Notes under the pieces: model-generated
Told to the model about the DNA's origin: nothing
What the model saw: the letters and a program-made list of their open reading frames with translations, nothing else
Databases searched by the model: none
Shown: positions 1 to 38,635 of the stretch, in pieces
Layout: each line of letters begins with the position of its first letter
How positions within the stretch are numbered: the stretch's first letter is position 1
Made by a program: the position numbers and the translations under genes
Source: an uncultured Opitutia bacterium
Lineage (GTDB): Bacteria; Verrucomicrobiota; Verrucomicrobiia; Opitutales; Opitutaceae
Direction: 5' to 3'
Assembly (NCBI GenBank): GCA_903830425.1
Contig: CAIKTR010000167.1
Span: forward strand, 1 to 38,635
DNA: 38,635 bases

Positions 1-378
1 CTGGTGCAGGGCAACATCATCGGCGGCCACGACGGCACCCGCATCAACATCAAGGAGTGCTACCAGCTCGACGGGTTCGTCACCGGCATCATCCGCAAGG
101 TCACCTGGCTCCTCCACCCCGACCATCCGGAGCTGCCCGCCTTTTTCCGCCAGCTGCGCGACACGATCAACCAGCAGCCCGGGGACACGCGCATGGAGTT
201 CGCCTTCGTCTTTCCAGACCGGGCAGCCCCGGTCGCCGAGGCCAGCGGCGCGCTGGGCTGGAAGCTCACCGCCGCCGTCTTCCAGGAGTTCCGCGCCCAT
301 CCCGCCGTCGCCGGCGTGCAGCTGGAGAGCAAGCGCCTGGAGCTGAAGCAGGACCGCCGGTGGGGCAAGCGGGGGTGA
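1..378 (+). CDS. Hypothetical protein, C-terminal part (5' end outside window)
   Basis: The reading frame is open from the first base of the window and ends at a TGA at 376-378, so about 125 C-terminal residues are visible and the true start is probably upstream. A GTG at position 4 could be an internal valine. The visible part is hydrophilic with a mixed alpha/beta look, has no membrane segment, and ends in a basic tail (ELKQDRRWGKRG). Codon usage is the strong G/C third-position pattern of the real genes nearby. I do not recognise the family. The next gene starts about 100 bases downstream on the same strand, so co-transcription with the methyltransferase genes is possible but not shown. 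Confidence 0.6.
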   Translation: MVQGNIIGGHDGTRINIKECYQLDGFVTGIIRKVTWLLHPDHPELPAFFRQLRDTINQQPGDTRMEFAFVFPDRAAPVAEASGALGWKLTAAVFQEFRAHPAVAGVQLESKRLELKQDRRWGKRG

Positions 379-480
379 CCCCGGTCCACGGCGGGCCCCG
401 CGCGGGGCGCCGGGACCCCGACCCGGGGCGCCATTTCGGGGTTTGTGCTTCGGGCCCTTCGTGTGCTTGGTGGGGCCCAC

Positions 481-1638
481 ATGCCCGATCAAGCCACCCT
501 CAACCACGCCGCCCAGGTCCTCGCCGGCATCTCCGCGGACCAGCGCGCCGACACCGCGCTGCGCTTCTATTTCGAGGGCCGCCGCTACCTCCAGCCGCCG
601 GTGAAGCGCATCATCAGCCACACCGTGTTTGTCTACTTCCGCTGGCTGTCCTGGCTCGACCCCAAGGCCTCCCCGCAGAAGCGGCTGGAGCAGGCCGTGG
701 CGCTGCATGAGCGCTTCCTCGCCGACCCCAAGGCCATCAAGGCCGAAACCCTCGCCGTCCGCGCCGTGCCCGCCTGGCTCTGGACCGAGCTGGACTTGCC
801 CGACCCGGCGGGCGACGCCGCCGCCAAGGGCGACTACCTCCGCCAGCTGCAGCGCGATCCGGCCCTCTGGCTCCGCGCCCGGCCCGGCCGCGGCGCCGCG
901 CTCGCCAAGTCCCTCTTCGCCTGCACTCCCGCCGACCAGACGCCCGACGCGCTGCGCTTCACCGGCACCCAGGACCTCTTCAAGACCGAGCAGTTCAAGA
1001 CCGGCGAGTTCGAGATCCAGGACCTCGCCTCCCAGCTCGTCGGCCACGCCGCCGCCCCCCAGCCCGGCGAAACCTGGTGGGACGCCTGCGCCGGCGAGGG
1101 CGGCAAGACGCTCCACCTCGCGGACCTGATGCAGAACAAGGGGGTGGTCTGGGCCACGGACCGGAATGAGAAGCGGATCGACACGCTGAAGCGCCGGGCC
1201 GCCCGGGCGAAGCTCTTCAATTTCCGAACCGAGTTCTGGGACGGCGGCTCGCGCCTCCCGACCAAGGCCAAGTTCGACGGCATCCTGCTCGACGCCCCGT
1301 GCAGCGGCGTCGGCACCTGGCAGCGCAACCCGCACGCCCGCTGGACCACCACGCCGGACGACGTCCGCGAGCTGGCCGCCACCCAGCTCGCCCTGCTCCA
1401 CCAGGTCGCCGGCTCGCTCAAGCCCAAGGGCCGGCTGTTCTACGCGGTCTGCACCCTCACCCGGAGCGAGACCACGGCGGTCGCGGACGCCTTCGCCGCC
1501 GCGCACCCGGAGCTGGAGCCCCTGCCGCTGGCCATCGCCCCGGCCGGGGCGCCCGACCCCTCGCGCGTCACCCTCTGGCCGCAGGCGATCAACGCCAACG
1601 GGATGTTCATCGCCGGCTGGCGGCGGAAATCCGCCTAG
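481..1638 (+). CDS. RsmB/NOP2-family RNA (cytosine-5) methyltransferase
   Basis: SAM-dependent m5C RNA methyltransferase, probably acting on rRNA in the cytoplasm. The 385-residue product has an N-terminal helical region (about 1-170) and a C-terminal Rossmann catalytic domain. The SAM-binding motif I is DACAGEGGKT at about 201-210. Motif IV is DAPCSGVGTW with Cys274, and motif VI is YAVCTLT with Cys324. This two-cysteine arrangement is diagnostic of the RCMT family, in which the TC cysteine attacks C6 of cytosine and the PC cysteine helps release product. A GTG at 445 is an alternative start, but the ATG at 481 (MPDQATLNHA) gives a normal N-terminus. Whether the target is 16S C967 (RsmB), C1407 (RsmF-like) or another site cannot be told. 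A second methyltransferase follows after about 50 bases. Confidence 0.88.
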   Translation: MPDQATLNHAAQVLAGISADQRADTALRFYFEGRRYLQPPVKRIISHTVFVYFRWLSWLDPKASPQKRLEQAVALHERFLADPKAIKAETLAVRAVPAWLWTELDLPDPAGDAAAKGDYLRQLQRDPALWLRARPGRGAALAKSLFACTPADQTPDALRFTGTQDLFKTEQFKTGEFEIQDLASQLVGHAAAPQPGETWWDACAGEGGKTLHLADLMQNKGVVWATDRNEKRIDTLKRRAARAKLFNFRTEFWDGGSRLPTKAKFDGILLDAPCSGVGTWQRNPHARWTTTPDDVRELAATQLALLHQVAGSLKPKGRLFYAVCTLTRSETTAVADAFAAAHPELEPLPLAIAPAGAPDPSRVTLWPQAINANGMFIAGWRRKSA

Positions 1639-1688
1639 GGCGGCGCGGCCGGCCTGAAGCCCCCTGCCCGCCGCGCCCGCGTCTCGCC

Positions 1689-2453
1689 GTGAGCAAAATC
1701 TCCCGCCAGGTCGTCCGCGACGACTTCAACGACCTGCTGGCCGTGATGCACTACACCCGCGCCGCCCACCGGCTCGGCCTGTGGGCCTCGGAGCGGATCC
1801 TGCTCGAGCGCTGGTTCCCGGACCCGCAGGCGCGGCTGCTGGAGGCGGGCTGCGGCGCCGGCCGGGTGGCGGTCGCGCTCTGGGAGCTGGGCTACCGGCA
1901 GCTGCACGCCTTTGATTTCGCCGCGGAGCTCCTCGCCCAGGCCGAGAGCCTCGCCCTCGAGCGCGACGCCCGGATCACGCTCTTTCCCGCCGATGCGACC
2001 GCCCTCGGCTCCTGCGCGGCCCTCCGGGGCCAGGTTTTCGACGGGGTGCTCTTCATGTTCAACGGGCTGATGCAGATTCCGCTGCGGCGGAACCGGCGGC
2101 GGGCGCTGCGCGGGCTGGCGGCGGTGTGCCGGCCGGGCGCGACGTTCCTGTTCACGACCCACGACCGCAACAGCTCGCCGACCGAGCAGGCCCTGTGGCG
2201 GCTCGAGGCCCGGCGCTGGGCGGAGGGCCGGCAGGACCCCCGGCTGCGGGAATACGGCGACCGCTATTTCACGGAGGAGGGCACGGGCCGGACCTTCATG
2301 CACCTGCCCGACCGGGCGGAGATCCTCGCGGACCTGGCCGCGACCGGCTGGACCCACGCGTTCGACACGATGCGCCGCGAGGTCGCGGCGGAGTCCCGCG
2401 CCGTGCGGGATTTCTCCGACGACTGCCGGTTCTGGGTGGCGCAGCGGGCCTGA
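1689..2453 (+). CDS. Class I SAM-dependent methyltransferase
   Basis: A 254-residue methyltransferase with a GTG start. The frame runs open far upstream, but translation before 1689 looks like out-of-frame GC-rich sequence overlapping the previous gene, so the GTG is preferred. SAM-binding motif I is LLEAGCGAGRVA at about residues 50-61. The acidic motif II is HAFDFA at about 73-78, and motif III is PADAT at about 100-104. The overall pattern (AGCGAGR, then a FDGVLFMFNGLMQI loop and a THDRNS segment) matches small-molecule methyltransferases of the Methyltransf_11/25 type rather than RNA methyltransferases. The substrate is not evident. It lies 50 bases after the RsmB-like gene and may share its transcript. 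The next gene converges from the other strand only 19 bases away. Confidence 0.75.
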   Translation: MSKISRQVVRDDFNDLLAVMHYTRAAHRLGLWASERILLERWFPDPQARLLEAGCGAGRVAVALWELGYRQLHAFDFAAELLAQAESLALERDARITLFPADATALGSCAALRGQVFDGVLFMFNGLMQIPLRRNRRRALRGLAAVCRPGATFLFTTHDRNSSPTEQALWRLEARRWAEGRQDPRLREYGDRYFTEEGTGRTFMHLPDRAEILADLAATGWTHAFDTMRREVAAESRAVRDFSDDCRFWVAQRA

Positions 2454-2472
2454 GCGCCGCGGCGGCGGACGA

Positions 2473-3264
2473 TCAGCTCCGGCTCCAGACGAGCGGGAAA
2501 TGCTTCCCCTCGAGCATCGCCCCGTCGGCGACCTCGACAAACGGCTTCATGCAGTGCGTGCCCGCCGCGACGTAGCGCGTCTCATCCGTCATGAAATGCA
2601 GCGCGATCGCCCGGCGCGGGCGGCCGCTGGTGTTGGCGTGCGAGCCGTGCCACGTGAGCGCGTGGTGGTAATGGACCTCGCCCTTTTTCACCGGGCAGGT
2701 GCGGACGGTGACGGGATGGCCGGCAAACTCCTTCGGCACGTCCGCGGCGAAATCCTTCCACGTGGCCAGGTACTTCATGTGGTCGCCCCAGAGGTGCGAG
2801 CCCGGGACCATGCTCATGCAGCCGTTGTCCACGTCGACATCGTCCAGCGCGACCCAGGCCGTGACCTCGGTCATCGGCGCGATGATCGGCCACAGGGGCG
2901 CGTCCTGGTGCCACATGTTCACGCCGCCGGTGGCCGCGGGCTTGTACTGGATCTGGTCATGCCAGATCCGCAGGGCGTTGGCGCCGGTGAGCTGGGCCAT
3001 TTCCTCGCCGATGACCGGCTGGCGCGTGAGCCGGGCAAAGGCGGGGCTGGCCTCCCAGATGTTCACGATCTGCCAGACCGGCGCCGCCTCGTTGCCGGTG
3101 AAATTGTGGCAGAGCACCGGCTGCGGGACGTCCGCGCGCCCGCGCTGGTCGATGACGCGCAGGGTCTCCGCGCGGAGTTCCTCGACGACCGCGTCGGAGA
3201 GCACTTTGGCCCCGCGGAGATAACCTTGGGATTTGAATTCGGCGATTTGGGCAGGGGTCAGCAT
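2473..3264 (-). CDS. Phytanoyl-CoA dioxygenase (PhyH) family protein
   Basis: Putative non-heme Fe(II)/2-oxoglutarate-dependent oxygenase, 263 residues, cytoplasmic (no signal peptide). The double-stranded beta-helix iron ligands are visible as WHQD (His119, Asp121) and TWHGSHANTS (His206). The 2-oxoglutarate-binding arginine is probably Arg218 in RPRRAIALHF. The segment DVDVDNGCMSMVPGSHLWG is the typical PhyH loop before the distal histidine. PhyH proteins hydroxylate a wide range of small molecules, and the substrate here is unknown. An AraC regulator lies 74 bases upstream on the same strand, so this oxygenase is plausibly its target or operon partner. It is one of three divergent PhyH paralogues in the window. 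Confidence 0.88.
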   Translation of the reverse strand: MLTPAQIAEFKSQGYLRGAKVLSDAVVEELRAETLRVIDQRGRADVPQPVLCHNFTGNEAAPVWQIVNIWEASPAFARLTRQPVIGEEMAQLTGANALRIWHDQIQYKPAATGGVNMWHQDAPLWPIIAPMTEVTAWVALDDVDVDNGCMSMVPGSHLWGDHMKYLATWKDFAADVPKEFAGHPVTVRTCPVKKGEVHYHHALTWHGSHANTSGRPRRAIALHFMTDETRYVAAGTHCMKPFVEVADGAMLEGKHFPLVWSRS

Positions 3265-3338
3265 GGGACGACCACATTGCCGCGCGGCCGGCCCCTGTCA
3301 TCCGCCGATCCATGGCCGCGGCGCGCAGCTGTTGGCTG

Positions 3339-4286
3339 TTATTCCTGCCCGCCCGCCAGCAAGGCGTCGCGATAGTGGGCCGGCGCCAGGCCGTCCACCC
3401 GCCGGAACACCTTGCTGAAGTGGCTCGTGTCCCGGAATCCCGTCCGCGCCGCCACCTCCTTCACCGCCAGGCGGCTGTCGGCCAGCAGCCGGCGCGCCTC
3501 CTCCACCCGCAGCCGGCGCAGGTAGTCCAGCGGCGGGTAGCCCGTGACCTCGCGGAAGAGCGCCTGCAGCCGGCTGGGGCTCAGCCCCGAGGCCCGTTCC
3601 AGCGCGGGATGGTCGATCCGCCGCGCCAGGTTTTCCGTCATGAACCGCACCACCGCCTGCACCCGCGCCTGGTCGCGCCCGGCCGTCTCGCCGGGCCGCG
3701 CCTGGCCGGGCTCCGCCAGCAGCGCCAGCAGGACGCCCGCGAGGTGCACGGTCGCCAGCGCCGGGCCCAGGACCTGGGCCGAGGCCTGGGCGACAATCAC
3801 GTCGTTCAGCGCGCGGGCCAGCCGGTGGCCGGAAAACAGCCGCCGCTGGGTCGCGATCCGCAGGCCATGGGTGAACAGCACCCGGTAGGGGCGGCGCCGC
3901 TCCAGCCCCTGAGCCGCCGGCGGCACGTCGGCCGCAAAGTCGAAGTGCACCGCCACGTGCTCGGACGGCGCGTCCTCCTCGGCGAAAAAGGCATGCGGGG
4001 CGAAGGGCGGGATGAACAGCAGGTCGTGCATCGCGTAGGGCCGGCGCACGCCGTCGAGCACCCACTCCCCGCGGCCCCGCACGATCAGGACCAGCTCGTG
4101 GTCGAAGATGATCCGCTCCGGAATCACGAGGGAGCCCGGGAGCCGGTGGGCGATGCGGACCACGGGTTGGAGCTGCCCGGGGCGGAGCCGGTGGACCCGG
4201 GGCCGGCCGAGCGGTCCGAACGGCGCCCGCCGCTCGACCTTGGGGCCAGGGGAAATCCGGGCCGCCGCCCGCGTCGCTGCACACAT
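3339..4286 (-). CDS. AraC-family transcriptional regulator
   Basis: A 315-residue regulator. The N-terminal half (about 40-140) has a cupin-like sensor pattern (FDHELVLIVRGRGEWVLDG, then DLLFIPPFAPHAFF), the usual small-ligand pocket of AraC proteins. The C-terminal 100 residues form the double helix-turn-helix: a first HTH around IDHPALERASGLSPSRLQAL and a second around KEVAARTGFRDTSHFSKVFR, ending in the canonical G..P..YR segment. The start is the ATG at 4284-4286, and the protein has no membrane segment. It is transcribed toward the adjacent PhyH oxygenase gene and divergently from the HemX/CcsA-like gene. The ligand is probably an organic substrate related to the oxygenase, which is inference only. 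Confidence 0.88.
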   Translation of the reverse strand: MCAATRAAARISPGPKVERRAPFGPLGRPRVHRLRPGQLQPVVRIAHRLPGSLVIPERIIFDHELVLIVRGRGEWVLDGVRRPYAMHDLLFIPPFAPHAFFAEEDAPSEHVAVHFDFAADVPPAAQGLERRRPYRVLFTHGLRIATQRRLFSGHRLARALNDVIVAQASAQVLGPALATVHLAGVLLALLAEPGQARPGETAGRDQARVQAVVRFMTENLARRIDHPALERASGLSPSRLQALFREVTGYPPLDYLRRLRVEEARRLLADSRLAVKEVAARTGFRDTSHFSKVFRRVDGLAPAHYRDALLAGGQE

Positions 4287-4414
4287 GGCGGCAGGCTGGC
4301 GGGTTCTGCCCTGAATTCAAGCCGCCGTCGCACCGGGGGGCCGGGCCCGCGGCCCGCGCCCAGGCGCGAGGCGAGACTTGCCCCGGCGGTTCCAACCCGT
4401 AGCGTGCTGCCTCC
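4287..4414. promoter_or_regulatory. Divergent intergenic region, AraC gene / ccsA-hemA
   Basis: 128 bases between the divergent starts of the AraC regulator and the HemX/CcsA-like gene must contain promoters for both directions. The sequence is GC-rich with one slightly AT-richer stretch (CTGAATTCAAG near 4312-4322). I see no convincing -35/-10 pair, operator repeat or hairpin. Confidence 0.4.
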
Positions 4415-5266
4415 ATGTTTGCCAGCCTGACAGATCGATCTTGGTTGTGGCTTGCCGCCGAGTGCTACCTCGCGGGCCTGCTGCTGGGCACCTATTTCGT
4501 GGTGCGGGGCGGCCGCCGGTCGGCGGGCTGGATCAACACGATCATCGCCGCCGGCTACCTGTTTCAGCTCGTCGGGCTCTCCCTGCGCGGCCGCGCCGTG
4601 GGCGGCTGCCCGCTCGGCAACACCTTCGAGATCTTCCAGTTCACCGCCTGGTCGGCGATCACGCTCTACTTCTTCGTCGGCGTCACCTTCCGCCTGAGCC
4701 TCCTCGGCTATTTCACGTCCTCCCTGGCGGCGGCCGTGACCCTGCTGTCGCTCTCGATCCCCGCGTGGGACGCCACCCGGCGGGCGCACATCTTCGGGGG
4801 CAACGCCTGGATCGAGCTGCACGCCGCCCTCGCGCTCTTCAGCTACGGCGTCTTCGCGCTCCTCGCGCTGACCTCCGGCATGTTCCTCCTGCGCCATTTC
4901 TCGCTCAAGTCCAAGCACCCCGGCGGCCCGTTCTCCTTCCTGCCCTCCATCCTCGACCTCGACCACATCAGCGTGCGGCTGCTGGTGGCCGGGGTGACGC
5001 TCATGACCACCTCGCTGGCGGTGGGCGCGGTCTACTGGCTCCGCGAGCCGGAGCGGGTGAACCTGACCAAGCTGCTGGTCACCGTCGCCATCTGGGCCGC
5101 CTACACCGCGGCGCTCGGCCTGCGCCTGCGCGGCCGCCTGCTGTCCAAGCGCTTTGCCTGGGTCGGGGTCGGCCTGTTTGCCGCCGCCCTGCTGTCCCTC
5201 TGGCCGATTGATGCCAGTCGCTACCCCCGCGAGGGGAACCCCCCCGCCCCGGCGGCGCCCCGATGA
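4415..5266 (+). CDS. CcsA/HemX-like cytochrome c assembly-family membrane protein
   Basis: A polytopic inner-membrane protein of 283 residues with about eight hydrophobic segments, matching the cytochrome c assembly (CcmC/CcsA/HemX) family. Recognisable features are the GNTFEIFQFTAWSA segment and a conserved His in WIELHAALALFSYGVFA, likely a heme-coordinating or structural residue. The tryptophan-rich heme-handling motif found in the second CcsA of this window (32675-34528) is absent, so this looks like the HemX branch. HemX-type proteins sit beside hemA in many bacteria and affect glutamyl-tRNA reductase levels or heme handling. Its stop overlaps the hemA start by four bases (ATGA), indicating translational coupling. 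The function is inferred from position and family. Confidence 0.8.
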   Translation: MFASLTDRSWLWLAAECYLAGLLLGTYFVVRGGRRSAGWINTIIAAGYLFQLVGLSLRGRAVGGCPLGNTFEIFQFTAWSAITLYFFVGVTFRLSLLGYFTSSLAAAVTLLSLSIPAWDATRRAHIFGGNAWIELHAALALFSYGVFALLALTSGMFLLRHFSLKSKHPGGPFSFLPSILDLDHISVRLLVAGVTLMTTSLAVGAVYWLREPERVNLTKLLVTVAIWAAYTAALGLRLRGRLLSKRFAWVGVGLFAAALLSLWPIDASRYPREGNPPAPAAPR

Positions 5267-6342
5267 GCGACCACAGCCTCTTTGTCCTCGGGGCGACCCA
5301 CCACACCGCGCCCCTGGCCGTGCGTGAGCGGCTGTCGCTCGGCGCCGAGGGGGCCGCGGCGCTGCGGGCCGAGCTGGCCGCCCTCCCGGGTCTGGAGGAG
5401 TTCACCCTGGTCAGCACCTGCAACCGCATCGAGTTCTACGGGGTCGCCGCGACGCCCGGGGTGGCGGCCGAGGTGCAGCAGGTCTTCTGCGACCGCCAGC
5501 AGTTCACCGCGGCGGAGTTCGAGCAGTTCCGCCTGAGCCTGTCCGGGCCCGGCGCGCTGCAGCACCTGCTGGAGGTGACGGCGGGGCTGGACTCGCAGAT
5601 GCTGGGGGAGACGGAGATCTTCGGCCAGGTGAAGGCGGCGTATGGCGCCGACCAGGCCCAGGGGCACACCGGGGCGGTGCTGAACCGGGTGTTCCAAAAG
5701 GCCTTCCAGGCGGCGAAGCACGTCCGCACGCACACCGCGATCACCGAGGGCCAGGTCAGCATCGCCAACGTCGCGGTCGAGCTGGCGGGGAACATTTTCG
5801 GCAGCCTCGCCCACACGCGCATCCTGCTGCTCGGCGCGGGGGACATCGGGGAAAAGACGGCCAAGGCCTTCCAGAGCCGCGGCGCGGCGGGGCTCTCCGT
5901 CGCCAGCCGGCGCCTCGAGCGCGCGATGGAGCTGGCCGACGCCCTCGGCGCCTTCGCGCTGCCCTTCTGGCTGATGCCGGTGAAGCTCGCCGACTTCGAT
6001 GTCGTGGTCTGCGCCACGTCGGCGCCGGAGGCCGTCGTCACGCTCGCCGCGGTCCAGGCCGCCATGGTCCGGCGCCCCGCCCGCCCGCTGTTTTTCATCG
6101 ACCTCGCCCTGCCCCGGGACGTGGACGCCGCGGTGGCCGAGCTGGAAAACGTGTTTGTCTACAATCTCGACGACCTGGCGAAGATCGCGGAGGAGAACCG
6201 CGCCGCGCGGGCCGCCGAGATCGGCAAGTGCCGGGCCCTGCTGACGGAGCGCGCCGCGGCGCTGTGGCGGCAAATCGAGCCCCGGCTGCAGGCCGGGGCG
6301 GGCGCCGACCCGGCGGGCGCCGGCGGCGGCGAGCCGGCGTAA
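5263..6342 (+). CDS. hemA: Glutamyl-tRNA reductase
   Basis: Catalyses NADPH-dependent reduction of glutamyl-tRNA(Glu) to glutamate-1-semialdehyde, the first committed step of C5-pathway tetrapyrrole synthesis. Diagnostic motifs are GATHHTAPLAVRE near the N-terminus and LVSTCNRIEFYG with catalytic Cys53. LDSQMLGETEIFGQVK is the glutamate/tRNA-recognition region, and LLLGAGDIGEKTA is the NADPH-binding Rossmann loop. The product is 359 residues, about 60 shorter than the E. coli enzyme. The missing part is in the C-terminal dimerisation helices, and a low-complexity Gly/Ala tail ends the protein. The gene overlaps the HemX/CcsA-like gene by four bases. It converges with lpxB 22 bases downstream. 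Confidence 0.93.
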   Translation: MSDHSLFVLGATHHTAPLAVRERLSLGAEGAAALRAELAALPGLEEFTLVSTCNRIEFYGVAATPGVAAEVQQVFCDRQQFTAAEFEQFRLSLSGPGALQHLLEVTAGLDSQMLGETEIFGQVKAAYGADQAQGHTGAVLNRVFQKAFQAAKHVRTHTAITEGQVSIANVAVELAGNIFGSLAHTRILLLGAGDIGEKTAKAFQSRGAAGLSVASRRLERAMELADALGAFALPFWLMPVKLADFDVVVCATSAPEAVVTLAAVQAAMVRRPARPLFFIDLALPRDVDAAVAELENVFVYNLDDLAKIAEENRAARAAEIGKCRALLTERAAALWRQIEPRLQAGAGADPAGAGGGEPA

Positions 6343-6364
6343 AGCCCCAGGGCGGGGCCGCACC

Positions 6365-7498
6365 CTACAGCTGGCGGGCCAGCCAGTCCGCGGCGGTGCC
6401 GCCGGTCGGCTGGCTCAGCAGCCCCCGCAGGCGCGACGCCTGCTCCGCCGTGCGCGCCCGCCGCGCCGGGTCGGACACGCTGGCGCGCAACTCCGCCGCC
6501 AGCGCCGCCGGGGTCGCCGCGCCCTGCAGGTACTCCGGATACATCGGTTCCCGCAGCAGCAGGTTCGCAATGCCCAGATACTCCACCTGCACCAGCATCC
6601 GGCCCAGCCGGTAGGTCAGCCAGGTCGTGCGATAGGCGATGGCGCCGGGGATGCCCGCCAGCGCACAGTGCATGGACATGGTGCCGGAGCTGGTCAGCAC
6701 CGCCGCGACCGCCACCGGCTGGCCGGTCGGCGCCAGCCGCACGTTCGCGGCCGGCCGGGCCGCCGCCAGCACCGCCCGGATCTCCTCGCTCGGGTAGAGC
6801 ACGACCGCGGAGCGCTCCCCGAAGGCCCGGAAGCCGGCCAGGAGCGGCGGGAAGATCCGCGCCACGGCCTGCTGGCGGCTGCCCGGCAGGAGGAGCACCG
6901 GCCCGGCCGGGTCGAAGCTCACCGGCGGGACGTACTCCCGGCCCACGAACGGGTGGCCGACAAACTCCACCGGCAGCGGGGTGTCGGCATAACAGGCGAC
7001 TTCAAACGGGAAGATGACCGCCAGCGCGTCGAGGTCGCGCGCCATGGTGAAGCGCCGCTGCGCCTTCCAGGCCCAGATCTGGGGGCTGATGTAGTAAAGC
7101 ACCTTGAGGCTCCCGCCGCCCTTGACCGAGAGGCCGCGCGCGCGCAGCGCCGCGGCGAGCCGCAGGTTGAACCCGGGGTAGTCCACCAGGCACACCACCC
7201 GCGGCCGGTGCGCCTCGATCCAGCGCAGCAGCGCGTGGAACAGCGCGCGGAAATAGGTGTAGCTTTTCAGCACCTCCACCAGGCCGACCACGGAAGACGC
7301 GGTCAGGTCGTGCAGCAGCTGCGCGCCCGCCGCCGCCAGCGCCGGGCCGCCCAGCGCCGCCACCACCAGCCCGGGCTGGCTCGCCCGCAGCTCCCGCACC
7401 ATCCGCGCCCCGTGCTCGTCCCCCGAGTGCTCGCCCGCCACGACCAGCAGGTCCACCCGGGCGCCGGCCGGCGGCGGCAACTGGAGCGGGGGCGTCAT
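6365..7498 (-). CDS. lpxB: Lipid-A-disaccharide synthase
   Basis: Condenses UDP-2,3-diacylglucosamine with lipid X to form the lipid A disaccharide at the inner face of the cytoplasmic membrane. The 377-residue product carries the LpxB signatures VVAGEHSGDEHGARMV (GExSGD), VDYPGFNLRLA, YYISPQIWAWK, IFPFE, FVGHPF and LLPGSR, and a C-terminal SGTMSMHCALAGIPGAIAYRT segment, consistent with the family's GT-B fold (GT19). The frame is open upstream, but the 57 residues before Met at 7498 are low-complexity Arg/Ser/Ala, so the ATG at 7496-7498 is the start. It follows a Gfo/Idh oxidoreductase gene after 58 bases on the same strand. The presence of lpxB shows an LPS-type outer membrane. Confidence 0.95.
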   Translation of the reverse strand: MTPPLQLPPPAGARVDLLVVAGEHSGDEHGARMVRELRASQPGLVVAALGGPALAAAGAQLLHDLTASSVVGLVEVLKSYTYFRALFHALLRWIEAHRPRVVCLVDYPGFNLRLAAALRARGLSVKGGGSLKVLYYISPQIWAWKAQRRFTMARDLDALAVIFPFEVACYADTPLPVEFVGHPFVGREYVPPVSFDPAGPVLLLPGSRQQAVARIFPPLLAGFRAFGERSAVVLYPSEEIRAVLAAARPAANVRLAPTGQPVAVAAVLTSSGTMSMHCALAGIPGAIAYRTTWLTYRLGRMLVQVEYLGIANLLLREPMYPEYLQGAATPAALAAELRASVSDPARRARTAEQASRLRGLLSQPTGGTAADWLARQL

Positions 7499-7556
7499 GC
7501 GCCGGCCGGGGTTGGCCCCGCGCCGCGCGGGGAGGAGAGCCGGGAAGGACGGCCGT

Positions 7557-8540
7557 TCATTTTTGTCCGGCGCGGATCTGCTCCGTGATGGTGATCGCCA
7601 CCTCGAGCGCGCTCTTGCCCAGCGCGCCGCCGACCTTGGGCTGCTGGGCCCGGGCGACGCTGTCCACAAAGTGCGCCAGCTCCAGCGCCAGCGGCTCGCC
7701 CTTCTCGATCGGGATCTCCTGCACCGGGATCGCGCTGAGGTCGCCGGCCTTCACCAGGCCGATCTTCATCTTCAGCCCGTAGGCGAGGATGTCGCGCTTC
7801 TTCAGGAGGTGCCCCGCCTGGTTCATGAAATCCAGCGAGAGATACGCGTCCGACTGGAAGATCCGGATTTCCCGCGCCTTCTTCGTGCTCAGGCGGCTGG
7901 CGCTGAGGTTCGCCACGCAGCCGTTCTGGAACTGGAGGCGGGCGTTGGCGATGTCCTCGCTCGGGGACAGGACCGACAGGCCGACGCTGTCGATCCGGAC
8001 GATCGGCGACTTCACCAGCTCGAGCACGATGCCGATGTCGTGGATCATCAGGTCGAGCACCACCCCGACCTCCGTGCCGCGCGGCTGGTAGGGCGCGAGC
8101 CGCTCGGTGGTGATGTAGCGCGGCTGGTCGATTTCCTTCTCGAGGAAGCTCATCACCGGGTTGAAGTGCTCGATATGCCCGACCTGCACGAGGCAGCCGT
8201 GCTGCCGGGCCGCAGCGAGGACCCGCTCAGCCTCGGCCAGCGACGCGCACAGCGGCTTCTCGATCAGCAGGTGGGTGTGCAACGCCAGCAGCGGCAGGGC
8301 GACCTGCGCGTGGCGGTCGGTCGGCACCACGACGGAGACGGCGTCACAGGCCGCGCCGAGCTCCTCCAGCGTGGCGAAGCGGCGGCACTGGAACTTCGCG
8401 CTGATCTCCTGCGCCCGGGCGTCGCTGGGCTCGTAGATCCCGACCAGCTCCGCCCCGGGCAGGGACGCGTAGATGCGCGCGTGATGCTGGCCGAGGGAGC
8501 CGACGCCGGCGACGCCGCAGCGGATGTTCGGGGATGCCAT
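7557..8540 (-). CDS. Gfo/Idh/MocA family NAD(P)-dependent oxidoreductase
   Basis: A 327-residue oxidoreductase. The N-terminal Rossmann fold shows GVAGVGSLGQHHA (about 9-21), and the family's EKP motif is at 94-96 (LLIEKPLCAS). A following GHIEHFNPV segment sits near the substrate site. The C-terminal alpha/beta domain carries DLMIHDIGIVLEL, with the conserved acidic/His pair typical of sugar dehydrogenases. The start is the ATG at 8538-8540; the open frame upstream is GC-rich noise. The position immediately upstream of lpxB suggests a nucleotide-sugar substrate in lipid A or LPS synthesis. GnnA, the UDP-GlcNAc 3-dehydrogenase that leads to 3-amino lipid A, belongs to this family, but no GnnB-like aminotransferase is adjacent. 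The exact reaction is not established. Confidence 0.85.
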   Translation of the reverse strand: MASPNIRCGVAGVGSLGQHHARIYASLPGAELVGIYEPSDARAQEISAKFQCRRFATLEELGAACDAVSVVVPTDRHAQVALPLLALHTHLLIEKPLCASLAEAERVLAAARQHGCLVQVGHIEHFNPVMSFLEKEIDQPRYITTERLAPYQPRGTEVGVVLDLMIHDIGIVLELVKSPIVRIDSVGLSVLSPSEDIANARLQFQNGCVANLSASRLSTKKAREIRIFQSDAYLSLDFMNQAGHLLKKRDILAYGLKMKIGLVKAGDLSAIPVQEIPIEKGEPLALELAHFVDSVARAQQPKVGGALGKSALEVAITITEQIRAGQK

Positions 8541-8793
8541 GAGCGAACGGTACCGGCGCCCCTCCGTAATTCGATCCGAAAAAATCGCCCGCCCGAGACC
8601 TCTTGCCACCCGGGACACCCCCACGGGACGGTCGGCCGGAAGTTCGCGCCCCACCCACCGTGCGACCTCGGCGGCCCGGCGCAGCGTCCCGCTGCCGGCC
8701 AAAAAATACCAGCGGAGGCTCGTGTCCGCGCGATCTTTCCCCAACGGATGCGGGCGCTGGTTCGCCCCCTCCTCCCCCTCACCCGCTTGTCCC
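8541..8793. promoter_or_regulatory. Divergent intergenic region, Gfo/Idh gene / PhyH gene
   Basis: 253 bases between divergent start codons. The sequence contains two A-rich pockets (CGAAAAAATCG near 8577-8587 and CCAAAAAATACC near 8699-8710) in otherwise GC-rich DNA. These are reasonable places for promoters of the leftward lpxB operon and the rightward PhyH gene. No clear -35/-10 pair, long repeat or separate gene is visible. The frame upstream of the PhyH start is open but looks non-coding. Confidence 0.35.
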
Positions 8794-9567
8794 ATGACTC
8801 CTGCCGCCGGATTGACCACCCCGCTCTCGACCACTGAGACCGCCGACCTGCTGGCTCGCTTTTACCGCGACGGCTGGGTCGTGGTTCCCGGCGTGCTCAG
8901 CCCCGGTGAGTGCGCCGCGCTGCGCGAACTCGCCGACCAGCTGGCGGCGCGCAGCCCCTCGTTCGTCATTCGGAATCCCGAGGAGACAGATATCGCGTTT
9001 GCCGGTCTGTTCATCCGGGAGCCGATCCTTTCGCTCGTCCAGGCGATCCTCGGGCCGGCCTGCCGCTTCTGCGGCCAAAACGTCATCCGCAACCAGCCGG
9101 GCCAGGCGATTGCGCACTGGCATGTGGACGACCAGCTCGAATACCCCCTGCCGGCGGAGGTGCCGCGGTGGGACGCCCGGGTCCGCCTGCCCCTCACCTG
9201 GTTCAGCGTGCAGGTCCCGCTCAGCGACCTCGACTCGGTCGAAGACGGGCCGACCGAGGTCGTGCCGGGCAGCCACTACTCGGGTCGCATCCCGCCCCCG
9301 GTCGATCCGGTCTTCGAGGGCCGCGGCGCGGTCCCCGTGTTGTGCCGGGCTGGCGACATTTATCTTTTCAACCACCAGGTCTGGCATCGCGGCCGGCCCA
9401 ACACCGGAACGCGGACCCGCTATCTGATGCAGCTCCAATACGCCCGGGGCGACAGCCTCGCTTGGCGGTGTCAGGGGGCGGCCCGGACGCCAGCCCTTGA
9501 GCGGGTCCTCCTCGGCGCCGACCCGCGGCTGGTGGAGCTGATGGTCGGCCCGCCCAAGTATCGCTGA
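8794..9567 (+). CDS. Phytanoyl-CoA dioxygenase (PhyH) family protein
   Basis: A 257-residue putative Fe(II)/2-oxoglutarate oxygenase. The ligands are AHWHVDDQ (His110, Asp112) and the distal His198 in NHQVWHRGRPN. The 2-oxoglutarate arginine is Arg207 or Arg209 in TGTRTRYLMQ. A PhyH-type loop (DSVEDGPTEVVPGSHYSG) lies between them. It shares family features with the other two PhyH proteins here but little local sequence, so the three are old paralogues, not recent copies. Unlike the others, it has no AraC gene beside it. The start ATG at 8794 was chosen over longer open-frame starts because the upstream translation is Arg/Ser/Pro-rich noise. The substrate is unknown. Confidence 0.86.
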   Translation: MTPAAGLTTPLSTTETADLLARFYRDGWVVVPGVLSPGECAALRELADQLAARSPSFVIRNPEETDIAFAGLFIREPILSLVQAILGPACRFCGQNVIRNQPGQAIAHWHVDDQLEYPLPAEVPRWDARVRLPLTWFSVQVPLSDLDSVEDGPTEVVPGSHYSGRIPPPVDPVFEGRGAVPVLCRAGDIYLFNHQVWHRGRPNTGTRTRYLMQLQYARGDSLAWRCQGAARTPALERVLLGADPRLVELMVGPPKYR

Positions 9568-9654
9568 ACGACCGGGTCCGCCGGACGGTTCGTCAGCGGG
9601 GACCGGCGGGCGGCGCCCGACGTGGGGCTCCGGCTCCGCGCCGCGTGGTTCGCC

Positions 9655-9669
9655 GGCCGGAGACCGGCC
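9655..9669 (-). terminator. Short GC hairpin abutting the lolD stop codon
   Basis: A perfect inverted repeat, GGCCGG-AGA-CCGGCC, lies immediately next to the lolD stop and about 90 bases after the convergent PhyH stop. There is no T-run on either strand, so a classical intrinsic terminator is not supported. It may stabilise 3' ends or mark a convergent-terminator region. Six-base GC palindromes are common in DNA this rich. Confidence 0.25.
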
Positions 9670-10326
9670 TCAGCCCAGGCGCCCGGCCTGCAGCACCAGC
9701 TGGCGCGCGCACTTGGCCGCATGGGCGGCATTGTGGGTGACCAGCACGAGGGTGGTCCGGGTCTCCGCGCTCAGGCCCAGCAGCAGGTCGATGATCGCGC
9801 CCCCGGTCTGCTCGTCGAGATTGCCCGTCGGCTCGTCCGCCAGGATCAGCCGCGGCGCGTTCATCAGCGCGCGGGCCAGGGCCACGCGCTGGCGTTCGCC
9901 GCCGGACAGCTGGGCCGGCAGGTGCGCGGCGCGGGCGGCGAGCCCGACCCGGTCCAGCAGCTCGCGCGCCCGGGCCAGCTCGGCCGCGCCGGGGCCGCGG
10001 AGGATGCGGGCGGCCAGGAGCACGTTCTGCAGCGCGTCGAGCTCCGGGATCAGGTAGAAGGACTGGAAGACAATGCCGAGATAGGTCGCCCGGCGCCGCG
10101 CCCCGGTGTCCGGCGACCCCCCCCACGCCAGCGTGCCCGCGTCCGGCGCATCGAGCCCGGCCAGCAGGTTGAGCAGGGTGGACTTGCCGCACCCGGACTC
10201 GCCGCGGATGGAGACGGTCTCGCCCTCGGCGAGGGCCAGGTCGACGCCGCGCAGCACCTCGATGCGGCGGTCGCCGCTGCGGAAGGCCTTGGCGAGCCCG
10301 CGGGCGCTGAGGACCGGGTCACTCAC
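9670..10326 (-). CDS. lolD: Lipoprotein-releasing / MacB-type ABC transporter ATP-binding protein
   Basis: Cytoplasmic ATPase of 218 residues, probably powering release of outer-membrane lipoproteins from the inner membrane. Walker A is GESGCGKST (42-50), and the Q-loop is FQSFYLIPEL. The ABC signature is LSGGERQRVALARAL, and Walker B/D-loop is ILADEPTGNLDE. The switch histidine is in LVLVTHNAAHA. The YLIPEL segment after the Q-loop and the short length fit the LolD/FtsE/MacB class. Its start overlaps the end of the permease gene by eight bases, so the two are translationally coupled. LolD is the best call because of the partner permease, although a MacB-like exporter ATPase cannot be excluded. 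Confidence 0.85.
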   Translation of the reverse strand: MSDPVLSARGLAKAFRSGDRRIEVLRGVDLALAEGETVSIRGESGCGKSTLLNLLAGLDAPDAGTLAWGGSPDTGARRRATYLGIVFQSFYLIPELDALQNVLLAARILRGPGAAELARARELLDRVGLAARAAHLPAQLSGGERQRVALARALMNAPRLILADEPTGNLDEQTGGAIIDLLLGLSAETRTTLVLVTHNAAHAAKCARQLVLQAGRLG

Positions 10327-11545
10327 TGCGCAGCGCCTCCACGGGTTTGAGCCGCGCCGCCATCACCGCGGGGATGATGCCGGCCAGCGTCGACAGCAGC
10401 AGCGCCGCCACGACGATGAAGACGACGTCGCGCGACGCGAGGTGCGCGGGCAGCTCGCTGAACTGGTAGAAGCGCGCCAGCAGCTCCTGCCCGCCGGTGA
10501 GGTGGGTGAGCGCCCGGACGAGGTCGTTGCGGAAGTGCAGCACGGTGAACCCGAGCCCCAGCCCGGCGGCCGTGCCCACCACGCCGATCCCGACCCCCTG
10601 CAGGCAGAAGCAGAGCGCGATCTGCCGCCGGCTCGCGCCCAGCGCCCCGAGCAGGCCGATCTCGCGGGTCTTCTTCAGCACCAGCACGAGCAGCAGGCTC
10701 ATCGTCAGGAAGGCCGCGACCAGCACCACAAACAGCAGCACGAACGTCATCATGTTCTTCTCCAGCTGCAGCACCCAGAGGAAGTCCGCAAAACTGTCCC
10801 GCCACGAGAACGCCCGCACCTCCGGGGGCAGGAGCGCGTTGATCCGCGCGACCACCGCGTCCTCGTCGGCCCCGGGCTGGACCCGCACGTTGAGGCCGTG
10901 CACGTCGCGGACGAGTCCGTAGAGGTCCTGCGCCAGCCGCAGGGTGCAATACACCGTGGAGCTGTCGAGCTGCTGGTGGCCGATCCGGAGCACGCCGACG
11001 ACCCGCACGGAGTGCGGCAGGATGACCTCGACGTCCTTGCGCGCGAGCATCAGCGGGGTGTAGATCTCGAGCGTGCCGCCGACCGGGATGCCGAGCGACT
11101 CGGCGAGGCCCTCGCTGAGGATGACCGAGTCGTCGTCCAGCGCGTCGAGCGACCCCGCGGTGACGAATTTTCCGAGGGGCACGACCCGGTCGACGCTCGG
11201 CAGGTCGAGCCCGCGCATCTGGGGGAAGGCCGGCTTGTTCTGGTACTGCACCATCAGGATCCCCGCGGCGTAGGGCGTGGCGCCGGCGACGCCGGGCACG
11301 CGCTCGACGCGCTGCACGACCGCGCGGTAGTCCCCGACCAGCCCGCGGGCCTTGATCTGGATCTCGCCCTCGGTGTCGACGATCATCCGGCGGATCTGGT
11401 GGCCGAAGCCGCCCATGACGCCGAGCACGACGATCAGGAGCATCACGCCGAGGGCGACGCTCAGGGTCGAGATCGCGGTGAAAAACGGGAACCGCCGCCC
11501 CGTCGGGAAGAGCTGCTTCAGGGCGAGGTAGAGGTACCAGGGCAT
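10319..11545 (-). CDS. lolC: LolC/LolE-family lipoprotein-releasing permease (FtsX fold)
   Basis: Inner-membrane permease of 408 residues with the LolC/E topology. One N-terminal transmembrane helix (about 21-48, ISTLSVALGVMLLIVVLGVM) is followed by a large periplasmic domain (about 50-275). Three C-terminal helices belong to the FtsX core (MMTFVLLFVVLVAAFLTMSL; VGTAAGLGLGFTV; VVAALLLSTLAGIIPAVMAA). The cytoplasmic KKTREIGLLGALGASRRQI loop contacts the ATPase, and the C-terminal PVEALRSE ends the family pattern. Only one permease gene is present, so the transporter may be a homodimer (LolF-like) or use a second permease encoded elsewhere. lysS lies 43 bases upstream on the same strand and lolD overlaps downstream. 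Confidence 0.88.
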   Translation of the reverse strand: MPWYLYLALKQLFPTGRRFPFFTAISTLSVALGVMLLIVVLGVMGGFGHQIRRMIVDTEGEIQIKARGLVGDYRAVVQRVERVPGVAGATPYAAGILMVQYQNKPAFPQMRGLDLPSVDRVVPLGKFVTAGSLDALDDDSVILSEGLAESLGIPVGGTLEIYTPLMLARKDVEVILPHSVRVVGVLRIGHQQLDSSTVYCTLRLAQDLYGLVRDVHGLNVRVQPGADEDAVVARINALLPPEVRAFSWRDSFADFLWVLQLEKNMMTFVLLFVVLVAAFLTMSLLLVLVLKKTREIGLLGALGASRRQIALCFCLQGVGIGVVGTAAGLGLGFTVLHFRNDLVRALTHLTGGQELLARFYQFSELPAHLASRDVVFIVVAALLLSTLAGIIPAVMAARLKPVEALRSE

Positions 11546-11588
11546 CGGCGGCGGCGGGAGCGCGGGGCGGCAGGCGGGGCGCGGCGGC

Positions 11589-13076
11589 CTAGAGCGGCGG
11601 CGCGACCGCGGCGCCGGGCCGCAGCTGCGGGAAGAGGATCACGTCGCGGATGCTTTCGGCGCCGGTGAGGAGGATGCAGAGGCGGTCGATGCCCACGCCC
11701 ATGCCGCCCGCCGGGGGCATGCCGTGCTCGAGGGCGAGGAGGAAGTCGTGGTCGATGTTCTGCTGCTCCTCGCCGGCCTGCGCCTCGAACATCGCGCGCT
11801 GCACGTCCGGGTCGTTCTGTTCCGAGTAGGCCGGCGCGATCTCCATGCCGCCGATGCACAGCTCGAACACGTCGAGGGTCGCCGGGTCGTCGGGCGTGAG
11901 CTTCGCCAGCGGGCAGAGCTCCTTCGGCAGGTGGGTGACAAACGTCGGCTGGATGAGGGTGGGCTCGATCCGCTTCGAGAAGATCTCGTTGGTGATCTCG
12001 AAGTCCTCCCAGGCCGGGTTGACCGCGAGGCCGAGCTTCTCGGCGCCGGCGAGCTTCTCCGCCTTGGTCCGGCTGAACCAGGCGGGGTCGCCGGTCTCCG
12101 TCCGGATCAGCTCCTGGTACTTCACCTCGCGCCACGGCCCGCCAAAGTTGATCACCTGGCCGCTCGCCGCATGCGGGATCTCGCTCGTGCCCAGCACGTC
12201 GAGGCACAGCGTGGTCAGCAGGTCCTTGATCAGCACCATCATCCCGCGGTAGTCGCTGTAGGCCTGGTAGACCTCGAGCATGGTGAACTCCGGGTTGTGC
12301 TTCCGGGAGACGCCCTCGTTGCGGAAGATCCGGCCGATCTCGAACACGCGGTCGTAGCCGCCCACCAGCAGGCGCTTGAGCCGGAGCTCGGTCGCGATGC
12401 GCAGGTAGAAGTCGACCCCCAGCGCGTTGTGGTGGGTCTTGAACGGCCGCGCCGCCGCGCCGCCCACGGTGCTTTCCAGCACCGGCGTCTCCACCTCGAT
12501 GAACTGCTGGTCCTCGAGGAACCGGCGGACGTGCGAGACGATACGGGAGCGCAAAAAGAGCCGGCGGCGCGACTCCGGGTTGACGATCAGGTCGAGGTAG
12601 CGCTGGCGGTACACCTGCTCGGGATCGCTCAGGCCGTGCCACATCTCGGGCAGCGGGCGCAGCGCCTTCGCGACCAGGGTGTAGGCTTCCACCCGCACCG
12701 TGACCTCGCCGGTCTTGGTCTTGAAGAGCGTGCCCCGGGCCCCGAGGAGGTCGCCGAGGTCGAGCTTCTTGAACGCCGCGTAGGCCTCGTCGCCGACCAC
12801 GTCCTTCTTCACGTAGAGCTGGATCTGCCCCTGCTGGTCCTGCAGCTTGACGAACTGGCTCTTGCCCATGTCCCGGATGACGACCAGGCGGCCGGCCACC
12901 GCGACCGTCACGGCGTTGTCCTGGCCGTCCACGTGCAGCTTGAGCGCCGCCGCGGAGAAATGGGTGGTCGCGAAATTCGCGCGAAACGGATCAAACCCCG
13001 CCGCGCGCATCTCGGTGAGTTTCTGCCGCCGCACGGCATGCTGATCGTGGCTGATATCGGGGGGAGTGTCGCTCAT
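11589..13076 (-). CDS. lysS: Lysyl-tRNA synthetase (class II)
   Basis: Charges tRNA(Lys) with lysine in the cytoplasm. The 495-residue product has an N-terminal OB-fold anticodon-binding domain (about 50-150, VAGRLVVIRDMGKSQFVKLQD) followed by the class II catalytic domain. Motif 1 is in the RFLEDQQFIEVETPVLE region, and motif 2 is IGRIFRNEGVSRKHNPEF near residue 246. Motif 3 is GMGVGIDRLCILLTG near residue 457. The ATG at 13074-13076 (MSDTPPD) is preferred. An in-frame ATG seven codons upstream (13097) is possible, and neither has a clear Shine-Dalgarno sequence. The gene is followed by lolC after 43 bases. An imperfect GC inverted repeat sits just upstream at 13102-13141. Confidence 0.95.
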   Translation of the reverse strand: MSDTPPDISHDQHAVRRQKLTEMRAAGFDPFRANFATTHFSAAALKLHVDGQDNAVTVAVAGRLVVIRDMGKSQFVKLQDQQGQIQLYVKKDVVGDEAYAAFKKLDLGDLLGARGTLFKTKTGEVTVRVEAYTLVAKALRPLPEMWHGLSDPEQVYRQRYLDLIVNPESRRRLFLRSRIVSHVRRFLEDQQFIEVETPVLESTVGGAAARPFKTHHNALGVDFYLRIATELRLKRLLVGGYDRVFEIGRIFRNEGVSRKHNPEFTMLEVYQAYSDYRGMMVLIKDLLTTLCLDVLGTSEIPHAASGQVINFGGPWREVKYQELIRTETGDPAWFSRTKAEKLAGAEKLGLAVNPAWEDFEITNEIFSKRIEPTLIQPTFVTHLPKELCPLAKLTPDDPATLDVFELCIGGMEIAPAYSEQNDPDVQRAMFEAQAGEEQQNIDHDFLLALEHGMPPAGGMGVGIDRLCILLTGAESIRDVILFPQLRPGAAVAPPL

Positions 13077-13101
13077 GAAAAGGGAGGAACTAGCCATGCC
13101 C

Positions 13102-13141
13102 GGCGGCGCGGCGCAAATGGAATTTGCGGCGCGGCGCCGCC
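13102..13141. repeat. Imperfect long inverted repeat between glycosidase gene and lysS
   Basis: Arms GGCGGCGCGGCGCAAAT and a near-complement flank a three-base centre (GGA). The innermost seven pairs (CGCAAAT/ATTTGCG) are perfect, and the outer GC part pairs with small internal loops. On the minus-strand transcript this falls after the glycosidase stop (13157) and before the lysS start (13076). It could terminate or attenuate read-through or protect an mRNA end. There is no T-run, so a classical terminator is unlikely. Confidence 0.5.
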
Positions 13142-13156
13142 CGCCGGCCGGCGCGC

Positions 13157-14113
13157 TCAGGGGGCCTGGCCGAGGCCAAACTCGCGCAGGGCCGCCGGCG
13201 CGGTGACCTGCACGATCGTCGGCTCCGGCGCCGCCCAGTCCAGCACGCCGACCAGCAGGCGATAGTAGCGCAACCCGAAATAGGCCACCAGCCAGCGGTC
13301 GCCGCGGCGCGCGATGACCTCCATCCCCGTGATGTCCGCCCGGAGCGGCCGGGGCGGCCCATCCGGCCAGCGCCACGGCTGGTCCGCGTCGACGTAGCTC
13401 CACGCATGGTGCCCGCCGAAGAAGAGCCGCCAGCGGTCCCCCACCGGCTGGACGTTGCTCGACTCGCACTGGTTCCAGCCGGAGAACGCATAGGCCACCC
13501 CCTCGTCCTGCCAGGTCAGGAGGTCCCGCGACGACGCCCGCGCCACGCAGCCGCGGCCGTCCTGCGTCACCGCCGTGTAATACATCTGGAAGCCCCCGGC
13601 GTGGGCGAGGACGTGCGGGTCGCGGCAGGCGGCGCCGCCGGTCACGGGGCAGCACGCCCAGCCGTACTCCTCCGGCCGGATCACCGGGCGGTCGCCCACG
13701 CGCTCCCAGTGGAACAGGTCGGCCGAGGTCGCCAGCCCGATGCGCTGCGTGTTGTCGGTCGCGACGCCGGTGTAGAACATCCAGTGCCGGCCGCCGTGCG
13801 TGACCACGCAGGGCGCAAAGACGTGCCCGTGGTCCCAGCCGCGCACGTCGATGAAGAAACAGGCCTCGTGGGTCTCCCAGGTGAGGAAGTCCCGGGTCGT
13901 CGCGTGGCCGAACCAGACCTCATTGCCCGGCAGGCCGCAGCTCACGCCCGGCGTGCCCGCAATATGGTAAAGATGCCACACGCCCGCGGCCTCGAGCAGG
14001 CAGAAGTCCTTCAGGTAAAACCCCAGCGGGGCGTAGCCCGTCTGCAGCCAGTCCTCCTGATGCGTCCGCTGCCGCGCCACCGCGTCGTGGTAGCACTGGT
14101 AGTCGGGGTTCAT
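13157..14113 (-). CDS. GH32/GH43-like five-bladed beta-propeller glycosidase
   Basis: A 318-residue protein with the repeated blade pattern of GH32/43/68/130 glycosidases (GVWHLYHI, RHWMFYTG, GGFQMYYTAV, DRWRLFFGGHH, DRWLVAYF). The three clan acidic positions are plausibly Asp36 (LKDFCLLE), Asp165 in the CRDPHV motif (like the GH32 RDP), and Glu217 in NQCESSNV (like the GH32 EC motif). No signal peptide is visible, so a cytoplasmic enzyme acting on small glycosides is likely. It lies 42 bases after a GH172 gene on the same strand, suggesting a joint role in degrading fructose- or arabinofuranose-containing oligosaccharides. Family membership is fairly secure; substrate is inference. Confidence 0.75.
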   Translation of the reverse strand: MNPDYQCYHDAVARQRTHQEDWLQTGYAPLGFYLKDFCLLEAAGVWHLYHIAGTPGVSCGLPGNEVWFGHATTRDFLTWETHEACFFIDVRGWDHGHVFAPCVVTHGGRHWMFYTGVATDNTQRIGLATSADLFHWERVGDRPVIRPEEYGWACCPVTGGAACRDPHVLAHAGGFQMYYTAVTQDGRGCVARASSRDLLTWQDEGVAYAFSGWNQCESSNVQPVGDRWRLFFGGHHAWSYVDADQPWRWPDGPPRPLRADITGMEVIARRGDRWLVAYFGLRYYRLLVGVLDWAAPEPTIVQVTAPAALREFGLGQAP

Positions 14114-14155
14114 CGCAGGGGGAGGCGGAGGCGCGCGGGCCGGCGGCCGGCTGGT

Positions 14156-15262
14156 TCACCGCTGCCAGCGCGCGGGCAGGCCCGGGAACGCCGGGAAGGC
14201 GACGTGCGGCTCGCTCTGGTACCAGAACGCGGTCGAGGCCACGTCCTCGGTGAGCGGCTGGTAGATGTGCCCCGGCCACCAGCCGAGGGTCTGCACCGTC
14301 ACGCGCAGGTCCTCCGCAAAGCCGATGCTGTCCAGAATGTGCCAGCGGTAGAGGCCGAAGTAGCGCGGACCGTCGGCGCTGCCGGTGTGCGCCAGGGGCA
14401 TGCCGACAAACGGCGCGTTGAACGCCTGCTCCACCGGGTCCTTCTGCGGGTGCCGGAAGAAGCCCCAGGCCCCGCCGAAATAATCCTCGGTGCCGTTGTC
14501 GCAGATGGTCGGGAACTCCCCGTCGCCATCGAGGTAGAACTTCACCTCGCCCTCGCCCCACCAGCCGCGCGACAGCGCCGTCCAGGCGAGGTAGGTGCCG
14601 ACGTAGAGCCCCTGGCCCTTCACCCCGTCGAGGATGGTGTGCTCGGGATGCTCGCGGGTGGTCAGGCTGCGCCGCCACTGGGCGTGGAAGTAGGCGGCGT
14701 CGGGCGGCACGGCATGGAGCTTGTAGAGCACCTTGTAGGCGATGATGCGGACGTCCGCCGTGCCGTCGTTGCTCAGGGTGATGCGGGCGTGCTGGCGGAA
14801 GGGCATCTGCCAGTAGCAGCCGCAGCCGCGGTGCGGGGCCACGACCACCGGCAGCGACGTCACCTGGTGCGGCTGCGTGTCGAAGCCCATCGCGAAGAAA
14901 TCACCCAGCGGCGCCTCGACCGAGGGCGCCGCCTCCCCGTCCCAGTACATCCGCAGCACCAGGGTGCGGTACTCCTCGGCGCTGGCGGTGATCCAGAACT
15001 GGTTGATGCAGCCGGGGCCGGCGATGTCGGCCAGCGTGGTGGTCTCGCCGGCCTTGAGGCTGATGAAGGGGCGCACCTTCCAGCCGCGGCCGAGATGCTG
15101 GGCCGGCCCGCTGTGCGCGAGGAACGGGTCGGCGGGGTTGGGCTCCCAGCGCGCGCCGCCGCCCTTGGCGCCGGTGGGGTTCTCGGCGTTGATCATGCGG
15201 GTGACGGCGCCGCCCTGGAAGGGCAGCTGGCCGAGGAGGTTGTTCATCGTGGAGGGATTCAT
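14156..15262 (-). CDS. DUF2961 / glycoside hydrolase family 172 protein
   Basis: A 368-residue protein with the conserved DUF2961 core: GAVTRMINAENPTGAKGGG near the N-terminus, the central RGWWGEGEVKFYLDGDGEFP, then CDNGTEDYFGGAWGF, and FGLYRWHILDSIGF. The glutamates in GEGE and GTED are the likely catalytic residues by family position. GH172 includes difructose-anhydride-forming or hydrolysing enzymes and arabinofuranosidases, some of which assemble into trimers or hexamers. No signal peptide is visible. The ATG at 15262 gives MNPSTMNNLLG; a second ATG five codons in (15247) is equally usable. It heads a minus-strand group with the GH32/43-like gene and faces lipA divergently. Confidence 0.88.
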   Translation of the reverse strand: MNPSTMNNLLGQLPFQGGAVTRMINAENPTGAKGGGARWEPNPADPFLAHSGPAQHLGRGWKVRPFISLKAGETTTLADIAGPGCINQFWITASAEEYRTLVLRMYWDGEAAPSVEAPLGDFFAMGFDTQPHQVTSLPVVVAPHRGCGCYWQMPFRQHARITLSNDGTADVRIIAYKVLYKLHAVPPDAAYFHAQWRRSLTTREHPEHTILDGVKGQGLYVGTYLAWTALSRGWWGEGEVKFYLDGDGEFPTICDNGTEDYFGGAWGFFRHPQKDPVEQAFNAPFVGMPLAHTGSADGPRYFGLYRWHILDSIGFAEDLRVTVQTLGWWPGHIYQPLTEDVASTAFWYQSEPHVAFPAFPGLPARWQR

Positions 15263-15488
15263 GGGAAAATCAGGGCGAGAAAACCGCCGGCGGGCGGCGC
15301 GGGCGCGGCGGGGTCAAACAGCCGCATCCGGCAGGTCCGCGCAAGCCCGGAGCCGCGGATATTTCACCCCCCGCACCCGGCGGCCCGCGCCCCCCCGGGA
15401 GCGCCGCCCACCCCGGGCCGGCGGCCGGGCCTGAAATTTTCCGTGTTCCTCCGTGTCATCCGGGCTTTATTCTGATTTCCACCTATCC
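15263..15488. promoter_or_regulatory. Divergent intergenic region, GH172 gene / lipA
   Basis: 226 bases between divergent starts. The left two-thirds is very GC-rich. The lipA-proximal part is AT-richer (CTTTATTCTGATTTCC at 15465-15480) and includes a CCGTGT-TCCT-CCGTGT direct repeat at about 15441-15456. A related TTCTCCGTGCCCTCCG string occurs just upstream of the next gene (amn). No clear promoter hexamers are visible. Confidence 0.35.
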
Positions 15489-16385
15489 ATGGACACCACG
15501 CGCAAACCCTCCTGGCTCCGCGCCAAGCTGCCCTCCGGCCCCGGTTACGCCGCCACCCGCGGCCTGGTGGACGGCCACCAGCTCCACACCGTCTGCCAGA
15601 GCGCGCAGTGCCCGAACCTCGGCGAATGCTGGTCGCGCGGCACCGCCACCGTGATGATCCTCGGCAACATCTGCACGCGCTCGTGCCAGTTCTGCGCGAT
15701 CGAGACCGGCCGCCCCGCCGCCCCCGACCTGGGCGAGCCCGCCCGCGTCGCCGACGCCGTCGCCCGGATGAACCTCCGGCACTGCGTCGTCACCAGCGTG
15801 GCGCGCGACGAGCTGGCGGACGGCGGCGCCGGCGCCTGGGCCGCGACCATCCGCGCCATCCGCCACCGCAACCCCCTCACGGCGATCGAGGTGCTGGTGC
15901 CGGACTTCAAGGGCCAGCTGGAGCTGGTGGACACGGTGCTCGCCGCCAAGCCCGACATCTACAACCACAACCTGGAGACGGTGGAGCGCCTGCAGAAGCC
16001 GGTGCGCGTGCAGGCCCGCTACGACCGCTCGCGGGCGGTGCTGCGCCACGCCAAGGGGCGCGGCTTCGTGACCAAGACCGGCATCATGCTCGGGCTCGGC
16101 GAGGAGCGCCACGAGATCGAGCAGACAATCCGCGACATCGCCGCGGACCAGACCAACATCCTGACCATCGGCCAGTACCTCCAGCCCAGCCCGCAGCACC
16201 GGCCGATCGCGCGCTGGGCCCCGCCCGAGGAGTTCGCCCACTGGCGGGAATTCGGCCTCGGGCTCGGCCTGGGGGTGGTCGAGAGCGGCCCGCTGGTCCG
16301 CTCCAGCTACCACGCCGACGAGCAGTCGCAGAAGTACACCGGCGCCGAGCACCTGAACACGGTCAACGCCCTGGCGTCGCCGTAA
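15489..16385 (+). CDS. lipA: Lipoyl synthase
   Basis: Radical SAM enzyme that inserts two sulfurs into protein-bound octanoyl groups to make lipoyl cofactors for 2-oxoacid dehydrogenases and the glycine cleavage system. Two iron-sulfur sites are visible. The auxiliary cluster cysteines Cys36, Cys41 and Cys47 lie in VCQSAQCPNLGEC. The radical SAM CxxxCxxC at Cys62, Cys66 and Cys69 lies in ICTRSCQFC. The C-terminal LVRSSYHADEQ supplies the serine ligand of the auxiliary cluster. The 298-residue product starts at ATG 15489 (MDTTRKPSWLRAKLP); an upstream in-frame start at 15453 adds 12 non-conserved residues. An amn-like gene follows after 79 bases. No lipB is in the window. Confidence 0.95.
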   Translation: MDTTRKPSWLRAKLPSGPGYAATRGLVDGHQLHTVCQSAQCPNLGECWSRGTATVMILGNICTRSCQFCAIETGRPAAPDLGEPARVADAVARMNLRHCVVTSVARDELADGGAGAWAATIRAIRHRNPLTAIEVLVPDFKGQLELVDTVLAAKPDIYNHNLETVERLQKPVRVQARYDRSRAVLRHAKGRGFVTKTGIMLGLGEERHEIEQTIRDIAADQTNILTIGQYLQPSPQHRPIARWAPPEEFAHWREFGLGLGLGVVESGPLVRSSYHADEQSQKYTGAEHLNTVNALASP

Positions 16386-16464
16386 GCCGGCCGGCCGGCG
16401 GCCCCGCCGCGCGGCCCGCAAGATTCTCCGTGCCCTCCGGCGCCGGCGGGTCCAGACTCCGGCC

Positions 16465-17235
16465 ATGAAATCCCGCCGCGAGATCGTCGAAAACTGGCTG
16501 CCCCGCTACACCGGCGTGCCGCTCAGTGAGTTCGGCGAATACATCCTGCTCACCAACTTCGACCGCTACGTGAAGCTGTTCGCCCAGCAGCACCGCGTGC
16601 CGGTGCTGGGCAAGGACAAGCCCATGTCCAGCGCCACCGCCGGGGACATCACCATCATCAACTTCGGCATGGGCAGCGCCCTGGCCGCCACCGTGATGGA
16701 CCTGCTCAGCGCCATCAAGCCCAAGGCCGTGCTGTTCCTCGGCAAGTGCGGCGGCGTCAAGCACCGCGCCGAGCTGGGCGACCTCGTGCTGCCCATCGCC
16801 GCCATCCGGGGCGAGGGCACCAGCAACGACTATTTTCCGCCCGAGGTGCCCGCCCTGCCCTCGTTCGCCCTGCAGAAGGCCCTCTCCACCACCATCCGCG
16901 ACCACGCGCGCGACTACTGGACCGGCACCGTCTACACCACCAACCGCCGCGTCTGGGAGCACGACGAGGACTTCAAGAAGTACCTCAAGAAGATCCGCGT
17001 CCTCGCCATCGACATGGAGACCGCGACCATCTTCATGACCGGCTTCTACAACGAGATCCCCACCGGGGCCCTGCTGCTGGTGTCGGACCAGCCCATGACC
17101 CCCGAGGGCGTGAAAACCGCCCGGAGCGACGAGCAGATCGACGCGAGCTACGTCAACGACCACCTCCGCATCGGCATCAACTCGCTCAAGCAGCTCATCA
17201 ACAAGGGCGTCACCGTCAAACACCTGAAGTTCTAG
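16465..17235 (+). CDS. amn: AMP nucleosidase, short form
   Basis: Nucleoside-phosphorylase-fold hydrolase of 256 residues, predicted to cleave AMP to adenine and ribose-5-phosphate. Family features are the phosphate/ribose region TIINFGMGSALAATVMDLL and FLGKCGGVKHRAELGDLVLP. The ribose-binding glutamate segment is LAIDMETATIFMTGF, and the catalytic aspartate lies in LLLVSDQPMTPEG. It lacks the N-terminal domain of the E. coli Amn (about 480 residues) and matches the short AMN-like group found in Bacteroidetes and related phyla. The ATG at 16465 starts MKSRREIVENWLPRYTG. It is 79 bases after lipA and converges with the AraC gene 24 bases downstream. Another purine-nucleotide substrate is possible. 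Confidence 0.85.
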   Translation: MKSRREIVENWLPRYTGVPLSEFGEYILLTNFDRYVKLFAQQHRVPVLGKDKPMSSATAGDITIINFGMGSALAATVMDLLSAIKPKAVLFLGKCGGVKHRAELGDLVLPIAAIRGEGTSNDYFPPEVPALPSFALQKALSTTIRDHARDYWTGTVYTTNRRVWEHDEDFKKYLKKIRVLAIDMETATIFMTGFYNEIPTGALLLVSDQPMTPEGVKTARSDEQIDASYVNDHLRIGINSLKQLINKGVTVKHLKF

Positions 17236-17259
17236 GCCGGGCGGCGCCGGGCGCGCCCC

Positions 17260-18102
17260 TCAGCCCCGCACCGTGGGATAGGCCTGCAGCCGGTAGCGCC
17301 GCGGGCTCACGCCGAAGCGGCGGCGGAAGAGCGCATAGAAATGCGACAGGTTGGTCAGCCCGGTATCGAGGGCGATGTCCAGAATCGGGCGGGAGGTCTC
17401 GGCGAGCTGCCGCGCGCCGTACTCCATCCGCGCGGCGTTCACGATCTCGGTGGGGGTCTGGCCGCAGGCGCGCACCGCGGTGCGCGCCAGGTGCGACGGG
17501 CTCCGCCCCGCCAGCCGCGCGAGGGCCCGGGTGCCGCCGGCAAACTGCTCCGGACCCGCCAGCTCGCGCCGCGCCCGCGCCAGCCACTCCGGCAGGGGCC
17601 GCGCCCCGCCCCCCGCCGCCTGCAGCAGATGGGGCAGCTCCATCAGGAATCCGTCCAGCACCACGCGCGGCCGGCCCGGGGCGCCCAGCCGCCGCGCCCA
17701 GTGCTCCAGCCCCGCCTGCGCCCGCGCCTCCAGCGGCCAGGCCCGGTCGGCCGGCGACCGCTCGAACGCATCCGCCGCCCGCGAAAAATAACGTCGCCGC
17801 ACCGCCGCCCAGCTCCGGCTCGGAAACGCCAGGTTGAGGATCCGCAGCGGCGCGGCGTCCGAACCCGTCACGTGATGCCGGTCCGCCGGCCGGATGAGGA
17901 ACAGCTGCCCCGCCCGCAGCGGCGCCGTCCGGCCGTTGAGCCGGTGCTCCCCCCGGCCGCGGGTCACCCAGAACAGCTCGTGAAAATCGTGGTCGTGGTC
18001 GCCCACCGCGTTGTCCGCGGTCAGCTCCGTCTGCGCAAAATGATAGGCTTCGCCCGGACGCACAAAATCCGCGAGATGGAAGTGGAGGCAGGGGGGGGCC
18101 AT
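17260..18102 (-). CDS. AraC-family transcriptional regulator
   Basis: A 280-residue regulator. The N-terminal cupin-like domain shows HDHDFHELFWVTRGRGEHRL and GQLFLIRPADRHHVTG, typical of sugar- or metabolite-sensing AraC proteins. The C-terminal double helix-turn-helix covers LARLAGRSPSHLARTAVR and ILDIALDTGLTNLSHFYALF, ending GVSPRRYR. The ATG at 18100-18102 is used; a TTG six codons upstream is possible but unlikely. The gene is divergent from a PhyH oxygenase with only 72 bases between the starts. That spacer carries a direct repeat and an inverted repeat fitting AraC-type operators, so it probably controls both genes. The ligand is unknown. Confidence 0.88.
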   Translation of the reverse strand: MAPPCLHFHLADFVRPGEAYHFAQTELTADNAVGDHDHDFHELFWVTRGRGEHRLNGRTAPLRAGQLFLIRPADRHHVTGSDAAPLRILNLAFPSRSWAAVRRRYFSRAADAFERSPADRAWPLEARAQAGLEHWARRLGAPGRPRVVLDGFLMELPHLLQAAGGGARPLPEWLARARRELAGPEQFAGGTRALARLAGRSPSHLARTAVRACGQTPTEIVNAARMEYGARQLAETSRPILDIALDTGLTNLSHFYALFRRRFGVSPRRYRLQAYPTVRG

Positions 18103-18174
18103 GTAGGCAATATAACACAAGTTTGTGCGCTTTTATGGCAAGATTTACCCGTTCAAGGGTGATATAACATAACC
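18103..18174. promoter_or_regulatory. AraC/PhyH divergent control region with phased repeats
   Basis: This 72-base spacer is markedly AT-rich compared with its surroundings. Two near-identical elements, ATATAACACAA (18110-18120) and ATATAACATAA (18162-18172), lie in direct orientation 52 bases apart, close to five helical turns, one beside each start codon. An inverted repeat CACAA-GT-TTGTG spans 18116-18127. On the minus strand, TTGCCA followed after 18 bases by TGTTAT makes a possible promoter for the AraC gene, with the inverted repeat overlapping its spacer and -10. AraC proteins bind direct repeats and often loop DNA, so autoregulation and oxygenase control are plausible. Confidence 0.55.
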
Positions 18175-19005
18175 ATGGTCGCCCCTCCCTCCGCCCCCCC
18201 GCCCCGCCTCAGCCCCGCCGACGTCGCCCATTACGAGCGGGAGGGCTATCACGTCTTCCGCCAGCCGGTCTTCCCCCAGGCCAAGTTCGACGGCCTGAAG
18301 CACTGCTTCGAGGACATCCTCGGCCGCCTCGACACCGGCGTGCGGCCGGAGTCGATGGATGTCCCCCACTTCCAGTATCCCCAGCTCTTCGCCTGGCTCC
18401 TGGCCGACGAGGTCCTCGACCTGGTCCAGCCCATCCTCGGGCCGGACATCGCCCTGTTTTCCAGCCACTTCATCTGCAAGCCGCGCGGCAACGGCCAGCG
18501 CGTGCCGTGGCACGAGGACTCCCACTACTGGAAGACGATGATCGCGCCCATGGAGGTCGTGACCGTCTGGCTGGCGATCGACCCGTCGACCCTGCGCAAC
18601 GGCTGCATGCACGTCATCCCGCGGACCCACAACACCGGCAAGCTGGGCTTCTCCGACTACTACGACCTCCGGCCGGGCGAGGCCGTGTTCAACGACGAGA
18701 TCACCGCCGCGCAGCGCGACACCTCGCAGGCGCTCCCGATCGAGCTCGAGGCCAACCAGTGCAGCCTGCACGACGGCCGCATCATCCATGGCAGCGCGCC
18801 CAACACCAGCGACATCCGCCGCTGCGGCTACACCATGCGCTATGTCAGCACCAAGGTCCGGGCCAACCACGAGCTGATCGGCAAGTACCACCACCTCTAT
18901 CTGGCCCGCGGCCAGGATCAGGCCGGCAACGTCTACGGCGACTCCACCCGGGCGTATCCCGAGCTGGCCCGCTTCCGCGCGAAGCACGGCAAGAACGGCC
19001 ACTAA
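18175..19005 (+). CDS. Phytanoyl-CoA dioxygenase (PhyH) family protein
   Basis: A 276-residue putative Fe(II)/2-oxoglutarate oxygenase. The iron ligands are VPWHEDSHYW (His113, Asp115) and IIHGSAPNTS (His205). The co-substrate arginine is probably Arg216 in IRRCGYTMRY. The loop STLRNGCMHVIPRTHNTG is typical of bacterial PhyH proteins resembling ectoine-hydroxylase-type enzymes, but the substrate cannot be named. It is divergently transcribed from an AraC gene across a 72-base operator-like region, a classical arrangement for a substrate-inducible catabolic gene. No other catabolic gene follows; the next gene converges from the opposite strand. The ATG at 18175 lies only two bases after one of the repeat elements. 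Confidence 0.88.
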   Translation: MVAPPSAPPPRLSPADVAHYEREGYHVFRQPVFPQAKFDGLKHCFEDILGRLDTGVRPESMDVPHFQYPQLFAWLLADEVLDLVQPILGPDIALFSSHFICKPRGNGQRVPWHEDSHYWKTMIAPMEVVTVWLAIDPSTLRNGCMHVIPRTHNTGKLGFSDYYDLRPGEAVFNDEITAAQRDTSQALPIELEANQCSLHDGRIIHGSAPNTSDIRRCGYTMRYVSTKVRANHELIGKYHHLYLARGQDQAGNVYGDSTRAYPELARFRAKHGKNGH

Positions 19006-19078
19006 GCGCAGTTCATCCGGACCCGCCCGCATCCGGACCCGCGCTGGCGGCCCGCCTGGGGCTCCGTGGCCTCCGCGC

Positions 19079-19103
19079 CATTGTCACGTAATACGTGACA
19101 ATG
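19079..19103. repeat. Perfect 11-bp-arm palindrome between convergent genes
   Basis: CATTGTCACGT and its exact reverse complement ACGTGACAATG flank a three-base AAT centre. It lies in the 135-base gap between the PhyH stop (19005) and the stop of the minus-strand copper-related gene (19141). The arms are only about 45% GC in a region near 70%. No T-run follows on either strand, so it is not a standard intrinsic terminator. It could be a dimeric-regulator operator, a factor-assisted terminator stem or a remnant of a lost gene. Confidence 0.75.
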
Positions 19104-19140
19104 ACGGCGGGGCCAGAGGGGAACGCGGGCACGGGAGAGG

Positions 19141-20121
19141 TTACGGGACGACGTCGAACCAGAAGGGCACGAAGCGCTCGCGGCCCGCGAGGTTGACCTG
19201 GGCCCAGACGACGTAGGGGCCCGGCTGCGGGAGGGTGAGCTTGAAATTGAGCGCCGGCTGCGCCGGGTCCGGCGGATGCGCCAGGTCGGTTTCCCACGGG
19301 TGGAGGTGGGCAAAGCCGCTGCGGGCCTCATCAAAGGCCACGAGGTGGGCGAAGGCCCCCATCACCGGCTCCAGCGGCACGCGGCCGCCGTCGGCGCGCG
19401 AGACCAGCAGCTTCAGGTCCACGGGCTGCTTCGCCCGCACCGGCCGCACGCCGGGGACGAGGGCAAAACGAAAACCGTCCTGCTCCACCACCCCGGTGGG
19501 CTCGTGCCGCAGGACCAGGGAATAGGCGGGCGGCAGCCCCGCCCGCCCGACCGGCAGATCCGCCGCGGCGTAGAGCCCGCGCGCCGTCGCCACGGGGGTG
19601 AAATCCGCAAAGACCCGGTACCGGCCCTCGCGCCGGGGCGTGAAGGCGACGGTCCAGTCCCCCGGGCGGGCCCCCGGCTCGGGATGCACGTGCTGATAGT
19701 CCTCCAGCCACGGGTCCACGATCAGGAGGTGCAGCTTGCGCGTGTGCGTCACCAGCAGGTCCTCGGGGGCGATGGGCTTGCCGCTGGCGGTCCGGAGCGT
19801 GACGGTCAGCCGCGCCTCCCGGCCCGGGAGCAGCCCGACCGGACCGGCGCCCGCGGCCGGCGGGACGGGGACGAGGGTCAGGGTGACCGGGGAGGTCACC
19901 GTCACCACCGGGATGAACTGCGGGTTGAGCGGGTCGCAGAACTCGATCGAGTTCGCGCCGGTGGCGCGAAAATCCATGTGGCTCAGGTTGGTGCCGGTGG
20001 GCAGCCAGCGGAACCCCGCAAAGACGGCGAGCGCGCCGAGCGTGAGCAGCCCGATCTGGCGCCACTGGGCGCGGCCCAGCGGGGGTTGGCGGGCCTCCGG
20101 CGGCGGGACGGGATCCTTCAT
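19141..20121 (-). CDS. Membrane-anchored YtkA-like protein with two His-rich repeats
   Basis: A 326-residue protein with one N-terminal transmembrane anchor (about 22-40, QIGLLTLGALAVFAGFRWLP) and a large extracytoplasmic part. Two beta-sandwich-like modules share the pattern LHLLIVDPWLEDYQHVHPEPG...GRYRVFADFTP (about 129-176) and AHLVAFDEARSGFAHLHPW...GPYVVWAQVNLAG (C-terminal 70 residues). The QHVHP and AHLHP histidines could bind copper. YtkA-like and related cupredoxin-like proteins of this pattern are often found with copper or oxidase-assembly genes. Its start overlaps the SCO gene stop by four bases, so the two are co-translated. A role in copper delivery to the oxidase is inferred. 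The longer open frame upstream overlaps SCO and is not coding. Confidence 0.75.
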   Translation of the reverse strand: MKDPVPPPEARQPPLGRAQWRQIGLLTLGALAVFAGFRWLPTGTNLSHMDFRATGANSIEFCDPLNPQFIPVVTVTSPVTLTLVPVPPAAGAGPVGLLPGREARLTVTLRTASGKPIAPEDLLVTHTRKLHLLIVDPWLEDYQHVHPEPGARPGDWTVAFTPRREGRYRVFADFTPVATARGLYAAADLPVGRAGLPPAYSLVLRHEPTGVVEQDGFRFALVPGVRPVRAKQPVDLKLLVSRADGGRVPLEPVMGAFAHLVAFDEARSGFAHLHPWETDLAHPPDPAQPALNFKLTLPQPGPYVVWAQVNLAGRERFVPFWFDVVP

Positions 20122-21008
20122 TTTTTCATCTTCGCCACGAAGTCCCGGGGCTCCCACGCGCTGCCCTCGGCGCGGTGGATGATCCGGCCGTGTTCGTCGA
20201 TCAAGAGGGTGCTGAGGGTGTGCTTGAGGAGGTTGCCGTCGAAGGCGGCGATGACGCCGAACTGGGTCAGCAGGTCCTTGATCGCGCTCTCCGGCCCGGT
20301 GAGGAAGGAAAAGTTCGCCGTGTCGATGCCGCGGGTGGCGGCGTAGTCCTTGAGCACGGCGGGGGTGTCGTAGGCCGGATCGAGGGTGAGGGAAACCAGT
20401 TCCAGGTTGGGCACCCCGGCCTCGCGCGCGAGGCGCTGCACCGCCATCATCTTGAGCGTGGAGGCCGGGCACATGGTGGCGACCGGGCAGCGGGAAAAGA
20501 TGAAGTTGAGCATGACCTGGCGGCCGCGGAACCGCCCGCTGGCCACGACCCGACCCTCCTGGTCGTAGAGGGCGAAGTCCGGGATCTGCTCGCCGACCTC
20601 GCGGAAGGCGCCGCGGCCGCGGATCAGCGTGTCCTGGCGGAGCGCGGCGGCCTGCGCCGCGATCGCGGCGGCGGCGGGCCGGTCGTCCGGCCAGATCCGC
20701 TCGAGCCGCCAGTTGCCCTGGCCGCCGGGGACGAGGTCGGCGCGGAGCCGCTGGCCGGGCTTGAACGCCGCGACGTCGCTCGCCGCGACCCCGAACTCCA
20801 TGGTCATCGCCGGCATCAGCCCCGGGATCTCGTCGTGCTGCACCACCAGCACCTGGCGCGGGACGTCGACCGCGACGACCTCGCCGGTGAGCGGGTAGCG
20901 CCGCTCCGCCGGGGCCGCGGCGGGCGCGGCCGGGCGGTCCGCCGGACGGCAGCCGCCGGCGCCGAGCAGCGCGAGGGCGAACACGAGGGGCCGGGCGGGG
21001 AAATGCAT
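20118..21008 (-). CDS. CusF-like / SCO1-SenC fusion lipoprotein (oxidase copper chaperone)
   Basis: Predicted lipoprotein (lipobox LGAGGC, Cys20) of 296 residues. Residues about 38-105 match the copper-binding CusF_Ec domain (YPLTGEVVAVD...HDEIPGLMPAMTMEF, with the Met-rich MPAMTM). Residues about 135-296 are a SCO1/SenC thioredoxin fold with QVMLNFIFSRCPVATMC. The two cysteines (174, 180) are separated by five residues rather than the usual three (CxxxC). The distal copper histidine is His263 in LLKHTLSTLLID. SCO proteins deliver copper to or reduce the CuA site of cytochrome oxidase subunit II, whose gene is 3 kb away. The ATG at 21006-21008 gives a clear signal peptide; the frame upstream runs antisense to ctaA and is not coding. 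Confidence 0.88.
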   Translation of the reverse strand: MHFPARPLVFALALLGAGGCRPADRPAAPAAAPAERRYPLTGEVVAVDVPRQVLVVQHDEIPGLMPAMTMEFGVAASDVAAFKPGQRLRADLVPGGQGNWRLERIWPDDRPAAAAIAAQAAALRQDTLIRGRGAFREVGEQIPDFALYDQEGRVVASGRFRGRQVMLNFIFSRCPVATMCPASTLKMMAVQRLAREAGVPNLELVSLTLDPAYDTPAVLKDYAATRGIDTANFSFLTGPESAIKDLLTQFGVIAAFDGNLLKHTLSTLLIDEHGRIIHRAEGSAWEPRDFVAKMKK

Positions 21009-21093
21009 GGCCCTACGGATTCGCCGCCAGAAAATTTTGTCAAAGGGTTTGCGGACACCGGGAGAGCCGCTTCTGGTGCGGGTCGCACCGCTC
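21009..21093. promoter_or_regulatory. Divergent promoter region, SCO operon / ctaA operon
   Basis: 85 bases between divergent starts. It includes an AT-rich core (CCAGAAAATTTTGTCAAAGGG at about 21028-21048) with an AAAATTTT palindrome at 21032-21039. This is the likely site of back-to-back promoters for copper delivery and heme A synthesis. I cannot fix -35/-10 elements with confidence. Confidence 0.45.
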
Positions 21094-22077
21094 ATGACCA
21101 CACCCGCCGCCCCCGGCCGCCCGGCCACCCACCAGCCCGCCCTCGCCGTGTTCGCGGCGCTGAGCAGCGCGTGGGTCTTCCTGCTGGTGGTGCTGGGCGC
21201 GTTCACGACCAGCATTGGGGCGGGCATGGTGTTTGCGGACTGGCCCCTGTCCAACGGCTCCCTCAACCCCCGCGGCTGGCTGACGGACCTCGCGATGTTC
21301 GCCGAGCATTCGCACCGCCTGAGCGCGGGGGTGATGGGCACCCTCACCCTGGTGCTGGCGGGCTGGATCGTGCGGACCGAGCCGCGGGCCTGGCTGCGCC
21401 GCCTGGCCCTCGCGGCCGTCGGGCTGGTGCTGCTGCAGGCGCTGGTGGGCGGCCTGCGCGTGCTGCTCGACCACCTGCAGGTGCCGATGGTCGACACCAG
21501 CGTGGGCCGGCTGTTTGCCATGCTCCATGCGGTGCTGGCGCAGCTCTTCGTCTGCGCGCTGATCGCCGTGGCGGCCGCCTGCTCGCGGTCCTGGATTAAG
21601 GGGGGAGCGACCGCGGTCGGGCCGGCGGTGCGCCGCCTCGGGCTGGGGTGCTGCGCGCTGCTGTTCCTGCAGCTGGCAATCGCGGCGGTGATGCGCCACA
21701 GCTTTGCCGGGCTGGCGATCCCGACCTTTCCCGCCTCCAATTTCGAGGGCGGCCTGCTGCCCGCCGTCTGGAACTTCCGGATCGGGATCCATTTCGCGCA
21801 CCGGCTCATGGCGGTCGTGCTCTGCGGCGCGCTGCCGTGGTTTGTCTTCACCCTCCGCGGCGACCGCGGCGCGACCACCGCGATGCGCCTCGGCGCCAGC
21901 GGACTGCTGTTCCTGCTGGTAGGGCAGATCCTGCTCGGCGCCCAGATCATCTGGACCTACCGCGCCGCCTACGCCACGACCAGCCACGTGCTGGTCGGCG
22001 CGCTCACGCTCGCCACGACCTTCTGGCTGACCTGGCAGTCGCACCGCGACGGGCTGGAGACGCCCCCCGCCGCATGA
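21094..22077 (+). CDS. ctaA: Heme A synthase (COX15/CtaA)
   Basis: Inner-membrane enzyme that oxidises the heme O methyl group to the formyl of heme A for aa3/caa3 oxidases. The 327-residue protein has about eight transmembrane helices in two pseudo-repeats, each with a pair of histidines: EHSHRLSAG (His74 with Glu71 nearby) and MLHAVLAQ (His145), then HFAHRLMAV (His236) and TTSHVLVGA (His298). The start ATG at 21094 (MTTPAAPGRP) is chosen; an earlier ATG at 21007 would place 29 unrelated residues across the divergent promoter region. The stop overlaps the ctaB start (ATGA), so ctaA-ctaB-DUF420 form a coupled operon. Confidence 0.93.
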   Translation: MTTPAAPGRPATHQPALAVFAALSSAWVFLLVVLGAFTTSIGAGMVFADWPLSNGSLNPRGWLTDLAMFAEHSHRLSAGVMGTLTLVLAGWIVRTEPRAWLRRLALAAVGLVLLQALVGGLRVLLDHLQVPMVDTSVGRLFAMLHAVLAQLFVCALIAVAAACSRSWIKGGATAVGPAVRRLGLGCCALLFLQLAIAAVMRHSFAGLAIPTFPASNFEGGLLPAVWNFRIGIHFAHRLMAVVLCGALPWFVFTLRGDRGATTAMRLGASGLLFLLVGQILLGAQIIWTYRAAYATTSHVLVGALTLATTFWLTWQSHRDGLETPPAA

Positions 22078-22964
22078 ACCCCGATCCCCTCGTGGCGCCG
22101 CCGAAGCTGGGCGACTATGTCGAGCTGACGAAGCCGCGGCTCAGCCTGCTGTCGGTGCTGACCGCGCTGGTCGGGTATTATGCGTCGCGCCCGGAGCCCG
22201 ATGCCTGGAAGCTGGGGACGGTCCTGCTCGGCACCTCGCTGGCGGCCGGCGGGGTCGCCTCGCTGAACCAGTGGATGGAACGCGACACGGATGCGCAGAT
22301 GAAACGGACGGCGGACCGGCCGATCCCGGCGGGGAAGGTGCCGGACGGCTCGGCCTTCGTGCTGGGCATGCTGATGTGCATCGCCGCGCTGTTCCTGCTG
22401 TTCGCCCGGGTGAACCCGCTGGCGGCGCTCTTCACGCTGCTCACGATCCTCTCCTACCTGGGCTGGTACACGCCGGCGAAGCGGTGGTCGCGGTGGTCCA
22501 CGGAAATCGGCGCCCTCGCGGGGGCCTTTCCCCCGCTGATCGGCTGGGCGGCGGGCGAGGGCCGCGTGACCGCGCTCGGCTGGATTCTCTTCGGCCTGCT
22601 GTTTTTCTGGCAGGTGCCGCATTTCATGGCGGTGGCCTGGACCTACCGGCGGGACTATTCCGCGGTGCATTTCCCGATGCTGCCCGTGCTCGACGCCTCC
22701 GGCGTCTGGGTGGCCCGCTGGTCGTTCCTGAACACGCTGCTGCTGGTGGGCGTGAGCGTGCTGCCGACGGTGCTCGGGCTGGCCAGCCTCTATTACGCGG
22801 CCGCGGCCGCGGCCGCCGGCGCGTGGTTCCTCTGGCGCGCGGCGCGCTTTCTGCGGCCGGCCGGCCGCGACGCCGCGGCCCGGCAGCTCTTCCTCGCTTC
22901 CATCGGCTACCTGCCACTGGTGCTCATCGCCCTGGTGACGGACCGGCTGGTTTTCGTCCCATGA
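22074..22964 (+). CDS. ctaB: Protoheme IX farnesyltransferase (heme O synthase)
   Basis: UbiA-family prenyltransferase that adds farnesyl to protoheme to make heme O, the substrate of CtaA. The 296-residue product has about eight to nine membrane helices. The two Asp-rich prenyl-diphosphate/Mg2+ regions are visible: NQWMERDTDAQMKRTADRP (from residue 65) and YTPAKRWSRWSTEIGALAGA. FWQVPHFMAVAWTYRRDY is a heme O synthase signature absent from ubiquinone and menaquinone UbiA enzymes. It overlaps ctaA by four bases upstream and the DUF420 gene by four bases downstream. The open frame upstream of 22074 is the out-of-frame part of ctaA. Confidence 0.95.
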   Translation: MNPDPLVAPPKLGDYVELTKPRLSLLSVLTALVGYYASRPEPDAWKLGTVLLGTSLAAGGVASLNQWMERDTDAQMKRTADRPIPAGKVPDGSAFVLGMLMCIAALFLLFARVNPLAALFTLLTILSYLGWYTPAKRWSRWSTEIGALAGAFPPLIGWAAGEGRVTALGWILFGLLFFWQVPHFMAVAWTYRRDYSAVHFPMLPVLDASGVWVARWSFLNTLLLVGVSVLPTVLGLASLYYAAAAAAAGAWFLWRAARFLRPAGRDAAARQLFLASIGYLPLVLIALVTDRLVFVP

Positions 22965-23395
22965 CCCTGCACGACCTCCCCGCCCTCAACGCCTCCCTGA
23001 ACGCCCTCGCCACCGGACTGATCACGGCGGGCTTCATCCTGATCAAGACCGGCCGCCGGGAGGCGCACCGGAAGGCCATGACGGCCGCCATGGCGGTCTC
23101 AGCCGTTTTCCTTGTGAGCTACGTGACGCACAAGGTGCTGATGCACGGCGTGCACACCCCGTTTGGCGGCACGGGGTTCATCCGCCCGGTGTATTACACG
23201 ATGCTCCTGTCGCACATCGTGCTGGCGATCAGCATCGCCTACCTCGTGCCGCGGACCTTCCTGTTCGCGCTGCAAGGCGACCTCGTGCGCCACCGGGCGT
23301 GGGCCCGGTGGACCTTCCCGATCTGGTACTACGTGTCGGTCACCGGGGTGCTCGTCTACTGCTTCCTCTACCAGTGGTGGCCGGCGGCGGCCTGA
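22961..23395 (+). CDS. DUF420 membrane protein (CtaM-like)
   Basis: A 144-residue inner-membrane protein with four predicted helices (about 11-30, 41-62, 82-102, 119-138). Conserved features of DUF420 are HRKAMTAAMAVSAVFLVSYVTHK, a YYTMLLSHIVLAI segment with His, and RHRAWARWTFPIWYYVSVTGVLVY. Several membrane histidines resemble heme- or metal-handling positions. DUF420 proteins recur in heme A/cytochrome oxidase loci, and the related CtaM is needed for aa3 oxidase maturation in some Gram-positive bacteria. The start overlaps the ctaB stop (ATGA), so it is translated with the heme A pathway. The biochemical role is not established. Confidence 0.85.
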   Translation: MTLHDLPALNASLNALATGLITAGFILIKTGRREAHRKAMTAAMAVSAVFLVSYVTHKVLMHGVHTPFGGTGFIRPVYYTMLLSHIVLAISIAYLVPRTFLFALQGDLVRHRAWARWTFPIWYYVSVTGVLVYCFLYQWWPAAA

Positions 23396-23422
23396 CCGGC
23401 CGGGCAGGCGCCACCCGGCCGC

Positions 23423-23449
23423 AAAAAAGCCGGGCCCGCAGGCCCGGCT
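23423..23449 (-). terminator. Intrinsic terminator of the blue copper protein gene
   Basis: On the minus strand, GCCGGGCC-TGCG-GGCCCGGC forms a perfect 8-bp stem (9 with an extra A-T pair), followed directly by TTTTTT. It lies about 30 bases after the stop of the cupredoxin gene. On the plus strand there is no T-run, so it is directed to the leftward transcript. It is the clearest intrinsic terminator in the window. Confidence 0.85.
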
Positions 23450-23478
23450 GGAGGAAAACTCAGGGGCAGGCCCGCGGG

Positions 23479-23967
23479 TTACTGCACGATCAGCACACCC
23501 TTCATCCCCACCTGGAAATGGGCGGGGAAGCTGCAGAGGAACGGGTACTGGCCGGGGGTCGACGGGACGGTGAACGTCACCTCGCCCGACTTGCGGGGCC
23601 CGAGCAGTTCAATGTGCGCCAGCACCTGGCCCGCCAGCGCGGCGGGTAAATATTCGGTCTCCTTGGCGAGGGTCGCGGCCTTGGCGTAGGCTTCCAAATC
23701 GGAACCGGCCTTGAGGAGGATCCAATTGTGGCCCATGACCTCCTTCGGCTGGGTGCCGAGGTTGGTCAGGACAACCGTGATTTGCTCGCCGGCCTTGGCC
23801 TCGATGGTGGCGAGGCTGTACTTCATGGTGTCGCCGGCCGTGATCTCGATCAGGCGCGGGCCGGCCGGGACGGTGGCGGCCGTGGACGGGGCGGAGGAGT
23901 CCTTCTGACCGCAGCCGGAGGTGGCCAGGGCGATTAGGGCGGTGGTGAGGAGGAGGCGGAGTTTCAT
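23479..23967 (-). CDS. Auracyanin/azurin-like blue copper lipoprotein
   Basis: Type 1 copper protein of 162 residues, exported as a lipoprotein (signal MKLRLLLTTALIALATSGC, Cys19). The copper ligands are His80 (VMGHNWIL), Cys145, His150 and Met155 (PFLCSFPAHFQVGMKG). The Cys-x4-His-x4-Met spacing and the 65-residue gap from the first histidine match auracyanin more exactly than azurin (x4, x3) or plastocyanin (x2, x4). It would carry electrons in the periplasm, plausibly to the caa3 oxidase encoded immediately to the right. It is divergent from coxB and ends at an intrinsic terminator. The ATG at 23965-23967 is required for the signal peptide. Confidence 0.9.
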   Translation of the reverse strand: MKLRLLLTTALIALATSGCGQKDSSAPSTAATVPAGPRLIEITAGDTMKYSLATIEAKAGEQITVVLTNLGTQPKEVMGHNWILLKAGSDLEAYAKAATLAKETEYLPAALAGQVLAHIELLGPRKSGEVTFTVPSTPGQYPFLCSFPAHFQVGMKGVLIVQ

Positions 23968-24174
23968 GGGCGGCGAATATCTGGCGATCGCTCGCCGGAT
24001 GCAACCGGTTCCGCCTGAAAAAAGTGCCGCGTGACCCATCCGGAGCCCGGCCAAGATATGCGCCTAATATGGCAATTTTTGCGGAATAGGGCTTGAAATG
24101 CCGGCGGGTTCCAAAAGTGTTTCTCCTCGGTCCGAATCAGCGGTCCCTCCCTCCCCCTCCTCCCGACTGCCTCC
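23968..24174. promoter_or_regulatory. Divergent region, blue copper gene / caa3 oxidase operon
   Basis: 207 bases between divergent starts. The central part is AT-rich (CCAAGATATGCGCCTAATAT and GGCAATTTTTGCGGAATAGG at about 24051-24090) and includes a TAATAT hexamer at 24065-24070. GCCA..ATAT and ATATGGC form a loose inverted repeat around it. This is the likely promoter zone for the oxidase operon, and possibly for the copper protein. No strong -35 is seen. Confidence 0.4.
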
Positions 24175-25422
24175 ATGCGTTTGAATTCCCTGCTCTCCCC
24201 CCTCCCTGGCTGGGGCCGCGCCGCGCTTGCGCTGGGCGCCACGGCGCTCCTCACGGGCTGCGACCTGAACTTTTGGCGGATGGACGGCCACCAGTCGACG
24301 CTGGTGGTCGACGGACCGGTCGCCCGCAGCCAGCTCGGCGTGTTCTACGTCACCTGCTGGGTGACGTTCTCCATCTTTCTCGTCGTCGGCGGCGTGCTGG
24401 CCTACGCGACGTGGAAGTTTCGGGCCCGGACGGCCAGCGAGGAGCAGGCCGTGCCGGCGGAGCAGGGCCATGGCAACCCGCTGATTGAGCTGGGCCTGAT
24501 CGGCGCGTCCGTGCTGGCCCTGGTGATCATCGCCATCCCGACCCTCCGGGCCATCTGGTACACGGCGGACGTGCCGGTCGCCGACAAGGCCAATGCCTAT
24601 GAGGTAAACGCCACCGGGCTCCAGTGGTGGTTCCGCTTCGAGTATCCGGCCGAGCAGATCCCGGGCAGCGGCCCGCTGCTCACCAGCAACGAGCTGGTGA
24701 TTCCGGCCGGCCGGCCGGTGCGGATCAACCTGCGCGCGGCGGACGTGATTCACAGTTTCTGGATTCCGAAGCTGGCGGGCAAGGTCGACATGATCCCGAA
24801 CCGCGGGAACTCCCTGTGGCTGCAGGCGGATGCGCCCGGCTACTTCTGGGGCCAGTGCGCCGAGTACTGCGGCGACTCGCACGCCGTGATGCGCTTCCGG
24901 GTGATCGCCCTCGGGCCGCGGGAATTCAACGACTGGGTCAACCGGCAGCTGGCGCCGGCCCGCACCGTGGCCCCCGCCGACGCGGGCGCGTCGCCGGCCC
25001 CGGCCGCCGTGGTGCGCACCACTTGGCAGCGCAACGAGAAGGGCTGGACGGAGCAGTTTGAGCGGGACCCGCTCGCCGCGTGGCGCGCCCACCAGCGGCC
25101 GGAGCAGGCCGAGTCCCCCGCCCTGATTGCCCAGGGTCGCGCCCTGTTCCAGTCGAAGACCTGCTTCACCTGCCACGTGGTCCGCGGCCAGATGGCGGGC
25201 GGCAGCAGCGCCTATCCCGACCTGACCCACCTCGGCTCCCGCACGACGCTCGCGGCCGGCCTGCTGGAGAACAACACCGAGCAGCTGGCCCGCTGGATCG
25301 CCCATCCGGATCAGGTCAAGCCCGGCAACAAGATGTATGCCCTCGGGTATCTCCCGAACAACATCCGGCTCACCGCCGGGGACGTCGCCGCCCTCACCGC
25401 CTATCTGCAAAGCCTGAAATAA
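24175..25422 (+). CDS. coxB: Cytochrome c oxidase subunit II with fused cytochrome c (caa3 type)
   Basis: Electron-entry subunit of the terminal oxidase, 415 residues. A lipoprotein-type signal (ALLTGC, Cys29) precedes two transmembrane helices (about 57-80 and 104-126) and the cupredoxin CuA domain. CuA ligands are His193 (VIHSFW), Cys228, Glu230, Cys232 and His236 with Met239 (GQCAEYCGDSHAVM). A linker (about 260-310) leads to a C-terminal cytochrome c domain with CFTCH (Cys330, Cys333, His334) and a probable Met387 ligand (KMYALGYL). This makes the enzyme caa3-type, dependent on the ccsA/resB system encoded 8 kb away. coxA begins seven bases after the stop. Confidence 0.95.
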   Translation: MRLNSLLSPLPGWGRAALALGATALLTGCDLNFWRMDGHQSTLVVDGPVARSQLGVFYVTCWVTFSIFLVVGGVLAYATWKFRARTASEEQAVPAEQGHGNPLIELGLIGASVLALVIIAIPTLRAIWYTADVPVADKANAYEVNATGLQWWFRFEYPAEQIPGSGPLLTSNELVIPAGRPVRINLRAADVIHSFWIPKLAGKVDMIPNRGNSLWLQADAPGYFWGQCAEYCGDSHAVMRFRVIALGPREFNDWVNRQLAPARTVAPADAGASPAPAAVVRTTWQRNEKGWTEQFERDPLAAWRAHQRPEQAESPALIAQGRALFQSKTCFTCHVVRGQMAGGSSAYPDLTHLGSRTTLAAGLLENNTEQLARWIAHPDQVKPGNKMYALGYLPNNIRLTAGDVAALTAYLQSLK

Positions 25423-25428
25423 TCCCCC

Positions 25429-27363
25429 ATGGACGCCACGGTTCACTCCCCCCACCCGGCCGCCGCCCGGTCCCTGCTCTTCTGGCGCCCGACCGCGCCG
25501 ACGGGTCTCGCCGGCTGGCTGACCACGGTCGACCACAAGAAGATCGGCTTCCTCTACGGCCTGTTTGCGCTGGCCTTCCTGCTGGTCGGCGGCAGCGAGG
25601 CCCTGATGATCCGGCTGCAGCTGATGGTGCCGAACAACACGGTGCTGACGGCGCAGCAGTACAACACCATGTTCACGATGCACGGCACGACGATGATCTT
25701 CCTCGCCGTGATGCCGCTGGGCGCCGCGTTCTTCAACATCATCATGCCGCTGCAGATCGGGGCGCGCGACGTGGCCTTCCCCCGGCTGAACGCCTTCTCG
25801 CTGTGGACCTTCGTGGCCGGCGCGATCATCATCAATGTCGGCTGGTTCCTCCCCGACGGGCCGCCCAACGCCAGCTGGGTCGGTTATGCGCCGCTCACCT
25901 CCAAGCTCTACAGCCCGACCCACGCGACGGACTTCTGGGTGCTCGGGCTCCAGATGCTCGGAGTGGCCTCGATCGCCGCGGCGCTGAACTTCATCGTCAC
26001 GATCATCAACCTCCGCGCGCCCGGCATGACCATGATGCGGCTGCCGGTCTTCACCTGGATGACGCTGATCACCTCCTTCCTGATCATCCTCTCCTTCCCG
26101 GCGATCACGATCGCGCTGGTGGAGGTCATGATGGACCGCCAGTTCGGCACGAACTTCTTCGAGGTCTCGAACGGCGGCATGCCGATCCTGTGGCAGCACC
26201 TGTTCTGGATCTTCGGCCACCCGGAGGTCTACATCCTGATCCTGCCGGCGATGGGCATCATCTCGGAGATCCTGCCGACGTTCTCGCGCAAGGCGCTCTT
26301 CGGCTACCCGATCGTGGTCTTCTCCGGCGCCTGCATCGGCTTCCTCGGGTTCACCGTCTGGAGCCACCACATGTTCACCACCGGGATGGGCACGGTGGCG
26401 ACGGCCGCCTTCTCGCTCGCGACCATGGCGATCGCGGTGCCGACCGGCGTGAAGATCTTCAACTGGATCGGCACGCTCTGGGGCGGGCACCTGAAGATGC
26501 GCACGCCGATGCTCTTCGCCCTCGGCTTCATCTGGATGTTCATGATCGGCGGCTTCTCCGGCGTGATGCACGCGGCCGCCCCGGCGGACGCCCAGCAGCA
26601 GGACAGCTACTTCGTCATCGCCCACTTCCACTACGTGCTGATCGGGGGCTCGATCTTCGCGCTGCTCGCCGGCATCCAGTACTGGTTCCCCCTGATTGTC
26701 GGCCGCCAGGTCAGCGACGACTGGGGCCAGCGGTCCTTCTGGGTCATCTTCGCCGGCTTCAACGTGACGTTCTCCCCGATGCATTTCCTCGGGCTGAACG
26801 GCATGCCCCGCCGCACCTTCACCTACGACGGCAACATGGGCTGGAACACCGCCAACTACGTCTCGACGATCGGCGCCTTCATCCTGGGCCTCGGCATCGC
26901 GCTCTATTTTGTGGTGATCATCCACGCGTATTTTCGGGGCCGGCCGGCCGGGCGCGACGTCTGGGACGGACGGACCCTGGAGTGGTCGCTGCCCAATCCG
27001 CCGCCGGAGTACAACTTCCGGGTCATCCCGACCGTGCACGCCCGCGACGCCTTCTGGTATGAGAAGCAGCACCCGGAGGAGGTCGCGCGGGAGGCCTCCG
27101 CCCACGCCCAGGATGAAGCGGCCCACGGCGGCATCCACATGCCGTTCCCGTCCATCTATCCCTTCGTGGCCAGTGTCGGGGTGCTGATCGGGGCGTTTGG
27201 CGCCTGCTATCACCACCTGCCCGGGTCGCTCCTCGGCGGCGGCGTGCTCCTCGCCGGCATCTACCTCTGGTCGATGGAAGGTGCCGAAGGGTACCATCTC
27301 CACCTGGATGCGGCCGGTCAGCCGATCGCGGACCCGTCCGCGGACCCGTCCGCCAAGCCCTAA
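25429..27363 (+). CDS. coxA: Cytochrome c oxidase subunit I (caa3 type)
   Basis: Catalytic subunit of 644 residues holding heme a and the heme a3-CuB centre. Ligands line up with classical enzymes: His85 (FTMHGTTM) and His401 for heme a, His399 for heme a3 (AHFHYVL), and His264, His313 and His314 for CuB. Tyr268 in GHPEVYILIL is the cross-linked tyrosine. The GHPEVY form and YxxG helix indicate an A-type oxygen-reducing oxidase. About 100 extra C-terminal residues add two more helices (about 578-620), as in Bacillus-type CtaD. The tail contains a tandem 12-base repeat (27328-27351) encoding ADPS repeats. It is followed by coxC after 13 bases. Confidence 0.97.
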   Translation: MDATVHSPHPAAARSLLFWRPTAPTGLAGWLTTVDHKKIGFLYGLFALAFLLVGGSEALMIRLQLMVPNNTVLTAQQYNTMFTMHGTTMIFLAVMPLGAAFFNIIMPLQIGARDVAFPRLNAFSLWTFVAGAIIINVGWFLPDGPPNASWVGYAPLTSKLYSPTHATDFWVLGLQMLGVASIAAALNFIVTIINLRAPGMTMMRLPVFTWMTLITSFLIILSFPAITIALVEVMMDRQFGTNFFEVSNGGMPILWQHLFWIFGHPEVYILILPAMGIISEILPTFSRKALFGYPIVVFSGACIGFLGFTVWSHHMFTTGMGTVATAAFSLATMAIAVPTGVKIFNWIGTLWGGHLKMRTPMLFALGFIWMFMIGGFSGVMHAAAPADAQQQDSYFVIAHFHYVLIGGSIFALLAGIQYWFPLIVGRQVSDDWGQRSFWVIFAGFNVTFSPMHFLGLNGMPRRTFTYDGNMGWNTANYVSTIGAFILGLGIALYFVVIIHAYFRGRPAGRDVWDGRTLEWSLPNPPPEYNFRVIPTVHARDAFWYEKQHPEEVAREASAHAQDEAAHGGIHMPFPSIYPFVASVGVLIGAFGACYHHLPGSLLGGGVLLAGIYLWSMEGAEGYHLHLDAAGQPIADPSADPSAKP

Positions 27364-27376
27364 CCCCCCTGTTTCC

Positions 27377-28222
27377 ATGAGCAGCACTGCCGCCACCGGC
27401 GCCCTCGATCACCACCACGATCACACGACCCGCACGGGCATCCCGAACAAGAAACTCCTCATGTGGGCGTTTCTGGCCTCGGACTGCATGTTCTTCGGGT
27501 CGCTGATTTCCACCCACCTGATCTACCGGCTGCACCCGCCCCCGGGCAATCCCTCGCCCCGGGACGTGTTTGACATCCCGCTCACCTCCTTCTCGACGTT
27601 CATCCTGCTGATGTCGTCGCTGATGATGGCGCTGGCGGTGAACGCGATCCAGAAGGGCAATCTCCGGAGCATGCGCTTCGCGCTGCTCACGACGATTTTC
27701 TTCGGTGCGACGTTCCTCGGCTGCCAGGTGTTCGAGTTCACCCACTTCGTGAGTGAAAAGCACCTGACGATCACCAACAGCATCCTCGGCACGACCTTTT
27801 ACACGCTGACCGGCACGCACGGCACGCACGTGGCGATCGGCGTGCTCTGGCTGATCCTGATGTATGTGCGGTCGTTCAAGCCCGCCGACCCCGGCGCGCA
27901 CCGCGGCTGGTTCCTGCGCAACCTCCTGCACGTCGCCGCCGTCACCGGCCTGGTGCTGAGCGCCCTCTTCACCGTGCTGGCCGTGGTCCACACGCTGGAG
28001 ACCGGCGGCACCGCCGCCGCCTTCGCCGGCCAGCATTTCGCCCTGCTCGCCGCCCTGGTCGTGACCACCGGGGCCAGCCTGGTCCTCGCCCGGCCGAGCG
28101 GCCCGGTCGAGTTCGGCCCGGCCCACGCCATCGATGTCGAGTCCATGGGCCTGTACTGGCACTTCGTCGACATCGTGTGGATCGTGATCTTCACCGCCGT
28201 CTACCTGCTCGAATACCTCTGA
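27377..28222 (+). CDS. coxC: Cytochrome c oxidase subunit III
   Basis: Inner-membrane subunit of 281 residues with about seven helices and a His-rich N-terminus (LDHHHDH). Family signatures are KKLLMWAFLASDCMFFGSLI, FEFTHFVSEKHLTI, and LTGTHGTHVAIGVLWLILMY. The C-terminal GLYWHFVDIVWIVIFTAVYL is the strongest subunit III motif. It supports stability and proton uptake by subunit I and carries no metal. The ATG at 27377 follows coxA by 13 bases; the longer open frame overlaps coxA out of frame and is not used. An insertion of about 40 residues before the last helix contains an additional hydrophobic pair (VAAVTGLVLSALFTVLAVVH and FALLAALVVTTGASLVLA). Confidence 0.94.
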   Translation: MSSTAATGALDHHHDHTTRTGIPNKKLLMWAFLASDCMFFGSLISTHLIYRLHPPPGNPSPRDVFDIPLTSFSTFILLMSSLMMALAVNAIQKGNLRSMRFALLTTIFFGATFLGCQVFEFTHFVSEKHLTITNSILGTTFYTLTGTHGTHVAIGVLWLILMYVRSFKPADPGAHRGWFLRNLLHVAAVTGLVLSALFTVLAVVHTLETGGTAAAFAGQHFALLAALVVTTGASLVLARPSGPVEFGPAHAIDVESMGLYWHFVDIVWIVIFTAVYLLEYL

Positions 28223-28229
28223 CCCCACC

Positions 28230-28604
28230 ATGAGCACCCCCGCCGCCTCCACCGTCCCTGCTCCCGTCCCCGCCGCCGGGGAGAACAAGTTCCAGATCTA
28301 CCTGCGGATCGCGATGCTGCTCGCCGTGATCACCGGCGTGGAAATCGCGGTCATCGGCCTGCCCTTCACGCCGTGGCTCCTGATTGGAACGCTGGCCGTG
28401 CTCTCCCTCGTGAAGTTCATGTACGTCATCTTCTGCTTCATGCACCTGCGGTGGGACAAGGTCTTCTGCACCGTCCTGTTTTTTATCGGGCTGGTGATCG
28501 CCGGCGCCACGATGTGGGCGCTGCTCAAGCTGTTTAGCACGCCCGAAAGCATCCCGCTGTCGGTCGCGGTCCAGGCCCTGACCGGCTCCGGGCGACTCGC
28601 CTGA
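28230..28604 (+). CDS. Cytochrome c oxidase subunit IV family protein
   Basis: A 124-residue membrane protein with three helices (about 28-46, 51-71, 79-99). The hallmark of prokaryotic COX4 proteins is visible as VKFMYVIFCFMHLRWDKVF. A Pro/Ala-rich N-terminal tail precedes the first helix. Such subunits stabilise the oxidase and contain no cofactors. It starts seven bases after coxC and is the last structural subunit before ctaG, which follows after 73 bases of GC-rich sequence with weak hairpin potential. The function is assigned from the motif and operon position. Confidence 0.88.
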   Translation: MSTPAASTVPAPVPAAGENKFQIYLRIAMLLAVITGVEIAVIGLPFTPWLLIGTLAVLSLVKFMYVIFCFMHLRWDKVFCTVLFFIGLVIAGATMWALLKLFSTPESIPLSVAVQALTGSGRLA

Positions 28605-28677
28605 GCGGGCCGGCTCCCCCGCCTGGCGGCGGCGGGGAGGAGGGCGCCCCCCATCGGCCGAGGCCGCCGTTTTTCCC

Positions 28678-29463
28678 ATGATCGACTGGACCCACTGGCA
28701 CAACGAACCCTACCTGGTGGGCGGGCTGGTGCTGCTGGGCTGGCTGTGGGCCGTCGCGGCGGGGCCGCTGCGCAGCCGGTGGGCCCCGGGGACGGCCTTT
28801 CCCCGCCGGGCGGCCTGGTGCTTCTACTCCGCGCTGATCCTGTTCTACCTCGCCGTGGGCTCGCCGCTGGACCAGATCGGCGAGCGCTTCCTCTTCAGCG
28901 CGCACATGTTCCAGCACCAGCTGCTCATGTATCCGGTGCCGGTGCTGTTCCTGTGCGGGCTGACCGACTGGATGGTCGACGGGCTGCTCGACCGGCCCGG
29001 GCTCCGCGGACTGCTGCGCCGGCTGCTCAGCCCGCTCGGCTGCGGCACGGTGGCCACGCTCGTGATCGGCGTCTGGCACGTCCCCTCGCTCTATGAATGG
29101 GCCCTGCAGGACAAGGTCGTCCATGTGCTCGAGCATCTCTCCTTTTTCACCGCCTCGGTCGTTTTCTGGTGGCCGCTGCTGAGCCCCTCGCGGGCCTATC
29201 CTCCCACGGGCTACGGCAGCCAGATGCTGTACCTGTTCTGCCTGGAGATCACGATGACCCCCCTGTTCGCGTATGTGACGTTCTCGCCGGACGTGCTCTA
29301 CCCCACCTACGAGTTTGCCCCGCGGCTGGTGGCCGATTTTGGCGCCGGGGAAGACCAGTTGCTGGCCGGGGTGATGATGAAGCTCGTCAGCATGGGGGTC
29401 TCGATCCTGGCCTTCGGCGTCAGCTTCTATCGCTGGAGCAAGACTCACCGCGACAACGGTTAA
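28678..29463 (+). CDS. ctaG: Cytochrome c oxidase assembly protein CtaG (caa3-type)
   Basis: Polytopic membrane protein of 261 residues with about seven helices, matching the CtaG_caa3 family (distinct from the COX11-type CtaG). Conserved segments are FLAVGSPLD-like LAVGSPLDQIGERFLFSAHM followed by FQHQLLMYPVPVLFLCG, GVWHVPSLYEWAL and LEHLSFFTASVVFWWPL. Conserved membrane histidines (AHMFQHQ, WHVP, LEHLSF) suggest a copper-handling site. In Bacillus the homologue is needed for caa3 activity, presumably CuB assembly. It follows the oxidase subunits on the same strand and most likely belongs to their operon. Start at ATG 28678 (MIDWTHWHNEPYL). Confidence 0.92.
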   Translation: MIDWTHWHNEPYLVGGLVLLGWLWAVAAGPLRSRWAPGTAFPRRAAWCFYSALILFYLAVGSPLDQIGERFLFSAHMFQHQLLMYPVPVLFLCGLTDWMVDGLLDRPGLRGLLRRLLSPLGCGTVATLVIGVWHVPSLYEWALQDKVVHVLEHLSFFTASVVFWWPLLSPSRAYPPTGYGSQMLYLFCLEITMTPLFAYVTFSPDVLYPTYEFAPRLVADFGAGEDQLLAGVMMKLVSMGVSILAFGVSFYRWSKTHRDNG

Positions 29464-29626
29464 CGCTATATTTTGCCTTCAGTTCGTGATCCGCTCCATG
29501 AGGGGATCCGGGGCGTAGAGCAAGATATGCACAGTCTCTGCCAATCGGAGCGGAGCCAGGTCCGGGCGGGGTTGCTAGAGTCTGTCACCGCAATCCACCC
29601 CCCCTTTGATCGCCACCCCCGACGCC
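29464..29626. other. Intergenic region between ctaG and the 49-residue ORF
   Basis: 163 bases containing no gene I can support. The first 10-15 bases are AT-rich (CGCTATATTTTGCC). GATCC and GGATC flank an 11-base centre at about 29489-29509, a weak inverted repeat. A promoter for the small ORF and hemN could lie here, but no hexamer pair stands out. A short overlapping frame reads as low-complexity translation and is not called. Confidence 0.35.
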
Positions 29627-29776
29627 ATGAACCTCCTTCCCCTCCTTCTTACCGCCAGCGTCTGCCTCCTGTTCTCCCTCGCCGTGTATTTCCTGCGCGA
29701 GCGCCTGCAGCAGTCCGGGCGTAGTCCGGTTTCTCCGGCGGCGGTAAATGATCTTCCGTTTGATCGTGCGGCCTGA
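29627..29776 (+). CDS. Small membrane peptide upstream of hemN (CcoS-like size and position)
   Basis: ATG at 29627 opens a 49-codon frame ending TGA at 29774-29776. The product begins MNLLPLLLTASVCLLFSLAV and continues YFLRERLQQS, giving one N-terminal transmembrane helix, a basic stop-transfer segment and a short polar tail ending LPFDRAA. Size, topology and position directly before hemN recall CcoS/FixS, which maturates cbb3 oxidases and is often near hemN and fnr. The diagnostic SGQFDDL motif is absent, so the family call is withheld. Its stop codon overlaps the 5' arm of a hairpin that ends just before the hemN start, so it may be translationally coupled to hemN. Confidence 0.5.
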   Translation: MNLLPLLLTASVCLLFSLAVYFLRERLQQSGRSPVSPAAVNDLPFDRAA

Positions 29777-29810
29777 ATAGGCTGAGTGCAGCCTATTCGT
29801 CCGTGATCAA
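29760..29810 (+). promoter_or_regulatory. Hairpin leader overlapping hemN start codon
   Basis: A perfect 9-bp stem, GAATAGGCT (29775-29783) with AGCCTATTC (29790-29798), encloses a GAGTGC loop. It is nested inside TTGATC (29760-29765) and GATCAA (29805-29810), a further complementary pair overlapping the hemN GTG codon (29803-29805). No Shine-Dalgarno sequence or T-run is visible. The stem lies between the stop of the 49-residue ORF and the hemN start, fitting translational coupling or structure-gated initiation. The TTGAT/ATCAA words also resemble separated FNR half-sites, but the spacing is wrong for one FNR box. Confidence 0.55.
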
Positions 29811-31173
29811 CGTCAACCTCGACCTCGTCCGCAAATACGACATCTCCGCCCCCCGCTACACCTCCTATCCAACGGCGGTGGAGTTTCGGGACTTTGCGTC
29901 ACCGGCGCCCTTGCTGGCGCACCTTGACCGGGCCAACCAGGACGCGAGCCTGCCGCTCTCGCTCTATTTCCACCTGCCGTTCTGCGAGACGCTGTGCTGG
30001 TTCTGCGGCTGCACCACGGTCATCACGCTGAACCGCCAGTCGTCGGACACCTACCTCGACTACCTGGAGAAGGAGATCGCGCTGCTGGCGCCGCGGGTGC
30101 ACCGCGGGCGGCGCGTGGTCCAGCTCCACTACGGCGGCGGCACCCCGACGTTTTTCCAGCCGCCGCAGCTGGCGCGGCTCGCCGCGCTCATCCGCCAGAA
30201 CTTCGTGCTCGATCCCGAGGCGGAGCTGAGCGTCGAGGTCGATCCCCGCCGGCTGTCGCACGCGCAGGTGGTCGCGCTCCGCGAGAGCGGGTTCACCCGC
30301 GCCTCGCTCGGGGTGCAGGACTTCAACCCGCAGGTGCAGGAGGCGGTCCACCGCATCCAGCCGCGCGCCATGACGGAGCAGGCGATCAACTGGCTCCGCG
30401 CCGAGGGGTTCACCTCGCTCAATCTCGACCTGATCTACGGCCTGCCCTACCAGACGGTGCCCTCGTTCACCGACACGCTGGAGCAGGTGCTGGAGCTCAA
30501 CCCCGACCGGCTGGCGGTCTTCAGCTACGCCCACGTGCCGTGGATGAAGCCCGCGCAGAAGATCCTCGAGCGGGAGTCCGCCCTGCCCTCGCCCGAGACC
30601 AAGCTGGCGATGCTCAAGCTCATCACCGAGACCCTGACCAGCCGGGGCTACGTCTACATCGGCATGGACCATTTTGCCAAGGAGACCGACGAGCTGGCGG
30701 TGGCGCAGGCCGCGCGCACGCTCCAGCGCAACTTCCAGGGCTACAGCACGCGGGCCGGGGTGGAGATCCTCGCGTTCGGCATCTCCGCCATTTCCCAGAC
30801 CCCGCACAGCTACCGGCAGAACCACAAGACGCTGGAGCCGTACTACGCCGCGCTCGACCGCGGCGAGGTGCCCGCCCTGCGCGGGCGGGAGCTGACCGAG
30901 GAGGATGCCCGCCGGCGCGAGCTCATCATGCGCGTCATGTGCCACCTGCAGCTCGACTACGCGGCGCTCTCGCGCGAGTTCGGCTATGATTTCGCCGCGC
31001 GCTACGCCACGGAGCTGGCGCGCCTGCGGCCGCTGGCGGACGACGGCCTCGTCGAGCTCACGGCGGAGGGGCTCCGCGTGACGGAGCTGGGCCGGCTGTT
31101 TCTGCGCAACATCGCCGTGTGCTTCGACGCCTACTACGCGCCGGAGGCCAAGCGGCATTCCCGCACCGTTTAA
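29803..31173 (+). CDS. hemN: Oxygen-independent coproporphyrinogen III oxidase
   Basis: Radical SAM enzyme converting coproporphyrinogen III to protoporphyrinogen IX without oxygen. The 456-residue length and the N-terminal NLDLVRKYDISAPRYTSYPT are those of true HemN rather than HemW. The cluster cysteines are Cys61, Cys65 and Cys68 in FCETLCWFCGC, followed by HYGGGTPTF and GVQDFNPQVQEAVHRIQP. The C-terminal HemN domain covers roughly 370-450. The GTG at 29803 is effectively forced: an in-frame stop lies at 29761, no ATG or TTG intervenes, and the conserved N-terminus begins at once. A hairpin sits immediately before it. hemG follows after 12 bases. Confidence 0.95.
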   Translation: MINVNLDLVRKYDISAPRYTSYPTAVEFRDFASPAPLLAHLDRANQDASLPLSLYFHLPFCETLCWFCGCTTVITLNRQSSDTYLDYLEKEIALLAPRVHRGRRVVQLHYGGGTPTFFQPPQLARLAALIRQNFVLDPEAELSVEVDPRRLSHAQVVALRESGFTRASLGVQDFNPQVQEAVHRIQPRAMTEQAINWLRAEGFTSLNLDLIYGLPYQTVPSFTDTLEQVLELNPDRLAVFSYAHVPWMKPAQKILERESALPSPETKLAMLKLITETLTSRGYVYIGMDHFAKETDELAVAQAARTLQRNFQGYSTRAGVEILAFGISAISQTPHSYRQNHKTLEPYYAALDRGEVPALRGRELTEEDARRRELIMRVMCHLQLDYAALSREFGYDFAARYATELARLRPLADDGLVELTAEGLRVTELGRLFLRNIAVCFDAYYAPEAKRHSRTV

Positions 31174-31185
31174 CCCCCCGCCGCC

Positions 31186-32550
31186 ATGCCCCCGACCAGC
31201 CCGAGACTTCCGGTCGCCGTCATCGGCGGCGGCCTGACCGGGCTCACGGCGGCCTGGCAGCTGCATCGCGCCGGCGTGCCCGTGGTGGTGTTCGAGGCCG
31301 CCGCGCTGCCGGGAGGGGTCATCGCCTCGACCCGGGACGGCGCGTGGCTTTGGGAGTCGGGGCCCAACACCCTGCTGGAGGGTTCCGCGGACGTCGCGGC
31401 CTTCGTGGACGCGGTGGGGCTCGGCGGCCGCCGCTGCTACGCGGCGGACTCCGCCAACAACCGCTACGTGGTCCGGGACGCCCAGCTGGTGGCGATGCCG
31501 ACCTCGCCGCTGGCCTTCGTGCGCACGCGGCTGTTTTCGTGGCGGGCCAAGCTCGGGCTGGTCGGCGAGCTGTGGCGCGCCCGTGCGCCGGCCGACGCCG
31601 AGGAGAGCGTGGCGGATTTCGTCGAGCGCCGGCTCGGCCGGGAGTTCCTCGACTATGCCATCAACCCGTTCGTGGGGGGCGTCTACGCGGGTGATCCGCG
31701 GCGGCTCTCCGTGCGCCACGGGTTCCCCAAGCTGCACGCCCTCGAGCAGGAGCACGGCTCGCTGCTGCGCGGGGCGTTCCGGCGCCGCAACACCAGCGGC
31801 GGGCCCAAGGGCCGCATCTTTTCGTTCCCCGAGGGCCTGGCGGAGCTGCCCCGCGCGCTCGCGGCCTCGCTCGGCGGGGCCGTGCGGTATGCGACGCGGG
31901 TGCAGGCCATCCGGCGCACCGCCGGCGGCTGGACGATCGAGTCCGGCGGCCCGGCCGGCGCCGAGTCATTTTCCGCCGTGCTCTGCGCCCTGCCGGCCGA
32001 CGCCCTGGCGCAGCTGCGGTTCGAGGGCGTGCCCGGGGCCGAGCGCCTCGCGGAACTGCAGGCGATCGAGCAGCCCCCCGTGGTCTCGGTCTTCACCGGG
32101 TACCGGCGGGAGGACGTCGCCCACCCGCTGGACGGCTTCGGGCTGCTGATGCCCGAGGTGGAGCGCCGGCGCATCCTCGGGGTCCTGTTTTCCAGCACGC
32201 TGTTCCCCGGCCGCGCGCCGGAGGGGCATGTCGCGCTCTCCACCTTCGTGGGCGGCGTGCGTTCGCCGGAGCTCGCCCGGCTCGACGACGCCGGGCTCCG
32301 GCAGCTGGTGCGCGAGGAGCTGGGGGCGCTGCTGGGCGTCCGCGGCGAGCCCGTGTACTGCCACGTGCAGCGCTGGCCCCGCGCGATCCCGCAATACACG
32401 CTGGGCTATGAGCGGTTCAAGGCGATCTTCACCGGCCTCGAGGCCGCAGCGCCCGGCCTGCATTTTGGCGGCAACGCCCGGGACGGCATCTCCCTCGCCA
32501 ACTGCATCGAGTCCGGCCGGCGACTGGCGCGGACGCAGACGGGCGCCTGA
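31186..32550 (+). CDS. hemG: Protoporphyrinogen oxidase (HemY/PPOX type)
   Basis: FAD-dependent oxidase forming protoporphyrin IX, the step after HemN. The 454-residue protein has the N-terminal dinucleotide fold AVIGGGLTGLTAAWQLHRAG (about 11-30) with the acidic FEA after the second strand. The PPOX hallmark segments are ESGPNTLLEG, FVGGVYAGDPRRLSVRHGFPKL and EQEHGSLLRG, and the C-terminal FAD motif is LHFGGNARDGISLANCIESG. This is the oxygen-dependent flavoprotein type (HemY, called HemG in some nomenclatures), not the E. coli menaquinone-dependent HemG. It lies 12 bases after hemN, so an oxygen-independent and an oxygen-using heme step share a transcript. It converges with ccsA. Confidence 0.93.
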   Translation: MPPTSPRLPVAVIGGGLTGLTAAWQLHRAGVPVVVFEAAALPGGVIASTRDGAWLWESGPNTLLEGSADVAAFVDAVGLGGRRCYAADSANNRYVVRDAQLVAMPTSPLAFVRTRLFSWRAKLGLVGELWRARAPADAEESVADFVERRLGREFLDYAINPFVGGVYAGDPRRLSVRHGFPKLHALEQEHGSLLRGAFRRRNTSGGPKGRIFSFPEGLAELPRALAASLGGAVRYATRVQAIRRTAGGWTIESGGPAGAESFSAVLCALPADALAQLRFEGVPGAERLAELQAIEQPPVVSVFTGYRREDVAHPLDGFGLLMPEVERRRILGVLFSSTLFPGRAPEGHVALSTFVGGVRSPELARLDDAGLRQLVREELGALLGVRGEPVYCHVQRWPRAIPQYTLGYERFKAIFTGLEAAAPGLHFGGNARDGISLANCIESGRRLARTQTGA

Positions 32551-32590
32551 CCCGTCGCGGGTCGGTGGCGCCGCACGACGCGCGCCCAGT

Positions 32591-32652
32591 ATGGCGCAGC
32601 GCCGGGCATCCGGCGCCATGGGCCGCCGGCCCCGCCCGTGAGACCGGGCGGG
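32591..32652. terminator. Two GC hairpins between convergent hemG and ccsA
   Basis: The 124-base gap between convergent stops holds two stems. ATGGC-(GCAGC bulge)-GCCGG pairs with CCGGCGCCAT around a GCAT loop (32591-32619). CCCGCCCG pairs with CGGGCGGG around TGAGAC (32631-32652). Neither has a T-run, so they are probable convergent 3'-end structures rather than proven intrinsic terminators. Confidence 0.4.
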
Positions 32653-32674
32653 CGCCAACAGCGAACCGGGCGGG

Positions 32675-34528
<1,854 letters not shown>

Positions 34529-34556
34529 GGTGGAACGAGGGTCGCGGGGAGCGGGA

Positions 34557-35717
34557 TCAGGCCGTGGCGGAGCGGCGCTTGGCGAAGAACGCGGTGAGGT
34601 GGAGGCCGAACTGGAGCAGCAGCCCGAGCGTCATGACGGCGCACGCGATGTAGGGGATCAGCCAGCTGGGGTTGCGCACGACCTGGAGCACCGTGGTGGT
34701 GTCGTTGTTCTCAAAGCCGGCCTGGTAGAACGTGAGGCCGGCGTAGCGCAGCGGGTTGTTCATGTAGATCAGCACCTCGCGGTCGTCCCGGCCGTCCGGC
34801 GTGTTGAGGCGGATGCGGCTGGAGAAGTTCTTCGGGATGTCGGTGCCGGCGTAGCGGTCGTGGCTGAACTTCAGCAGCGTGAGCGAGAAGGGCTTGTAGT
34901 GCCGGGCGAACCGCAGGGCCATCTTGTAGGTGCGGCCGGCGAAGGCGAAGGCCTGCGGTTCCTCCAGCAGGGGCGAGACTAGCCAGGTGCCGATCGGGCC
35001 GTCGGGGCCGATCAGCTCGACGAAGGCGCTCGGGAGGTTGCGCTCATCCGCCTTGTAGGTGAGCGGCTTGAGGGTGGCGAGGATCTGCGGGCCGACGCCC
35101 TGGGTGGCGGGCGCCGCCGGGTCGGCCGCGGCGTTGGGCGCGCGCATCTGGAGCGTGGAGTTGGGCAGGAAGGTCTTGACCGCGACCCGGAACGGCAGGC
35201 GGGGATGCTGCACGGTCTCCAGGCGGGCGAGGGGCCGCTCGGGGATCGAGACCACCTGGTCGGCCTTGGGGTCGGTCGTGTCCGTGATGGCCAGCTCGAT
35301 GTTGCGGAAGCTCTCCGAGTAATTCCGGGTCTGCCCCTGGTCGAGCCGCATGTGGTACTCGTCCTGCATGAGGCCGGTGAGCAGCTGGCCAACCAGCAGC
35401 AGTATGAGGCCGGCGTGGGCGAGCCAGATGCCGGCCTTCCGCCAGGTGAAGGCAAAGCGGTACAGGTGTGAACCGAGGAGATTGATGAGCAAAAGCCCGC
35501 CGATGGTGTAGCCACCGGGGAAGATCGCGAGCGAGACCCCGCCCACCTTCCAGAAGACCACGAAGGTGTTGAAGTATTTCTCCTGCACGACCCAGACGCC
35601 GAGGTTCACCTGGTCAAGGGTGGCGGCGAGGACCAGCACGATCGAGAACACGAGCAGCAGGACGGTGAGCTTGAGCGACACCAGGAGGTCGCGGATTTCC
35701 TTGAGGATGGTGGGCAT
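34557..35717 (-). CDS. resB: ResB-like (Ccs1) cytochrome c biogenesis protein
   Basis: Partner of CcsA in system II cytochrome c maturation, 386 residues. Three N-terminal membrane helices (about 12-33, 58-81, 91-112) precede a large periplasmic domain (about 115-345) and a last helix (about 352-376). Family features are the N-terminal DLLVSLKLTVLLLVFSIVLV, WRKAGIWLAHAGLILLLVGQ with a likely heme-relay histidine, and the periplasmic YMNNPLRYAGLTFYQAGFE motif. The protein probably presents the apocytochrome to CcsA. It sits six bases after the duplicated-domain lipoprotein gene and 28 bases before ccsA, making a three-gene minus-strand operon. Confidence 0.92.
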   Translation of the reverse strand: MPTILKEIRDLLVSLKLTVLLLVFSIVLVLAATLDQVNLGVWVVQEKYFNTFVVFWKVGGVSLAIFPGGYTIGGLLLINLLGSHLYRFAFTWRKAGIWLAHAGLILLLVGQLLTGLMQDEYHMRLDQGQTRNYSESFRNIELAITDTTDPKADQVVSIPERPLARLETVQHPRLPFRVAVKTFLPNSTLQMRAPNAAADPAAPATQGVGPQILATLKPLTYKADERNLPSAFVELIGPDGPIGTWLVSPLLEEPQAFAFAGRTYKMALRFARHYKPFSLTLLKFSHDRYAGTDIPKNFSSRIRLNTPDGRDDREVLIYMNNPLRYAGLTFYQAGFENNDTTTVLQVVRNPSWLIPYIACAVMTLGLLLQFGLHLTAFFAKRRSATA

Positions 35718-35723
35718 GGTGGT

Positions 35724-36848
35724 TCAGCGGGCCGACAGGGTGTGGACGAAGGCCTCGAAGGCGGGCTTTTCCTGCGCAACGAGCTCCACGGGACCCGTGA
35801 GCTTGAAGAACCAGGTGGCGCCCTCGTAGGGGACAATGGCGCCGAGCAGGCGGGCCGGCGAGCCGGCCGCGCCGCCGGTGAAATCGACCAGGGTGACCGA
35901 CAGGCCGTGGGCCGAGAAACGCGTGACCGCGGCGGCCGCGTCTGCGGCGGTCAGCGGCGGGAGCTGCAGCTGGTTGCGCCAGCGGTTGAGGTTCGCCACC
36001 TCGCCGCCGACGTCGCCCGGAAAGGCCGTCACGGAGAGGTCGCCCACCGTGCCCTTCCCACCGGGGATGGCGTAGGTCGCCTTGCGCATGGCGGCCGCCG
36101 GCCGGCTTTCCCAATGCGCCGGGGCGGTCCAGGTGAGGCCCGGGCCCTCGGCCTTGATCACCTCGGTGTTGGCCATGTCGGCGGAGGCCGGGGCGGCCGG
36201 CACCGCGGCCGTCGTCCCGTGCGCGGCGCCCAGCGCCGCGGTGGCGGCGTCCGCCTTCAGGGTCTGGAGCAGGGCGAGAAACGCGGGCTTTTCCTTCGCC
36301 ACGACGGCGTCGGGCCCGATGAGCTTGAAGAACCAGGTGGCGCCGCCGGCGGGGACGAACGCCCCGAGCATGCGCGCGGGCTTGTCGGTCGTGCCGCCCA
36401 GGAGGTCCACGACCCCCACCGTCAGGTCGCCCACGGTAAGGCGCTGGACCGCCGCCGGGAGTTCCGCCTCGGCGATCGGGGCGAGCTGGAGCTGGCCGCG
36501 CCACCGGTTGAGGTTGGCGAGTTCGCCGCCCACGTCGCCTGGAAAGGCCGTCACCGCCAGTTCCGCACCCTCGCCGACCACGAAGGTGGCCTTGCGCACG
36601 CCCGACGCCCCCTTGTTCTGCCAGTGCGACGGGGCCGTCCAGGTCAGTCCGGGGCCATCGGCCTTGGCAACGGCCGTGCCGGCCATGTTATCCGCGCCGG
36701 CCATCCCGGGGTGCGGCGCGGCGGTCGCGGCGGCGGGAAGGGCCACGTCGTTCTCCTTGGGGATGGAATAAACGGCGACTTGGGAGTCGCGACAGGCGCC
36801 CAACAGGAGCGGGAGCGCAAGGAGGAGGCTAAGACGGGAATGGCGCAT
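35724..36848 (-). CDS. Lipoprotein with tandemly duplicated domain (unknown function)
   Basis: A 374-residue predicted lipoprotein (signal MRHSRLSLLLALPLLLGAC, Cys19). Two copies of one domain of about 140 residues occupy 61-200 and 231-374, joined by an Ala-rich linker. Both carry GPGLTWTAPxHW, RKATxxx, LxVTAFPGDVGGExANLNRW followed by RxQLQL, then a GATWFFKLxGP motif and KPAFxAxxxTL at the end. The copies are about 60% identical by eye. I know no function for this domain. Single-domain proteins with a PGDxGG..N.NRWR motif seem to me familiar from Planctomycetes and Verrucomicrobia, but this is recollection. It precedes resB by six bases, so it is probably linked to cytochrome c maturation. 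Confidence 0.85.
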   Translation of the reverse strand: MRHSRLSLLLALPLLLGACRDSQVAVYSIPKENDVALPAAATAAPHPGMAGADNMAGTAVAKADGPGLTWTAPSHWQNKGASGVRKATFVVGEGAELAVTAFPGDVGGELANLNRWRGQLQLAPIAEAELPAAVQRLTVGDLTVGVVDLLGGTTDKPARMLGAFVPAGGATWFFKLIGPDAVVAKEKPAFLALLQTLKADAATAALGAAHGTTAAVPAAPASADMANTEVIKAEGPGLTWTAPAHWESRPAAAMRKATYAIPGGKGTVGDLSVTAFPGDVGGEVANLNRWRNQLQLPPLTAADAAAAVTRFSAHGLSVTLVDFTGGAAGSPARLLGAIVPYEGATWFFKLTGPVELVAQEKPAFEAFVHTLSAR

Positions 36849-37097
36849 GGTAAGGAAGGGATGAAGGAGACAGTTGTGGCGATCCACCAGACCGGAAAAC
36901 CGGTTTTTGGAGGGAAAGATCGTGATCATGATGCCCAAAGGACCGCAAGACCGCTGCGCATTTATTGCGCACCTATCAGCGCCCCTTGTGTGAAGGTCGC
37001 GCCGCAGGCTTCCGCCGGGCAGCCGGCCCTGGGGCGGCCGAGGACCCGGCGATGCTAAACGGCTGGCGGAGGCCGGCACGATCCCCCAGCTTGGGGC
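36849..37097. promoter_or_regulatory. Divergent intergenic region, resB-ccsA operon / hypE
   Basis: 249 bases between divergent starts with several symmetrical elements. These are a perfect palindrome AAAACCGGTTTT (36896-36907), a near-palindrome ATCGTGATCATGAT (36919-36932, 12 of 14 symmetric), and TGCGCA-TTTAT-TGCGCA (36955-36971). The left half, nearer the lipoprotein gene, is AT-richer than the right. These look like regulator sites, but I cannot name the regulators or fix the promoters. Confidence 0.45.
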
Positions 37098-38162
37098 ATG
37101 GCCCCTCCCACCCCGCCGGCGCTCAACCTCAGCTGCCCGGTCCCGCTGCCTCACCGGACGGAGATCACGGTGGGTCACGGCGGCGGCGGTCGGCTGACGC
37201 AGGACCTCCTCGACCGGGTGTTCCGGCCCGCCTTCGCCAATCCCGCCCTGGAGGCCCAGCATGATGGCGCCCTGCTCCGGCTGCCGGGCGGCGCGCGGCT
37301 GGCGTTCACCACCGACTCCCACGTGGTCAGCCCGCTCTTCTTTCCCGGCAGCGACATCGGCCAGATTGCGGTCAACGGCACGGTGAACGACCTCTGCATG
37401 TGCGGCGCGCGGCCCCTGTGGCTGAGCGCAGGGTTTATCCTGGAGGAGGGCTTCCCCATCGCGACTCTGGAAAAGGTGGTCGCGTCGATGCAGGCCGCCG
37501 CGGCGGCGGCGGGCGTGAGCATTGTCACGGGCGACACCAAGGTGGTGGAGCGCGGCAAGGGCGACGGCCTGTACGTCACCACCGCGGGCGTCGGGGTGAT
37601 CGAGACCCCGCTGACCATCGCGCCCACCAGCATCCGCGCCGGCGATGCCGTGATCCTCAGCGGCGACCTCGGCCGGCATGGCATGGCGATCATGGCGACG
37701 CGGGCCGGGCTGGAGTTTGAGAGCGCGATCGAGAGCGACTGTGCGCCGCTGGTGGCGCCGGTGCAGGCCCTGCTGCAGTCGGGCCTGGAAATCCACTGCC
37801 TGCGCGACCTGACGCGGGGCGGCCTCGCGACCTCGCTGGTCGAGCTGGCGGAGTCCGCCCAGCTGGGCATCGCGATCGACGCGGCGAAAATTCCGGTGAC
37901 CGAGCTGGTGCGCGGGGCGTGCGAGATCCTCGGGCTCGACCCGCTCTACGTCGCCAACGAGGGGCGGTTCGTCTGCCTCGTGCCCGCAGCCCAGGCGGCC
38001 CAGGCGCTGGCCCTCATCGCCCAGACCGCGCCGGGCGGACCGCCGGTGATCATCGGGCAGGTGACCGCCGGCCCGGCCGGCCAGGTCACGCAGCGCAGCA
38101 TCATCGGCGCGGAACGGATCGTGGACCGGCTCAGCGGCGAACAGCTGCCGCGGATCTGCTAG
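37098..38162 (+). CDS. hypE: Hydrogenase maturation protein HypE
   Basis: PurM/AIRS-family ATP-dependent enzyme that dehydrates a C-terminal thiocarboxamide to thiocyanate, supplying CN ligands of the NiFe-hydrogenase active site. The 354-residue product shows [16 protein letters not shown] near the N-terminus, [20 protein letters not shown] and the nucleotide-binding [35 protein letters not shown] and [15 protein letters not shown] follow. It ends exactly in PRIC, the C-terminal cysteine that HypF carbamoylates, so the protein is intact. No other hyp or hydrogenase gene is in the window; these probably lie to the right. Its stop shares a CTAG with the stop of the convergent ABC gene. Confidence 0.96.
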
Positions 38163-38635
38163 CCGCCGCCGCCCGGGTGCGGGTGGCGATGCTGCAGGAG
38201 GTGCGGGCGCTCCAGCCCGTGCGCGAGCATCAGCGGCTCGTCGGCCAGCAAGGTCCGGGTGGGTCCGTCGGCCACGATGCGGCCGCCGTCGAGGATGACG
38301 GAGCGCGGGCAGAGCTCGACCACAAGCTCGAGATCGTGGGTGGCGATGAGCTTGGTGGCGGTGACCCGGCGCAGCAGGGCGAGGAGCTCGCGGCGCCCGC
38401 GCGGGTCGAGTCCGCTGGTCGGCTCGTCGAGCACGAGGATGGCGGGGGCGCAGGCCAGCACGCCGGCCAGGCAGGCGCGGCGCTTTTCGCCGTTGCTGAG
38501 ATGGTGCGGCGGGCGGTGGCCCAGGTGCACCAGACCAACCTCCTCCAAGGCGCGCTGCACGCGGTCGGCCACCTCCGCGCGGCTGAGCCCCAGTTGCTGC
38601 GGGCCGAAGCCGACATCCTCCCGCACCGTGGCGCA
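38159..38635 (-). CDS. Energy-coupling/cobalt-nickel ABC transporter ATPase, C-terminal part (5' end outside window)
   Basis: About 158 C-terminal residues are visible; the Walker A region lies beyond the right edge. The visible part has [14 protein letters not shown] (typical of CbiO/EcfA after the Q-loop), the signature [15 protein letters not shown], Walker B/D-loop [15 protein letters not shown] and the switch histidine in IATHDLELV. The protein ends with [13 protein letters not shown], a His-rich tail that could bind Ni2+ or Co2+. Next to hypE, a nickel uptake role (NikO/CbiO-like) for hydrogenase maturation is the best inference. Its TAG and the hypE TAG overlap in one CTAG at 38159-38162, so the two genes abut tail to tail. 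Confidence 0.85.

Follow-up and report, generated by a model that had tools for sequence, protein, structure and literature searches.

A lipoprotein with two predicted PsbP-type domains encoded upstream of resB and ccsA: a candidate accessory subunit of the System II cytochrome c synthase

Introduction

System II of cytochrome c maturation comprises ResB, CcsA, CcdA/DsbD, and ResA/CcsX, the last of which is a thiol oxidoreductase with a thioredoxin fold and a CXXC motif. The component table of one review names CcsA, CcsB, DsbD, and CcsX for bacteria (PMC5526843), and section 10 of another review suggests, as a topic for study, a possible role of the outer beta cap in controlling the access of substrate or the release of product (PMC10663686). 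How System II receives the apocytochrome outside the membrane is the step on which the protein described here may bear.

Known proteins with the fold reported below attach to other proteins or to membrane complexes. According to PMC4754418, CyanoP associates loosely with photosystem II, and the PsbP relatives PPL1 and PPL2 are required for photosystem repair and NDH accumulation. The mycobacterial protein LpqN is presented in PMC7458404 as an accessory factor for the membrane transporters MmpL3/MmpL11, and a title cited there calls it a lipoprotein. Eag proteins, which serve type VI secretion effectors, are chaperones stabilizing transmembrane domains, according to an excerpt of PMC12881460. 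In the open-licence literature, we found no text joining PsbP, cytochrome c biogenesis, and lipoprotein, and none joining ResB, CcsA, and Verrucomicrobia; texts joining PsbP and CcsA all concerned photosynthetic organisms, judging by their titles. A paper on the System II of anammox bacteria does not use the terms operon, upstream, gene cluster, or unknown function in its main text, where "hypothetical" occurs once, about a pathway.

Here, we describe a lipoprotein gene in a stretch of 38,635 nucleotides from an uncultured Opitutia bacterium (contig CAIKTR010000167.1), hereafter the window. On balance, although with considerable reserve, we think it probable that the protein is an accessory subunit of the System II (ResB–CcsA) cytochrome c synthase that binds protein and occurs mainly in Verrucomicrobiota and Planctomycetota.

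Results

The gene lies on the minus strand at 35724–36848, with its ATG at 36848 and its stop codon at 35724–35726, and encodes 374 amino acids. The preliminary description had reported this frame without its strand; the frame is real, being open, carrying a lipobox, and having homologues in the same operon position. Residues 1–19 (36792–36848, minus strand) form a signal peptide, a hydrophobic stretch ending in the lipobox LGAC (residues 16–19), and C19 is the sole cysteine of the protein. A lipobox after a signal peptide is the mark of bacterial lipoproteins, and lipidation is predicted accordingly. A short motif, YSIPKE (residues 27–32; 36753–36770, minus strand), follows, in which Y27 was invariant and K31 and E32 were nearly invariant among 12 aligned sequences including that of the window.

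The fold of the domain, described below, is already known; its family is unnamed in both Pfam and NCBIfam. The whole protein matched no Pfam family at E 1 (the PsbP family profile included), no NCBIfam family, and no PDB sequence. When 32 related domains were scanned singly against Pfam, only three weak single-member matches were returned (BMC, TCAD9, and PKD_6). Four matches from a profile search of the PDB were weak (best E 0.19) and included YfeX and dye-type peroxidases; we treated all four as chance.

Six bases (35718–35723) separate the lipoprotein stop codon from the resB ATG at 35717, and ccsA comes next, as had been proposed and as the coordinates and Pfam matches bear out. The resB gene (CcsB type; 34557–35717, minus strand; 386 amino acids) matched Pfam ResB at 4.9e-18 and, with phmmer, 7s9y at 2.5e-11; we take 7s9y to be the structure of Helicobacter hepaticus CcsBA. 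The ccsA gene (32675–34528, minus strand) encodes 617 amino acids, with approximately 300 residues before the core; it matched Cytochrom_C_asm at 1.7e-22 over residues 374–576 and 7s9y at 1.1e-26 over residues 304–603. With resB and ccsA side by side, the locus is of the System II type. In the genome that contains the window, the lipoprotein and ResB were each found once, and CcsA gave a single strong match. The simple idea that the lipoprotein compensates for an absent outer domain of CcsA was dropped because the CcsA of the window has these approximately 300 residues before its core; this part scored 3 bits against Helicobacter CcsBA, which is too weak to count. The lipoprotein itself is none of CcsA, CcsB, DsbD, and CcsX. 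It has no CXXC, its fold matches are of the PsbP type, and it is thus not of the ResA/CcsX type.

Elsewhere in the window, a second, weaker Cytochrom_C_asm match (4616–5176, plus strand; 1.5e-8) lies in a 287-residue frame that, as a guess, may be a HemX-like gene. A caa3-type oxidase cluster occupies 21648–32550 and includes UbiA (presumably of the heme O synthase type), DUF420, COX2 with a fused cytochrome c (CFTCH), COX1, COX3, and Caa3_CtaG; after these come HemN and a gene of the amine oxidase family, which we assume to resemble protoporphyrinogen oxidase. The oxidase cluster and ccsA–resB together constitute a heme and cytochrome neighborhood. An azurin-like copper protein gene (PF00127, 2.9e-13) is located inside the cluster on the opposite strand (23479–24054, minus). 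In some of the 22 relatives' loci examined, multiheme, NapC-type, or class I cytochrome c genes were found near the operon (L003 1159–5396, L068 12343–14508, L076 9973–10809, L111 6128–6460, and L115 2–613).

No DsbD_TM (CcdA-type) match was detected in the window's genome. Such a match was present in 279 of the phylum's 288 genomes, among them one from the genus of the window, and within the family only the window's genome and one other (G160) had none; as the assembly is 95% complete, the gene probably falls in a gap. The idea that the lipoprotein replaces the thiol-reducing branch was rejected on the same count.

As the preliminary description had claimed, the protein contains two similar copies of one domain. 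The profile borders of copy 1 (residues 65–197; 36258–36656, minus strand) and copy 2 (residues 235–371; 35736–36146, minus strand) are near those given earlier (61–200 and 231–374). The copies are 59.9% identical over 142 aligned residues, their local alignment scored 437 against a maximum of 64 among 1000 shuffles, and both contain TAFPGDVGGE, an N-L-N-R-W-R core, and GATWFFKL(I/T)GP.

A single domain (residues 67–199, 31 aligned relatives) was modeled with AlphaFold2 at a mean pLDDT of 97.5 and a pTM of 0.91. In a Foldseek search with this model, 28 chains had E values of 0.001 or better. The top rank (3.9e-6) went to a chain of the plant NDH-PSI supercomplex 9grx, a subunit left unnamed in the search output, which we take to be PsbP-like, followed by cyanobacterial CyanoP (2xb3, 1.7e-5) and BT_1490 of Bacteroides thetaiotaomicron (3hlz, 1.8e-5). 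Alignment with VIA gave Z scores of 8 or more for 57 of 1000 chains, with a maximum of 11.8, reached by Apa (5zxa; rmsd 2.8, 121 aligned) and LpqN (6e5d; rmsd 3.1, 126 aligned). CyanoP (Z 11.3, rmsd 3.3, 126 aligned), BT_1490 (Z 10.9, rmsd 3.5, 111 aligned), Mog1 (1eq6; Z 10.3, rmsd 3.2, 123 aligned), EagT6 of the EagT6/SciW chaperones (DUF1795) (6xrf_H; Z 10.3, rmsd 3.2, 110 aligned), and DcrB (6e8a_B; Z 9.9, rmsd 3.1, 108 aligned) came close behind. The predicted structure thus places the domain in the Mog1/PsbP/DcrB fold superfamily, with the fold shared across the entire domain.

The likeness in fold is accompanied by clear differences. When aligned by structure, PsbP-type chains were 10–18% identical to the domain, and the window domain has no Pfam match. 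The gene context of the lipoprotein, moreover, is cytochrome c maturation, unlike that of the PsbP family. LpqN is 8% identical and has another partner in another phylum, BT_1490 is 13% identical and its entry is titled merely as a crystal structure, silent on function, and the Eag proteins have no sequence match to the domain. The zinc site of PsbP uses histidine. This site is conserved in PsbP/CyanoP, as stated in an excerpt of PMC4754418, whereas the 185 resB-linked domains of the window type have no conserved histidine. A shared fold does not show function.

The full-length model (14 sequences) had a pLDDT of 78.3 and a pTM of 0.47, with two well-formed domains in which the order of strands and helices is the same. 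Low-confidence stretches lay at residues 17–64 and in the linker between the domains (residues 209–234; 36147–36224, minus strand), where pLDDT is below 50. This layout is consistent with two modules borne on a flexible stalk behind a lipid anchor.

In a profile survey of 288 genomes of the window's phylum, the domain was present in 93 genomes, in 111 genes after neighboring matches were joined. A resB gene lay downstream on the same strand in 94 of the 111 genes (at least 78 by Pfam ResB positions among the matches listed, and 16 of the other 33 by our own ResB profile). A second reading of 110 loci, excluding that of the window, counted 93 as linked, with resB at most 500 bases away, and 17 as unlinked; one of the 17 (L046) sits at a contig end, where the neighbor could not be checked. 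By eye, ResB was counted in 92 of the 93 domain-carrying genomes (the exception being G257) and also in 74 of the 195 genomes without the domain.

A separate scan of named genomes yielded 27 domain loci, with resB next on the same strand in 25. These were mostly from Opitutae, with two labeled Planctomycetota and single MAGs labeled Elusimicrobia, Kuenenia, and Coatesbacteria, labels that may err; three of the genomes (L003, L004, and L012) are shared with the larger survey. One linked locus, L024, comes from the MAG labeled as the anammox bacterium Kuenenia, a label that may be wrong. In Planctomycetota (the phylum of L025), the domain was present in 108 of 199 genomes, and resB was next on the same strand in 29 of the 30 best-scoring loci, two of which (L147 and L151) repeat the 27-locus scan; L155 was the exception. 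The domain was rare in the phyla of L022 (4 of 79 genomes) and L027 (1 of 45), where resB was likewise next on the same strand in all five checkable loci (L177 and L182 repeat the earlier scan, L180 has a partial domain, and a fragment at a contig end, L181, was left uncounted). The preliminary description had proposed coupling to resB–ccsA and had named a lack of recurrent linkage as the finding that would speak against it; the profile searches found the linkage to be recurrent, with the lipoprotein gene adjoining resB–ccsA in most of the carriers examined. An envelope protein linked to resB–ccsA is therefore well supported beyond the single window.

The linked and unlinked genes differed in other respects. 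With the window's own gene left aside, 89 of 93 linked genes passed a simple lipobox rule versus 5 of 17 unlinked ones (L039, also unlinked, looks by eye like a sixth carrier), and a YxxPKE-like pattern soon after the cysteine occurred in 42 of 93 versus 0 of 17. At the unlinked loci scanned, the neighbors included subtilases (L038 and L063), AlgX-like genes (L039 and L046), azurin-like genes (L042 and L054), a DUF1552 gene (L042), a FecR gene (L046), and a TIM-barrel gene (L061). These paralogues bear on a different reading, in which the protein has some other envelope function, such as the handling of copper proteins or surface polymers, and merely shares an operon with resB–ccsA. The azurin-like, subtilase, and AlgX-like neighbors of some unlinked paralogues are what this reading would expect, as are two loci in the 27-locus scan (L010 and L013) where the lipoprotein has no adjacent resB. 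However, both of the latter genomes have ResB elsewhere, 12 of the 17 unlinked genes fail the lipobox rule, and the linkage persists over several phyla and in separately inherited operon copies within one genome; we regard an unrelated envelope function as very improbable.

Two lineages deserve separate mention. In genome family f11, domain relatives without a lipobox are found beside azurin-like genes (L042 5643–6744 and L054 7479–8593), and the same family also has the resB-linked form. In lineage f19 (L037, L038, L039, and L059), resB is not close to the domain gene; according to sequence clusters, an AlgX-like gene is nearby in three of the four loci and a subtilase in all four.

The two copies were earlier thought to stem from a fairly recent intragenic duplication, a view that we reject. 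Among the residues identical between the copies, 55 of 85 shared the codon, close to the 49 that codon usage would predict. A tree of 205 domains, in which many forks are weak, grouped copy 1 of the window with copy 1 of L002, L004, and L005 (support 95) and joined copy 2 to the second copies of these three loci (96); the duplication is therefore older than the split of at least these four species. A single older event is at odds with the position of the two copies of the window, which both stand closer to copy 2 than to copy 1 of L105 and L115 (support 83), and the window lineage may thus have duplicated the domain again or converted its copies. The two copies of L083 were each other's nearest relatives (99), and the Planctomycetota copies stood apart; judging from the tree, tandem copies probably arose more than once.

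A tree of ResB from 39 loci (midpoint root) placed the window, L002, L004, L005, L100, L105, and L115 in one clade (SH-aLRT 100), all members of which have two-domain lipoproteins. Further operons of the same genomes fell outside this clade, namely L041 (G060), L044 and L074 (G099), L104 (G122), and L114 (G155), and all five encode single-domain lipoproteins. Within these four genomes, two-domain and single-domain lipoproteins are thus paired with different ResB types, as far as the sequences tell. Six two-domain loci (L003, L007, L075, L083, L097, and L112) lie outside the clade, and three other genomes (G010, G140, and G160) were uninformative, as both of their operons are single-domain. Domain identity and ResB identity were correlated (0.72 over 741 pairs, which are not independent of one another). 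Linkage and co-inheritance are evidence of association, not of contact.

This pairing would also be seen if the lipoprotein were a fixed structural subunit that only stabilizes the ResB–CcsA complex and has no contact with substrate, a role for which the requirement of a PsbP relative in NDH complex accumulation offers a parallel (PMC4754418, in part). However, linked genes encode from one to about five domains, and their linkers are predicted to be flexible. Among the 93 linked genes surveyed, 75 had one domain, 14 had two, and 4 had more, the counts above two resting on fragmentary profile matches. The varying domain number and the flexible linkers fit a tethered binding module better, and we consider a fixed subunit unlikely.

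The lipoprotein is not needed wherever ResB occurs, as 74 of the 288 genomes have ResB and no domain, and this idea was rejected. At 20 hand-chosen ResB loci, one per genome from these 74, no domain was found at E 0.1. The ResB frames were shorter than 330 residues in 13 of the 20, and L185 had a fused frame of approximately 900. Scores were 16–137 bits in 19 of the 20 loci and 215 in L201, whose ResB and CcsA scores resemble linked ones, versus 175–638 in the 93 linked loci; this gap is partly built in because our ResB and CcsA profiles came from loci found via the lipoprotein. The only domain-less genome of the window's family (G080) had no match to the window's ResB, although Pfam ResB matched it. 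These comparisons hint that the lipoprotein belongs with one ResB–CcsA subtype, and this is to be taken as a hint only because the profiles lean toward linked loci.

In the numbering of domain copy 2 as aligned, P9, W12, R21, N52, R55, W56, Q59, K115, and G118 were 95–100% conserved in the 185 linked domains. They were also 80–100% conserved in the 20 unlinked domains and are therefore not, by themselves, a marker of contact with ResB. N54 (85% linked versus 40% unlinked) and R57 (82% versus 35%) of the first helix were more common in linked domains, from which we infer that they may face the partner.

The preliminary description had also suggested heme handling, for which we found no positive evidence. 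No histidine, cysteine, or tyrosine column reached one-third of the 185 linked domains, the most frequent being tyrosine in 56 and cysteine in 48, and their absence as conserved residues disfavors heme binding. Were the protein a periplasmic heme carrier, its modules would take the heme leaving the CcsA channel and hold it or pass it on, like CcmE in System I. The operon position beside a heme channel, the heme biosynthesis and oxidase genes also present in the window, and the 76% conservation of Met20 in linked domains would suit such a carrier. However, Met20 is even more common (90%) in unlinked domains, and CcmE-type chaperones have a conserved heme-binding histidine, which the linked domains do not, while System II heme is described as passing via the CcsB–CcsA channel to an external active site (both from excerpts of PMC10663686). 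A heme carrier thus seems distinctly improbable.

Discussion

Sequence or prediction shows the lipobox, the pair of domains and how they fold, the recurrence of the operon, and the pairing of lipoprotein form with ResB type; from these we infer the membrane location, the binding partner, and the effect on cytochrome maturation. The protein-binding members of the fold, together with the operon and the co-inheritance, point to protein binding in System II, where the lipoprotein may handle apocytochromes or support ResB–CcsA.

An accessory subunit of this kind might work as follows. After export, the N-terminal cysteine would be lipidated, anchoring the protein on the outer side of the membrane, and the flexible stalk would present two rigid PsbP-fold modules. 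The binding partner of these modules would be a protein, whether apocytochrome c in its unfolded state or the outer domains of ResB/CcsA, and the modules would thereby deliver or hold the substrate at the site of heme attachment, or support the assembly of the ResB–CcsA complex. The frequency of ResB without the lipoprotein (74 of 195 domain-less genomes) and the 17 of 111 genes that are unlinked count against an accessory role. The review table cited above argues against a separate chaperone in that it gives the chaperoning of apocytochromes in bacterial System II to CcsB (PMC5526843).

More tentatively, and with the balance of probability somewhat against it, PVC bacteria may have a cytochrome c synthase of three parts, one of which, a tethered lipoprotein with the PsbP fold, selects apocytochromes or presents them to the CcsA active site, with the number of modules set per ResB type. 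Such a synthase would give System II a counterpart to those parts of System I that handle apocytochromes. A role of the lipoprotein in System II would, if true, also bring cytochrome maturation to the jobs of the PsbP fold. A conserved third gene in the operon, unnamed in Pfam and NCBIfam, would provide a direct genetic handle on the receipt of apocytochrome outside the membrane, in phyla with many environmental species.
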